DNA of 64,000 bases from Branchiostoma floridae. Lineage: Eukaryota > Chordata > Leptocardii > Amphioxiformes > Branchiostomatidae. Shown here one piece after another: positions 1 through 64,000 of this stretch. The stretch spans positions 19,607,111-19,671,110 of the forward strand of contig NC_049992.1 in the NCBI RefSeq assembly GCF_000003815.2, written 5' to 3'. Under the pieces are notes generated by a model. That model had not been told where the DNA came from, did no database searches, and saw only the letters and a program-made list of their open reading frames with translations. Position numbers and translations under genes: made by a program. Numbering within the stretch: the stretch's first letter is position 1; each line of letters begins with the position of its first letter.

Positions 1-278
1 CGCACGACGATGGAGAAACTTTGAACATTGTTAAAAAGCCATTTCAGCTCTAGTTTTCGCCATAGGACGCTCCCCGATTTACTATGATTTACTGCGATTG
101 ACGCAGGTACGCTCTTATGACTTCATCGTACGATGCGCTTCGCGCTTTGTGACCACGGCTTTATATATTTAAACTATTAATTTCTTCCGATTCTCCCCCT
201 ACTTACGACACACTGCGCTCATAATGTGCATCGCAAGGAATCGCAAAGAATCGTACGCTCTTTGTGACCGGGGCTTTA
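1..278 (-). mobile_element. Truncated copy of a TIR DNA transposon
   Basis: This stretch is the reverse complement, with differences, of one end of the element at 49120-50191. Both share the terminal motif for GACCGGGGCTTTA and the internal text around ACGCTCCCCGATTTACTATG. The terminal inverted repeat ends near 278, and the rest of the element lies left of the window. There is no transposase reading frame, so it is non-autonomous. The superfamily is uncertain. Confidence 0.7.
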
Positions 279-544
279 ACTTACAATTTAACAGAAAAGA
301 GTCCAGGAGTTTTCTGATTCAAGCTTGGCTAAACAATTACCAGGAAGGATATAAAAATACAACTAGACTCAGAAGTCCTCACACCTTCATGAAAAGATGG
401 CCTCAATATTTACATAATATAAATACAGTGATGTCTGTTTGAACCTTTGTTTATTCATCATCAACTACCTAGACGTGTCCAGGTATAAAGTTCCAATAAT
501 TTTTCATTAATCATTTTGCCATTATTGTATTAATCAGGCAAATA

Positions 545-1140
545 AGCTCATTTGCATGTTAAGTATCTGTTTGTGTTCCTCCTGTCATGAATTTCATGTG
601 TTACATTTATCGAAGTACAGTTGTAAAAAACAATGGAAATATACAATTTCCTTTTTATGTATCCTAAAAAGGTCATCAGAATATGCATACCAGTGTGTAA
701 ATCTTTGCCTAAACTACATACGTGCCTAAAATAATGGAATTTTGTCGTTCCTTTCTTCAGTTGTTGTCTTTGAAACATTTTGACAAAAATGCCAAAGTAG
801 TGACAGAATTAAACGTTAAGGGGCTCAACATACTTACCTTGTCTTGACGACGAAGGCCATCTGCCACAACATTTTTAAGACCAATTTTCAATTTTTGGGA
901 CAAGAGATACATTTTAAAAACGGCTATGATAGAATATTCTTAGTAATATTGCATATGTCATCTTATTTGGCACAATTTTTACTTCATTTTGTTTATTTTT
1001 GTCCTAAAATCATGAAAATACGAATTTTTTTTTATTTCTTGAGGTATTCTGTTAAAATTATTTGAGTAAAAATGCAACTGCTATTAGTGCCGTCCAAACA
1101 TATGTCACTTCTTTCCGAGCACAAGAAATATCTAACATTC
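545..1140. repeat. Dispersed AT-rich repeat (second copy at 6930-7440)
   Basis: Blocks of this region recur in the same order at 6930-7440, for example CAATGGAAATATACAATT against CAGTGGAAATACACAATT, and CTATGATAGAATATTCT against TTATGATAGAATATTCT. The copies are clearly diverged. No coding frame, poly-A tail or clear inverted ends are visible, so I cannot name the family. Confidence 0.6.
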
Positions 1141-1389
1141 AACTATCATGACCATAGCTAGTTTTGAACACGAAATATCAATACCAGAAGTTTTAATGCA
1201 GTACCAAGGACAGTCGCTAGAGAGCTAAAAATCTAATAATTTCTAGTTTTTATCATACCGTAGTGACACCCCAAGCATGAAAGCAATCAATTTAGCCGTT
1301 CTTGCGATATTTTACTGACCATCGGATAGGCAGACAAATGGCAGTAAAATTATAACATCCATAAGTATTTTATGGAGATAATTAGTGGA

Positions 1390-2040
1390 CGTTTCTTACG
1401 TTTGCAGGTTACTACATGATCTCTGGATGATGCTTTTCTTCCTGGACTCTGCCGAGTAGACGCCTCTCCCGTCAAACCCGACACCAAGGTAGGTCGCACC
1501 GTCGATAAGGTTCTAGATATGAGACAGAATTAGGACTTAGAAGAAGATCGCTTTGGGCTCAGGCCCAATAGGTCCTGGATTGAAAACCTGTCATGTCACC
1601 GATCTTGAGCCCTTGGGAAAGGCACTTGACACGACAAAAAAAGTATCTAGCTTCGGCTTGGGCCGACCTCTGAGAGGACGTTAAATTGAGGCACCGCACT
1701 TATATCAAAAGCGTCTTTTTTGTCCTGGTCAGCCATTGGCCCTCCGGTATGAAGTGATGCGGAAATTGTCGTCTGGATCCTGAAGTCACATATGCGCTGC
1801 AATGACCTCCCTCTAGCGGGCGTCTATTTCCGGGCAAAGCAGAAAACGTATTGAGGGCTTGGTGGATGGGTCCCTTCAGGGTCCAGACGTGACCGGAGGA
1901 CCGCCGTCGGACAGAGAGAGAGAATCCCTGCGCCGAATCATTATATACTGGGAGATCAAAAGGTCAACGTGCGAACTATTAACCGAACAAAATAGATAGA
2001 GTAGGCGTCCTTCCAGGTGTGAGTTAGACGTCACTTGTAA
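1390..2040. repeat. Degenerate dispersed repeat region
   Basis: Fragments such as GAGGACGTTAAAT (near 1676) and GAGTAGGCGTCCTTCC (near 1997) recur at 52640-52760 as TAGGACGTTAAAT and GAGTAGGAGTCCTTCC, which marks a decayed interspersed repeat. At 1410-1489 the plus strand has an acceptor-like TTTGCAG and a donor-like AAG/GTAGGT. The sequence between them carries an early stop in every frame, so I do not call an exon. Confidence 0.4.
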
Positions 2041-2120
2041 TCAATATATAGGTAAACATGTTTGTATCACCCACATATCCTAAACAATGGACTTCAATGA
2101 ATAAGTTATTGTATACTTAC

Positions 2121-2268
2121 AGGGCAACCTGTCCGAGGGATCTTGGCCTGAAAGCAGGGGTCCCCATTCTTATATCCGGTCCCGAAGCAGCCGTCCATCA
2201 GAACTGGTCCTAGTCCGGCTGGGTAGGTGTAGGCTGCTGTCTGCCCACTGGAGCTGCCCCTGTTCTCA
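2121..2268 (-). CDS. Exon 5 of the secreted proprotein
   Basis: The exon opens after the acceptor TTCAAACTAG. One base completes the Ser codon split by the previous exon, followed by 49 codons, and it closes at a strong GTAAGT donor. It encodes a Ser/Gly/Gln-rich start and three cysteines in GCFGTGYKNGDPC and PRTGCP. The phase match with the preceding exon is the main support. Confidence 0.65.
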
Positions 2269-5200
2269 CTAGTTTGAATGTGCAGAATCAATTGTAATCA
2301 TTAGCAGCTATAAAATACTGTTACTTGTTGGGAGTTGTTGGCAGTTGTTCTTGTTGCAAAAGTTGCAAATACTACGTATGGCTTACTGATCAAAATGATA
2401 TGTTCAAACTGATATACGACGTATATTCCTTCTGGAAAAAAATATTGTGCCAATTTGTGGTAAAAAGCAGCTTGTAATTAAAAGAAGAATTTGCATGACA
2501 TGATTTATCAATAGCAATGCCTAACGAACTGCGAGCACAACCCTGCCATCCTTGTATTTGTATTTATGGCGTATCTCTCAGCCTGGCGGTGCATACATGT
2601 TACCCATCGTGTAGTGAATACACCAACCTGTCATCCTTGAACTTGTACTTATGGCGGATCTTTCAGCCTGGTGGTGCATACATGTTACCAATCGTGTAGT
2701 GAATACACCAACCTGTCATCCTTGAACTTGTACTTATGCCGGATCTTTCAGCCTGGCGGTGCATACATGTTACCCATCGTGTAGTGAATACACCAACCTG
2801 TCATCCTTGTACTTGTACTTATGGCGGATCTCCCAGCCTGCTGGTGCATACATGTTACCCATCGTGTAGTGAATACACCAACCTGTCATCCTTGTACTTG
2901 TACTTATGGCGGATCTCCCAGCCTGCTGGTGCATACATGTTACCCATCGTGTAGTGAATACACAAACCTGTCATCCTTGTACTTGTACTTATGGCGGATC
3001 TCCCAGCCTGGTGGTGCATACATGTTACCCATCGTGGCCCCTGGCTTGGGAACAAGCTGGATGTCCGCCTGATATATAAAAAAAAAATAAAGTGACATCT
3101 AACAGCTACATGTCCAAGCATATCAGTCTTTACTGTGAGAAGATAAACTATCAGGAACATCGACAAACAACTGTGAAAGGTTGGCCCTTATTAACACCGA
3201 GAAAGCGTATTTCAATTTATTTAAACGCTGCAAACGTGGAAACAAACTTCGGCCCATTCTATGCCTCAATCATTAGATCATATGTCCTCGCTGTTATATT
3301 TGCATAGACCGATCCCGCAAGGTGTTGTCTAAACGAGACTACTACTATCTGGGGAATACCTTCAAGGAATATTTTAAGTTTTTGGGGAAGTTAAATACTG
3401 TACCTATGGCCTTAACACTGAAGCGTCACCGAGAACACGTATTATAATCATTGACCTCCCACTCAAACTCTTTACTTATAAGCATCGCATTTTCAGGTCC
3501 AATATACACAGCAATAATTTTTGTAGTCTTTTCTTTAAAAAATGTTTTTAACACTGACTATATGGGGAAAGCTCTATGTAAGTATGATGTTGACCATTGC
3601 TGTCCTTACCTCCTCAATTTGACGGCCCAAACCCGCTGCAAGTCCACTGGTCTCCTTCAACAGGTCCTTGTACTCATCGTCAAACTTGTCAATCTGTTTC
3701 CCCAGGTAGTTCTGCAGACCGCTCACCACCTTCTCCTGGTGGTTTTCCATTACGCCTTCCGCGATCCTGTCACCGAGTTTGCTGACGACTTTCCCGCCTA
3801 TTTCTCCTGCTGCCGCAGCCAGAAACGCAGCGGGGAGAGCCCTCTTGGTCCTTACAGAGCCTTCGGATGAAGTCTCTGCCATTTCATTTTGCGATCCTAC
3901 GTGGTATAAAGATTGACTGTTTCTTTCAGTTTAACAATCCAAGATCCTAATCCATACATAGCCTACTTCTAAATCTGACTCGATATCATTTACTAAGACC
4001 ATTTAGGGTCTTTGACCTACCATAAGTATACACTATATTAAACGTTTAATTTTTTTCAAAGTTTTGTTTTTTTAGAACAGAAATTCGGCTTGTGTTGTTT
4101 TTACGAATTTTGTGCATATGTTAATGCTTGCCATTTAATACTTTACTGTATTCTTCTATGTAAATGTTCCACTGTAGAATGTATGTAAACTATCTTCGAT
4201 GCCCCACCCCCCCCCTCCTAATATCAGTATTGCTGTCTAGGATCCATTGCCTTGTTGCAATTTCAATTTATTAGAATAATTAAATAATGTTATTCAATGA
4301 TCATACGAACATGATATCTTATGTCTCAGTTTTGTTACTAATAGCTGTAGACCAACAGTTTCACTCTCACTAAGGCCACGCCAATTTTATTCGTTGTTTC
4401 TCGGATTTTTAAAAAAAAAATTGGGTCGGTCGGTCGAAAAAAAAACTATTCAAAAAGTCGGGGGTAGGAGAAATCAACAACAAAAAAAACTTTCAACATT
4501 TAGGGGGTCCCTGGTAGCAAAGTCACAAGTTTGAAGAAAAATGATAAACGTACCGTCCAAAATAGGCACGTACGTACATATATATACAGATACTGGAATT
4601 TGAGGTCCATAGTTAATTGGAGAAAGGAGAGGCAGTGAAATTTTGTCAACACAAGGTGTGACCATCAATATGAAAAGTTTTTTTTTTTTCAGATCGGAAA
4701 AAATAGGGTCGAGAAATTAGAGAAACAACAAATAAAATTGGTGTTGACTTACCTTTCAAAACACAACCATGCAGTGATACAAACAAATCCTACGAGTCTA
4801 ACTACTCTGTATGGTTGACTGTAAAACTTTGTAGAAATGACTACAGACTCTACTCTACTTTGGCCATTTATTTTCTTCGACCTGTATTAGCAGTAAGCCT
4901 CAAAACGTGTGAATGCCTGATAATAGTCTATTCACTTTTCAATACGTCCAACATCTGGTCACCGAATTTTGTTCAGGTCCGGTTTTTCCGGTTTTTAATA
5001 TACTTGTTTATATGTTGACGCAAAGTGTTGATTTGATTTGATTTGATTTATTCGGCTGTATAATCATGAGAAATACAGCCAGGGCTACCCAACTAGCAAA
5101 GTGTTAATATTGTTATCATCGCTAAAGGAGCAAATTATGCATTAATAAGCAGCGATGTCATCATGTAGAAAGCAAGAGAGGAAGAGAAAACTCTACTGAC

Positions 5201-6626
5201 CCGATGGTTCGATTTCCCTTGTGATAGTTTGTTTATCAACAAGGCCCACAGATTTGGTGACGTTTGGGTTGAATTTGGTGCCTTCGTCGTCCTTTCCCTT
5301 AGATAGCGGCAGTACATCTTCAACGGTGTCTGCGCCTTAAAAAAAAAAATCACGGGTCTCAGTGGCAAGTGTGCAGATGTTGACACACTGGCAACACCAA
5401 GGTGTTTTGGGGCACCTTTAGACAGATTAGCCGTGAGGCTCGGTGGGCGTCACTCCACCGTCATGGGGGCAGGGACATGGCGAGTTTAGAACTCAGGACC
5501 TTCTGATTCTGACTTCAACGCTCTAACCGTTGCGCCACACAGACACACAGTCTGAGCCTAAGGTATATTATAAAAACAATGTATAAACTGACAGCTGTTT
5601 TTTTGTGACTAGGATTATGCAACGTGGGGAAGCAAAGGCGATACAGAATGAGTGCCTACGACTATTTCGTCTTTGCGTAAAGGAGAATGGCAGTAAGGCT
5701 AAAAAGTATCAACGGGCCCAACAAACAAGCTCGGCCCTCTGTGGCCATATTCTGGTTAGACGATCGCATTTCTAAAACATATTTGTAAGGTGCAATGTAA
5801 CATTCCCTCATTAACATCAGTACGCAATGCTATGTAAAGAAATAATTTTCCTTTTTTTCAAATATTGCAGCTTTAACCCTATTCAGGCCGGGCTTTTTGG
5901 TCAATCTTGGACGGGGAGGGGGCTTTTGAGGCCCTCCTCTTCTTACTCCTGTAACTATTTAACGACTTTTCAAAAGTCGTTTAATAGTTACAGGAGTAAG
6001 AAGACCACCTTGACCACATTTGACCACCAAATTTTATAAGAAGGGTGTAGACATAATATATAAAGAATGTAAGAAATTTGATGCAATTATAACGTGATAT
6101 GACGTATTTATGACGTCATCATTTGATGATATGGCGTCAAAATGATGTAATAAAATGACATCATAAAATGCCATTCATACCTAAGATACCAGTTGGCTTC
6201 CGCCATCTTATATATCAATACACACTTGTTACTTTTTACTGTCTGTACCCTTGCAATTAGCCCACTGGCATGGATTTGCAAATAAATAAATCAATATATA
6301 TCCACCACATTTTGATTTGTGAAAATGCATTTTTGAATAATGAAGAATGACAATGGAAATAGAGAAAACGTTCATTTTAATGTTTTATGATGAAAAATGT
6401 TATGCGACATCATAGTTGGCGCAGGCCCAAATGCCCCCCCCCCCTCCAGCGCCGGTCTTAATAGGGTTATGAAAATAGAAACTTAAAGTTAAGATAGTGG
6501 TAGTGGAACCGGTAAGGTGAGGTGAGAAGTAGTGGACATCCGTTTTGTCCCAAAAGTAATAATTGGTCAGGACTTACCGACATGTATAGCCACAGCAATG
6601 GCCAGAAGCAGTATCCACTGCTTCAT
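2121..6626 (-). CDS. Secreted proprotein of unknown function (five exons, 3' end not found)
   Basis: Five minus-strand coding exons join in phase: 6626-6578, 5335-5201, 3896-3610, 3068-2968 and 2268-2121. The start MKQWILLLAIAVAIHVG is a signal peptide. An acidic, lysine-rich pro-segment follows, then a furin-type RTKR site. Next come an Ala/Gly-rich hydrophobic stretch (ALPAAFLAAAAGEIGGKVV), a charged helical segment, a Tyr/Lys-rich YKYKDD segment and a cysteine-containing end, GDPCFQAKIPRTGCP. About 165 residues are visible. The last donor (GTAAGT after 2121) shows that at least one more exon exists, probably left of the window. I do not recognise the family. The final PRTGCP vaguely recalls the start of apextrin C-terminal (ApeC) domains, which occur in lancelet immune proteins, but this is weak. 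The role in secretion and processing is inferred from the signal peptide and RTKR. One donor lies inside a tandem repeat. Confidence 0.65.
2520..3040. repeat. 85-bp tandem repeat spanning an exon tail and its donor site
   Basis: Six copies lie exactly 85 bp apart; the landmark CATACATG is at 2592, 2677, 2762, 2847, 2932 and 3017. Read on the minus strand, each unit holds the exon tail (codons for APPGWEIRHKYKYKDD), the donor GACAG/GTTKGTG and about 25 bp of intron. The copy at 3017 is part of the coding exon 3068-2968. The leftmost copy is degraded (GGCAG/GGTTG). Since 85 is not a multiple of 3, read-through into the second copy meets a TAA. Confidence 0.9.
2968..3068 (-). CDS. Exon 4 of the secreted proprotein, donor inside the tandem repeat
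   Basis: The acceptor is TTTATATATCAG. The exon encodes ADIQLVPKPGATMGNMY and continues to YKYKDD, with 33 codons plus two bases (AG). It ends at donor GTTTGT, a weak match to the consensus. The AG plus the T that opens exon 5 make Ser in an open frame, which supports this donor among the six repeated ones. Any other repeat donor would add a frameshift and stop. Confidence 0.6.
3610..3896 (-). CDS. Exon 3 of the secreted proprotein, with RTKR site
   Basis: The acceptor is ACCACGTAG and the donor is GTAAGG. Two bases complete a Gly codon, then 95 codons follow. The exon contains RTKR, a likely proprotein-convertase site, directly before a hydrophobic Ala/Gly helix and then a long amphipathic Lys/Glu/Gln segment ending RQIEE. 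The internal ATG at 3882 could be mistaken for a gene start. The phase fit to the upstream signal-peptide exons favours the longer protein. Confidence 0.65.
4020..5110. other. Intron with simple A/T tracts and a dispersed-repeat fragment
   Basis: There is no coding exon here. Poly-A and poly-T runs occur near 4410-4445 and 4678. The stretch 4770-5010 resembles 59140-59360 (shared AGAAATGACTA and CAGGTCCGGTTTTTCCGG), so it is a fragment of a dispersed element. TTTGATTTGATTTGATTTATT at 5030-5050 is a short pentamer run. Confidence 0.5.
5201..5335 (-). CDS. Exon 2 of the secreted proprotein (acidic pro-segment)
   Basis: It is preceded by a pyrimidine tract and the acceptor TTTTAAG, and ends at donor GTCAGT. 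Two bases plus 44 codons plus one base keep phase 1 on both sides. It encodes ADTVEDVLPLSKGKDDEGT followed by a polar segment with one N-glycosylation-type site (NVT). Residues just after the signal peptide are often removed with it or with the pro-segment. Confidence 0.65.
5430..5545 (-). repeat. tRNA-derived SINE fragment
   Basis: On the minus strand TGGCGCAACGGTTAGAG matches a pol III A-box. A degenerate B-box (GAGTTCTAAACTC) follows about 30 bp later. No intact cloverleaf with a matching acceptor stem can be built, so it is a SINE head or tRNA relic and not a tRNA gene. Confidence 0.5.
5873..6468. mobile_element. Small non-autonomous DNA element with CCCTATT ends
   Basis: The left end AACCCTATTCAGGCCGG and the right end CCGGTCTTAATAGGGTTAT are imperfect inverted repeats. 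A related copy starts near 9474 (AACCCTATCCAGATTGGGC) and runs to about 9860. No protein is encoded. The element carries the near-perfect palindrome described at 5939-6003. Confidence 0.55.
5939..6003. repeat. 65-bp near-perfect palindrome
   Basis: Two 32-bp arms (5939-5970 and 5972-6003) around a single C differ at one position. The arms start CTTCTTACTCCTGTAAC and end GTTACAGGAGTAAGAAG. There is almost no loop, so it could extrude as a cruciform or mark a TIR-TIR fusion. Confidence 0.85.
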
Positions 6627-6641
6627 GGTATTTCGCTTCAC
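6578..6641 (-). CDS. Exon 1 (coding start) of the secreted proprotein
   Basis: After the acceptor TTTTTCTTAG there are 15 bases of 5' UTR, then ATG at 6626. The 16 codons plus one base encode the signal peptide MKQWILLLAIAVAIHV, and the exon ends at a strong donor, GTAAGT. The hydrophobic core, lysine near the start and clean splice sites make this a confident start exon. Confidence 0.75.
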
Positions 6642-6929
6642 CTAAGAAAAACACAATGCCGTTATATTATAATGCAATAAAAATGAAGTGAGAACAAAGG
6701 TTAGTACAGTATTAATATCATGCATTGGACTCAATTTTCGACGAGGCCCTAGTGCCTAACCTTATATTTTCTACTAGTACTAGTTCAGCAACCTCATACC
6801 TCGATGAAATATTTAGAACTTTTTTAGATTTTATGCAAATGACTTGTACTTTTACATAACTTATGCATGGAAATCATTGATTGGCTAACACATGTTTGCC
6901 ATGTGTATATTTCTTATGCAATCCAGTTC

Positions 6930-7440
6930 CTCATTAGCATATTTGGTGTTTGATTATGTTCTACAAGTGATACCTATCGTAAATTCCATGTGCTACATTA
7001 TTGAGGTCCAGTTATAGAAAACAGTGGAAATACACAATTAATCACTTATTTGCATAACATGTTTATCGTTATGAACATCTATAGCTAAGCTACCTGCATG
7101 CATCAAATGATGGAAATCGGTTGTCATCCTTTTTGGAATATCTTGATAAAAGCGTCCCTGCAGTTTTAAAATTAAACATTAGGTGGCTCAAACCTACCGG
7201 CCTTGTTTCGACATGGAAAGGTATCTGCCACTCAAATGGCAAGACCGTATCATGTCCGGGACAAAAGATATATGGAAAACTGTTATGATAGAATATTCTC
7301 ATTAATTATGCAAATGTCATCCATATCGCTTAGAGTTATCCGCTTAGGAGTTTTTTTTTACAATTATGCACCTGCGATCCCAACCCTAGTCGCTAGAGGT
7401 TCCAAACTTGGGTCACTTCTTTCCGAACAAAAGAGCTAAC
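6930..7440. repeat. Dispersed AT-rich repeat (second copy of the 545-1140 family)
   Basis: It is collinear with 545-1140 over several blocks. It lies in the intron between the 5' UTR exon at 8801-8910 and the signal-peptide exon at 6641-6578. Confidence 0.6.
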
Positions 7441-7987
7441 CAGCGCTCAAACATCGTTACTATTGCTTGTTCAGGACAAGACATATCAAGAAATGGAATT
7501 TTGTTGCAGTTCCAAAGGTACCAGGATCCATCAACAACGTACGCCTCGAGTTATAGGCTGTTGTCCAACATACAGATGCAGCACACTGTGGGTCAACATA
7601 TTCCATAGCCATCTTAGCGAAGGCAACAAACGCGTGACGACAAGGAAGATCTTTAGAAGATGGAAGAGTCCATATCAACGAACAGTACTCAAATATCGTG
7701 GCATGAACCATGCATTTTGGATAATATAGCCCGTCAGAACTAAAACCACAGTGTTTCGTTTATCACATGATAAGCCATCTTATTAAAACCTGACGTTACC
7801 AAAGAGAGAGAGATTTAGCGATAGGTGATGTAAAGACACAGCATTAAATGTACAAGGAAAAATCTTCCCATGTGTTTTTTTTTTTTTCAAAATAAATTTA
7901 ATCAAACATGGGTTGCCCTTGCATCCTATTGAGTTTTACGGAATAAATACGAACTGTGTAAAATTCGTACGATCTACTACTAACTAA

Positions 7988-8260
7988 AGCTAAGGGAACA
8001 ACCCGCCGTACGTGCAAATACATACTGCCTACGTGCCAAGATGTGGTAAGTACCGACTTCGTACGAACTCGAAGGGAATCCGACGGATTTTGGAGCACGC
8101 AGACACACCGTAGAACTTAACGTGTAGGCAAAACTTTGTGTGCCGTCGGGCTGTGGATTCGGCCCCCGTACGTGCCAGTGCGGGCGACGCGCCTGCCCTG
8201 TACAGTCTGAACGTTTTCAGAAATACGTGGCGGACGTGCGGCGACTTGTGCCCTTAGCTT
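7988..8260. mobile_element. MITE, CTAAGGG...CAACCCGCCG family (copy 1)
   Basis: The left end AGCTAAGGGAACAACCCGCC and the right end GTGCCCTTAGCTT are inverted. Internal blocks (ATCCGACGGATT, CGCAGACAC, GCGCCTGCCCTGTACAG) recur in copies at 12437-12763 and 14331-15857. It encodes no protein. Confidence 0.8.
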
Positions 8261-8800
8261 TAAGAAACATACCATATGGATTCTGCTGAAAACGTATGAC
8301 GGATTTCACGGAATCTATGAGTTTTACGTAATACAGTGAAAAGCTTATCTAAAAGTCGAATTCCTGCACCAAACGGCGGTTAGACCTTATCTTGAAGTGT
8401 AAATAAAGCTAGAATGTCACCACTAGTTTGACTCGTTATCTAACTATCTCTAAGATTAAAATGAGAACAGATCAGTGACCACACACATCCGATCACAATT
8501 CTAGCTCTTGCTAGACATGGATTTTCAACGCGAAGTATTTACTTTTTTAAAACAAAAATGCATGGTTAACAACGATTTTAGTTTTAAAGGAAAATGATGA
8601 CACGCTTGATATGTTTGGTTAATCACAAAATCTAAGATATTCTCTTTTAGCCTGACGCCGCGAACACATTGGACACATTATTTCGTAAAACACTTTGAAT
8701 GACAAAATAAATGGTTCTAGTTTTGGTATTAGGCTGAGAGATTTGTACATGGAATAGAATGATATAAGACTAATATATATAAAGGAAAATGGCAACGTAC

Positions 8801-8910
8801 TTAGTTTAAAAGTGCTCAGGTAATCTCCCCCTGCCAACTGCAGTCGTCCTCTTGCCGTCTTGGCTACCTCGTCTCCCTGGGTAGTCTCTCTGCAGAACCG
8901 GGTAGTCTGT
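8801..8910 (-). other. Putative 5' UTR exon of the secreted proprotein gene
   Basis: This follows from the TATA box at 8941-8934, with a start site about 25-30 bp downstream. A donor GTACGT follows 8801. The next acceptor in phase-free 5' UTR is at 6642. The exon contains a short direct repeat (GAGACTACCC... type). The exact start is not determinable from sequence. Confidence 0.45.
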
Positions 8911-8933
8911 TTGAAGAACAGTGGACTTGTGTT

Positions 8934-8941
8934 CTTTTATA
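8934..8941 (-). promoter_or_regulatory. TATA box of the secreted proprotein gene
   Basis: A perfect TATAAAAG on the minus strand lies upstream of a plausible 5' UTR exon with a donor and of the signal-peptide exon. Its strength fits an inducible secreted-protein gene; that is inference. Confidence 0.55.
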
Positions 8942-8949
8942 CTAGTCCT

Positions 8950-9470
8950 AATCAAATAATATCCCTTATAGGGGAATTGTATCGTTTAGAATTTCATTCG
9001 TGTCAACTAGATTGTTCCCAATTTGTTGAGATTTGACAGGAGGAGGAGTCGATGGTTTTGAATTTGCACACATGCAACACTTTGTCAGCATTTTCACGGA
9101 TATTCAACCTCTACTTCTTAAGATAAAATTAGACACTAGTTGGTCTTAATTTAGACGTGTTGAAGCAATGTTTAAGGAGATCGCTATTATAATGTCAGCC
9201 GGGAATTTTGCGGTATTATGGTTAGCGTTGAATTCGTCATATCTTTAAGCATTTCAGCTGAAAAATGGCTAATGGCTAGTAGCTTAATGGTAAACATGCA
9301 CCAGATGAAACCACTCGTACGCAGACCCTACGTGACAGCGTAATAGTGATGTGACAAAGTAAGGCCCAAGATCAACACAGTAAAATTCCAAACCGTCATC
9401 GATTTCTCAACAATTTGAATGCATCTTTGATCACTGTGACACTGTCTAGTTTTAATCATAACTGACACTT
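8950..9470. other. Upstream region of the secreted proprotein gene, nothing recognised
   Basis: This AT-rich sequence lies upstream of the TATA box. I see no coding exon and no clear repeat border. Regulatory sites may lie here but none can be named with confidence. Confidence 0.4.
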
Positions 9471-9473
9471 GAA

Positions 9474-9860
9474 TAACCCTATCCAGATTGGGCTATTTTG
9501 GCATTTGCTGGTCCCTTCATAACTTCAAAACGGCTTCTTATACGATCACCAAATTTGCAGGGAGTGATGTGCTTGTTACGTTTTATAATTTTGATATTGT
9601 TATGATGCAATATGATGTAATTATGACGCCATTAATTGATTTTATTGCCTAAAACGGGGAATTCCCATAATACTAATAATAAGTATGATCCTAGTCAGGC
9701 TGAGGACTTCATAACTTCATGCTACATAGTATCATCTATGGCTCTTGATTTTTTGTTACAAGTCGCTAACTTACGCAGACTTTTATGACGTCATGATTAC
9801 GTAATCAATAATTACAGGGCCACGCCCATTTTTACAAATATCATTCCCCTTCCCTAAGGA
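9474..9860. mobile_element. Second copy of the CCCTATT-ended small element
   Basis: It starts AACCCTATCCAGATTGGGC, like 5873, and shares downstream motifs with that element (TTATGACG near 9622, ATGACGTCAT near 9785, CCCCTTCCC near 9847). No coding frame is present. Confidence 0.45.
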
Positions 9861-10179
9861 TCCAATGTACAATTTCGATATTTCAGTAGAAGATGCATAA
9901 TAGTAATTTTGTTTGATACATGGCAGCTTTTATGGATAAATTTTGCTATTGATTTTAATGATTTTTTTCAGGATTTTAAAGGGTACCTTCTGCAGTGGAG
10001 GGAGAATAGGAGATATGACAATAATGAATATCTGACATGGTAATAAATGTTGAGTCGATGTATGCACCTGTAGAGGTTTTGAATTGCCAGTTCTATGGGA
10101 ACAAGGGTACTTACATGAATATTGCATGATCGACTTCTTATGTTTAATCTCGGAATGTGGACCCATCCTTGGTTAGTGA

Positions 10180-10790
10180 TGTAGTTCTTCTTCTTTCGGT
10201 TAAGGCAGCCGTCTTCAACTAATTGAAGATTATGCTGCCTATATTGTGAAGTCTACTGCGAAGCGTGGAGGTAATGGAGTATTGTAATGTGGAGGGAGGA
10301 ACGGGTGGGGAGGGAGCTATATATGTAATTTGAAGTTAGCCAGAGTGGCACTGAGGGCTACCTGTGCTGGGAGTCCATTCCAGTCCTTCACAGTTCTGGG
10401 GAAGAAGGTAAACTTTCTGTGGTTGGTTCGGCATGGGGGCATCTGATAGTAAGCTGGGTGAGTGCTCCGAGTACTCCTGGGCGGCTCACTAGGCGTGTGC
10501 TTGCTCCCTGAGTTAATGACGAGTAAGCCGTTGTGGTGCTTGTAGAAGGTGATCAAGCGCGCTCTCCTTCGTCTCTCCTGGAGAGTGGGCCACTGGAGCT
10601 CCTCTAACATGTCACTGACACTCGAGGTTTGTCTGTATCGATGCGATGTCCATCGGGCCGCCCTTCTCTGTACTTTCTCAATCATATTGATGTCTTTAGC
10701 TGTATAAGGGTCCCATACTTGGCACGCAAACTCAAGAAGAGGTCGAACTAAGGACATGTATGCTAGCTCTCTGATTTTCTTGGATCTCAC
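10180..10790 (-). pseudogene. LINE (CR1/L2/Jockey-like) 3' end with reverse-transcriptase C-terminus
   Basis: The minus-strand frame 10790-10317 encodes about 157 residues typical of the end of non-LTR retrotransposon ORF2: LVRPLLEFACQVWDPYT, then MIEKVQRRAARW, and finally RTVKDWNGLPAQV before a short tail ANFKLHI. This is the thumb and C-terminal region after the catalytic core. The catalytic YxDD part is absent, so this is a 5'-truncated dead copy. The sequence from 10316 down to about 10180 would be its 3' UTR. Confidence 0.85.
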
Positions 10791-10999
10791 TTAGCATGGT
10801 TAAGATATGACTGTCATCATCTCTAGGACAGGACCGACCTTCCCCTGCTAAGAAAGGTAATTTGTCGTGCCCCTCACAGAAAAGTGAAAGAAACATAAAC
10901 TGACAAGAAGAGGCTGGACTAAGCTGTATGACTTCACTGTCACTGTCACTGACCTCGACTGGTGCCAACAGAAACAACATGCTGGTACAGTATTTAGGT

Positions 11000-11890
11000 A
11001 TCAATTAGTGAAATTTGTTATTTCAGTGGAGCTGGGGACTTGTCTCACTAACCTACTGAACCCAGGGCTTTAGAATTGACAGGGGATAATTTTACTTCTG
11101 GATTCCTATCTTGGCCTTTGCACTCCTGATATCACCAAAATGACAATCGGCTGAGATATCCCTGTTGACAGGACGCTGGGGGAAAACAAAAATTTCTCCT
11201 AATTTGACAATGATAGAAGACGTATGCAGGCCTGTATTGTCGCCTTTATACATGTATGTTTGACTACTGGTAGCTGACAAAGGTCTTTCAAGTTCACAAT
11301 TCGGTATCACTGACGAAGGATAGTGGCTTCTATCCGAAACGTCTGACCGTTTCCAAAACCGTATCCAGTTTCTTGAGTGTTTCAAGTTCTATGGTATAGC
11401 TGGCAGACAGAAGCGTGCTGATGGGTGATACCAACCGAGCGAGCGAGCAACTTGGCAGGGGGTTATCATACCAATTACACAGGATGTCCTTGTTTGGCTA
11501 TCCCTTCACAATTGTCTATTCAGCATGCTAGGATTAGTACTAGCAATGAACACGATAAGGCTAGGAGCCAAGAGTGTTGGTGGGTCAATTCTTTAATGTC
11601 TCTTTTTGACGCGTGAGATTTGGCATATGATATCTTCAACCCGTCAAAAAGGAAGAAATAGAACAAACCGCCAACAACTGAGGCCGAGGTAAATAAGGAA
11701 GTAGTAAATATGCTAGAAAAGATACAAGATGAATATAAAAGAATTTGAATCTAATTGGTTAAACATACGATGCAACGGTATGAACAAATAACGTTAGGCT
11801 GTCGCTATCATCAACAATGCCTGCAATGGAGTTATAATAATTTGAGTGCTATATCTATGTTAACTGATATCATATAAATACCCATAACAC
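11000..11890. other. Intergenic stretch without a recognisable gene
   Basis: Frames here are short and lack splice sites or family motifs. I see no repeat border except the half copy of a foldback element that begins at about 11892. Confidence 0.35.
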
Positions 11891-11891
11891 C

Positions 11892-11945
11892 CTCTGCCGG
11901 CTAAACTGCTTCCCATTTGCCACAGCAAGATCTGCTTGGAGATTA
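11892..11945. mobile_element. Half copy of the TAATCTCC foldback MITE
   Basis: CTCTGCCGGCTAAACTGCTTC followed by CACAGCAAGATCTGCTTGG and GAGATTA matches the right arms of the copies at 17011-17182 and 20557-20743. The left arm is missing. Confidence 0.65.
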
Positions 11946-12436
11946 CAGGAAATGCCCGGTAACGGCGGATAACTGACAGAGATCGTCAGTACGTGTGCTG
12001 GCATGGGGAGGGAAGTCGTGTACAACGATCAACTTGGCATCGTGTCAGAAACTTCTCTCTTATGCGTGTGCTACTGTAATAAAGGATATGGGACTGATGG
12101 CATAGAGAATGATCACAGACGCACAAGATCTGCCGTGGCCGAAGACTGTACGCTTATAAATGGAGTAACGTTTGCTTTCCAAGAGGCTGTCCCCTTTAAA
12201 GAAGACTTGCCGCTAGAAATTCGAGGGCTGTACGCTTTTCTAGAAGACTATACACATTCCCAAGGACTGTCCCTATTCGATTAGTCGGGATGAATTTATA
12301 TTGGTATTCATTCTGTACGCGGCATGGCGGCCTCAGCGCGGGTAGCCGGTATTATTTTGTTTTGAAAATCAGGGTGTTAACAAATATAGAATGGACGGAT
12401 GGTAATTTCGGCACAATTAAGGCGCACTCCCGCTTT

Positions 12437-12763
12437 AAGCTAAGGACACAACCCGCCGTACGTGCAATTTGTCCTTACGTTTTTTTGGGAGGGCCATGTC
12501 TGCCACGTATTTCTGAAAACTTTCTGTACAGGGCAGGCGCATCGCCCGTACTGGCTCCGGGCGTCCGCAGACCGATGGCACAAAAAGTTTTCGCGGCCTG
12601 TACATAAAGTTGTACGGCGTGTCTGTGTGCTCCAAAATCCGTCGGATTCCCCACGAGTTCGTACGGAGGTCGTACTTACCACTTACGGATCCCAAAAGAT
12701 TGCCCACGTTTTGGCACGTAGACAGCACGTATTTGTACGTAAGGCGGGTTGTGCCCTTAGCTG
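12437..12763. mobile_element. MITE, CTAAGGG...CAACCCGCCG family (copy 2)
   Basis: The ends AAGCTAAGGACACAACCCGC and GGCGGGTTGTGCCCTTAGCT are inverted. Its inside runs in the opposite orientation to copy 1. It has no coding capacity; overlapping open frames in it are incidental. Confidence 0.8.
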
Positions 12764-13479
12764 AAGAAAAGCACTCCCGCGTAAGGCCGTCAAGGCCGGC
12801 ATCACGGTTTTGCAGACAAATTGCCATGACAAGATGCCACTGTACTTGCATTTAATATTTTTATGTTAATGGTTTAAAGTTCCTGGCAGCAAGTCGAAAA
12901 CCACACCGAGTGAATCGGGTCCTACAGATAGACGGATATAGCAGCCGCTTTTGGTGATTATCAACTGTCGGTGTCAATGTACGTATATTATCGGAAAACC
13001 AGGAGTGCTTTATTGACCTTTGACCGTTTGTGACCTTTACCGGAAGTCCACAACATCTGAGGGAGATATATATAAAACGGACGTTACTTGCAAGAATCGG
13101 AGTGCAGCGCGGCGTACATCTGGTAAGGTTTCTTTGTTAATGAGACACGCTAGGGCACTTAATGCACTGACTAAGCATAGCCTTTATGAAATGACAAAGT
13201 CCTTGTAATTTTACAGACGTTTGTGACGAGTCCGCTATTACACAAGGTTCGCCAATGTTCGTGTGTTACCGTGATCCGCGTGACTAGCACGGCCAGACCT
13301 AGATTTTCATGATTATTGTTCCAACTTGCCCACATGGACATGGTCCAAAATAACAGTTAACAGTTTTGGTTAATTTGTCAACGTAATGACAAGATACTAC
13401 ATCGAAACAAAGGGGGTTTTGACGGCGATAATTAAGTCCTGTGCGTCCGGCGAAGGTCGAACAGTGTGCACAGGATCGT

Positions 13480-13755
13480 TTGTGTGTGTGTATGTGCATG
13501 TGCATGTGCGTGTGCGTGTGCGTGTTTGTGTGTGTGAATGTATGTGTATGTGCATATGCATGTGTGTGTGTGTGTGCATGTGCGTGTGTGTGTGTGCGTG
13601 TGTGTGTGAATATATGTGTCTGTGTGTATCATGCGTTTGTGCATGTGTGTGTGTGTGTGTATGTGTGTGTGTGTGCATGTGCGTGTGTGTGAATGTATGT
13701 GTGTATGTGTGTGTGTGTATCATGTGTGTGTGTATGTGTGTGCGTGTGTGTTATC
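13480..13755. repeat. TG-rich microsatellite / cryptic simple repeat
   Basis: Long TGTGTG runs are interrupted by TGCATG, TGCGTG and TGAATG. Translations of either strand give Cys/Val or His/Thr strings with no protein meaning. Confidence 0.95.
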
Positions 13756-13879
13756 CATTGCTATTTATAACAATTTAATCTCCAAGAAGCTGTGGAATTA
13801 GAAATAGTAAACTTGTCTCATCTGTAGTCTTTTTTAAAGGCAGGAGAAAACCTAGTCCACCAAACATTTGATATTTCAT

Positions 13880-13935
13880 TTCTTTTAAAAGAAGCATCAT
13901 GCACAATTTTAAAAGAAGCATCATGCACAATTTGA
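13880..13935. repeat. 25-bp direct duplication
   Basis: TTTTAAAAGAAGCATCATGC followed by ACAA occurs twice in tandem just upstream of the gene at 14190. It is a small recent duplication. Confidence 0.8.
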
Positions 13936-14179
13936 GACAAAGTGGCTGCCTGGTGACTCGTACATATATGGGAAATAGAATATCTAACAAGACAGTTTTT
14001 TTTAATCGATAGTAAATGAATAACTAGCCTGAGTACCATCATCCAAAGTGAGCCCTGGCTCAGTACTTTCGCTTGCTAAGCACGTAACTTCATGTATATA
14101 GATGAGTCCTAACCCTCTCCATGAGGAGATAAATATATAATTTTTCTATCAGTTGTTTGATTCCCAGGTGCTGTAGTGG

Positions 14180-14187
14180 TGACGTCA
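14180..14187 (+). promoter_or_regulatory. Perfect CRE/ATF palindrome just before a start codon
   Basis: TGACGTCA ends two bases before the ATG at 14190. CRE sites are bound by CREB/ATF factors and often lie near start sites. If the transcription start is just upstream, this could be a promoter-proximal element or simply part of the 5' UTR. Confidence 0.4.
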
Positions 14188-14189
14188 CT

Positions 14190-14321
14190 ATGGGGTTGAT
14201 CAAGCTGGCCCTGACGGCCTCTGCGCTCTACTACGCAGGCGTACATGGTTACGTCATGTACCATCTCCGGACGGCCGCTTTCAGAGTGGTTCGACCTCGA
14301 CTGGGTAGTCACGTTACCGAG
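14190..14321 (+). CDS. Exon 1 of the 216-residue protein
   Basis: It has 44 codons with the hydrophobic N-terminus and a basic stretch (FRVVRPRLGS), closing at donor GTATGT in phase 0. A MITE begins only nine bases after the exon end, so the donor is almost the only original intron sequence left there. Confidence 0.75.
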
Positions 14322-17300
14322 GTATGTATAAAGCTAAAGGGACAACCCGCCGTATGTGCAAATACGTGCTGTATACGTGCCAAAACATGGGCAATTTTTT
14401 GGGATCCGTAAGTGTAAAGGCCCCCTCTCACTTGACGTGCGGCACGCTTGCGGCATTGCTGCGTTCGTTCACTGCGGCACTGTTGTGTTAATTTCGCCGA
14501 TTTTGTCTTGCACTCACACTGACGTGCGGCACTGTTGCGTTTCTAAACTAAATGAACATGTTATTGGCAATTGCAGCGTTGTCAATTTATGAAAAATCAC
14601 TGTAAAATGATGAGAATGCCCAAAAATGAGATTTATAATGAAAAGATTTCCCTTATGATGAATTATATGATACATATGCTATAAATAACCTTGAAAGACT
14701 TTTACTGTAAAGGAAATGACCCAAATGAACGGACACGAACCATGTACCAGATTTGACTCGATGTGTATGTTTTGCACCATGTAACGTTATGTGTAATTAT
14801 GTAGGTTTATATGTTTATTCACCAATTTTGCTAATTTTTGAAATGAAAATGCTTGATATTTCGTCCCTTTTTTGTATGACGCGGAGTATTTTCATTGTCG
14901 GTGGATGGCTTGCCACCCTATTGATGTCTAAGTCTACCATATAATTTTGTAAAAAGTGAGAAAAATATGGCCCATGGGTCCGAATGACTGCAATTTTGTA
15001 TTTCATCGGCGGCAGGCTACCAGCAACGATTAGCTTGTAACGTTATAACGCAAACTCAAAAGCAAACGTTATCATCCAACATAAATAATTTCTTTCCGAA
15101 TGTTGTACTTGTATCTTTTTCTCTACATCTGTAGGTTAATCGATAAACCAGTTACTTATTTTTTGTTTTCAAGTATGAAATACTGACCTACTTCCAATTA
15201 AATAAATCAAAAGATGTATTTTTAAGTTAACTCTGAATACGGATACAAGGTAAGTTTTGTGGAATTCGCAGTGTTTTTACTGGATCGAAAGCCACTGTAA
15301 AATTATTAGAAATGCATCTAAAATAGTTTTTCGGTGATAAAAGGATGTTTACTTTTGATTCTTGGTGTAAAATAGGCAAAAGATATCCTTGATACTGTTT
15401 GGGGCATGGTGGCGGCACTGTTGCGGCATTGTTGGGGCACCGTTGGGGCACCGTTGCGGCACTGTTGCGGCACTGTTGCGGCATCTTGCCACTTTTTAAA
15501 AAACGTCGCGCTTGCTTGCGGCACTTCTAGGTTTGCTTGCGGCACCTCTAGGTTTGCTTGCGGCACCTCTAGGTTCCGTGGCGGTACATCTGCGTTTTCG
15601 AACGCAGCAATGCCGCAAGCGTGCCGCACGTCAAGTGAGAGGGGGCCTTAAGTTCCGCCTCCGTACAAACTCGTAGGGAATCCGACGGATTCTCGAGCAC
15701 GCAGACACGCCATAGAACTTTACGTGCAGGCAACACGGGGCCGGTACGCGCCTGCCCTGTACAGCCTGAACGTTTTCAAAAATACGTGGCTGGTGTGGCC
15801 TCCCCCCAAAAAAACGTACGGACAAATTGCACGTACGGCGGGTTGTACCCTTAGCTTAAAATGTCTATTCCTGTGTTGTACTCACTTCTATAGCCGCCAT
15901 TCAACGATCCACACCTGCAAGTACGTGGCTACGTTCATTTCTTTATGAGCGTCATTGATATTATCGAGACCGAGAGAACACACTAGGACGCGAAGAAAAG
16001 GGCAATTGCAAAAGATTGCACAGTTCACAACGTAATGAAGAAGTATGTGTAGTGCATCAACACATAAGAAATTGAACCCACCCTTCCACTGTTGTTTAAA
16101 AGCATAATAAATGAATAGACAAAAAGATTCTGAAATGTGACTACATACTTTGTAAAAAAAAAAAATCTGTAGCTTGTATAATCGATCCTTAAGTGCCGCG
16201 GCCGGGAATGTACAAACGAGAGACTCAGGCAGTGAATGGAATGTGGCAGGCAGCCTATGACGCCCTCCGTCTCTGTCCAGGGGCAGTTGATAGTTTCACT
16301 GTCTTTAATGTATAGGCCTTTCGAGTTTTACTTTCATTGCAAATTAAGTCAGGTTTACGCGTTCAACAATCTTACTTAGTGTCCAGTGAGTTTGCATGCC
16401 CTGGGTATGTACGTCTTTCTATAATATATTCCAACAGCCTACAGTATGCAACGTAATTATTTCATTTCCATTTCTTCACAGACGGAGAAAAAGAGAATCA
16501 TCCAGTCCCGCCAGCCGCTGGTACGAGCAGTTCTGTCTCTGTACCAGGCGAAGCCGTCCTCAGACCACCTCAGCTTCTACGCCCCGCGCGCCACCTTCAC
16601 AGACCCGTTCGCCAGGCTTCTCGGCAGGCGTGAAATCACCACCGCCTTCTGCCTGCTTCCCAAGGCCTTGGAGAAGGCTGAAACTCTAGGCTATACCGTG
16701 GAGCACGCGGAGGATTGGTTAGCTATTTCTTTGGTCCAGAGGTTGGTTGGCTGATTCTTCTAGAGATTTCATACAGATATATTTCATGTTATTAATTCTT
16801 GATGCCGGTGATGTGTAACGTTATAATGTACTATTCCTGTGTACTTGTAATTGTCTGTCTCTGCTTATAGACTTCAATATCAGCAATGCTGCCTGAGAGT
16901 CCTTGTAATGTTTTTGTCACTTTTTCCAATAAACGAATAAACAAACTCCACAGACTTTGAGCATATAAACGTCCATAACCATGCCACATTGGAATGATAC
17001 AGCTCAAACCTAATCTCCAATTGGCCAAACAGATCCTGCGGTGGCATAAGATAGTATCATAAGCTGGGGAAGTAGTTTAGCCAAAGGAGTTCACCGCAAA
17101 GGCCAATTAACTACTTTGCCGGCTAAACTCTTTCCCCAGTTCACGATAGCATCTTGTGCCACCGCAAGATCTGCTTAGAGACTATCTTAACTGATACTAT
17201 GTATACTATCAATTATAAATTATTGCTATTGCTAAGGTTTTGCTTAGAAAAATCTTCAAGAAGCATTAAGAGCAGAACGTTCAAATGATAGCAAACAGTA

Positions 17301-17629
17301 CTGCTAACAAAGAATGTGAACTTAATTTTGTGCTTTATCTTCAGTTGTTGTTTTTTTTTTCTTTCTACAGGTACACAGTCAGATATGTCCCGTTCAGTTT
17401 TGAGCTGCCATCTGTGATTCATCTGACTCTGACAGAAAGGACGGAGAAAGGGCGGGAAACTGTCGGAAAAGGGCGGGAAACCATCCTGACCCACAGCGAG
17501 TTCTGGTACGGAAAGGCTTTTGTGGACGAGTCTAACATGCGCACCTTAGGGGTGGGCAGGATGGCGGAAAAAATACGACGGTTTCACGGCTGGTTAGTTA
17601 CACGGTACGAGCTTAACCCACCGAGATAA
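14190..17629 (+). CDS. Uncharacterised 216-residue protein, possible NTF2/SnoaL-like fold
   Basis: Three exons (14190-14321, 16482-16741 and 17371-17629) join in phase to 217 codons including TAA. The start MGLIKLALTASALYYAGVH is hydrophobic and could be a signal anchor or mitochondrial targeting segment. The middle has YAPRATFTDPFARLLGRREI, the pattern 'Tyr...Ala-x-Phe-x-Asp-Pro...Gly-Arg-x-x-Ile' common in NTF2-like/SnoaL-like small folds. An aromatic, charged C-terminus follows (HSEFWYGKAFVDE, then RRFHGWLVTRYEL). I do not recognise a named family, and the fold assignment is inference. ATG 14190 sits in a good start context (CACTATGG), and no other in-frame ATG lies close upstream. Confidence 0.75.
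14331..15857. mobile_element. MITE, CTAAGGG...CAACCCGCCG family (copy 3), split by a nested element
   Basis: The outer halves 14331-14414 and 15652-15857 match the other copies, with inverted ends AAAGGGACAACCCGCCG and CGGCGGGTTGTACCCTTAG. They are separated by the nested element 14418-15648. Confidence 0.85.
14418..15648. mobile_element. Nested Harbinger-like non-autonomous transposon with 50-bp TIRs
   Basis: The ends 14418-14467 and 15599-15648 are perfect inverted repeats of 50 bp, beginning AGGCCCCCTCTCACTTGACG. The flanking triplet TAA at 14415-14417 and 15649-15651 is a target-site duplication of the TWA type used by PIF/Harbinger elements. Inside, near 15400-15600, is a cluster of short GCGGCACTGTT and CTTGCGGCAC repeats. 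No transposase is encoded. Confidence 0.85.
16482..16741 (+). CDS. Exon 2 of the 216-residue protein
   Basis: After acceptor TTTCTTCACAG there are 86 codons plus two bases. It encodes the basic TEKKRIIQSRQPLVRAV helix and the core motif with FTDP, ending ISLVQ. The donor is GTTGGT, which is non-ideal; the split AG/G codon gives Arg with exon 3 and keeps the frame open. Confidence 0.75.
17011..17182. mobile_element. TAATCTCC foldback MITE, copy in intron 2
   Basis: The left arm (TAATCTCCAATTGG... AGATCCTGCGGTGGCATAAG) and the right arm (GCATCTTGTGCCACCGCAAG, then ATCTGCTTAGAGA) are imperfect inverted repeats around a short centre. Sister copies are at 19482-19658 and 20557-20743. Confidence 0.75.
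17371..17629 (+). CDS. Exon 3 (terminal) of the 216-residue protein
   Basis: The acceptor is a long T tract ending TTTCTACAG. One base completes Arg, then 85 codons and TAA follow. A short internal duplication encodes KGRET twice (KGRETVGKGRET), an 18-bp in-frame repeat that may be lineage-specific. Confidence 0.75.
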
Positions 17630-18630
17630 CGGTGTTAACCTGCTGGTAGTTTGTTAACAAAATGATTAACTTGTTCATCAAGTATAGATTATTCATTACC
17701 GTTTGTTCTGAGCATTATACTGTATGATTAAATCTTGATTTTGTATTGGGCATGTTTGTTTGATTTTTTTGTCAACGTGCACTAAAATAGAATTAAGGAT
17801 GAAAAATAAATCAAAGAGTCTTCTCTCAAAGAATTTCTAAAGTCTAGAAAGGAGCGTTATTTCCCAATAGATTATGTATCAATCATCATCATCAACGTTC
17901 TTGAGCAAGTTAATCTGCATTAGCCATAGTTCAGTTGTGGTCGCCCAGTATGCGTATACCTGTGTGCTGGCTTCCACAGTATGAGTTCACTAGCAAGCTC
18001 TGCTTTGTTCCTGAAACAGTGAAAGTTCTATTCTAATCTGGTCTTGCGCTCCCTGATATGGTGGTTGATATGGCAGGATACAATCAAAGCATATTTTGTA
18101 TTTTGTAGAATTCTACTCGTGATGAATTACGCCATGTGTCTTTGTGAATAGTATCAATCGGAAAATAACACTTCCTTCTAGACTTTATGATTCATTTAAC
18201 TGTGCAGACATACCTTGTGTTTTGCGAAATAAAGAAAAAATAAAATAAATGGAATGCAATCATTCAATTCATTCCCACCCGATAGACGCAATAAAGCTAT
18301 GTAACTAACATGATTGAAAATTCGCAGATGCTGAGGAAAAACAATGAATCGTTTACTCCTGAAAGTTCTTTTATTGTGTGGAATCGAAGAAACTTTCATA
18401 GGCTGAACTTCGTACGCCGACTGCTAGGTGGCGCCTCTCCACAGTCACCTGCTATCCTGCAGGACGATATTTGACGTCAATGAGCCTAGTATCAAAGAAG
18501 AAGATTTTTCTATAAAAAGGTGAAAGCAAAAAAAAAAAAAAATTACAGAACAGAAAGGTTCTGCACAAAACAAAAGTTCTGCAATGCCTCGACAAATGTA
18601 GCCTTTGTAATGCTGGTTAATTGTCACATG
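17630..18630. other. 3' flank and intergenic spacer
   Basis: This AT-rich sequence holds the likely 3' UTR of the 216-residue gene; AATAAA at 17803 is a possible poly-A signal. No further exon, RNA gene or repeat border is recognised. Confidence 0.4.
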
Positions 18631-18667
18631 ATGTCATATATAAACTTGTAACAATGATGTACGTAAA

Positions 18668-18745
18668 ATGGAAGAACTACGAAAAACCGTAACGTTTGCA
18701 CTCTTTCTTGTATCGGCATTATTTTGCGCGGAAAGTAAAAATATT
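18668..18745 (+). CDS. Possible signal-peptide exon, antisense side of the defensin gene
   Basis: ATG at 18668 opens MEELRKTVTFALFLVSALFC followed by AESK, a textbook signal-peptide shape. TATATAAA lies 31 bp upstream (18637-18644). A donor-like GAAA/GTAAAA occurs near 18735. Continuing the frame runs into the antisense of the defensin exon and gives a low-complexity Val/Ala string, so only the first part could be real. A start codon this close to the TATA box is unusual. It may be chance. Confidence 0.25.
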
Positions 18746-18763
18746 AAATGGGACATGTCTTAC

Positions 18764-18900
18764 TCAGAAGAAGTTGTTGGGGTCGTAGTAGCAGATGCAG
18801 CGGTTGTCCTCGTTACAGAAGCCGCTCAACTGCTGCTGACGGCACCGGTACTGGCAGTAACCCTCCCCGTGAAGGACACATGGGTCCAGATCATTCCTCC
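18764..18900 (-). CDS. Exon 2 of the defensin-like gene (mature six-cysteine domain)
   Basis: The acceptor is TATGTCTTACAG. Two bases complete Gly, then 44 codons plus TGA. It carries all six mature-domain cysteines: PCVLHGEGYCQYRC, then SGFCNEDNRCIC. The acceptor and the first bases of this exon recur upstream in the intron. Confidence 0.75.
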
Positions 18901-19877
18901 CTGTAAGACATAAGTATCCCTTTAGTACATCATCATGGACTGAGTACCGCGTAACACATACACAATTACAGATCATTCCTACCTGAAAGGCAAAAGTATC
19001 CCTTTATTATCCTTTATTACATCATCACAGACCGAGCACCACGTGACACATACACTGTTCAAAAACATTCCTTCCTTTATTGCATAAGTACATCACTACG
19101 GAATACAGTCAAACCTGTCTATTGCGGCCACTCAAGGGACCGGACAGATTTGGCTACTATAGACAGGTGGCCTCTGTATAGAGGTGGCAACTTGTAGATA
19201 AAATACCCAAGGGATCGACAAAAAGTGGCCACTATGGACAGGTGGCCCCTCTGTAGAGGTGGCCCCTAATAGTAATACAGGTTTGACTGTATGTACAGCC
19301 GGGCAAGCATACATTGTATCAGTCATTCCTCCCTGTAAAACAGTGACCTCCAACACATCATATTAGTACTGTACAGTATATAGTACATACAATGCACAGT
19401 ACATGAAGCGTCGACAATGAAGTAGGCGGACAGAGAACAGAATAAAAACTTCCTCGGCGGTTTTGAGTTCGCGGTTACTACTAATCTCCAGGCAGATCCC
19501 AGCCGGATAAGATAGTATCGAAAGCTGGCAGAGGAGTGAAGCAAGCCTCGGAGTGTGCATGGCTACCGGAGCCCGTCTGACTCTTTGGCAGGCTATACTC
19601 CTTGGCAAGCTTTGATACCGTGATTTTATGGCACCAGTCAATCTGCCCGCGGAGATTAGATCACTGCCAAAGCCGGGAACATAAACCCATCGCAAACGCA
19701 TTTACAGATTTTGTAAGTGTGGAACATATGGTACATGTGCGATCTACAGGAAAGTTCCTAGAAACGCATGGAAAGTAATCATGTTTTGAAATGACAACTC
19801 ATACCTTGGTTGGAAAGGCCCTTCACCACCACCTCTGACAACATGATGATAAGAAACAGACACACAAGACGCTTCAT
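18764..19877 (-). CDS. Secreted CS-alpha-beta defensin-like peptide (two exons)
   Basis: Exon 1 (19877-19805) encodes MKRLVCLFLIIMLSEVVVKG, a signal peptide, plus a few residues, and ends at donor GTATGA. Exon 2 (18900-18764) encodes the mature part and TGA. Together they make 68 residues. The six cysteines are spaced C-x7-C-x3-C-x8-C-x5-C-x-C, with GFC at the fourth. This CxxxC...GxC...CxC layout is the cysteine-stabilised alpha-beta pattern of invertebrate defensins, cationic or neutral peptides acting outside the cell against microbes. The mature part is rather acidic (NDLDP, NEDN, YYDPNN), which is unusual for a membrane-active defensin. It differs from big defensins, which end in adjacent cysteines. 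Family identity is inferred from spacing alone. Confidence 0.7.
18885..19345. repeat. Diverged tandem copies of the defensin exon-2 acceptor
   Basis: The block AGATCATTCCTCCCTGTAAG (18888), which read on the minus strand is exon head plus acceptor, recurs as AGATCATTCCTACCTGAAAG near 18970, again flanked by AAGTATCCC. It recurs as AGTCATTCCTCCCTGTAAA near 19321. On the minus strand each keeps an acceptor-like ACAG/GGAGGAATGA or TTTCAG/GTAGGAATGA. The copies are diverged and partly separated by a MITE (19104-19291). Confidence 0.7.
19104..19291. mobile_element. MITE with TACAGTCAAACCTGT ends
   Basis: Perfect 15-bp terminal inverted repeats (TACAGTCAAACCTGT and ACAGGTTTGACTGTA) bound a 188-bp element with internal repeated GACAGGTGGCC. 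A related end occurs at 34037 (ACAGTCAAACCTGTCTGAGCG). It lies in the defensin intron. Confidence 0.85.
19482..19658. mobile_element. TAATCTCC foldback MITE, copy in the defensin intron
   Basis: It is bounded by TAATCTCCAGGCAGAT and ATCTGCCCGCGGAGATTA. The internal arm AAGATAGTATCGAAAGCTGG pairs imperfectly with the text around AAGCTTTGATACCGTG. It belongs to the same family as 17011-17182. Confidence 0.75.
19805..19877 (-). CDS. Exon 1 of the defensin-like gene (signal peptide)
   Basis: ATG at 19877 is followed by 24 codons in all plus one base to donor GTATGA. The sequence is a basic start (MKR), a hydrophobic core (LVCLFLIIML) and a small polar region. Phase 1 matches exon 2. Confidence 0.75.
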
Positions 19878-20279
19878 GATGCACGTAAGGGGTCTTTCAG
19901 AAGTGTTCGGCTGTAAATGGCGGTCAAAGTTGTAATGACGACACAATATGGAACAACAGCTGTCAGAATTCCCAGGGACAGTCGAAGTTAATATGTATGC
20001 AGGTTGCCCCTGAATCTACAACGGATGTTAAAGAGCCCTCGTCGTATATTAGGCCACAGTGACGTTATTTTATGGAACAGTCAAACTGATGCGAGAGGCC
20101 GAGGGCGAAAAAAAAATAAAAATCCATAAAAGTGGCGCTAATACACCCCAGGACTACGAAGCTGTTATTACGAATTGCACCACAGAACACTGTAGGAACA
20201 AGTACGTTGCCTTGTTCATCTTAGCAGACTCAGCAAATAGACAAATGTTTGATATATCGGCAAGAACGATAAAAGCAGT

Positions 20280-20345
20280 ACACAAGTCAAGTCAAGTTTA
20301 TTGCACAACGATTCCATCAGTTACAATGTTTTGCTAGCATGCTAA
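20280..20345. repeat. Possible retroelement 3' tail
   Basis: AAGTCAAGTTTATTGCACAACG resembles the 3' ends of LINE/SINE copies read from the minus strand (AATAAACTTGACTTG). Nothing else supports the assignment. Confidence 0.3.
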
Positions 20346-20556
20346 CAACTACAGAGTATCTACATTAGTATACTAATCTAACATTATTACTGAATACGAA
20401 ATATAGTGGCATTGTGTATTTCACATTGTAATTGCACCTTTTTTTTGCATAGCAGCCTGATTTGTGATATTTTTTGACACCTTGAATGTGCGCTCCTTAG
20501 CGGTCGTTACCGGTACTGCAACTACCAGTCCTTCTCACAGCTCGGTCTGTACGCCC

Positions 20557-20743
20557 TAATCTCCAAGCAGATCTTGCGTGGCATAAGACAGTAACATAAG
20601 CTGAGGAAGGGATTTAGCCGGCAGAGGAGTAAATTGGCCATGCCATCTACTTTGCGTGGACATTTACTCCTCTGACTGCCGGCTAAACTCCTTCCCCAGC
20701 TTATGATACTGTCTTATGTCACGCAAGATCTACTTTGGGGTTA
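20557..20743. mobile_element. TAATCTCC foldback MITE (best-preserved copy)
   Basis: The left arm TAATCTCCAAGCAGATCTTG runs on to GCCGGCAGAGGAGTAAA. It pairs with the right arm, which runs from TTTACTCCTCTGACTGCCGG to CAAGATCTACTTTGGGGTTA. The long arms and small centre suggest a strong hairpin transcript. Confidence 0.85.
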
Positions 20744-20895
20744 ATATATGTACGCCCGTCAATCCCGGCTGTACCATTTTCACATGGGCTCGACACGGAT
20801 CATGTTGACATATCCTATTTACTGTTAAGTAGCAGGCTAAACAACAAGCCTGGGGTGTTGATTTAAAACCCGGCACCCTGGCGGCTATGGGAACA

Positions 20896-21106
20896 TACTG
20901 TATGTTCAGAAACTTTCACGGTGCTTTATGTTCGCGGTTTTCGCGGTGGCCGCTTCACCGCAAATTTAAAACCACCACGAACATTTTTCCATAAAGGTAA
21001 GAGACTACAGTGCATGGTGCTACCGCGAAATTAAAACCACTGCGGAAAGTCCCTTTTCCTGCTACCGCGAAAGTAAATCTCCGCGAAATTAAATGCATTT
21101 ACAGTA
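20896..21106. mobile_element. MITE of the CGCGGT family (copy 1)
   Basis: The ends are TACTGTATGTTCAGAAAC and ATGCATTTACAGTA. The inside has repeated GTTCGCGGTTTTCGCGGTGG and CCGCGAAATTAAA blocks. Sister copies are at 31730-31931 and 35731-35942. Confidence 0.8.
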
Positions 21107-21114
21107 CTGTATGT

Positions 21115-23640
21115 TCAAATTACTCGGCACCCCGGCGGCTATAGGAACATACTGTATGTTCAGTTTCTGGTGTTTACTTACAGGCGAGTCGGGATAAATA
21201 ATCAAAGCATTGAAAGGTAACTTAGCTCTCAAAACGTTTGCTTTGTCAAAGTTTGATTTATATTTGAGAAACAGAAAAGGAAACGGGCGGACCAGTCTGT
21301 AAGTGCTGGTCCCAAAGCCGTCAACTATAGCAAAACGACCAGTAAATAAAGGTTGCTTCCAAATCCGTAAAAAATATGTTAGTAAAACTATTGTTATTCA
21401 TCCCGAGACGAAATATAGGTTTGTTGCAACTAGTTAACTGTATTAGATTTTTGTGGTATGTAATTTGCTGACTACTGATTATACAACAAGTCTAATAGTA
21501 CACAATTTCCAACACTATCCGTAGCTGTATATAGCATAACATTGAAGGTTACTGTAGCTGTAACTGACGCACATAAATATGGGATCTAATTATGAGAATC
21601 TTTTTTTCATGACATTTTAGCATAGAAGAAACATGTTATACAACTCGAGAAAAAGAAAAACGGCATGCAAGCCCAGAAAAAACGCGTAATACATGTAATA
21701 AAAGCCAAAAGAAAAAGGGGCAAAATAATTATGGCACAAAGAAAACAAAACAAATGGTCCAACACTTAGTAAGTTATAATTTCATTGGCTCTACACCTTA
21801 CAATCTTTATTGATGTCTACACGAAAAGCATAGCATATAGCTCATGGTCAGAAAAAAAAAGAAATTCTTCGAGAAAACAAATACTTCAAGGAAACTTGGA
21901 ACAACCCCCTCCCCCTATAAAAACGTTTCAACTATTTTGACTTGATAACAACAGATCCATCGTGTGCTGCAATATAAACAGATCTCGGTGCTTCAGTGGA
22001 ACTGAGGCGTAGCTAATAAGCCAATTGTTTACATTACTGTTGACAATGACAATAAACACACCAGTGAAGAAGCGCTCAGACGATAAGATATGACCTCATC
22101 ATCCGGTGAGATCACTCGGTGACACCAAGGAGCTTTGATAAAAGCTCATTGGACTTGTTGACACCAAACCGTCTCCCTAAAAAGGAGTCATCGTACGTGG
22201 CACGTGGTTCCGAATAAAGACCTATCTCTCATTATCTCTTCTCTTTCTTCCGTCCAAAAAAAGCTTTCCGCTACCGTTCAAATCTTGATGTCTCGTATGG
22301 TAATTAGTCTAGTTTTGAAAGCCAGACTGTATACAGGCCGGATAGGGAAGGGCGATGTCTATAAGAAATATGACATAATTTTTCTTTTTAACTGATTTGC
22401 TTTTCAGGAATAACGAGTATTCTCTTTTTTTCAGTCAAAGCCGACTGATGTCATTCATTTTGGAACTGAGGCTATGGGTGTTTTTTATAGCTTATTTTCC
22501 AAATGACAAAGAATTGAAATCGTACACAATTCCCAGCGAAACGAATACGAGTAGAACATTTTTGAACGATGATATAGCCTTCAAGGTCTTTAAGTATTTT
22601 GTGGTCGGCATGCCCATGTTCTAGCTTTTCTAGCATCCTGTACAAATAGCAGATATCCGTTCCGGTAAGTGTTGTCTTTTGTGTGGGAATGTGGACGTTA
22701 AAAATGCATTTCAGAAGTGGTTCCGTTATCAATTATGGCGTCCCGCGAGACAGGTATGTACAAATCCCAAGATAACAGGATCTCTGGATGTATTTAAACA
22801 TGGTCAACTACATCTGTCCACATATTAACAGCTCTGGGCACAGGCTCATTTGGCCGTTTATCTTTGAATGCAAATAAAACCACGACAGCCGATATGTACG
22901 CGAAAGCATGTTTATTATATTAACAAACGTTTAAAAGATCAAAGCGATTTGTGATCTTTAATTTGCACGGGCACTTTTTGGGGTTATTATCGTCCAAAGT
23001 TTGAAGCAAATCTAAGTTAATTGACACCTTACAGTTCCATAAGAACCGCTAGGGGGCCCAAACTTGCACGCATCCTTCTATGCCCCAACAACTATCTACT
23101 AGTATCTCCAAAACATGTCCAGAACACAGGATATTAGAACCGGAGGCTCCGCTGCAGTACCTTTGAAACTGGCAGCATGAGAGGCCTAATGATCGAACTT
23201 CTTCTTCTGTGTAAAGCCCACATTCTTCATGTAGAATTTGACCTTCGTTTACCCAACCCCTACCCAACTACCAAATATCCCCAGGATCCATTCACAGCTT
23301 CCCGAGTTATGTTGTCCACTGACACTCATACGGCAACGAAAACATTAAACCTTCTTCAGTTCTTGGCGAAGGAAATGAACACCCCTTCGCTAGGAAGTGG
23401 TACAGCCATGACGTCATGTAGGGAGGGGTCCGGCCATGAGTCACCCATTACTACTAGTATTTACCTAGCCGTGCGACCTGAGGTGTGCCGAACTTTGTCC
23501 GCCGGCTTTCTTCTGTCTTTAGTATGCTTTCACCTGTGTAAAGTTGAACCGGCTACACCACCATTTTGGATCTGTGTACGTATGGCCGCCATGTTGAAGA
23601 CAGGAGCGCATTGGTGACATACCGTTCCGGGGAGTTAATT
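21115..23640. other. Intergenic stretch, nothing recognised
   Basis: Open frames are short and lack family motifs. Adenine-rich text occurs near 21640-21760. The stretch separates the defensin gene from the kinase gene and may hold regulatory sequence. Confidence 0.35.
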
Positions 23641-23838
23641 AGGGGCCAGGCTTGTCGGGTCACCCGGCCGGTCCACAGGGGAGTCCAGCCCGCCTGACTC
23701 GGGCGGGACAGCTGCTGCTTGGTGCCGCCGAGATTCCACAGTCTTCGACCAAAGCCCGACATACTTCCTGTATGAATATTCCATCGCGTGCCTGCTAAGT
23801 TTTTATGTCGACAAACAGTGGACTAAAGCCGCGCCAAG
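23640..23838 (+). other. Candidate distal 5' exon (noncoding) of the kinase gene
   Basis: A GC-rich block ends at a strong donor (CCAAG/GTAAGTA, exon end 23838) on the kinase strand, 4.1 kb before the kinase start codon. It contains a short ATG frame (MSTNSGLKPRQ). No cDNA-like evidence is available, so linkage to the kinase is a guess based on strand and order. Confidence 0.3.
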
Positions 23839-23839
23839 G

Positions 23840-26580
23840 TAAGTACAATCCTACCGTGTGCTAACACCGCTCTAATTGTACTGGATGTCTCTAATACAAA
23901 TCAGATGTTTTAGTACCGGTTTTGTGTGTTTTGACACGCCATTGGGGTGAACCTTAATTACTTAGAATCCACTTCAGGTTTGTAAGTAAAACAGTAGGCG
24001 TACAAACACGTTTAATCTTTTGGAAACTACCAAAACTGGAGGCAATGTTTTCTTGTAGTGTAAAGGAAACTTCACACATATTCTTGAGTAAACTTGTCCG
24101 TTTCAAGTTGAAACATCAAGGATAAAGTTGTTTACCCTGGGTACACACAGACGTTCTTTATGTTCACAGGACCGTGTCAAAGGTATTCCCCGAACCCTTT
24201 TAGTTATTGGAACCCTTGTTGATACGGAGTTTTGAAGAAGCCCTAGGGCGTGTGTAAATTTAGTCGGGTGACTTCTTTTCTTACATGTCATGGACCGGGC
24301 AGATAGTGTAACACTCGTTACCTGTGTGTTATTTTGTCCAGCGTGTAGCTTGGATAGGGAGTCTACAACAGTCGAATGCCGTTCAAAAGGAAACGGAACC
24401 TTTGAAACTCTCACAGGCCATTTGCTCTTACTCATTCCCACTTGTAGGTTTTGTCTTCTGAAACTTTGCAGGAAAAACAAACCGAAACGATGCAGGACTT
24501 CAAAGACGTATCAATACTCTCTTACTATAGCTAGTGGATTAGATATTAGATGACTAAGCCTTAGATCTTTTACAGGTTCACAACGAATGCTATTAATTTG
24601 TGATGTGGTGTTCAGTTGGGACCTTAGTTTGAAAGGTATAAGTCGAGTCTGAACCTCCTTGTAACAAGCTTAGAGGTCCTGTCACTGTTTTCATTCAGCA
24701 ACGGCATTCTAACACTCTGTTATCTCTTCTGTGTTTTCCCTCTGTAAATAGCGATGCATGCAAAAGGGCACTTTCTTTCGGGGTACCTCTTGAGAATAGA
24801 GACATTTGCTCCAGAAAAGGCGTCTTTGTGCTCTTTTGTGAAAGAACATGGCTTTATGTTTGTGCAACTGTTACTTGGAGAGGACTGTGTAGTTCCACTC
24901 TCGCGCCATCCCCGCTATGTGAAGCTTTCAAAACGCCGTAACAACTCCGGTATGCGTGCATGGTCAGATAACTAGGGACCATTGTCCGATAATATGCAGT
25001 CTCGACTCCAAAGAATATTTGTCCTCCGCAACTTAGAAGATTGATCGTAGTAATGTCCCCGCCTTCGCTACCTCGTTCCAAACATGGGAGACATAAATTG
25101 TCAACAAAATCCCTTCACCGACTAACAAGAGCAGTTTAGAATACTTCCACGTCGCCACTAGTGTCTCATTTTGATATGTTTTTTTTTGTGTGTGTACGTG
25201 TCTTGTTTTAATAGATTGTGCTATTCGAAAAGAATACTTTGACAATTTTCTTACAAATATGATTTTTTAGATATTATGAATTATATTGGTATCATTGGCT
25301 ACCATTAATGTTTACGATCATTCTCTGATTCGTTATTTGTCATTATTATTTGTTACCATTTACTATCAATATATTCCTCTAATGTTGAATTTATATCATT
25401 TGGTAATTGGCAATTTTTGGAAGATATAGAACAAGCTGTTGTGTTAGCCTCCATAACAGGCTCTCTATGGGCTTTTTTGGCACTTTTTGTACTGGGTCGC
25501 TGATTGCTGGCCTCTCTCATAGCCGCCCAAATGGCTACTATTGTGTTTTGTTCTTCCAAAGCACATGTCTTTGTAAGTTGATTTAAGAAAAAATGATCTC
25601 ATAAGAAACTTAACAAGAGATATGAGAAGGTAGAAATTATCAATGTCAATAGCTTTTCGAAGTTTATTTTTTTTGTCCGTTATGAAATGGAACGTTTTCT
25701 GTATATTAAACAGTTTCTATGTTTATCTATGAATAATGAATGCGTGTTTGTGCAACAAACACGGATATCAAATATCACAAAGGTCTTCTCATGTTATAGA
25801 AAATCAATAAACTACCCAGTACAGTATCAACCACCCTTCGACCGAACACAACAGTTTGCAGAGGGACGTAATACGTTCCGTCGGGGTGGATTGTATTGAC
25901 CATTTTTTTCTAACGACTAACTTCCTTCTGTAACAGAGATTTCTTGAATTCTATGTTGATTTTTTAAGTCACGTTCAGACCATTTCTGTAAATTCTGACC
26001 CCAAACAGCGATTACCCGGTAGGTGTAACGGAAACTGAGGAAATATGATACGCCTCGCCTCCAGTCACCCTACACACCGCGTATTATCCCTCTAACGTAA
26101 ACCTAATCAACATCAAACCCTCGAGAATCGCCCGGTGTTTGCAGAGAGGAATTCGAGATGTTCGGAACAGAAATTAGTCTCTGATTCAGTCACCGAGTCA
26201 TTCAATCACCGCAAACATGATGATGTGGCGAATCTGGGGCCACATTTCTCAGAGATCGGACGGATATTTGTTTGTTTGATGACGCAGCGCCCACCAACAA
26301 GGTGTGTTTGTGTGGTCACAGGTGAGGGGTCACCACCTCGGCGGTTCTCCTCACACAATTACAGGTGCATTCCTGGGTTTGTTTGGCTCGCGTGTCCAGA
26401 TGGCACCCTGGGGTTCGGAATGACTTCTACCAGGTTCCACTTGTCGCTGGAATTTCGGTAAATCGGCTAAATAGACAAATAATACACATGTATATGATTA
26501 CAAAATGGTTACAAGTAATCTCATTTATTTTTGTTCGACACATGTATAACTTGTGTTCAAGCATAATTGAGTTTAAATCA
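23840..26580. other. Stretch upstream of the kinase gene, nothing recognised
   Basis: No exon with family motifs and no clear repeat borders are visible. If 23640-23838 is a 5' exon, this is intron. Confidence 0.35.
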
Positions 26581-26789
26581 NNNNNNNNNNNNNNNNNNNN
26601 NNNNNNNNNNNNNNNNNNNNNNNNNNNNNNNNNNNNNNNNNNNNNNNNNNNNNNNNNNNNNNNNNNNNNNNNNNNNNNNNNNNNNNNNNNNNNNNNNNNN
26701 NNNNNNNNNNNNNNNNNNNNNNNNNNNNNNNNNNNNNNNNNNNNNNNNNNNNNNNNNNNNNNNNNNNNNNNNNNNNNNNNNNNNNNNNN
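26581..26789. other. Assembly gap (209 N)
   Basis: This is unsequenced. Frames that cross it are artefacts. Confidence 1.
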
Positions 26790-27364
26790 AAGACAGTATC
26801 GACTAATACCAGTTCGTCCGAGCGAGCGTCCGTACGGAGCGCCCATCTAAGCAATATTTTTTTAATGTCAAAGTAATATTTTTACGCGTTTTGGTTTCCA
26901 TTTTATTATAGTGTGAACATGTGAAATGATAATGTCTTTCATGTTTCAATCAATTGAAGTGCGTACGCAGAGTAAGTTCACAGCGTACAAATATATGTCG
27001 TTGGCCTGCAGCAGAACATTTGTTTTTTGTCTTTAGTGTAGATAGAATTTTTCTTTTTCATGTATTTTCTTCCTGTATGTTAATGTCATATTGTCTTCAT
27101 TTGGATTCCCCTTTCCTTTCTTATCACAGCCCGCGGGCGCTGTCCAATTTGTGCAATTTGGTTGTCAGTTAGAAAACCGCCATGTTAATATGTGGGACCG
27201 GTTGTACAAGTGTGTCACTGTCACCCAAATATCATGTCAGGGGAAGCCGTCATTAGTCATAGCTGGGTAGACTTCCGGAGTCCAGTCTTCATTTCTTACC
27301 GTGTTGTCTGGGTCTTGCGATAATTCGGTCTTCTTCTTCGGTGAGTTTTAACTCAAAACGTGGA

Positions 27365-27795
27365 TAAGAGTATAGATTTTCTGATAGAGAGAGTGGAAGT
27401 GTGTGTGTGAGAGAGAGAGGGTAAAAGAGGGAGACAGAAAGACAGAGGCAGAGAGAGAGAGAGAGAGAGAGAGACCGATAGAGAGAGAGAGGTAGAGAGA
27501 GAGAGAGACAGAGAAGCAGAGTGAAACTGAGAGAGGGACAGAGGGGGTTGGGGGGGCGCAGAGAGATCCGTCAGAGAAAAACAGAGGGAAAGACAGCAAA
27601 ACACAGAGGCAAAGAGAGGGAGACCGATAGAGAGAGAGAGAGAGAAACCGATAGAGAGGGAGGCAGAGAGAAACAGAGAGAAAGAGACCGACAGGGAGGC
27701 AGAGAAAGAGCCAGAGGGACAGAGAAAGAGAGAGACAGACAGAGAGAGACAGACAGAGAGAGGCAGGGAGAGACAGATAAATAGAGAGAGAGTTA
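27365..27795. repeat. GA-rich microsatellite / polypurine tract
   Basis: About 430 bp of GAGAGA and GACAGA text lies between a possible 5' UTR donor (TTCG/GTGAGT at 27341) and the acceptor before the kinase start exon. Polypurine-polypyrimidine tracts can adopt triplex structure and bind GAGA-type factors. No coding meaning. Confidence 0.95.
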
Positions 27796-27977
27796 AGTAT
27801 TACTACGGGACTAGGCCTGCACAAATTCATTCGTTAACGTTTCCCATTTCCGGTTGTTAATGTCAGTCTTTTCTCCACATCCGTTTACAGACAGGCAGTT
27901 TTATGCGGAAAAGATGCCCAGATTCTACACTGACAAGATAAACTGACAAGAATCGTGTCGTCTGACTCTGACCTGAG

Positions 27978-28100
27978 ATGCAGCGACAACCTTCCAAAAC
28001 CAAGATGGAGGTGGTGGGGGACAAGAACAACGACCTCTTCGAGTTCCTAGTCGGGGCAGAGCTGGAGATGTACACCAATGCCTTCAAGGAGACACTAAAG
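27978..28100 (+). CDS. TNK2: Kinase exon 1 (start, first half of SAM-like domain)
   Basis: The 41 codons run from [18 protein letters not shown] through [20 protein letters not shown] to the donor GTAAGA. The LFEFL...YTNAF pattern is the first helices of the ACK SAM-like dimerisation domain. A likely 5' UTR acceptor (CCGTTTACAG at 27891) precedes it. An upstream ATG at 27904 opens a 12-codon uORF ending in TAA, which could dampen translation. Confidence 0.85.
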
Positions 28101-29854
28101 GTAAGAAAAAACATTACCTACAGTTCAAGCTATTCGTATGATCGCTGAGTACAGATTTTAGTACACTATACAATAGCGCCACTACACCTAATTTCTGTTG
28201 CTTTTGAAAATAGGGTGGTAAGTGATATCAAGTTGATCAATGGCGGTTTCAAACTTCAACATATAAAAACTATTGCAATTTTAAGTCATTGTTTGTCGAC
28301 TTGATACCATGTTGAAAAAAAAAAAACATCACGGACATAGGGGAACGGGTTTTCTGCGCGTGGAGAATTTGCGCGTGCGCGTGAAAAAATTGCGCGTGAA
28401 AAATAAAGTTCCTGAAATATGTCAGAAAATGTGTAGCAAGGAACTTTAAGACAGAAAAATTTGAACCTATGATATAATTTTCCATCTGTTACCTGAATTT
28501 TTGGTTTGAAAAAACCTTGATTTTTAGATCCCTTGGGAATAGGTTAATTTGCATATTTTGAACATTTCTAAATCACGTAAATTTGACCAAAATACATGGA
28601 AAAATTACTCATATAAGGTTTTATATTGTAAAATGTAACAATTTGAGGCTTTTCTCCATTCTAGAAGCTTCATTTCATCTTTTTTGAAGCAGATTGTTTC
28701 ACGCGCAGATTTCGACCTTTTTTGCGCGTGACAACTTAACATTCAAAAATCACTTGAAAATCACTTGGATCAAGATTTTGTACTCTAGAATGCAACAATA
28801 TGATATTTAATTCCTTTTTGTGCCTTCTCGTTTGAGCTTTTAAGTATAAAACTGCAAAAACTTTTTTAATCCCTTGGGAATAAGCTAATTTGCATATTGT
28901 CACGCGCAGATTTTTCACGCGCAAGTTTTCACGCGCAAATTTTTCACGCGCACAAAACCCCAACCCGGACATAGGTTACCCCGTAGATAGTGTTAAGATG
29001 AAAATACTTTGACACCAACACATTGTTTGGAAACTCAAGTATGGATTGAGGACAACACGATGTCCTTTACTAATCCACTAGTAAACAAGGTATAAGGAGG
29101 TTAGGGGAAGGTGTTGCTCTCAAAATGAGTAAAGGTCTTCTTGTTGATAATAAAAAAAATACCTCAAAACAGGATTCTAAAGGCGAGACTTTTATCATTC
29201 TTACCAAGTACCATTGGAGTGACTGAATATCTGTTGGAAACGCGTTGGGATATTGTTTAAGGTGTATTTTATAACATTTTCTCGTATTTCTTTAAAATGT
29301 TTTTTTTTTTTTTTGGTCTTAAAAAGACGAACAGAACGCGCTTAAAATAAAGAGCAAGAAGCCGACCCCTGCCGGGGAGTGTCTCTAAACGTTCCAACTT
29401 AATTTAACGACATAATTGTAGTTGTGGCGTAGTAATTAGGTTGTGTTTTTCTTTCCCTTTTTTCTGTGTTACATATACACCTGCCGTATATGTTCTCGGA
29501 TTGTTGTGTCTTGTATCATTTTAACTTCTTGTCAATATACGATCTTAGTCAACTAGTGAACACAGAACACAAGTCTTGCCCCATGCAGTTTGTGTGTGTG
29601 ACACGAAGGGTCGTAATTTACAGGGACCAAAGCCGTCTCCAGTTCATTCTGTAGTCTGTAAAACTGAACCAGCCAACACCCCAGCCACCTCGGGGTCAAG
29701 GGGTCACGCCTGGCGTAAAATTGGCCATAAATGGCGGTGTCACCTGTTGGTAGAGTTCATTTGGAGTGTCAGGAGTCCTTATAAGGGACTACTTCTAGTA
29801 CTAGGGACACGTTTTACTTAAACCTTCGCCTAGAAGGTTATGTTTTTCGTGGCA

Positions 29855-29938
<84 letters not shown>

Positions 29939-32900
29939 TGTGTGTGTTTGTGTTTTGTGTTGTGTTAATTCGGGCCCTCCAGCAGCTTTCTTTAGAACTA
30001 CATGGAACGTTTTTTCAGTTGTAGATTTTGAAACAAACAAACAGAACGTTACGTCAGAAAGATCTAAAGACTTTTGAAATTTTATGATATTTGCGCTTTA
30101 ACCACGACATGATTGTACAATCAATTAGGGCATTTTACATTGCAATTGTGCTAGATGATAGTACAAATACCATGTAAACTGAAGGTGCTGCCCTCCAGTT
30201 GAGATCCATAAATGAAAACTAAAATACCAAGGCAGAACAAAGTGTCACAAAAACCCATCCAACGGCCGGAGCCGAATTTTTGCTCGGAAAGAATCTATCT
30301 AGTTGTAAAGGACTTTTTAGCTCCTGTTGAAATGTGTAGCATTTTTTATCCACCTCCGCACGAAATATTTGATGCCACTCTCCAAACATATAGGCTAAGC
30401 TCCAACTGTTTTCTCAAGTCTTTGAGGTAGTTTTGTAGGGCCTTCTATTTTGTCAAGTTTTGTTTTTGTTCACCAGAAGAGCAAACCTTACAGTGTCAAA
30501 ATAGATAACCCGCCAAAATCACAAAAAAAGACGTAAAAAAAGTAACAGCCGGAGCCTAACCTCTGCTTGTACAGTAATTTGGTACGTCCCTAATCTTGAC
30601 TTGAAGAGATGACTCATACTTCTAACAAGTGCTTTTAAAAAAGCTGGCATTTTGCCAATGTTTGCGTGTGTGAACGTTTTTTTCTAGTTATTAGAATGTC
30701 ATATAAATAGAACAGAGTAACTAAACCTGATATTGGCGCATGGAGAGATTCACATATGTGCCTGAATCTAGATCTAGACGCCACCTGTTAAAATTTGCGT
30801 GAACTGCAGCAAATTTCACTACACTGCCTGTTTTTGAGTGAGCATTTTTAAGTTTTTTTTTTAAATTTTTATTTCTATTCGGCAAAAAAACGAAGCGGCG
30901 AATCCGTTAACCAAAGAAATAAATTGGTGTGGCCAAATGGATGTAAAAATTAGTATTTTAATGGATGTAAAAAAGAAAAAAAAAATCTACCTCCCCGGAT
31001 TCGAACCGGGTGCATTGGTTTAGAACGCGTAAACTTTAACCACTGCGCCAGTGCGAACATGTTGAAGAAAGGCCTGTTTTAACAGGTATAGAAATGTTTG
31101 GCATGAATTGAACAGGTCCGTTCATCTCAACATCACTCCATCACCCCATCACAACGGCGACTACTATGGATAGAAGGCATTTTGCGACTGCAAGTCGCAA
31201 AATGCAAAAATAGATCCTTGCTGCACAGCAGTCCCCGGGAGAGAACACGTCATGAGATTTTTCCCGCGTTTTTACCGACCTCCTGGAGGGAGTATCCACA
31301 CAGCTATGTGTAACAGAAAATCCGTTATCAAACAAGTTACATTCGCATGTCGAAGTTAGATAAGATTCTATACGGTAAAAGATAAAGAAGGCAGTCTTCA
31401 ATGTGAATAGTCCACTAGAAAAATATGTTTTGGATGGTCTCCATGTGTGTTTCTATCTGTTTGTGAACTGTAACGTAATAACTCGATGGATGGATCATTG
31501 TGATATTTGGTAGTTGGGTACAGTTTTCGCCATTTTCCGGGAAGTATTAAAAATGAACAATTTTTTTTTCGGTCAATAAGCGTATCATTTTGCTTAAAAT
31601 CCTAAACTAAAGAAAATGTAATTGAACAACAAATAGATGTTTGATTAATTTGACTTGGTCGTGCATGGGCGACATCTTTGTACTATCAAATACAGACTAG
31701 CTTTTTTTGAGACTAGATTTGAAAGGTCTGCACATGCAGAAACTTTTGCGGTGGTTTAATGTTCGGGGGTTTCGCGGTGGTCGCTTTACCGCGAACTTAA
31801 AACCACCGCGAACATTTTTCCATGGCAGAGACTACAGCACATGGTGCTACCTCGAACTTAAAACCATCGCGAAAAAAGTCCTTTTCCCACTGCGAAATTA
31901 AATCCCCGCGAACTAAAATGCATTTACAGTATCTCTAAATTTTGCTGAGAGAAGAGGCCGCACTAGAAGATAAGAATCAAGAGGAAGTAGCAAAGACCCG
32001 GAACGACAAGCCCCGAATCTGACGGAAACACGAACGGACTGTAGGGACTGTTCATAAACTATGTTAAAGGGAGTATGGGNNNNNNNNNNNNNNNNNNNNN
32101 NNNNNNNNNNNNNNNNNNNNNNNNNNNNNNNNNNNNNNNNNNNNNNNNNNNNNNNNNNNNNNNNNNNNNNNNNNNNNNNNNNNNNNNNNNNNNNNNNNNN
32201 NNNNNNNNNNNNNNNNNNNNNNNNNNNNNNNNNNNNNNNNNNNNNNNNNNNNNNNNNNNNNNNNNNNNNNNNNNNNNNNNNNNNNNNNNNNNNNNNNNNN
32301 NNNNNNNNNNNNNNNNNNNNNNNNNNNNNNNNNNNNNNNNNNNNNNNNNNNNNNNNNNNNNNNNNNNNNNNNNNNNNNNNNNNNNNNNNNNNNNNNNNNN
32401 NNNNNNNNNNNNNNNNNNNNNNNNNNNNNNNNNNNNNNNNNNNNNNNNNNNNNNNNNNNNNNNNNNNNNNNNNNNNNNNNNNNNNNNNNNNNNNNNNNNN
32501 NNNNNNNNNNNNNNNNNNNNNNNNNNNNNNNNNNNNNNNNNNNNNNNNNNNNNNNNNNNNNNNNNNNNNNNNNNNNNNNNNNNNNNNNNNNNNNNNNNNN
32601 NNNNNNNNNNNNNNNNNNNNNNNNNNNNNNNNNNNNNNNNNNNNNNNNNNNNNNNNNNNNNNNNNNNNNNNNNNNNNNNNNNNNNNNNNNNNNNNNNNNN
32701 NNNNNNNNNNNNNNNNNNNNNNNNNNNNNNNNNNNNNNNNNNNNTGTGGTGAGTGTGGTTGTTGTGTTTGGGTGTGGCGTGTGCGTCGGGTGTTCGTGTG
32801 TGTGTGTATGTGTGTGGTTGTGTGTTTGGGTGTGCGTGTTTGTGTGTGTTCCGTGTGTGTGTGTGTGTGTGTGTGTGCGTGCGTGCATGCGTGCGTGTGT

Positions 32901-35900
32901 TTGTGTTAGCCAGTCGACTTCAATATCTTCCGCCGTGAGATCCGTTATACGCAGTTGTTTTGACCGTCAACTGAACACATTCTCCTGTCCACCGTTTTTT
33001 CCCACCCTGTTATAGCAGCCAACATTGTAATCCGTGCCAAGTTAAGTCTACTTACAGCGATGTAAATTCCGGGGCCTGTCTTATCGTGTAGTTTCTTATT
33101 CGGAACGGAGTTCATGAAATTCCACCAGTAGGCTTATCTCTGCCTGTCAATCAAATGCCTTCAACCCCTCCCTTCTATTTATCCTGACCATACACATTTC
33201 CTAGATAACACATCTGTTTCCGCGCCACTAGTTCTTTCAAAACATTTAGATAAATGGTGCTGGTACACCGTGTTTCTTCTGGTAGACCTAGTGACACACA
33301 CCCCCAAAAAAGCACACTCTCCTACTAAATTTAGTTTCGGCTCCGACTGTTTTTTAACGTGTTTTAGGCCTTTTATTGTCGGGACTTCTATTCTGTACTG
33401 TTTTCGTCCTGTCCACCGACCAAACAAAATAAAGCCTGACAAAAATTTAAAAAAAAATGTCGAAAAACAGCCGGAGCAAAACCTCTGCTTGGAGAGTGCA
33501 GAAAGCGCCCATCACATTAGTAAATAAATAAAGAAATCTTTATTGAGACACGACAAAAGTACAGCGACTTTCGTAAGGTCTACACGTATAACAGCTTCTA
33601 ACAGTACAACTAAACACGCATATATGGATATCTGTAAGTATGAATAAATCAACATATAGGGTCTAGCTTGTCATTTACACTATTGGTTCTATGGTATAAA
33701 CATTCGTGGATATATTTGCCTACTTGTACACAGTACGAACGCAGGCTGCAACAGACCAACAACCCTGACCAGTACGTCTGTTTTAAAATCAGTTTAGCAT
33801 AACCTCTATGAAATGATGACATTATGCAACAGCAAAACATGAGCACCGACTCTTTCCCTAAACGTTTGCGGCGAACACCGAACCATCTCGGGTTTGGCTT
33901 GAGTTAGTGATGGGGATTAAGCGATTACTACCGGTTTATCCACTTTCTAATCTAATCAAAACAGAAAGGCTAATCGGTGGGCTACAGAAAAACATGTATT
34001 GTCGCTACTACCGGTAGTTCGCTCCAAGGATATACACACAGTCAAACCTGTCTGAGCGACCACCTCTTCTCAGCGACCACCTGGCCATTTCGACCGCTGT
34101 TTCTCGGTCCCGATTTTTTGACGTAAGCATTAAGCGACCTTTTCTCAACGACCACCTGGCCAACGCGACCGCGACCGGCCCAAATTGGGACCCATAACGA
34201 CCGCATCATTTTCAAAATTGAGTTTTTCATCGATTTTTGATGATAACTAGTGCGGTTTTGTGCTGAAATCGGCCAGTTTGCGTCGGATTTTGTATATCCA
34301 CTTTCTAATCTAATCTAATCCAAACAGAGAGGCTAATCGTTGGGCTACAGAGAAACACGTGATGTCGCTTCTACCGGTCGATCGCGTAGGATATACCTTC
34401 AACATACCCTTAACCGTGCAATACTACTTGGTGTGTGGACCGAGTGCTCTCTGTTCGCAGCTAGGAGCTAGAATTACGAGGAACTTAGCATAGGCGGGAC
34501 TAAATCGCAAGGGTCTGGAGTGAGCTGCCATTTGGCGCTAACTCAGGTGACCTCAATACGACAGTTGATACCCTAGGTGCGGCCATACAGCTGTAGGTTT
34601 TGAACCAACGACGCCAGAAATAACCCCTTCTCTTTATGTAGTAAGACACTACTATTTTATGACTGTGTCGCGCACCCGACATGCACGTTAATACGTTAAT
34701 AGAAAGGTTTGCAGTCCTCAAGCCGGCTTTACAAATCAAGAATTGAGCTCGGCCGAGTTGTCAGCGAGCTCTAAATTACAAGGAGGCATGACCCTGATGC
34801 CTACGGACAAATGGCAGAGTTTCTTTGTTGGCATCAGGGTCATACCTCCTTGTAATTTAGAGCTCGCTTACAACTCGGCCGAGCTAAATTCTTGATTTGT
34901 AAAGGGGGCTTCAGGACAGGTCCTAAATCCGTGGTCCACTGTTTATTGTGCTTGTCGAAAAGACCTAGGCTAATTTCTCCAGTACAATAATAAACCTGTA
35001 AATACTCATTGTACATAGTGTATGTCGTCTCTGTCAGGACTGGTGGACGAATAACTCTTACTTACTTACTTGAGATTACTTTGAATTTTAGTTTCTTATC
35101 TAAATACCGAGAATTATTAGAGCGAAATACCTTTATATTTATATATATATATATAATTAGCAAAAGCCGGTTCTATTTTACTATCTGTCCATGTGTGCCG
35201 CCATGTTTGTTGTCATGTGACACTCCTGTTAAGATTTTATTTTGATCATTCCGCTGTACAGGTGAACTCAGTAGCACAGCTGCGTGATGTGGATAAGAAG
35301 GACCTACAGATAGTCGGGCTGTCCCGGCCGGAGCAGAAGAGGTTCAAGAGATATTACGACAAGAGATTTGGGACGTGGAGCAAGCTGAAGAAGGTGAGTG
35401 CACGCGGCAAAACTTTCTTTCCCAGTATAGAGAATCTTAAGGTGGGGTCACACATGCGTATATATTCAAGTCCGTTTGAGGTGCGTATGAAGCTCTTAGT
35501 CTCTACCAGGCTCCACAGGTCGCGGGAAAAATAGTACAAATTGGACAAATATAGACACATAACATGCCAGATGAGATTGCTGATCGAGAAGTATATAATA
35601 CACTCGTTCTCATTGAAATGTCGGAAATGGCATTTTTTTGGTCGAAAAATAAATCGGCTTTATTTTCACTGAAAACTACTTGGTTGTTTGGAAAAATTCC
35701 TCTTTTAACCATAGCCAAAAAATGGCAACTTACTGTAAATGCAGAAATGTTCGCGGTGGATTAATGTTCGCGGTTTTCGCGGTGACCTCTTCACCGCGAA
35801 ATTAAATCCACCGCGAATATTTTTCCATTATGATATAAGACTGCGGTCTATGGTGTTACCGCGAAATTAAATCCACCGCGAAAAGTCCTTTTTCCCGCTA

Positions 35901-38067
35901 CCGCGAAATTAAATCCCCGCGAACTTAAATGCATTTACAGTATTATTTTCAGTCCCATTGGTAATGCATTACAGGGCATGTAACAAACGTTACCGGTAAC
36001 GTTTGTTACAACGGTAGACTTAACCCTGTTTTCTTCGAAAGGACTTACCTTATTGACTACATCATTTAGGTATAAGTGGATGTCCATAGGGACATTTGAA
36101 AAGTGGGAAGCTTTTTTACACCAGGTCAAATAGAAAGCTTAGACAGCATCGAACAATGGTAACGTTTGTTACAGTCATTTCTGTACAACAATTTGTTAAG
36201 CAAGGTGGGATACAAATGACAGTCAACAACCCTTTCTTGTTTCTTTAGAAAGCCAGAAAAACTGTGCAGCGTCACAAAAATGGCCATTTCTAGTCTTATA
36301 CGTGCATAATATAACCGTGGCAACCATCGTCCTAGCGGTGGTAACGTTTGTTACAGAATCTGGCGACAGGCATAAACCACCTCACACAGCCTCCAAGATC
36401 AGTGACAGGAGCGATCTGACGTGATCGGGCAGAGGGCCTGGGTAGTTGGTTTCACCTACGGAACAATCATTCTGGGAACTGAATTGTTACATTCTTGGCT
36501 ACTATTTGAATTCTTCGTTTCTTCTCAGGCGACAGCCATTTTTTAGGGTGTGAAATCCCACCCGTGGCTATATTAATCTTCTAACCCATCAACCTATGCG
36601 AATGTTGTGGTGCATATTTTGTAAAACATTGGGCTTGTGGAAAAATGAAGGAAATAGTGATGTTGTCTATAATTTGCTCCATATCAACGCGTAAAGTCAG
36701 GCGACAGCATTTCGACATTTAAATGAGAATGAGCCAATAGCGACCCAGCTAACTCGTCTGACATGTTACCTGTTTACGTTTGTCCAATTTGTATTGTTTT
36801 TCCAACGACCTGTGGGGCCTGGTGGAGGCAAATACTTCAATGCGCGCCTCATACGGACTTAAATATATACGCAAGTGTGACCCCACCTTAAAGGAGGCTA
36901 TACTACATCACAGACTGAGTCAGTGGTTGTATATTGGGTTTCAGCATCTATTAACATTTGCTAATTGCTATTCACATAAGTTATTTTTATCACTGATTTT
37001 AAATCTAGCCTGTCCAGAACCATATAGAATAGATTAGAATAGGATAGAGAAGATTAAGATATGATAGAAAAGAAAGGGATATGATAGATTACTGAAGTAT
37101 GAAATATAAATACAAAGTAATCTTTACAACCGTGATTTCCGTAAAACCATGTTACAACCAGGTAGAGCTAACCACCTGTTTAAATATATTTTGAAATAGT
37201 AATATTATGTGATTTTACCTATTTTGTGCAGTTGTCGCATCTAAAGATTTGCTTGTCTAGTTTCTTGATATTCACGTGGTTAGAAGCGAAAGTATTGAAC
37301 CAGCGGCTACTACGAAGGATGGTATCCAGGCTACTTAGTATCAGTAGATCATGAGTAAAATTATGACGTTATGTTTACATTTAATCTGTTGTGTCAAAGG
37401 GTTGCTGTGCTTGTTTTGCCGTAAAGAGTTTTTTGTTGCCGTTGCATTTTCTATGACTCAAGATTCTTTTTTTTTAATGACCCACACAGGTTTTTAAGAG
37501 AGAAACTGACTCCAAAGCAGCCCCGACTGACCGGCTCCCGACATCCCCTGCGAACGTGGGAAGGGACCGACACCTCATTCCTAGTGACGCCATCACCATC
37601 AACTACCGCGCGGAGCCTCTCGGGAAGGGCGAGTTCGGCATCGTGTACCGGGGTGTCTGGAGAAGGGAAGACGGGCAGAGGGTGGGTGGAGTAAAGTTTG
37701 GATTATTTGAAATGATAGAAGAACGCTAGACTATCAGAGAGAGCAGACTGTCCCTTTGAGCACGTACGCATTAGAATCACAGACGCACACGCCAGCGCGC
37801 GCGCATGTACACGCGTGTTTGCAATAGGAGTAAAGTTACAGCCACACACACACAAACGCACACAAACACGAGCACGCAGAGACACGCACATAAACACCCA
37901 CCCACTCACAAACAAACATTTTTTAAAGTACAGACATGCGCAATTGCACTAACATACATATCAGTACACACACACACAGACACACACACACGAGATTATA
38001 CACAAACAACACACACTTGCACAAATCACGCAAAGACACTGAAACACAAACACACATATAAACAGAT

Positions 38068-38102
<35 letters not shown>

Positions 38103-38907
38103 AACTAACACCTTGATCAAGAAAAGTTGTTTACTTCATCGAGTTTTAATGGAAATGAAGGCCGTTACGCTGATATTTGTTTTCGTCAATCACAACAACC
38201 AAACTCTAAGCTGACCCATACTGAAACCAATACCAGTATGTTGAGTAAAGTAGCCCATACCACAGTAGGGAGTTAAATGAAGGCCCACTGTATCAGGCAG
38301 TGTTTAGTACATGTGATGAACACAGCGTGCTGTAGGTCCCGTTTACTAGTACATGCGTGGTGTCGACATGTCATTTTCGTGGTGGGCTTGCGTCTTACTA
38401 ACTAGACAGGACTGCCGGGGGCACTTCCGCTTGACACAACAGCCCGGGGAAGTCAGAATCGCTCTGGTTCGACCCTGGGTCCGTCTTATTTGTAGACAGC
38501 TAATCACAAAAAGCAGTGTTTTTACTGAAGCGAATAGTGTCAAAGGGCAGTCAGGAAAAAACAAGTAGCTCTTTCGACAAGTCTGCAAGCTCAAAAATAC
38601 GTTATAAATATGACAGGTGCCATCCCTTTACTACTATAGGAAATACCGAATGTGGATCTAAAGTTTATATATCTTTATTTTGTATTTATTGGTCACTTTC
38701 CACTGCAGTCTACAAGTCTCCAATTACACACACACACATACACACATACACACACACACACATACAAACAAACACACACGCACGCACGCACGTACGTACG
38801 CGCGTACACACACACAAACACACACATACATACATACACACACACATACAAACAAACACACACGCACGCACGCACGTACGTACGCGCGTACACACACACA
38901 AACACAC

Positions 38908-38947
<40 letters not shown>

Positions 38948-41900
38948 GCGCGCGCGCACACACGCACACACACAGAAACACACACACACACACACGCGCG
39001 CGCACACACGCACACACACAGAAACACACACACACACACACACACACACTACACACACCCGTGCCCTATCACCCACGGCCTGTTGCCTGTTCCTGACAGC
39101 TAGTCCTATAACTACAAACGCTTCATCAATCTTGTGAGTGTAAGCTATTTGCCCCCGAGCCGACACAGCGACTAGAGAATGGAGAATGGAGAAAACGATC
39201 TGCCCTGGTGTAGTGTTCACTTACAAATCAACAATCCGATTTGCACTCGGCGTAAATACTTTTGTATCCTGCCCTTCTTTGCAGTCGAAAATGTAATATT
39301 GATTTTGAAGTTGTGAAAGAAAAGAAAATATCTTAAACTTTAACCTGGCATTAATTACGGACCGTCCAAATTTTGTGGTAATGTTAATGACCCTTCTCTC
39401 TTTATAAGAATGAATGAATGAACTTTCTCGATGGTATTATTAGACAGGAAGTTATGAATACTACGTGTCGTTTGTAATACGATAACACCCTTCATACGTT
39501 TTACGTCCAAAGAGAAGAGATGTCAGATTCCCTAATGCTGTTAGTGCAATAGTTGGTATTGACCTGTCCTTTTTTTTTCTGTAGACGTCCGACTTCTCTA
39601 AACTCGCCCGTGGCAGTAGTGGTTACCCTCATTCCCCCTGGTAGATATAAGACTCGGGTTCACGTTAAAGTCGTCTAAGTGGTGCGAAGCCAAATAAACG
39701 TGGCCTTGTCGGCTGTGTTTGATGATGGCGGAGTACTTGTCACGGTGGGCTGATTCTTAGCACATGTCGGGGTGTACGTAGTGTATCATTTCATTTCATT
39801 TATATTCTTTAACCAGGTATTACTGTCAGGGCTAATGCCCTGCTTTTCAGGAAACCCTGGGTACAACAAAACTTCACAAACATACAATGCAACAAACAGC
39901 ATAGTTACAAAAAAATAGAACAACAATGCATGATGACATATCAAATTCATATCAATGGGTAACATTCGTATTTAAAATCAGTCCTTGATCGAAATCAGTC
40001 CACGTTTGAATTCCTTTAATGAACTGGAACGCCTCAATTCTACGGTAAGGGTATTCCAAAGTGTTGGTCCATAGTGTTGTATGCCGCCTTTGAAGGACTG
40101 CACATTACTCTGGGGTAATTAGAACCTGTGATAAAAGGAGGAAAATCATCACTAAAGCACACCAATATAATGTTGTAAAAGTGCAGTCATTACCATACGG
40201 CTGTGTTAATTTGATTATATACATACTCGCATTGATCAATGTTCGGCCGTTCCAAAAAAAAAGTTTTCAACAATACTATTAATCGTACAAAGTAGCTGCA
40301 AAGTGAACAAATATGTTCCGCTAATTGTAAAAAAAAAACGGAAAACGTATTATTATTAATGTCATGCCAATGCCGTTTTTAAAATCAAAGAAGAATATGA
40401 AAACAAAAACGAAAAATAGTATACCATACTCAATGGTTTAACTTTCCTTCCCACTTAGATTCCATGTAAACGTTTTTTTTTAATCCGCACGCTCGCATCA
40501 GTTAGGGGTTTCCCAGAGGGGTCATCCATTTATCAAATCGAGATGACCTAACTGTAAAACTAGATATGTCGGGTTTGATTTGGCAAACTTCAGTATTTAT
40601 GACAAATAAATCGAAATTGCACCGGGTTTTGACCTCATTTCCAACGGGTCAGTGCATACCAGTGCAAGACGGGGTCATCTCATGGCGGGAGGGGTGTTGT
40701 AGGGTGGAACACATCGATAGTAAAACAGGTACGCAAGTCTTGAAAAAGATAAACGAAAACATGTCCTTGCTGGGTCATGATCACACAAAAAAGAGAAAGG
40801 AACTGGGTACTAGGAGGAATAGCAGACGAGACAGGAGGTTATGAGGATGACTTCAGTTAAAGGCAACCTAAGCAATATTACAGCGTCAAAGTGGAAATGA
40901 TCTGAATAAGGCAATCTACATGATATTGACATCTACTGCACTGTATTATCACATTTACATAATAATTTTATACTTTGAGCGGTTAAAAACAGCCCAGAGA
41001 CAAGTTGCATGAGGATATTCCTTATTATTGTACCCCCCCAAAATAAGGACTTGATCTGGAATCCTTGTGCAACTCGTACCCGTGCTGTTTTTAACTGCTC
41101 AATTTATGAAATAATGATGTAAATGTGCTAAAATAGTGCATTAGATGTCAATATTATACAGACTGCCTTATTCAGAATATTTCCACTTTTAACAATGCGA
41201 TATTGCTTAGGTTGCCTTTAAATAAGCAGGACAAGTCTGGATCCCTGACTGCTAAGTACATGTATAATATAAGAAGTTTATTTGCAATATAATAACATAG
41301 ACTAGGGTGTTTTTGTTTGAGTTGACATGAAATACTATCCTTCAATACATTCTCGCAATGAAGAAGGTATGAAAATATTTCATAATGTAAACTGTTTGAT
41401 ACACACTAAGTAACATCCCTGACTTTTTTTCTAAATCGACACAGTAGTATATAGTTGTGTGCATGTACTAAGTATATGTCTCGGTGTACATTGTGTATTG
41501 CAGCCGTCGCCAGGACGTACCCTTATGTCATACTTACAGTCATTGGCTAGTTGTTCAGACCTTCCTGACAGACTTAGCGTACAGAGATAAGTAACAGTGA
41601 CACAAATAAAACCCTGGGTCATGTTGGTAACTTGTCAAAACTCAAAACGCCTCTTTGAATCACCTAAATGATCATATGTAGGTTACACAGCACGCTGTTC
41701 TGCAGTCAACTCAAGCCTGACCAACGTTTGTATCCGTTTCTGTAAGGAATACATGTACACTTGTTGTGCCTTGTTCACACGGTTCTAATGTGTTCAAGAA
41801 GCAAATATTAGTTTCCTCGTAGTAGGAACACGTAGGTTTTGTAGACGTTTTAAAAACTCACTAGTAAGTCTAACGGTGGCGGCAGTTAGGATTTCGGCCG

Positions 41901-44900
41901 AGGTAACGTCACAGTCTTCTCTCATGGTGCAATAATAAGATAAAGCGACAGGCGGCGCTGCTGCACGGCATCATTATCACACCTGCTCAAACATCCGGGT
42001 GGCGTGTTTCCTAAGTCCTGGTAACACCCACAAGCTGTTACCATATATAGATGTCGCCGCGGGGTGAAATTGACGGAAGGGGCGTGGTCTTCCAGACAAC
42101 TCACATATGGTACTCTAAAATGGTCACACACAGGCATGGTGAGCCGTGGTTTGGGGGGAACAGCGTTGTGCGATCGGACGGTTCCCCACCATGGTATAAC
42201 ACAAACACGGAGCCCCTGTTGTTGGGTTAAAAAAGCGACACATACCGACCGCTTTGTAAACTCCATGGTGCCAAACCAACTCGACACTCGCCGGAAATTT
42301 TAGGATAACGTCGATTTCAGTTCCGTGTCTGTTTGCTGCATCTTGGTTCTGGGTTCGAATCCGTCACTCAGTGGGGCTCTTTTCACTGTTAATGTTGCTT
42401 CTTATTGCCTTTACCTTGCTTTAACTGTTTCTATTGTAGAAACTTTTGGTAAAGAATTCATAATATTTGACGATATTTCTTTTTTCATGTTTGTTCACTG
42501 TGAGTTACAATCATGCGTCGAAATGACGATGTTCCAGCTTGGCTTATATAAATATTTCTTAAAAGAAAATTATCATTTCGATAAAAGTTTCCTTTTCAAA
42601 TGTTTCCAAACGTTTTCTTTTCTTGAGCATAAGTGCTATGTTAAAAGTACACAAAAATTGTACTGGCGATACATATATCATTGAACAGTAGTAGTTGGAT
42701 CATTGGGCTGCCTTTCTTTGTAGCTATTTACATTGTAAACGAAGTTGGTAACAATAGTTTGGAAAAATCAAAAGACTGTGTCAATGGATCTTTGTCACAA
42801 TCTCTGATGTGACCAGTTGTGGTCGCTGTCGCGCTAATGTTTAAACTCACGTGACTATGGGTCTATGACGTAGTTTTCTTTGCCATATTAATTGAAAAAG
42901 TTAAACTTGAAATTTACCATTTAAGATTGGATGTGCATATACAACAATTGTTACATACAAATGCGCCATATGAATTCTCTGAAACGACTCCATTCGAATA
43001 TTTTCTATTTTCATACTCTTCAGATCCAGTGTGCGGTGAAGACGCTGACCAAGGAAAGATTCGAGACTGCACAGAGCGAGTTCTTCAAGGAGGCTACGAT
43101 CATGTGTAGCATGGAGCACGACAACATCGTGCGACTGTACGGCATCGTGCTGGACTTGTGTCTAGGATCGCTCATGATGGTAGGGTCAGCAACTTGTCCT
43201 AGCTAGATCTTATTGTTATTGGGTGGGCCGACTACTCACTCTTTGCAGCCAGGGGCCGAATTGCGAGCTTACAATAGGCGGGGCTAAATCGCAAGGGTCT
43301 GGAGCGAGCTGCCATTCGGCACCACCCAGGTGACCTTAATACGACAGTAATTGCCCCAGGTACGGCCAGGGTACTGTAGGTACTGTAGATCTGTGAGATA
43401 ACCTGTAAATATTCTCCCCAATCTCTTCCCCTTTGATGGCATGCTTAACACGTGTTCGAGGAAGCGAAAGTATTTTAGTTTGACGCTACTAAAAGTGACT
43501 CATATCATGTCAAACTAAGAAACGGCAGCAGGCTTATCACAGTATGATACAATGTTTTGCCAATTGTTTTCTTTATCTAATTGTTTTTCGTCTGTCGTTT
43601 TTAAAGTGTTTTTGTAAGAAAATTTGATGAATCTGAATGCGTGGATGGAATTCTATCCATTATTCGTGTCTTAAGCCAGGTGAAAAAAAAAAAATTTCAG
43701 TAATGGTTTTAGCTTGGTGGTGTCCTTAAAAAAAGTTGCATTCACGGAGAGCCTGCGAACGAACCACCCGTATCTGCTTGTAACAGTAATGGATCTCACT
43801 CATGAAAAGCCCGGAAGTGTAGGTTCTCCTCTGGAGTTTAAAGAGAACACAATTAAACAAGTTTTTTTTTCACTCATAATCAGGTGTCGGAGTTGGCTCC
43901 CCTTCGCTCCCTGTCTGACTGTTTGCGGGATTGGAACCAGAGACCGCTGTTCCCTGTGGTCATCCTGTGTGACCTGGTCATCCAGATAGCCAGTGGGATG
44001 GAGTATCTGGACAGCAAAGGGCTCGTCCACCGAGACCTTGCCGCTAGAAATATTCTCGTCTTCTCCCCGACTTTGGTAAGCACATACTTGTAGTGTATTG
44101 TTTTATTAGATTATGTTTTGCATTGTTCATGATAGGAAGTTCTACTGGACAACGTACATTTTTTTTGCATATTTTGCAACTATCAATCTTGTGTGCATGA
44201 TAATGCATAACGTTTGGGACCGCGTGTGTGATAATTCTTCACGTTTGGTACCGCATTGTTGGCAGCGACACCTAGCTGCAATGTGGAATAGTACAAGTCA
44301 GTCTTGCTGTGAGGCAGGTAACAGAGGGTTACCGATACGGAGGCTATTGATTATGCATAGGTCTTGGTTGTGAAAAATAACCTTGAACTCTAGTATGTTC
44401 TTGAAGTTTACACGAACTCTCACTGGCTGACTTTAATGCCCCCCCCCCCCCGTGGCAATTGTAGGGCAGGCCGCTAGGGGCGCGATTTAGTCAGGCTATA
44501 TGTTCTTGCGGTTTTAAAAATTTGTCTGGCTTCTCAACCGACAATAGATGATAAAATGGATAGGTCCAAAGTTTGTCTTATTATCAATGATATTTGATGA
44601 TAATTACCAATTCTTATTACTTGACACAGGTAAAGGTGAGTGATTTTGGCCTGACGAGAGCGCTCGGCGTGGGGAGGACGTACTTCAAGACAGCTACAAC
44701 GGACAGGAAACTGCCGTTCGCATGGTGAGTAACCAACGTTCGTCATCAGAGGGTACAAAAATACATCCCCAAATTTATGCACTTCATACTATTGGCGATG
44801 TAGTTTGCCATACTCCAGGTTTGGTGGTAACTATATCAAATACAATGTTTCACATTAAGAACTAAAGCATTATATGCCGAACGCTCTACCAGTTACGCCA

Positions 44901-47900
44901 CGCCCGACGCCATGTGTTAACGTTCTCGTTGCTTTCTGTTATGTCTTGCCTAAGATGTGCACCAGAAGCGATTAACGTTAACGTTCTCGTTGGTTCCTGT
45001 TGTGTCTTGCCTAAGGTGTGCATCAGAAGCGATTAACGTTAACGTTCTCGTTGGTTCCTGTTGTGTTTTGCCTAAGGTGTGCACCAGAAGCGATTAACGT
45101 TAACGTTCTCGTTGGTTCCTGTTGTGTTTTGCCTAAGGTGTGCACCAGAAGCGATTAACGTTAACGTTCTCGTTGATTCCTGTTATGTCCTGCCTAAGGT
45201 GTGCACCAGAAGCGATTAACGTTAACGTTCTCGTTGGTTCCTGTTGTGTCCTGCCTAAGGTGTGCACCAGAAGCGATTAACGTTAACGTTCTCGTTGGTT
45301 CCTGTTGTGTTTTGCCTAAGGTGTGCACCAGAAGCGATTAACGTTAACGTTCTCGTTGATTCCTGTTATGTCCTGCCTAAGGTGTGCATCAGAAGCGATT
45401 AACGTTAACGTTCTTGTTGGTTCCTGTTGTGTCCTGCCTAAGGTGTGCACCAGAAGCGATTAACGTTAACGTTCTCGTTGATTCCTGTTATGTCCTGCCT
45501 AAGGTGTGCAGCAGAAGCGATTAACGTTAACGTTCTTGTTGATTCCTGTTATGTCCTGCCTAAGGTGTGCATCAGAAGCGATTAACGTTAACGACCTCGT
45601 TGGTTCCTGTTGTGTCCTGCCTAAGGTGTGCACCAGAAGCGATTAACGCTAACGTTCTCGTTGGTTCCTGTTGTGTCCTGCCTAAGGTGTGCACCAGAAG
45701 CGATTAACGTTAACGTTCTCGTTGATTCCTGTTATGTCCTGCCTAAGGTGTGCATCAGAAGCGATTAACGTTAACGTTCTTGTTGATTCCTGTTATGTCC
45801 TGCCTAAGGTGTGCACCAGAAGCGATTAACGTTAACGTTCTCGTTGATTCCTGTTATGTCCTGCCTAAGGTGTGCAGCAGAAGCGATTAACGTTAACGTT
45901 CTTCTTGATTCCTGTTATGTCCTGCCTAAGGTGTGCACCAGAAGCGATTTACGTTAACGTTCTCGTTGATTCCTGTTGTGTTTTGCCTAAGGTGTGCATC
46001 AGAAGCGATTAACGTTAACGTTCTCGTTGGTTCCTGTTGTGTCCTGCCTAAGGTGTGCATCAGAAGCGATTTACGTTAACGTTCTCGTTGATTCCTGTTG
46101 TGTCCTGCCTAAGGTGTGCACCAGAAGCGATTAACGTTAACGTTCTCGTTGGTTCCTGTTGTGTTTTGCCTAAGGTGTGCACCAGAAGCGATTAACGTTA
46201 ACGTTCTCGTTGATTCCTGTTTCTGTCCTGCCTAAGGTGTGCATCAGAAGCGATTAACGCTAACGTTCTCGTTGGTTCCTGTTGTGTCCTGCCTAAGGTG
46301 TGCAGCAGAAGCGATTAACGTTAACGTTCTTGTTGATTCCTGTTGTGTCCTGCCTAAGGTGTGCACCAGAAGCGATTAACGTTAACGTTCTCGTTGGTTC
46401 CTGTTGTGTTTTGCCTAAGGTGTGCACCAGAAGCGATTAACGTTAACGTTCTCGTTGATTCCTGTTATGTCCTGCCTAAGGTGTGCATCAGAAGCGATTA
46501 ACGTTAACGTTCTTGTTGATTACTGTTGTGTCCTGCCTAAGGTGTGCATCAGAAGCGATTAACGTTAACGTTCTCGTTGGTTCCTGTTTCTGTCCTGCCT
46601 AAGGTGTGCATCAGAAGCGATTAACGTTAACGTTCTCGTTGGTTCCTGTTGTGTCCTGCCTAAGGTGTGCATCAGAAGCGATTAACGTTAACGTTCTTGT
46701 TGATTCCTGTTATGTCCTGCCTAAGGTGTGCACCAGAAGCGATTAACGTTAACGTTCTCGTTGATTCCTGTTATGTCCTGCCTAAGGTGTGCATCAGAAG
46801 CGATTAACGTTAACGTTCTCGTTGATTCCTGTTATGTCCTGCCTAAGGTGTGCAGCAGAAGCGATTAACGTTAACGTTCTTGTTGATTCCTGTTATGTCC
46901 TGCCTAAGGTGTCAACAGAAGCGATTAACGTTAACGTTCTCGTTGATTCCTGTTATGTCCTGCCTAAGGTGTGCAGCAGAAGCGATTAACGTTAACGTTC
47001 TTCTTGATTCCTGTTATGTCCTGCCTAAGGTGTGCACCAGAAGCGATTTACGTTAACGTTCTCGTTGATTCCTGTTGTGTTTTGCCTAAGGTGTGCATCA
47101 GAAGCGATTAACGTTAACGTTCTCGTTGGTTCCTGTTGTGTCCTGCCTAAGGTGTGCAGCAGAAGCGATTAACGTTAACGTTCTTGTTGATTCCTGTTGT
47201 GTCCTGCCTAAGGTGTGCACCAGAAGCGATTAACGTTAACGTTCTCGTTGGTTCCTGTTGTGTTCTGCCTAAGGTGTGCACCAGAAGCGATTAACGTTAA
47301 CGTTCTCGTTGATTCCTGTTATGTCCTGCCTAAGGTGTGCATCAGAAGCGATTAACGTTAACGTTCTTGTTGATTACTGTTGTGTCCTGCCTAAGGTGTG
47401 CATCAGAAGCGATTAACGTTAACGTTCTCGTTGGTTCCTGTTTCTGTCCTGCCTAAGGTGTGCATCAGAAGCGATTAACGTTAACGTTCTCGTTGGTTCC
47501 TGTTGTGTCCTGCCTAAGGTGTGCATCAGAAGCGATTAACGTTAACGTTCTTGTTGATTCCTGTTATGTCCTGCCTAAGGTGTGCACCAGAAGCGATTAA
47601 CGTTAACGTTCTCGTTGATTCCTGTTATGTCCTGCCTAAGGTGTGCATCAGAAGCGATTAACGTTAACGTTCTCGTTGATTCCTGTTATGTCCTGCCTAA
47701 GGTGTGCAGCAGAAGCGATTAACGTTAACGTTCTTGTTGATTCCTGTTATGTCCTGCCTAAGGTGTGCACCAGAAGCGATTTACGTTAACGTTCTCGTTG
47801 ATTCCTGTTGTGTTTTGCCTAAGGTGTGCATCAGAAGCGATTAACGTTAACGTTCTCGTTGGTTCCTGTTGTGTCCTGCCTAAGGTGTGCACCAGAAGCG

Positions 47901-50900
47901 ATTTACGTTAACGTTCTCGTTGATTCCTGTTGTGTCCTGCCTAAGGTGTGCACCAGAAGCGATTAACGTTAACGTTCTCGTTGGTTCCTGTTTCTGTCCT
48001 GCCTAAGGTGTGCATCAGAAGCGATTAACGCTAACGTTCTCGTTGGTTCCTGTTGTGTCCTGCCTAAGGTGTGCATCAGAAGCGATTAACGTTAACGTTC
48101 TTGTTGATTCCTGTTGTGTCCTGCCTAAGGTGTGCACCAGAAGCGATTAACGTTAACGTTCTCGTTGGTTCCTGTTGTGTTTTGCCTAAGGTGTGCACCA
48201 GAAGCGATTAACGTTAACGTTCTCGTTGATTCCTGTTATGTCCTGCCTAAGGTGTGCATCAGAAGCGATTAACGTTAACGTTCTCGTTGGTTCCTGTTGT
48301 GTCTTGCCTAAGGTGTGCACCAGAAGCCATTAACGAGTTCGTCTTCACATCAGCCACGGACGTGTGGAGCTTCGCCGTCACCATGTGGGAGATGTTCAGT
48401 TACGGGGAACAGCCGTGGGCCACTTACAGCGGGGAACAGGTACGTGATCTATCAGTAATATATTTAAATCCATTTGCATGCATACTACAGTATACAGCAA
48501 TAGCCGCATTACATCATCCTCCTAACGCCCGGTCCCCAACGGCATTAGCCTATGAGGCCCTGCTATCTAGATGCCTACCAGCGGTTATTATGATTGCCGC
48601 CACAAACCAGCTGTCAACCAATCAGAGAATAAGCTTTTCTTGGTTTTTTTGTTGTCGAAAGCTGTCTCGCAAAGGCCGCTGGGAAGCTATCAGCCAATCA
48701 TGTTACGTCTTACATAGCACCATCCTCCTACGCCCGATCCCCAACGACTGACTGCCCATATAAGGGTAAGCTCATTAATATTCATAAGCAGGGCGACGAG
48801 GAACTGAAAGTAACTGCGGGTAGGCCATGAGAAAGCAGGGCCCCATAGGCTGAGTCAGCTAGCCGTTTGGGACCGTGCGTAGGAGGATGCATTACATTGG
48901 ATGATTTTCGGAGGGGAAGCATGCTAACGTGATAAAATGTGGGCTCTTCAAATCAATGAGGTAAATTTATTTGAAATACAATTTACAATACGAGTTGAAG
49001 CGACGCGTGCATTATAAAATAAATCATAAATCTGCTATACAGAACAGCTCTCAGAGTTTCAATGCACTGGGCTTAAAGGATTGTTCATGCCGATTTCGTC
49101 TGCTGCAACGGGCGATAACTAAAGCCCCGGTCACAAAGCGCGTACGATTCCTTGCGATTCCTTCCGATGCGCAGGATAAGCGCAGTGCGTCGTAAGTCGG
49201 TGGAGAATCGGAAGCAATGGTTTAAGTATATAAAGCCGTGGTCACAACGCGCGTAGTGCATCGTACGATGAGGTCATAAGAGCGTGCCTGCGTCAATCGC
49301 AGTGGATCATAGTAAATCGGGGAGCGTCGTATGGCGAAAAATAGAGCTGAAATGGATTTTGAACATGTTCAAAATTTCGCTATCGTCGTAAGATTTTATT
49401 TGCCCCCATAGCAGAGTTCATTACGGCAATTTTTGTCTACTGATGAGGTTATAGATTTATGATTTTTTAGCATGTTGTGATGGTTTCAGTTTTCCCTGAT
49501 ATTGTCGATATTGACGAAAAGGGGAAATATATCAGTCGCAACTGCCACAGTCGCAACCAGAGAACAGCGCGCCACGCACAGGTGATGCAGACAATTGTTT
49601 GATCGCTTCATGCACGTGAGTTTATAATTAGATCAAATCTCAGCTCTCGTCGGTCTTGGGTCAGTTTACCATAATCGTAATAACCATGGGGACAACTCGA
49701 ACATAAAGGCAGGCTCTATGAGTCGGAAATATATATGATATAATGCTTATCATTTGATTTTTGTATGATGGCATCTTTTTGTTGATAGCATATCATGATC
49801 ATGACGATCTTCGAAAGAGCCTGACACGTAGAGCCTGCAAGCAGGCCGAGATAACCATACCAGTACTCACGCTTGATTTCAACTTTTGCTTGTAATACTC
49901 TTGTTGTCATGGTCTTTTTTAATTTATTTTTACAGTTAAAGATATTATAGGAAGGTATTTAACAGCTATGTCCACATTTTGTTGGTTAAAGAAGCACAAA
50001 AGCGGTCAGACGGCTATACAGAAGAGACACAAGTAAAAAATCTTGCGACGCTGGAAAAATTTTGAACACCATCCGATGCGTTGCGATGGCTTGCGATGCT
50101 TACGATTTTCTTGCGATGTACTGCGCTCATCGTACGATATGCGGAATAGTCCATCGCAAGGAATCGTACGCGCTTTGTGACCGGGGCTTTACGGTATGAC
50201 GTTGTGCTATACTTGCTCTATAAGTTGACATAAAATTACGGAGAGGACAGTCATCATCATTCGGAATGTTTTGAATGGTTCATAATGTTGCCTGGTCTCA
50301 CCCTGAGGACAGAGAAGGCAACTGTTAACTGGACCAGCTTTGTTTGATGAACTCTACAAGCATAGGTTCGGCTTCGACTGTTTTTGACATGAAGAAAGCG
50401 TTTTTGACATAATAGTAGGGTCTATTCCGGAGTCTGTCGGCTAAAAACTCGTCTTATCATGAAAAAAATGGTATAAGACATAAATCCCGGCAAAAACGCC
50501 TAAAATTAAAAAAAAACAGCCTGAGTCGGTCCTCTGCTTGGTTAATACAAAATTCCTTCCAAAGATTATTTTATTTTAATAGCTTGATAGTGTAGCGTTC
50601 GGTTGCAAAAGCATACTTTATTTAGTGTTCTTAAACCAGTCAAGGTGTTTACGGCAAAGTTAATGTCAGCCAACCGAATTAAATTATGGCTCAGCACTCA
50701 GCAGCATCCGTTTGTACTGCAATGGAACTTCACGTTTTAATGATTTTATCTTGCAACTACATTCTGGGAGGCGATAACCCTCACTGTGTACAAGTAGGCA
50801 AATATATCCACGAATGCTTATACCGGTAGAACCAATAGTGAAATGACATGCTAGACCCAATATGTTGACTTATTCAAACCTTTAGATATCCATACATGTC

Positions 50901-53900
50901 TGTTTAGGCCTAAGTCACATTTAATTTCCGAACCGGGGCCCGGTGGGGCTGTTTGAGAAAACGAAAAATAGAAATGTATACGTAAAAATATACACAAATT
51001 ATGCCCACGACTATTCTCTTTACGTCTTGTGTAATTTGGTGACTTTTATATCATACTTTTCGGTCCCGAAAGTTGCCCGGCCGGGCCCCTTTGTGGGAAT
51101 GTGACCTTAGCCTTAGTTGTATTGTAAGTAGTTGTTATACATGTGGACCTTACGAAAGTCGCTGTACTTTTATCGTGTCAATAAATATATCTGTAAATTG
51201 CAGATTCGGCAGGCCATTGGCCCTCCCATGTACCACCGCCTGGAGAGACCCCGGTTCTGCCCCTTCAGCCATTACCGCATCATGCACGAGTGTTGGAGTC
51301 ACAAGCCTAAAGAACGGCCCACCTTCACCAAGCTGTGTCACGTGCTGCAAGAGGTACGCGCTGATTGGTCAATCTATTAACCTCATTAGCATGCTCTATG
51401 AGTATGTCTTGTTGTTACCTGATGACATATCCGAATCCGTGTTTTTTTCCCGTCCAGTTCAATGTTGTTGGCCTACTCTACGAAAGTTGGCTACAATACA
51501 GTAAGACTTACTGAAATAGAATTGATTATCAGCCTGACAGCCAGAGAAAAGAAAACAGGCTCTTACACATACTAATTCTGATGTCCATGACTTTTTTTTC
51601 AAATTTGCAGGCGAAACCAGAGCAAAGAGTCGCCATTGATGACGTCGACGGTGACGTAGTACATAACCTTATGACCTTAAGGCTGGTGACGTCATCACAG
51701 TACTGGAAAAACCCGGTGAATCTTAGAGGCACTTTATGATTTACATATTCCGTATGTTTGACAGNNNNNNNNNNNNNNNNNNNNNNNNNNNNNNNNNNNN
51801 NNNNNNNNNNNNNNNNNNNNNNNNNNNNNNNNNNNNNNNNNNNNNNNNNNNNNNNNNNNNNNNNNNNNNNNNNNNNNNNNNNNNNNNNNNNNNNNNNNNN
51901 NNNNNNNNNNNNNNNNNNNNNNNNNNNNNNNNNNNNNNNNNNNNNNNNNNNNNNNNNNNNNNNNNNNNNNNNNNNNNNNNNNNNNNNNNNNNNNNNNNNN
52001 NNNNNNNNNNNNNNNNNNNNNNNNNNNNNNNNNNNNNNNNNNNNNNNNNNNNNNNNNNNNNNNNNNNNNNNNNNNNNNNNNNNNNNNNNNNNNNNNNNNN
52101 NNNNNNNNNNNNNNNNNNNNNNNNNNNNNNNNNNNNNNNNNNNNNNNNNNNNNNNNNNNNNNNNNNNNNNNNNNNNNNNNNNNNNNNNNNNNNNNNNNNN
52201 NNNNNNNNNNNNNNNNNNNNNNNNNNNNNNNNNNNNNNNNNNNNNNNNNNNNNNNNNNNNNNNNNNNNNNNNNNNNNNNNNNNNNNNNNNNNNNNNNNNN
52301 NNNNNNNNNNNNNNNNNNNNNNNNNNNNNNNNNNNNNNNNNNNNNNNNNNNNNNNNNNNNNNNNNNNNNNNNNNNNNNNNNNNNNNNNNNNNNNNNNNNN
52401 NNNNNNNNNNNNNNNNNNNNNNNNNNNNNNNNNNNNNNNNNNNNNNNNNNNNNNNNNNNNNNNNNNNNNNNNNNNNNNNNNNNNNNNNNNNNNNNNNNNN
52501 NNNNNNNNNNAATATCATACTTTTCGTTCCGATGGCTGCCCGGCCAGGCCCCGGTTTAAAAGGTGACGTAGGCCTATATTACGCTTCTAGCTAGCCGTCC
52601 ATTCGTAAGACCCTTATTTAAGGGGAAACCCCTATTAGCCCCTCTGGTAGGACGTTAAATGGAGGTTCCGTGTTGGAGGAAAGCCACACGTCGAGCACGT
52701 TAAAGATCACATCACACTTACCGAAAAGAGTAGGAGTCCTTCCCTGTGTGAGTGGTTCGAAACCTACAGTCCCATGGCCGCACCCGGGGAAATTACTATC
52801 GCTTTGAGGTCACTGAGTGGCGCCGCATGGCAGCTCGCTTCAGACCCTCGCGATTTAGCCCCGCCTATTGTAAGCCCCTTGCAATTCAGCCCTGGATGCT
52901 ATGAGAGAGTATTCAGCCCACCCAATAACAATAGCCTCTGACAGTAAGAGGTTGTGTAACACAGACTGTGTATCTTTCCTACTCGCAGTGACAACCATGG
53001 CTGGCTCGGCGCGTTAGATGAAGACAAGATCGGCTTCTTTGACCCTGAGATAACGGAACCGTTCCAAACGGAAGCAGAGAAGCAAGAAAAAGCTGCCGCA
53101 GCGATGGACAAGAAAAGAAAACTGAAGAAAAGTACGATTCGACTATACACTCAAAATGTATTTTATTGATTTTTTTTAAGAGCTGTTGTTAGAACTTTAA
53201 TCTAATTTGCAGAATTATATACATAATTATTAATTTGGTGGAACAATAGATTGTAGTTTTCATCGTACAAAAATTAATAACATCATATTTGTCAACACTA
53301 TAGCACCGCAGCCGTCAACAGTACAGAAAGAAGGGAACCATTATGAAACGTAAGCATTTTTTTATTTCCATATATGTCGGTAACCTGTCGTTTCACCACA
53401 CTGTCTGTCAGATACAGTATGTTTCGCTACATGGCGAGTCATTTGGCTACATGGAAACATCGTTTCTCTACGTTTGAATACCTTTTGTCTAATAAGTCTT
53501 ATGGTATAAGAAATCGTTCACTTCATGAATCTACAGATGTTAGACAAATGATAGTTAGTTAAATGTAGCAAAACGACATTTGCCATGTAGCAAAACGATT
53601 TCTGCAGCATAACGTCAACGAAACGACTTCACTTTTACCAAGTAGCGAAAAGACTAAAGCAAACTGACACTGTAGCGAAACGACCGGTTTCCTCATTATC
53701 CCTATGCTTTTGTTTGTTTTGAAGTCTGCATGTCTTTGTAAGAACATGTTAAAGTAAGAGCTATCTGTCTCTGTTGATACATCTCTAAATCACAAAGTCT
53801 ATTGCACAACAGTCGGCCATCTCCTAAGCATGACGGCTTCAGCGCGCTGTCCAAGTTCTAAGTACATGTAAAAGTAAGATCTATCTGTCTCTATGCTGAT

Positions 53901-56900
53901 ACATCTCTAAATCAAAGTCTATTGCACAACAGTCGGCCATCCTCTAAGCATGACGGCTTCAACGCGCTGTCCAAGTTCTAAGTACATGTAAAAGTAAGAT
54001 CTATCTGTCTCTATGCTGATATATCTCTAAATCAAAGTCTATTGCACAACAGTCGGCCATCCTCTAAGCATGACGGCTTCAACGCGCTGTCCAAGTTCTA
54101 AGAACACGTACAAGTAAGAGCTATCTGTCTCTGTTGATACATCTCTAAATCAAAGTCTATTGCACAACAGTCGGCCATCCTCTAAGCATGACGGCTTCAA
54201 CGCGCTGTCCAAGTTCTACATGAGCATGCGCGGGAAGCGGCGGCCGGGTGACGGGCAGTCGGACTCGGGAGGGGGCGCTTCTTCCTCTGCAGAGAGAGAC
54301 CAGTATTGGTAGGTGGCGCTTCCTTTTGTGCGGAGGGAAACACATGCTGTGTGGCGTGGTTATAACCCCGTCACATGTAGCGAAAATCGATCGGACGACG
54401 AGTTTACGAGCTCTAAATTACGAGGAGGCATGACCTGATGCCGACGAGGAAATGGCATACTTCCCCCCTTTCCCGTCAGGGTCATGCCTCCTCGTAATTT
54501 AGGGTCATGCCTCCTCGTCGCCCGATCGATTTTCGCTACATGTACCAGGGGTATAATGACATGACTTTCTGTGCATGCATAAAGTTTTTCACTTGAAGAC
54601 GACTTTTAGGGGATACTTTTTAGTGCATTGTTCCTCAGCTATTTGGCTGAAGATTTAGTCATAGACGGTCATTCTTGACAATTTCAAATAATGAGTTTCA
54701 CCTTTAGCTGCATCTAAAGGTTGCAGAATAACTTTTATCTTTTTGGATGTTTGTTTATGTTTGTTGTGGATGCTACATCAAAAAAAAAGGAAATTATATA
54801 TACAAAAAACTTAACATTCTCGTTGCAGTTCGCTTCAGGAAGATACACTTCAAGAGAAGCCCGGTAAGAAAGTTTATTTTTATGTACCTGTCTCTAAGGT
54901 GTTTATTACTAATATCTCCGCCTGGCGAATTTTGAACAAGCGCATTCTTACTAATATTCCTTTGTTGCAATTTCTTACTAATATATTCCTTTGTTGCAAT
55001 GGTATATTTGTCTGTTTTACTTAAGCCAAAATTACTAATACACAAATACACTCTGTATAAAGGGTTGTTGTGGTGCATATTTAACGAAGCAATTAGGATA
55101 TAGCAAAGATTGATATACTATCACTCAAAGTTATAAGTCATACAGATCTTTGAAAGGACCAAAATGTGTAACATTTTCGTATTTATTTGTAGCACCCTGT
55201 GCATATTGGTACAGTCGCCGGCACATGTAGGTACATGGTTAGCAAACTTTGTTAGAAAGCAGGACAAAATCTGGATTTTTTTTTCATATTATCAGATACG
55301 CCGAAGGAAGAACGCTCGGAGTCCGTAGACAGCCGTGGTGAGCCGAAGACATCGACGGTGAAGTTTGAGTTTCCTCCCGCCCAGCCCGAGTCCGGCGGTG
55401 CGGCGGGCGGAGTGGAGGACAGGCGGCACTATGAGAACCTGAACGGGACAGACTTACCAGGAGAACCGGTATGTCAGACAATTCAGAATTGACATATATT
55501 CTTACGTACCATATTTAAGGTGGTATCTAACTGCACTTGGGGCACCGGTGCGGCAATGCGGGGTTCGAAAAATACTCAACAAATTTCAGAGATAAAGGAC
55601 GAATTTTCGTACGTTTTGTGTATGTTGTTGTCTTCTAAGTTATACTTTTACGTATCACACAATATCTAGATATCGATAATTTAAAAAAAAAATCAGAGAA
55701 AATAACACATCAGCGCCGCAGAAACGAACCCCGCAGTGCCGTACCGGTTTCCCAAGTGCAGTGAGATGTCACCTTTACAAAGAACATTGACAATTATTTT
55801 ACAATCGTTTTACCAAGACGCAAGTGACTGTACCGTATTTAATCAGTGACATGTAGCCTATCTTATCTATCTAGATAATAATTCTAGTGCAAAATCTAGC
55901 CCAGTTGTTGAGTGCCGGTATATGTAACATTTGAAGAAATGACAAACAATACTCTAGTCTAAATATCCTAACTTTTGCAGGACCCGGATGTAGACCACGC
56001 CCTCATGCCGCTCTCGCCCAGACCGGACTATGACGTACCCAGACCCCAGCCTCGTCCTGAGGCAGTCGGAGCTGACGCAGACGGCCAGGAGACGTCAGTT
56101 GATGACGTCACGTACGACGTTCCCTCCCTAAACCCCCGTCCTTCCACCATGTACTTCATGCGCATGCCCGACCTGGGGTGCGAAGGGTTACTAGACGAGG
56201 TCATGTCAAGTTTCTCTACTGAGACACTAGAGAGTCTGGGTGTAGACGAACCGCCCAGAAGTCGTCCAACAAGTCAAACCGTCAAACGGGCGCCTCTTGC
56301 GACAGAGGAAAGTGACTCTCCTATTGTTTCAAGAACTAGGCAAAGAAACGAGTCCGCTCCTTCCGAGTTACATATATCTGAACCAGAGAAGACGAAGGCG
56401 TCATCCTCCAAAGTCTTAGATTTGAAAAGTAAGAAGAACGCCAGCGGTAAGAATGGCGCTCGTAGTAAACTCTTGAACGAGGTACCAAGACAGTCTCCAA
56501 AAGCGACAACTAAGGACCTGAAATTACAGGCATCTAAGAAAAGTACTGGAGTCAGTAAGACTCACTTAAGTAGTCGAACGATCGGTAAGGCGGGTACCGA
56601 TGTGCCTTCAAGACAATCTCCAAAACCTATGTTGGTCTTAAAGGAAGACGAAACTTCTGAGAAGTCAACGAGGGCACCTTCGAGTGAACGGTCACAAACA
56701 AGGGTCAAAACAAGTAACGGGTCTTCTAAACAGGCCTCAAAACCTGTGGGTAAAGCAGAGAAGAAGCCGATGGCAACGTGTCAGTGTGGGAGGAACGGGG
56801 CACGTGCGGCAGGGAAAGGTTCTCCCAGTGAGACAACAAAAGTGACGCGGAAGACGAGCCCCAAGGACGAAAAAGAGGAAGCAAGTAAAAAGTCGCACAG

Positions 56901-57692
56901 TAGGAAAAGTGAGCAGTCGCAGGAGACGGTTGGAGCAAACACCGTGGTGATGAGAAAACTCGGGCGGGAGAACAGGGAACGGAGACCGAGGAGCGGCAGT
57001 GGGGAGGACGGCCTTGTCAAGTTCATGAAGAGAGCTCTACCCGATGAGGTAGGTTTGAAGCATTCTCGCTGTTATAGCTCCGTAAGGTCTTGTGGGGGCA
57101 AAGTAGTAGATTAAAGCCAACTAGTCTAAAATCTATTAAACACACAGTAATATTGTAAATATCTAGACAAAGAACTGTTGGCAAATAAGGGGCTGCAAAT
57201 TTGACTTTAGTGTTGGTTATTAGACCAGAATTCATCAGAACTTCTCACGTGTACACTTGGAACCCTGACTAAGAATCGTGACTTATTGTTTGTGTTTCGT
57301 AAAAATTTACTCTTTGCATGAAGACATAGATTTGTAGCACCACAGGAAGAATAGCTAACAGAAATGTCAAGATAATTGTGGATCGAAATAGATTCAAAGT
57401 CAAAGACTAAATACGTTTGTTTTTATATTATAAAGATTCAAACTTTCCTCACGTTTGTCCGCAGGCTACGCCGGAGATGTGCGCCTTCGCCCTCCAAGCT
57501 ACAAACTGTAACGTGGAGCAGGCGAACAAGTTTGTGAAACTTCAGCTGCGCACGCGCCAGGACTACTCCCAACCTGACGTCAGAGCGCATGCGCTTCGGC
57601 GCCTGAAGCAAAACAACTGGGACATCAACAGGACCGCGCGGGTGCTTCTGGGAGAAGATGAGGACAAGCACTCTGTTGGGAAACTTCAGTAG
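27978..57692 (+). CDS. TNK2: ACK/TNK-family non-receptor tyrosine kinase
   Basis: Sixteen coding exons are visible: 27978-28100, 35262-35393, 37490-37681, 43024-43179, 43884-44075, 44630-44724, 48313-48439, 51204-51353, 51611-51715, 52989-53131, 53304-53349, 54171-54308, 54829-54863, 55296-55468, 55981-57048 and 57465-57692. They give about 1,035 residues, close to the usual ACK1 length. Domain order is N-terminal SAM-like, tyrosine kinase ([33 protein letters not shown]), SH3, a long basic tail with YxxP/YENL motifs, and tandem UBA-like C-terminus. ACK kinases act downstream of receptors and Cdc42 in the cytoplasm, at clathrin and endosomes. I see no clear CRIB motif, as in TNK1. A lancelet gene may be co-orthologous to TNK1 and TNK2, so the symbol denotes the family. 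Phase shows one exon missing in the gap 51765-52510. Two internal acceptors lie in tandem arrays. Confidence 0.93.
28320..28975. repeat. Foldback-like element rich in GCGCGTG / CACGCGCA
   Basis: TTTCTGCGCGTGGAGAATTT near 28350, with repeated TTGCGCGTGA, is mirrored near 28900-28960 by repeated TTTTCACGCGCA. Internal copies of CCCTTGGGAATA and TAATTTGCATATT also recur (28531 and 28872 regions). It is a decayed inverted-repeat element in kinase intron 1. Confidence 0.6.
29856..29960. repeat. TG microsatellite
   Basis: This is a pure (TG)n of about 75 bp with a TTTG-interrupted tail, in kinase intron 1. Confidence 0.98.
30245..30570. mobile_element. MITE-like copies of the CAGCCGGAGC family
   Basis: CGGCCGGAGCCGAATTTTTG at 30263 and CAGCCGGAGCCTAACCTCTG at 30547 match the ends of the better copy at 33306-33505. 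Borders are uncertain. Confidence 0.45.
30985..31065 (-). repeat. tRNA-derived SINE head or tRNA pseudogene
   Basis: The minus strand has an A-box (TGGCGCAGTGGTTA), an anticodon-like arm GCGTT/CTAAACC/AATGC and a perfect T-arm (CCCGGTTCGAATCCGGG), then a T10 run. The D-loop has extra bases, and the 5' and 3' acceptor arms (TTCGCAC, GAGGTAG) do not pair. It is therefore not a functional tRNA. Confidence 0.6.
31730..31931. mobile_element. MITE of the CGCGGT family (copy 2)
   Basis: It begins around GCAGAAACTTTTGCGGTGG and ends AATGCATTTACAGTA, with internal GTTCGGGGGTTTCGCGGTGG. It lies in kinase intron 1. Confidence 0.8.
32080..32744. other. Assembly gap (665 N)
   Basis: This is unsequenced and lies inside kinase intron 1. 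The right edge is a TG-rich simple repeat, which probably caused the gap. Confidence 1.
32745..32910. repeat. TG-rich microsatellite at the gap edge
   Basis: TGTGTG runs with GTGCGTGC and GTTGTG interruptions. Translations are meaningless. Confidence 0.95.
33306..33505. mobile_element. MITE of the CAGCCGGAGC family (best copy)
   Basis: The left end CACTCTCCTACTAAATTTAG leads into TTTCGGCTCCGACTGTTTTT. It is mirrored by AAAAACAGCCGGAGCAAAAC and CTCTGCTTGGAGAGTG on the right. It is about 190 bp and noncoding. A relative is at 50355-50550. Confidence 0.75.
33530..33860 (-). pseudogene. LINE 3' end (minus strand)
   Basis: On the minus strand a frame ends with [20 protein letters not shown], typical of the last residues of non-LTR ORF2. 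A 3' UTR follows, finishing TTTTGTCGTGTCTCAATAAAG. The same 3' end recurs in plus orientation at 50760-51180. No catalytic core is present. Confidence 0.65.
34430..34625 (+). repeat. Dispersed repeat (copy 1 of three)
   Basis: GCGGGACTAAATCGCAAGGG, then TCTGGAGTGAGCTGCCAT and CAATACGACAG, recur at 43215-43395 in the same orientation and at 52745-52940 in reverse. The borders and family are unknown. Confidence 0.75.
34725..34905. mobile_element. Long hairpin (foldback) element, copy 1
   Basis: Arms of about 77 bp (34725-34801 and 34830-34905) are nearly perfect inverted repeats with a loop of about 28 bp. The inner arm GAGCTCTAAATTACAAGGAG, then GCATGACCCTGATGCC, recurs in the hairpin at 54373-54543, whose outer arms differ. 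Confidence 0.85.
35262..35393 (+). CDS. TNK2: Kinase exon 2 (second half of SAM-like domain)
   Basis: The 44 codons run [20 protein letters not shown], then [16 protein letters not shown]. The 'V-x-x-V-x-x-L-x-D-V-x-x-x-D-L-x-x-I-G-L-x-x-P-x-Q-x-x' pattern is the ACK-type SAM end helix. The donor is GTGAGT; phase is 0 on both sides. Confidence 0.92.
35731..35942. mobile_element. MITE of the CGCGGT family (copy 3, nested)
   Basis: It is bounded by TACTGTAAATGCAG and ATGCATTTACAGTA. Internal CCGCGAAATTAAATCC repeats occur. It is the clearest copy of the family and is nested in the 35437-36891 element. Confidence 0.85.
35979..36010. repeat. Perfect 32-bp palindrome
   Basis: It consists of TGTAACAAACGTTACC followed at once by its own reverse complement. 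The half site GGTAACGTTTGTTACA recurs alone near 36159 and 36341. This looks like transposon ends joined head to head. Confidence 0.9.
37490..37681 (+). CDS. TNK2: Kinase exon 3 (linker and glycine-rich loop)
   Basis: It has 64 codons: a polar linker, then [20 protein letters not shown] and [16 protein letters not shown] is the ATP-binding glycine-rich loop, with V of IVYRG at the usual place. The acceptor is CCCACACAG, the donor is GTGGGT, and phase is 0. Confidence 0.95.
37840..38100. repeat. AC-rich microsatellite
   Basis: Interrupted (AC)n begins about 160 bp after kinase exon 3. Confidence 0.95.
38725..39060. repeat. AC/GC alternating repeat with internal 110-bp duplications
   Basis: (AC)n contains repeated ACGCACGTACGTACGCGCGT blocks (38778 and 38867 regions) and (CG)n stretches. 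Alternating purine-pyrimidine of this length is prone to Z-DNA. No coding meaning. Confidence 0.95.
39788..40120 (-). pseudogene. LINE (CR1/L2-like) 3' end
   Basis: The minus-strand frame reads [20 protein letters not shown], then [16 protein letters not shown], before a stop. This is the typical C-terminus of LINE ORF2 ('F-x-Y-x-G-P-x-x-W-N-x-L'). The 3' end runs into ATGAAATGAAATGA repeats, as in CR1-type tails. It is 5'-truncated and sits in kinase intron 3. Confidence 0.75.
40857..41222. mobile_element. Foldback MITE flanked by TTAA
   Basis: The left end AGGCAACCTAAGCAATATTA and the right end AATGCGATATTGCTTAGGTT with GCCT are inverted. TTAA flanks both sides. The long arms pair through most of the element (AGTGGAAAT with ATTTCCACT). 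A TTAA target would suit piggyBac-type transposition but is not proof. Confidence 0.8.
41230..42330. other. Kinase intron 3, nothing recognised
   Basis: No exon or clear repeat border is visible. At 42340-42375 GGTTCTGGGTTCGAATCCG is a B-box-like tRNA relic. Confidence 0.4.
43024..43179 (+). CDS. TNK2: Kinase exon 4 (beta3 lysine, helix C)
   Basis: The 52 codons include [11 protein letters not shown] (beta3 lysine), [20 protein letters not shown] (helix C with the salt-bridge Glu) and [14 protein letters not shown] to the donor GTAGGG. It follows a TTCATACTCTTCAG acceptor. Phase is 0. Confidence 0.95.
43215..43395 (+). repeat. Dispersed repeat (copy 2 of three)
   Basis: It is the same family as 34430-34625 and starts about 35 bp after the exon 4 donor. 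It shares TTGTTATTGGGTGGGC with the inverted copy at 52745-52940. Confidence 0.75.
43884..44075 (+). CDS. TNK2: Kinase exon 5 (hinge and catalytic loop)
   Basis: The 64 codons start [17 protein letters not shown] (hinge; ACK has the same ELAPL) and continue to [15 protein letters not shown], the catalytic loop of non-Src tyrosine kinases with Asp base and Asn. The donor is GTAAGC and phase is 0. Confidence 0.96.
44630..44724 (+). CDS. TNK2: Kinase exon 6 (DFG and activation loop)
   Basis: [20 protein letters not shown], then [12 protein letters not shown] split as TG/G. It has the DFG magnesium motif and one activation-loop Tyr (TYFK) at about the place of the ACK autophosphorylation site. 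The donor is GTGAGT. The exon ends in phase 2, which fixes the true next acceptor. Confidence 0.95.
44875..44915 (-). repeat. tRNA-like A-box fragment next to the array
   Basis: On the minus strand GGCGTGGCGTAACTGGTAGA and GCGTTCGGCA form the 5' half of a tRNA/SINE with an A-box. It abuts the start of the 61-bp array. No B-box follows. Confidence 0.5.
44917..48336 (+). repeat. 61-bp minisatellite repeating a complete 3' splice site and exon head
   Basis: From the first acceptor (AAG ending 44954) to the genuine one (AAG ending 48312) is 3,358 bp. That equals 55 periods of 61 bp plus three net inserted bases (four +1 units with TTTCTGTCC; one -1 unit with GTGTCAACAG near 46911). Each unit has TTAACGTTAAC (two YTNAY branch-point-like sites), a T-rich tract of about 35 bp, TGCCTAAG and then G plus TGTGCACCAGAAGCGATTAA. 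That last block matches the first 23 bases of kinase exon 7 except C to G in GCCATT. The unit also holds the 12-bp palindrome AACGTTAACGTT. Variants (CACC/CATC/CAGC; GGTTCC/GATTCC) form longer-range blocks. Confidence 0.97.
48313..48439 (+). CDS. TNK2: Kinase exon 7 (APE motif, helix F) at the end of the splice-site array
   Basis: One base completes Trp, then [20 protein letters not shown] and [15 protein letters not shown] to donor GTACGT. It includes APE, the DVWSF helix F and the MWEMFSYG helix. Only the last copy of the 61-bp repeat joins to this reading frame. The phase from exon 6 (2) and to exon 8 (0) fits. Confidence 0.95.
48513..48895. mobile_element. Inverted-repeat element with CATCCTCCTA ends
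   Basis: CATCCTCCTAACGCCCGGTC then CCCAACGG and AGGCCCTGC on the left are mirrored by GCAGGGCCCCATAGGCTGAG and GGACCGTGCGTAGGAGGATG on the right. An internal direct copy (CATCCTCCTACGCCCGATCC) is at 48721. No coding frame. Confidence 0.7.
49120..50191. mobile_element. 1.07-kb DNA transposon with perfect 39-bp TIRs
   Basis: The ends 49120-49158 and 50153-50191 are exact inverted repeats starting TAAAGCCCCGGTCACAAAGC. Many internal GTACGATTCC-like and TTGCGATG-like subrepeats occur near both ends. A truncated relative opens the window (1-278). No transposase is encoded. It lies in kinase intron 7. Confidence 0.85.
50355..50550. mobile_element. MITE of the CAGCCGGAGC family (diverged copy)
   Basis: The left GGTTCGGCTTCGACTGTTTT and the right AACAGCCTGAGTCGGTCC with TCTGCTTGG match 33306-33505. 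Confidence 0.6.
50760..51185 (+). pseudogene. LINE 3' end abutting kinase exon 8, interrupted by a MITE
   Basis: It matches the reverse complement of 33530-33750: TGTACAAGTAGGCAAATATA, then ACGAAAGTCGCTGTACTTTT and GTGTCAATAAA. It is interrupted by the MITE at 50907-51112. The LINE tail ends about 20 bp before the acceptor of exon 8, so the pyrimidine/branch region of that exon is at least partly retroelement-derived. Confidence 0.7.
50907..51112. mobile_element. Nested Harbinger-like MITE with TTA duplication
   Basis: The ends GGCCTAAGTCAC and GTGACCTTAGCC are inverted. TTA at 50904-50906 and 51113-51115 is the target duplication. The uninterrupted LINE copy at 33530-33860 (TGTTTAGTTGTAC on its strand) proves the empty site. 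A second partial copy touches the right edge of the gap (52511-52578). Confidence 0.85.
51204..51353 (+). CDS. TNK2: Kinase exon 8 (end of kinase domain)
   Basis: The 50 codons include [36 protein letters not shown] and [12 protein letters not shown]: helices G to I with the invariant Arg in KPKERPTF. The acceptor is CTGTAAATTGCAG, the donor is GTACGC, and phase is 0. Confidence 0.95.
51611..51715 (+). CDS. TNK2: Kinase exon 9 (start of SH3 region)
   Basis: The 35 codons run [20 protein letters not shown], then [15 protein letters not shown]. The YW at the end resembles the SH3 position 'W' of ACK (NYWWRG). The donor is GTGAAT, a modest match; reading on gives a stop within eight codons. It ends in phase 0, which does not match the next visible exon. 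Confidence 0.75.
51765..52510. other. Assembly gap (746 N), probably hiding one kinase exon
   Basis: Exon 9 ends in phase 0, but exon 10 needs two bases before it. An exon of length 3n+2 is expected between them, most likely in this gap. Confidence 0.9.
52511..52578. mobile_element. Right end of a MITE cut by the gap
   Basis: AATATCATACTTTTCGTTCC, then GCCCGGCCAGGCCCC and GTGACGTAGGCCTA match the right half of 50907-51112. Confidence 0.7.
52745..52940 (-). repeat. Dispersed repeat (copy 3, inverted)
   Basis: It is the reverse complement of the family at 34430 and 43215: CCCTCGCGATTTAGCCCCGC, then GCCCACCCAATAACAATAG. It ends about 45 bp before kinase exon 10. Confidence 0.75.
52989..53131 (+). 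CDS. TNK2: Kinase exon 10 (end of SH3, basic linker)
   Basis: T plus 47 codons plus [21 protein letters not shown] is the second half of an SH3 domain (W/G then G-x-F-x-P-like). It is followed by a Lys/Glu/Ala-rich, probably helical stretch ending KKRKLKK. The donor is GTACGA. Confidence 0.85.
53304..53349 (+). CDS. TNK2: Kinase exon 11 (short)
   Basis: The 46-bp exon encodes [14 protein letters not shown]. Of the nearby AGs only ACACTATAG/CA keeps the frame open from exon 10; using ACCGCAG gives a stop. The donor is GTAAGC; it ends in phase 2. Confidence is lower because of its size. Confidence 0.6.
53753..54215 (+). repeat. 118-120 bp tandem repeat carrying an acceptor, exon head and donor
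   Basis: Four acceptor copies (CACAACAG/TCGGCC; first exon base at 53813, 53933, 54053 and 54171) are spaced 120, 120 and 118 bp. The first three are decoys: the exon head (AAGCATGACGGCTTC... CAAGTTC) runs into TAA, followed by a donor-like AAAA/GTAAGA or ACAA/GTAAGA. The last copy is genuine exon 12. Each decoy could therefore be spliced as a small stop-containing exon. Confidence 0.92.
54171..54308 (+). CDS. TNK2: Kinase exon 12 at the end of the second splice-site array
   Basis: T plus 45 codons plus [22 protein letters not shown], then [19 protein letters not shown] and DQY. The start at 54171 is chosen because exon 11 leaves phase 2; the later AG (CTCTAAG/CAT) would break the frame. The donor is GTAGGT. 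Confidence 0.8.
54373..54543. mobile_element. Long hairpin (foldback) element, copy 2
   Basis: The outer arms ACATGTAGCGAAAATCGATC and GATCGATTTTCGCTACATGT are perfect. The inner arm GAGCTCTAAATTACGAGGAG with GCATGACC is shared with 34725-34905. It lies 65 bp after exon 12. Confidence 0.85.
54829..54863 (+). CDS. TNK2: Kinase exon 13 (35-bp microexon)
   Basis: The acceptor TTCTCGTTGCAG and donor GTAAGA are both strong. It encodes [11 protein letters not shown] between split codons (phases 2 to 1). Tiny size but good sites and phase. Confidence 0.7.
55296..55468 (+). CDS. TNK2: Kinase exon 14 (tail with YENL motif)
   Basis: [20 protein letters not shown], then [10 protein letters not shown] and [24 protein letters not shown] is a classic Grb2-SH2-type phosphotyrosine site (YxN). 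The donor is GTATGT and it ends in phase 0. Confidence 0.9.
55981..57048 (+). CDS. TNK2: Kinase exon 15 (long basic tail)
   Basis: The 356 codons begin [20 protein letters not shown]. Two YDVP motifs (DYDVP and TYDVP) suit Crk/Nck-type SH2 domains when phosphorylated. Then follows a Ser/Lys/Thr-rich disordered region with repeated SPK/RQSPK patterns and one short CQCG cysteine pair. It ends [13 protein letters not shown] at donor GTAGGT. ACK family tails are proline-rich; here Lys/Ser dominate. Confidence 0.93.
57465..57692 (+). CDS. TNK2: Kinase exon 16 (tandem UBA-like C-terminus)
   Basis: [30 protein letters not shown], then [20 protein letters not shown] and ARVLLGED before TAG. Two UBA-like three-helix units are seen (C-N-V-E-Q-A and W-D-I-N-R-T), the hallmark of the ACK C-terminus, which binds ubiquitin. 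ATTAAA at 57947 and 57959 are possible poly-A signals. Confidence 0.95.
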   Translation, partial: ATPEMCAFALQATNCNVEQANKFVKLQLRTRQDYSQPDVRAHALRRLKQNNWDINRTARVLLGEDEDKHSVGKLQ

Positions 57693-57964
57693 GACGTTTG
57701 CTGTCCGTTGAAACTGTCAATCATTGTTGTTGTGTTTCAATCATTGGTGTCAGACCAAAAATTGGCTTCTTGTGTACCTCTACTGCTGTGGACGTGTGAT
57801 CGATCGAAAAATTCGTTGGGGAAATCTAAATCGTATTTCAAGTCAAGTGTGAGATGAATTGTGCATTCCAATGAAAGGTACTGCGTTTGGGGGTTTAAAG
57901 TATTATTGATCTGAAAAAGGCTATTGTAAACTTTTAAAAAGAACGGATTAAAGAAAAGATTAAA

Positions 57965-58850
57965 GTTATTTTGCGTTTAAAGGAGGATTTACATATGCGC
58001 CAGTGGGTAAGGAAAGGGGATCACCAATGGATCGTTGAACCGAATGAAGGCTATATTTTACATGTTTCATGATGGAACTGATGGTCACGTGGTTATCACG
58101 TAGCTATCACGTGTTTTTCACGTGATTGTAATAACGGAGGTTTACGGCTGGAGAATACGTTAATGCGTGCTGAGGCAATGTATATATTGTTGGCTTGTAC
58201 AGATGAAGGATATTTGTGTATTGAATGCTTGCGAAACGTTTGTATAAGAGAAGATGAGAAAAGAGTAAGAGAAAGGTATTTTTCAAGAGTAATAAGATGC
58301 GAAAATTACGAAATTGTGCCATACATGTGCAGTTGAAGTCTGAAGTTGGAATTCTTAAGAGTTGTTTCGATTATGTATGCGTATTCAGGTCAATGTGTTT
58401 GTTACATCAATTGTTGTATTTTTGGCTTTTAGTATTTTGCCACCGAAGAAAATCAACTTGACCTCATGAAAAAAGTGAGACAGTCTATTTTTTTGTGTTG
58501 ATGATTTCTTTTTCATAAGCAGAAAACTACAAGGCCCGGCTACATGAAGACGCGTGAAATAGAATTACATGTAATATGCCTTCAGAAAAAAAAGACGATC
58601 TTTATAATTAGAGCCTGTAGACGTCATATAAGAAGGTACGCTCCTTAACCGTTTCAACCCTACCAACAGTTCGAATGATAATTCTCAAGAAAGAATTCGA
58701 AGGTTAAACTAGCCCTTCTTGATCATCTGGTCTGTTCATCTAGAAACGCCCTTTCAAACAATGTACTGTGGAAGCCGCTTAATTGCACACCCCATTTGCC
58801 AGAGTATTTCGTGCAATAATCCGAATGGTGCAACGAAGCACGGTGCCATG
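57965..58850. other. Spacer downstream of the kinase gene, nothing recognised
   Basis: This AT-rich sequence carries a short CACGTGATTG/ATCACGT cluster near 58086-58128. No gene. Confidence 0.4.
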
Positions 58851-58859
58851 GTACTAAAT

Positions 58860-59397
58860 AGGGGTGGGTACCGGTACTGAAAATTCAGGTAGTCTGTGGA
58901 ACACAAACTCCGCTGTCCAGGGCTGTAACTGGCTCCTTCCTTCAGGGGCCGGCGGATGTTTGTCGGGCTGCTATAAGCGAGATTTAATCAGGCTAAGGTC
59001 CAGGAGATCAGGTCAAGATCCGTACCTGAACCTGGACCTGATTCAGTATATGAACACATGTGAATGGACAATCCTCAGAACAATAGTCTACTTCGCTATA
59101 AAGCAATATACATGGTGGAGTATTTGACTCCCACACAATCCTGCAAGACTAACTACCTTACAAGTACGATTGACTGTACAAATTGGTAGAAACAAGCAGG
59201 TTTCATCAAAGCTGCTTGGTAGAAATGACTATAAACTTTACTTCACTCTTGTTGTAAGATCCCAAAATGTTTGAATTCTTGATCATATAATCTGTTTATT
59301 TTCTAATAGGTCCAACATCCGGTCTATCGAACTTTTTCAGGTCCGGTTTTTCCGGACCGGTCCAATAAAAAAAAACGATGCACCGGTACCCACCACG
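58860..59397. mobile_element. Inverted-repeat element with GGTGGGTACCGGT ends
   Basis: The left GGGGTGGGTACCGGTACTGA and right CACCGGTACCCACCACG are inverted. Inner AGGTCCGGTTTTTCCGGACC is palindromic. A related fragment is at 4770-5010. No coding capacity. Confidence 0.65.
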
Positions 59398-59404
59398 AGT
59401 ACTA

Positions 59405-59545
59405 AACTTGGCACTTGTCCGTGGTACTTAACATCACACAGGAACTCCTGTCCATGGTACTGAATATTACACAAAGAAACATTTGTCCATGGTACTGAAC
59501 ATTACACACAGAAACAGCCGTCCCCGGTATATGTATATCATTAAT
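59405..59545. repeat. About 36-bp tandem repeat running into a gap
   Basis: At least three diverged units of TGTCCATGGTACTGAACATT with ACACAAAGAAAC are visible. The array enters the gap at 59546, so its length is unknown. Confidence 0.85.
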
Positions 59546-59645
59546 NNNNNNNNNNNNNNNNNNNNNNNNNNNNNNNNNNNNNNNNNNNNNNNNNNNNNNN
59601 NNNNNNNNNNNNNNNNNNNNNNNNNNNNNNNNNNNNNNNNNNNNN
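59546..59645. other. Assembly gap (100 N)
   Basis: The round length suggests an unknown-size gap. It interrupts a tandem repeat. Confidence 1.
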
Positions 59646-60044
59646 ATGTACATATGTAGGAATTATGGGAAAGTTGTTGTGTTTTAACAGAAAGAAGTAC
59701 CTTTACAATAATATTCTTCTTTTTTTTTTGCAAGTTCATGCCCGCAGGCTAAATGCACAAATGACCACAAGTGGTCTACATAATTGATGAAAAGGAACAA
59801 CAACTTAACTTATACAGTAGTTTCAACTTAACTTATGGAAAATGATCTAAACTATCTAATGTATAGTTAAAAGCGTGTCTCTCCAGGGAACATCATAATC
59901 ATAATTGTACTGTAATCGTTAATCGCTACATCTGATATTTTCTTCTCTCTTTCAAAAACACACGCAGAAATATTAACATATGTATTTATCACATAATCAT
60001 TTGTGCATGACATTCAGTATTTAAAAGTATCCTAGTGAGACATT

Positions 60045-60252
60045 TTCTTTCAGGCAGAGTATAAATGCTCTTTTAGACAGAGGATAAATGATCCTTCAAG
60101 CAGAGGGTCCATCCTAATTTATGCAGAGAATTTATCCTCTATCAGGCAGAGTAGAAATACTCCTTCAGGCAGAGGGTCCATCCTCCTTCATGCAGAGTAT
60201 TTATACTCTATCAGAGTATATATCGTCCTTCAGGCGGAGTACACATCCTCCA
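60045..60252. repeat. Degenerate about 28-bp minisatellite (CAGGCAGAG)
   Basis: Seven or more imperfect units are built on CTTCAGGCAGAG followed by TATAAATCCTC-like text. The spacing varies. Noncoding. Confidence 0.85.
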
Positions 60253-61008
60253 CGTTGCTGGACAATTGCTTAGATTCATAACATATCCTCAGTTAGGCTG
60301 GATTAGTTTTGATTTGTTTGATTATAAATCCTCATCTATTAGTTTGTGGTTACTTGAAGAAAGTTTCTTAAAAATACAAATACCAAGTCATGAAGGCTGC
60401 ATTTTTAGATATCATATTAAAGAAACCAATAAGAGCCGAAGAAGAAGATTAAAGAAAAGCTTAATTTTTGTGTTTTGAAGCCTAAAAAGGGAATAAAATG
60501 GATTTTCCCTTGTTATTTTGGAATCTGTTCTGTATACATAAAAGTTGTGCCATATGGGTGGGGTAAGTAATAATTGAGGGCAGATTATGCTAAATAAGAC
60601 ACCAACTGTGAGGAAATGTTGAAAAGTACTATATAACTAGATATCATTGGATTCAATGCATACTTTGTCAGTTTGTTACATCTTCTTTTGAATTATACGT
60701 ATGCCTTGGGTATTAAGAGTACTTTACACTTACTTATTTCTCTTACTTTAGTGTAAAAACATTATATATAATCATTTATATACATTGCTAATTACTGTAT
60801 TGATTAGGTCTTTATCAGTTGTCTATCTAAGTTGTACCAAGAAGAATGCATTAAGAACAGGTTTTAGTAATCTTCTTTTCATTCTTAGAAACTCTGTTTA
60901 TGTATGATGGAATACGTAGTTTTTAAATTGTCCTAATGTACGTAACATGATATTCAAAGTTTTACCGGTCCCATTAAAAGATATAAAAACAAATCGACAT
61001 GACTGCCA

Positions 61009-61376
61009 CTACAGCGAGTCATGGTCAGGTTTGCTACCAGATGACAGTGTGCTCAGCTCAAATGTCGGCGATGCCTGTGCAGCCGGAGAAAAAGACGAAC
61101 TCTCATTAACAGCATGCGGACCCTGGTCCTTATGTCCACTGCAGCTGAGCTTCTTCCACCACTTCCTTATGTCCTCCCTCATCACACAGTGGAAGACGAA
61201 GATGAAGAGGCCCTGAAGGGTGTTGAAGATGCAGAACAGATAGGCGAACACAGCGCGTGCGTCGTTGATGACGAAGAAGCCGAACACCCATGTGAGACCA
61301 AACAGAGCCATGATGCTGAAGGCTCGACGGATCTGGCGCGTTATCCGATTATGGTCTGAGTCGCTGAACTTATTAG
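61009..61376 (-). CDS. aGPCR last exon (helices 6-7, tail)
   Basis: The acceptor is TTTTCATGTACAG. It reads NKFSDSDHNRITRQIRRAFS, then FGLTWVFGFFVINDARAVFA, LFCIFNTLQGLFIFVFH and a tail of about 40 residues ending PDHDSL before TAG. The basic stretch before helix 6 is the G-protein contact loop. Confidence 0.95.
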
Positions 61377-61789
61377 CTGTACATGAAAATAAAAATTTAC
61401 TTATACTTTTTACCTCAAGACCTAGGCACAACAATGCCCATCAAGGCCTTTTGTGGGGCCAAATAGACCAATAATGCTGGTGGCTTAATCAATACTGACC
61501 TACACCTCATTAGTCATATATCATCTTACCTATGGCTAAGTTACTAAGTGTCTTGAAGTTGGGTTTCTATTTATATTGGAAGAACATTTGTATTCTTATT
61601 TATATTGGAAGAACATTTGTATTCTTCGTTTGAAGGAATCAACAATGTTCAACTGCCATTTTTTTCTGTTAATGTGTTATGTATATTTTTTCCATGTGCA
61701 ACTTCTGTATCTGCAAACTCTAAATATATATATTTATGGTTTGTGTCCCTGTACGGCGGATTGTGTGTTGCTGTCATGGCATATGTGTG

Positions 61790-61834
<45 letters not shown>

Positions 61835-63950
61835 ACGTGCGTGTGTAACTTCCATGCAGATTCCTGTTTTACAACGTAAGACATTTTCCATATCTACCTC
61901 TTAACTGTTTCTGTCCCTGATCGTTTCTGACCAGTTTGCACATGACGACGATGAAGACCAGCACGTTGAACAGTAGGATGATACCCGCTGGGACCAAGAA
62001 TGCATAGAGCAGAGGCTTGTGTGCCAGCCAGCAGCTGTAAACAAAATGGGAAAATAGAAAAGGTTTAAAGATGCTTTGTTTCCTCCAACTTTCTAAAAGA
62101 CTTGTCCATGATAACATTACAGCATATCAACCAAAGATGTTGTCACAGTCAATGCGATAGTCATGTTTGCCAAAAGGGCCATGTATTCGGTGCCGTATTT
62201 CAGGTTAGCTGTTTTTTTTTAGTTTATTTTTTTAGACCGTATGACTCGAGAAACTGTAATTCTATTTGAAGTCGACTTGGACCTGCTGCTTCGATACCAA
62301 GTCACTAGTGCACTGGCCAGGTAACAGAGGTGGTAACACGTAAATTTTTTTTACCGTATATCAATGACCTCCTCGTCCTAATACCTAACACCTCTTCTCA
62401 TTTGTTCTTTCACAGTTTGAATGTGCAAAAATTGCAATATATTCTTGGAATATCTTGACGATGTCAAGTACGACGTCTCCATATGGCCATGCACAAGATG
62501 CAGAGCAAGAAAAAAGTAAAGAAAAGTGAGCTGTCATCTGCGTCTTTACATATCTAACTTACACTTTCTCCATCCTGTATTGGTAAAAACTTGAGAGCCC
62601 CGCAGCCGACACCGTAGCGACAAGTGGAAAGCCTGGAAAAATAGGTCAAAACATTCCTGTACTTTTGTTCAATCAGCTTTTATCATAGCTTTTTTTTTGA
62701 AGATCGGTTTACAACAAGGCTAGTCTACAAAACAGAATAACGACAGAAAGTCTAAACCGCCCTTCATCTCCATCTCCTTTCTTAATGGTGTCACATGTTT
62801 GTACGGCCAAATTACCTGAATGGTAGGTAAATTGATTTCGGGGAAAGAAAGTTAAGTAAGCAAACAGAGCAAATCCTCACCCCATGCTACAGCCGCAGCC
62901 TTGATGACGAAGTTCCCAGACACGTGATGGTCAAACACAAGCACAACGGCTCGGTATATGTTAACGGCCTCCACTGCCATCCACACCAAGGCAGCCAATA
63001 GGAAGTAGTGTAGCAAAGCTGCAACGACTGTGCAGCCAATGGGAGACGCCGTCCTGTTGATGCCAGCGAGGAAGATGACGAGAATGGCCAACAGAGCCAC
63101 ACAAAGGTTGATGAGGACGAGCCGCTGGTTCTTGGCATGACCTGTTCTTAAACTACGTCTGTAATTTCTGGAATCAAAACACCCAATATTCAATATCTTA
63201 CCGGTAAGAATCATGCATGTGTGTCCATTGCATTCATTATGTGCTGAAATACAATTTAGACACAATGTATACCTTAGAAGGGAATCATCTCTTTAATCAA
63301 GCCGATTTTGTTTCAATCTTTTGAGAATAACAACAACGTGTTGACAGATGTAATGATTTAGTATATAGTTATAATATAGCCTAAACGATTACTCAAATAT
63401 CAAATTACTATGTATGAACATCAACGTCTAATTTGTATAATAAATGAGAAATATTATAAGGAATCCACTGCATTCCATGGTAGGACTCTCACATGTAAAT
63501 GGTGAAATGTCGATAGATATCAATTATGCAAATAAAGGCTTCATTTGCATAATTAATAAGAAAGACAAATACCTAAAAAGTAGTAACTGATTGGAATTTC
63601 ATTCTCAGAGCATTACGAAGGTAAGCCAATGTTGACATCATCAAATCATCAATCATGCAAGTCAGTGTGACAGTCGCATTTACATTGTTTATAAGGAAAA
63701 ACTAAGATTCCCTTCTTTGCCAAAATAAGTATTTCATACTTTGAACAACTTAATATGCTCTTTAGCTGGTGAAGAAGATCAACCAAGACAATTTATGCGA
63801 ATGTATGCCATAAGACAGTATCGTTACATACCGTGTGAGGACAAAAGATAGTAAAGTGAGCACCAGGCAGACGATAGACACGACACAGCCCGCAATAGTG
63901 ATGACCTCTAGCGGCTTCTCATGCTGCCCAAAACCAACACCGAACACATC
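61009..63950 (-). CDS. Adhesion G-protein-coupled receptor, seven-helix region and tail (5' part outside)
   Basis: Five minus-strand exons (63950-63832, 63167-62881, 62632-62563, 62034-61898 and 61376-61009) join in phase to about 326 residues plus TAG. All seven helices are present. Diagnostic class B2 features are HYFLLAALVWMAVEAVNIYR in helix 3, a conserved Cys before it (IGCTV) matched by CWL in loop 2, and FGLTWVFGFFV in helix 6. Helix 7 has LFCIFNTLQGLFIFVFHCVM followed by REDIRKWWKK. The cytoplasmic tail is Ser-rich and ends PDHDSL, possibly a PDZ ligand. The N-terminal adhesion part, GAIN domain and cleavage site lie beyond 64000, so the subfamily cannot be set. Surface receptor signalling is family knowledge. 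It converges on the kinase gene. Confidence 0.93.
61569..61626. repeat. 29-bp direct duplication
   Basis: TTATATTGGAAGAACATTTG followed by TATTCTTAT occurs twice in tandem in the aGPCR intron. Confidence 0.9.
61790..61850. repeat. TG microsatellite
   Basis: This is an almost pure (TG)n about 48 bp before aGPCR exon 61898-62034 in plus coordinates. Confidence 0.97.
61898..62034 (-). CDS. aGPCR exon (loop 2 Cys, helix 5)
   Basis: CWLAHKPLLYAFLVPAGIIL, then LFNVLVFIVVMCKLVRNDQG. CWL is the conserved extracellular-loop cysteine and the following helix has the P-A-G...N pattern of aGPCR helix 5. The acceptor is TTGTTTACAG and the donor GTAGAT. Confidence 0.93.
62563..62632 (-). CDS. aGPCR exon (helix 4)
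   Basis: The 70-bp exon reads FPLVATVSAAGLSSFYQYRM, with Gly-Phe-Pro at the split codon, as in aGPCR helix 4 (W-G-x-P). The donor GTAAGT is strong; phases 1 to 2 match its neighbours. Confidence 0.9.
62881..63167 (-). CDS. aGPCR exon (helices 2-3)
   Basis: NYRRSLRTGHAKNQRLVLIN, LCVALLAILVIFLAGINRTA, then GCTVVAALLHYFLLAALVWM and AVEAVNIYRAVVLVF. The L-x-x-N-L-x-x-A-L-L helix 2 and HYF helix 3 are typical. The donor is GTGAGG. Confidence 0.95.
63832..63950 (-). CDS. aGPCR exon (helix 1), first exon inside the window
   Basis: DVFGVGFGQHEKPLEVITIA, then GCVVSIVCLVLTLLSFVLTR: stalk end and helix 1. The acceptor is TTACGTTTCCAG, so coding continues upstream of the window edge. Confidence 0.92.
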
Positions 63951-64000
63951 CTGGAAACGTAACATTAAAACATTAGAGGAAAGAAATAAAGAATATTCCG

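Follow-up and report, generated by a model that had tools for sequence, protein, structure and literature searches.

Boundary-spanning repeats in amphioxus genes

Tandem repeats lying across the exon-intron boundaries of amphioxus genes have been described as "mirages", with cases in Adh3, the globins BflGb6 and BflGb9, PGBD5, and troponin C, and the accessible text of the two reports holds that normal splicing is undisturbed by them (PMC3087553, PMC3902484). In lancelet PGBD5, repeats of 60 and 108 bp lie over splice sites, and the same excerpted account cites Adh and troponin C (PMC3902484). The edges of the globin repeat clusters are described, in the part of the source available, as excluded from homogenisation, and mirage repeats are proposed there to become real exon-intron borders and thus a source of new introns (PMC3087553). 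One PGBD5 gene model, as presented in the accessible portion of its report, counts the repeats as exon (PMC3902484). Taken together, the proposed new borders and this gene model imply that mirages need not be silent. Two other systems bear comparison: an intron-gain model based on tandem duplication over an AG/GT proto-splice site, as cited in the available text of PMC3087553, and a human intronic VNTR in ABCA7, whose length correlates with exon skipping and expression according to the excerpted report (PMC5954066).

Here we describe an array of 56 units in an intron of a lancelet kinase gene that, judged from its sequence, looks like an unusually long mirage and is of a kind already described in lancelets. 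Its unit spans a boundary, the splice signal is kept in all 56 units, and its interior is homogenised. The amphioxus mirages share these features as far as their published descriptions could be consulted, being boundary-spanning tandem repeats with the AG or GT kept in many units, a homogenised interior, and distinct edges. As in the kinase gene, it is the 3' intron end and the 5' part of the exon that are duplicated in BflGb6, according to the text available (PMC3087553). The same text gives 6 and 3 units in two BflGb6 haplotypes, against 56 here. The unit of 61 bp compares with 150-160 bp in BflGb6, 157 bp in BflGb9, and 10-72 bp in Adh3, again from the accessible portions of the sources. 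The duplicated sequence holds AG|GT, as the intron-gain model has it in the citing text, but the kinase copies lie within one existing intron and no new intron is shown (cited in PMC3087553). The ABCA7 VNTR is likewise a tandem repeat within an intron. Its length is associated with a change in splicing; that change is exon skipping, however, and the available text mentions neither exon-boundary copies nor decoy acceptors (PMC5954066). The kinase array itself was not found in the literature searched, a search that had most subscription papers outside its reach.

The kinase gene and its interrupted intron

The window, that is, the whole stretch of 64,000 nucleotides analysed, carries on its + strand two kinase exons that flank the array. 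The upstream exon (44630..44724; VKVSDFGL...KLPFA plus TG) was placed from its sequence, its translation, and the PF07714 match of the joined piece, and ends in ...TTCGCATG at 44724, followed by GTGAGT (donor ATG|GTGAGT). The downstream exon (48313..48439; 127 nt, ending ...SGEQ), placed by sequence, translation, and Pfam, begins with GTGTGCACC at 48313 and has GTACGT after 48439 (donor CAG|GTACGT). Joining 44724 to 48313 in phase 2 completes a Trp codon (TG|G) and keeps the kinase frame open. The joined exons match PF07714 at 1.6e-23, and 42925-43203 matches the same family at 2.2e-9. At the start of the upstream exon, CAG|GTAAAGGTGAGT (window 44628-44645) contains a donor-like AAG|GTGAGT with a rough score of 8.19, above those of the real donors.

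A SAM_TNK match (PF22931; 35157-35531, 2.2e-8) lies before the kinase and a UBA-like match (PF14555; 57411-57689, 7.4e-5) after it, both on the kinase's strand, an arrangement that points to a kinase of the TNK/ACK type. From their order and strand, we infer that the SAM_TNK, kinase, and UBA-like exons belong to one transcript. The frame at 55972-57111 had no Pfam match. A protein search recovered four related proteins, from contigs no longer than 1335 bases. All four continue through the W|C position uninterrupted by an intron, and one of them, P0004, shares the exon start and the exon end of the joined exons. The intron is thus not universal, and these relatives say no more than that. On the sequences compared, the intron between 44724 and 48313, in the Trp codon before CAPE, may have been gained or lost in some lineages.

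Anatomy of the array

Tandem Repeats Finder (TRF) reported the array at 44916-48335 with a period of 61, 56.0 copies, 94% matches, and a score of 5866. When 44917-48335 was cut at the acceptors, it resolved into 56 head-to-tail units, 51 of them 61 bp long, four 62 bp, and one 60 bp. The original prediction of a 61-bp unit repeated for exactly 55 periods before the real site was therefore right in count and wrong in supposing a uniform length. In each unit, the last 38-39 bp of the intron (TTAACG, a pyrimidine-rich tract, and TGCCTAAG) run into the opening 22-23 bp of the kinase exon, including its APE motif. The heptamer GCCTAAG is kept in 56/56 units, and the base that follows it runs from 44955 in the first unit to 48313 in the last at spacings of 60, 61, or 62, which confirms the predicted 55 decoys and one real acceptor. 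An AG stands directly before GT in 55 of the 56 units. TTAACG occurs at both unit ends, and so appears singly at each outer edge of the array and as a tandem pair between units.

The array occupies most of an intron of 3588 nt, which would shrink to 230 nt if the 55 extra units were removed. Its unique 5' part (192 nt, 44725..44916, + strand), delimited by unit lengths and a BLAST comparison against the window, has no second copy within the window. The 55 decoy units follow at 44917..48274 (+ strand; TRF and unit table), each comprising a 3' intron end and the first 22-23 bp of exon. Unit 1 (44917..44977, + strand; unit listing and joins) is among the more divergent units. Unit 56 (48275..48335, + strand) comprises the real 3' splice site and the 23 bp that open the real exon. 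This acceptor is not a strong one, having A at -3 and a G that interrupts the pyrimidine tract. The printed sequence of the array is free of any N. Directly upstream of the array, on the - strand, 44840-44911 resembles the head of a tRNA-derived SINE (GGCGTCGGGCGTGGCGTAACTGGTAGAGCG); it is single-copy in the window by BLAST, and ARAGORN found no tRNA gene.

Variation and turnover among the units

Among the 56 units there are 29 distinct types, which follow one another without periodicity. Blocks of units are nevertheless exactly equal: units 26-32 equal 40-46, 16-18 equal 34-36, and 24-26 equal 53-55. The first of these pairs belongs to a long internal duplication spanning approximately 46412..47830 (+ strand; unit table and repeat test), and within the array a stretch of 500 bp or more, but less than 550 bp, recurs exactly at an offset of 854 bp, or 14 units. 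Such block duplications, together with the long exact repeat, are marks of turnover inside the array. Homogenisation affects the interior and leaves out the edge units, in that units 1 and 56 carry private differences. Among the private changes of unit 1 is AAG|A where the other units have AAG|G, and exon base 16 separates the whole set of 55 decoys from the real exon (GCG vs GCC, both Ala).

Coding sequence is not conserved in the decoys, because the opening base of the Pro codon in the APE motif, exon base 8, has been free to change (22 of the 55 decoys have T and 7 have G). The Pro codon is substituted in 29/55 decoys and disrupted in one more by a 1-bp deletion. The earlier description of the unit as the exon's acceptor plus codons for Cys-Ala-Pro-Glu-Ala-Ile-Asn thus holds for the acceptor, and for the Pro codon in only 25 of 55 decoys. 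The splice signals have not decayed, with the AG intact in 55/55 decoys. Special conservation of the splice core in the decoys was nonetheless rejected: 16 of 62 columns are variable, the longest invariant run is 8 columns, and this clustering is no more than expected by chance (p 0.87). We also rejected founding by simple recombination between the TTAACG copies at the unit ends, which predicts a 55-bp unit with one TTAACG. Since the units are 61 bp long with two tandem TTAACG, the founding event kept both ends.

Selection of the real acceptor

Using rough acceptor and donor matrices, built on approximate frequencies, we scored the real acceptor at 5.88 and the decoys at 4.09-7.04, with 15/55 decoys scoring at least as high as the real site. 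On the same rough matrix, the real acceptor stands at the 92nd percentile of 3584 + strand AGs. In local RNA folding, 26/55 decoys were at least as open as the real site at the AAG, 44/55 at six bases of the tract, and 21/55 at the branch site. Stretches of two units folded better than shuffled sequence (z -2.18, -2.28, and -3.73). Local signals were therefore rejected as the chooser, given the 15 decoys that equal or exceed the real score and the ordinary accessibility of the real site. As the real site bears no local mark, the choice has to come from context.

In exon definition, an exon is recognised as a short unit together with its own donor. Measured to the end of the real exon, the decoys would give exons of 188, 249, 310, 371 ... 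3485 nt, against 127 nt for the real one. Under exon definition, the donor at 48439 would pair poorly with most decoys, and the real acceptor would compete mainly with the last few. The claim that the splicing machinery must choose among 56 near-identical acceptors treats them as equals, yet judged by exon length only the last few decoys would give an exon of ordinary size (188, 249, and 310 nt). Exon length alone, however, fails to explain a perfect choice, because the two or three nearest decoys yield normal-sized exons and 15/55 decoys score no lower than the real site. Intron definition would favour unit 1, since it lies 230 nt from the upstream donor, the length of the intron without the extra units.

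When the upstream exon was joined to the decoys one by one and translated as far as the end of the real exon, all 55 joins ran into a stop, after 0-49 residues; the join to unit 1 stops immediately (TG|A). The prediction that the last copy alone leads on into the kinase frame is thus borne out. If a decoy were occasionally used, the transcript would meet a premature stop and would probably decay.

Evaluation of possible explanations

We consider it likely that the array is a neutral, homogenising mirage minisatellite that is passed over through exon definition. A tandem duplication of the exon-intron boundary would have founded the minisatellite, and unequal exchange or slippage would have expanded it to 56 units. 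The real exon would be recognised with its own donor at 48439, so that normal splicing would join 44724 to the last acceptor and the decoys would be removed as intron. The array would then be tolerated without a selected function, and the splicing machinery, on this analysis, probably ignores it. The proposal that the array serves as a decoy sink, tunes splicing, or yields truncated proteins is not supported; the published amphioxus mirages are said, in the text available, to spare regular splicing (PMC3087553, PMC3902484).

The array could instead be a length-tunable rheostat, in which decoys capture a share of splicing, the resulting transcripts stop early and decay, and copy number sets the amount of active kinase. 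The intact GCCTAAG in every unit, the 15 decoys that equal or outscore the real site, and the stop in every decoy join would all suit such a device, as would the human ABCA7 VNTR, whose length correlates with exon skipping and expression in the portion of the report consulted (PMC5954066). We regard it as unlikely, given that the splice core is not conserved in excess of the other columns, that homogenisation alone would leave intact AGs in any such intronic array, and that amphioxus mirages are reported, in the accessible accounts, without interference in regular splicing (PMC3087553, PMC3902484). A heritable, length-variable splicing brake, in which equally good decoys divert transcripts to early stops and copy number, including its somatic change, tunes the kinase dose, seems to us slightly less probable still. 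Just as improbable, in our estimate, is an assembly artefact in which a true locus of one or a few units was inflated by the assembler. The assembly is not gapless, as N runs occur elsewhere in the window, and the array contains an exact repeat of 500 bp or more. According to the excerpted reports, moreover, the draft assembly of the BflGb6 mirage was aberrant (PMC3087553) and PGBD5 repeat counts differ between assemblies (PMC3902484). The 29 unit types, their non-periodic order, and the four 62-bp units and one 60-bp unit are, on the other hand, unlike the repeated insertion of one read, and the printed array holds no N. The copy number of the array may still be off in the assembly.

Two readings concern how the intron itself might behave, and we give either very little credence. 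The AG directly before GT in 55 of the 56 units would allow recursive splicing, with each AAG|GTGTGC serving as acceptor and then donor and the intron removed stepwise. This AG|GT follows, however, from the bases with which the exon itself begins (TG|G TGT GCA), and on the rough matrix AAG|GTGTGC reaches a donor-like score of only 3.69, where the flanking donors have 6.09 and 5.54; this is not the score of a strong donor, and we disfavoured recursive splicing on this difference (3.69 vs 5.54-6.09). Folding of neighbouring units could also hide the decoys and leave only the last acceptor open, and the two-unit stretches do fold better than shuffles. One of these three stretches, however, contains the real site, which is no more open than the decoys at the AAG, the tract, or the branch site.

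A second array and other features of the window

Besides the kinase array, the window holds a second boundary array on the + strand (53739..54218; TRF period 120 bp, unit listing), with four 118-120-bp units over a predicted acceptor. Its units carry CAACAG|TCGG at 53813, 53933, 54053, and 54171, and cover the predicted acceptor and the first ~48 bases of the predicted exon. This predicted exon of 138 bp (54171..54308, + strand) follows the last unit in one open frame and ends at a donor-like GTAGGT. Only after the last acceptor of the array does the open frame continue to GTAGGT. The predicted acceptor at 54171 scores only 1.02 on the rough matrix.

On the - strand, 2542-3036 contains an 85-bp unit repeated 5.8 times, some copies of which have a protein-like frame (MYAPPGWEIRHKYKYKDDR), with a donor-like GGGTAACATG at the edge of the repeat. 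It may be another boundary array. The - strand at 2858-3187 gave no Pfam match. Exons of a secretin-family seven-transmembrane receptor lie on the - strand at 61012-61440 and 62855-63292 (PF00002, 1.1e-9 and 4.2e-14).

Implications

With its dozens of nearly identical acceptors, the kinase array is a natural experiment in how the spliceosome settles on one of them. Use of the decoys and of the real site can be separated in ordinary RNA reads, because every decoy (55/55) has G at exon base 16 where the real exon has C, and because from exon base 24 the real exon continues as AGTTCG while the decoys re-enter the repeat. The locus also shows that the gene's reading frame can survive the growth of a boundary duplication to 56 units, and that one strand can carry two boundary arrays within 10 kb. 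Overall, the kinase array is remarkable in size, yet of a described class; it is most likely a tolerated neutral minisatellite, with a splicing brake as a possible alternative.
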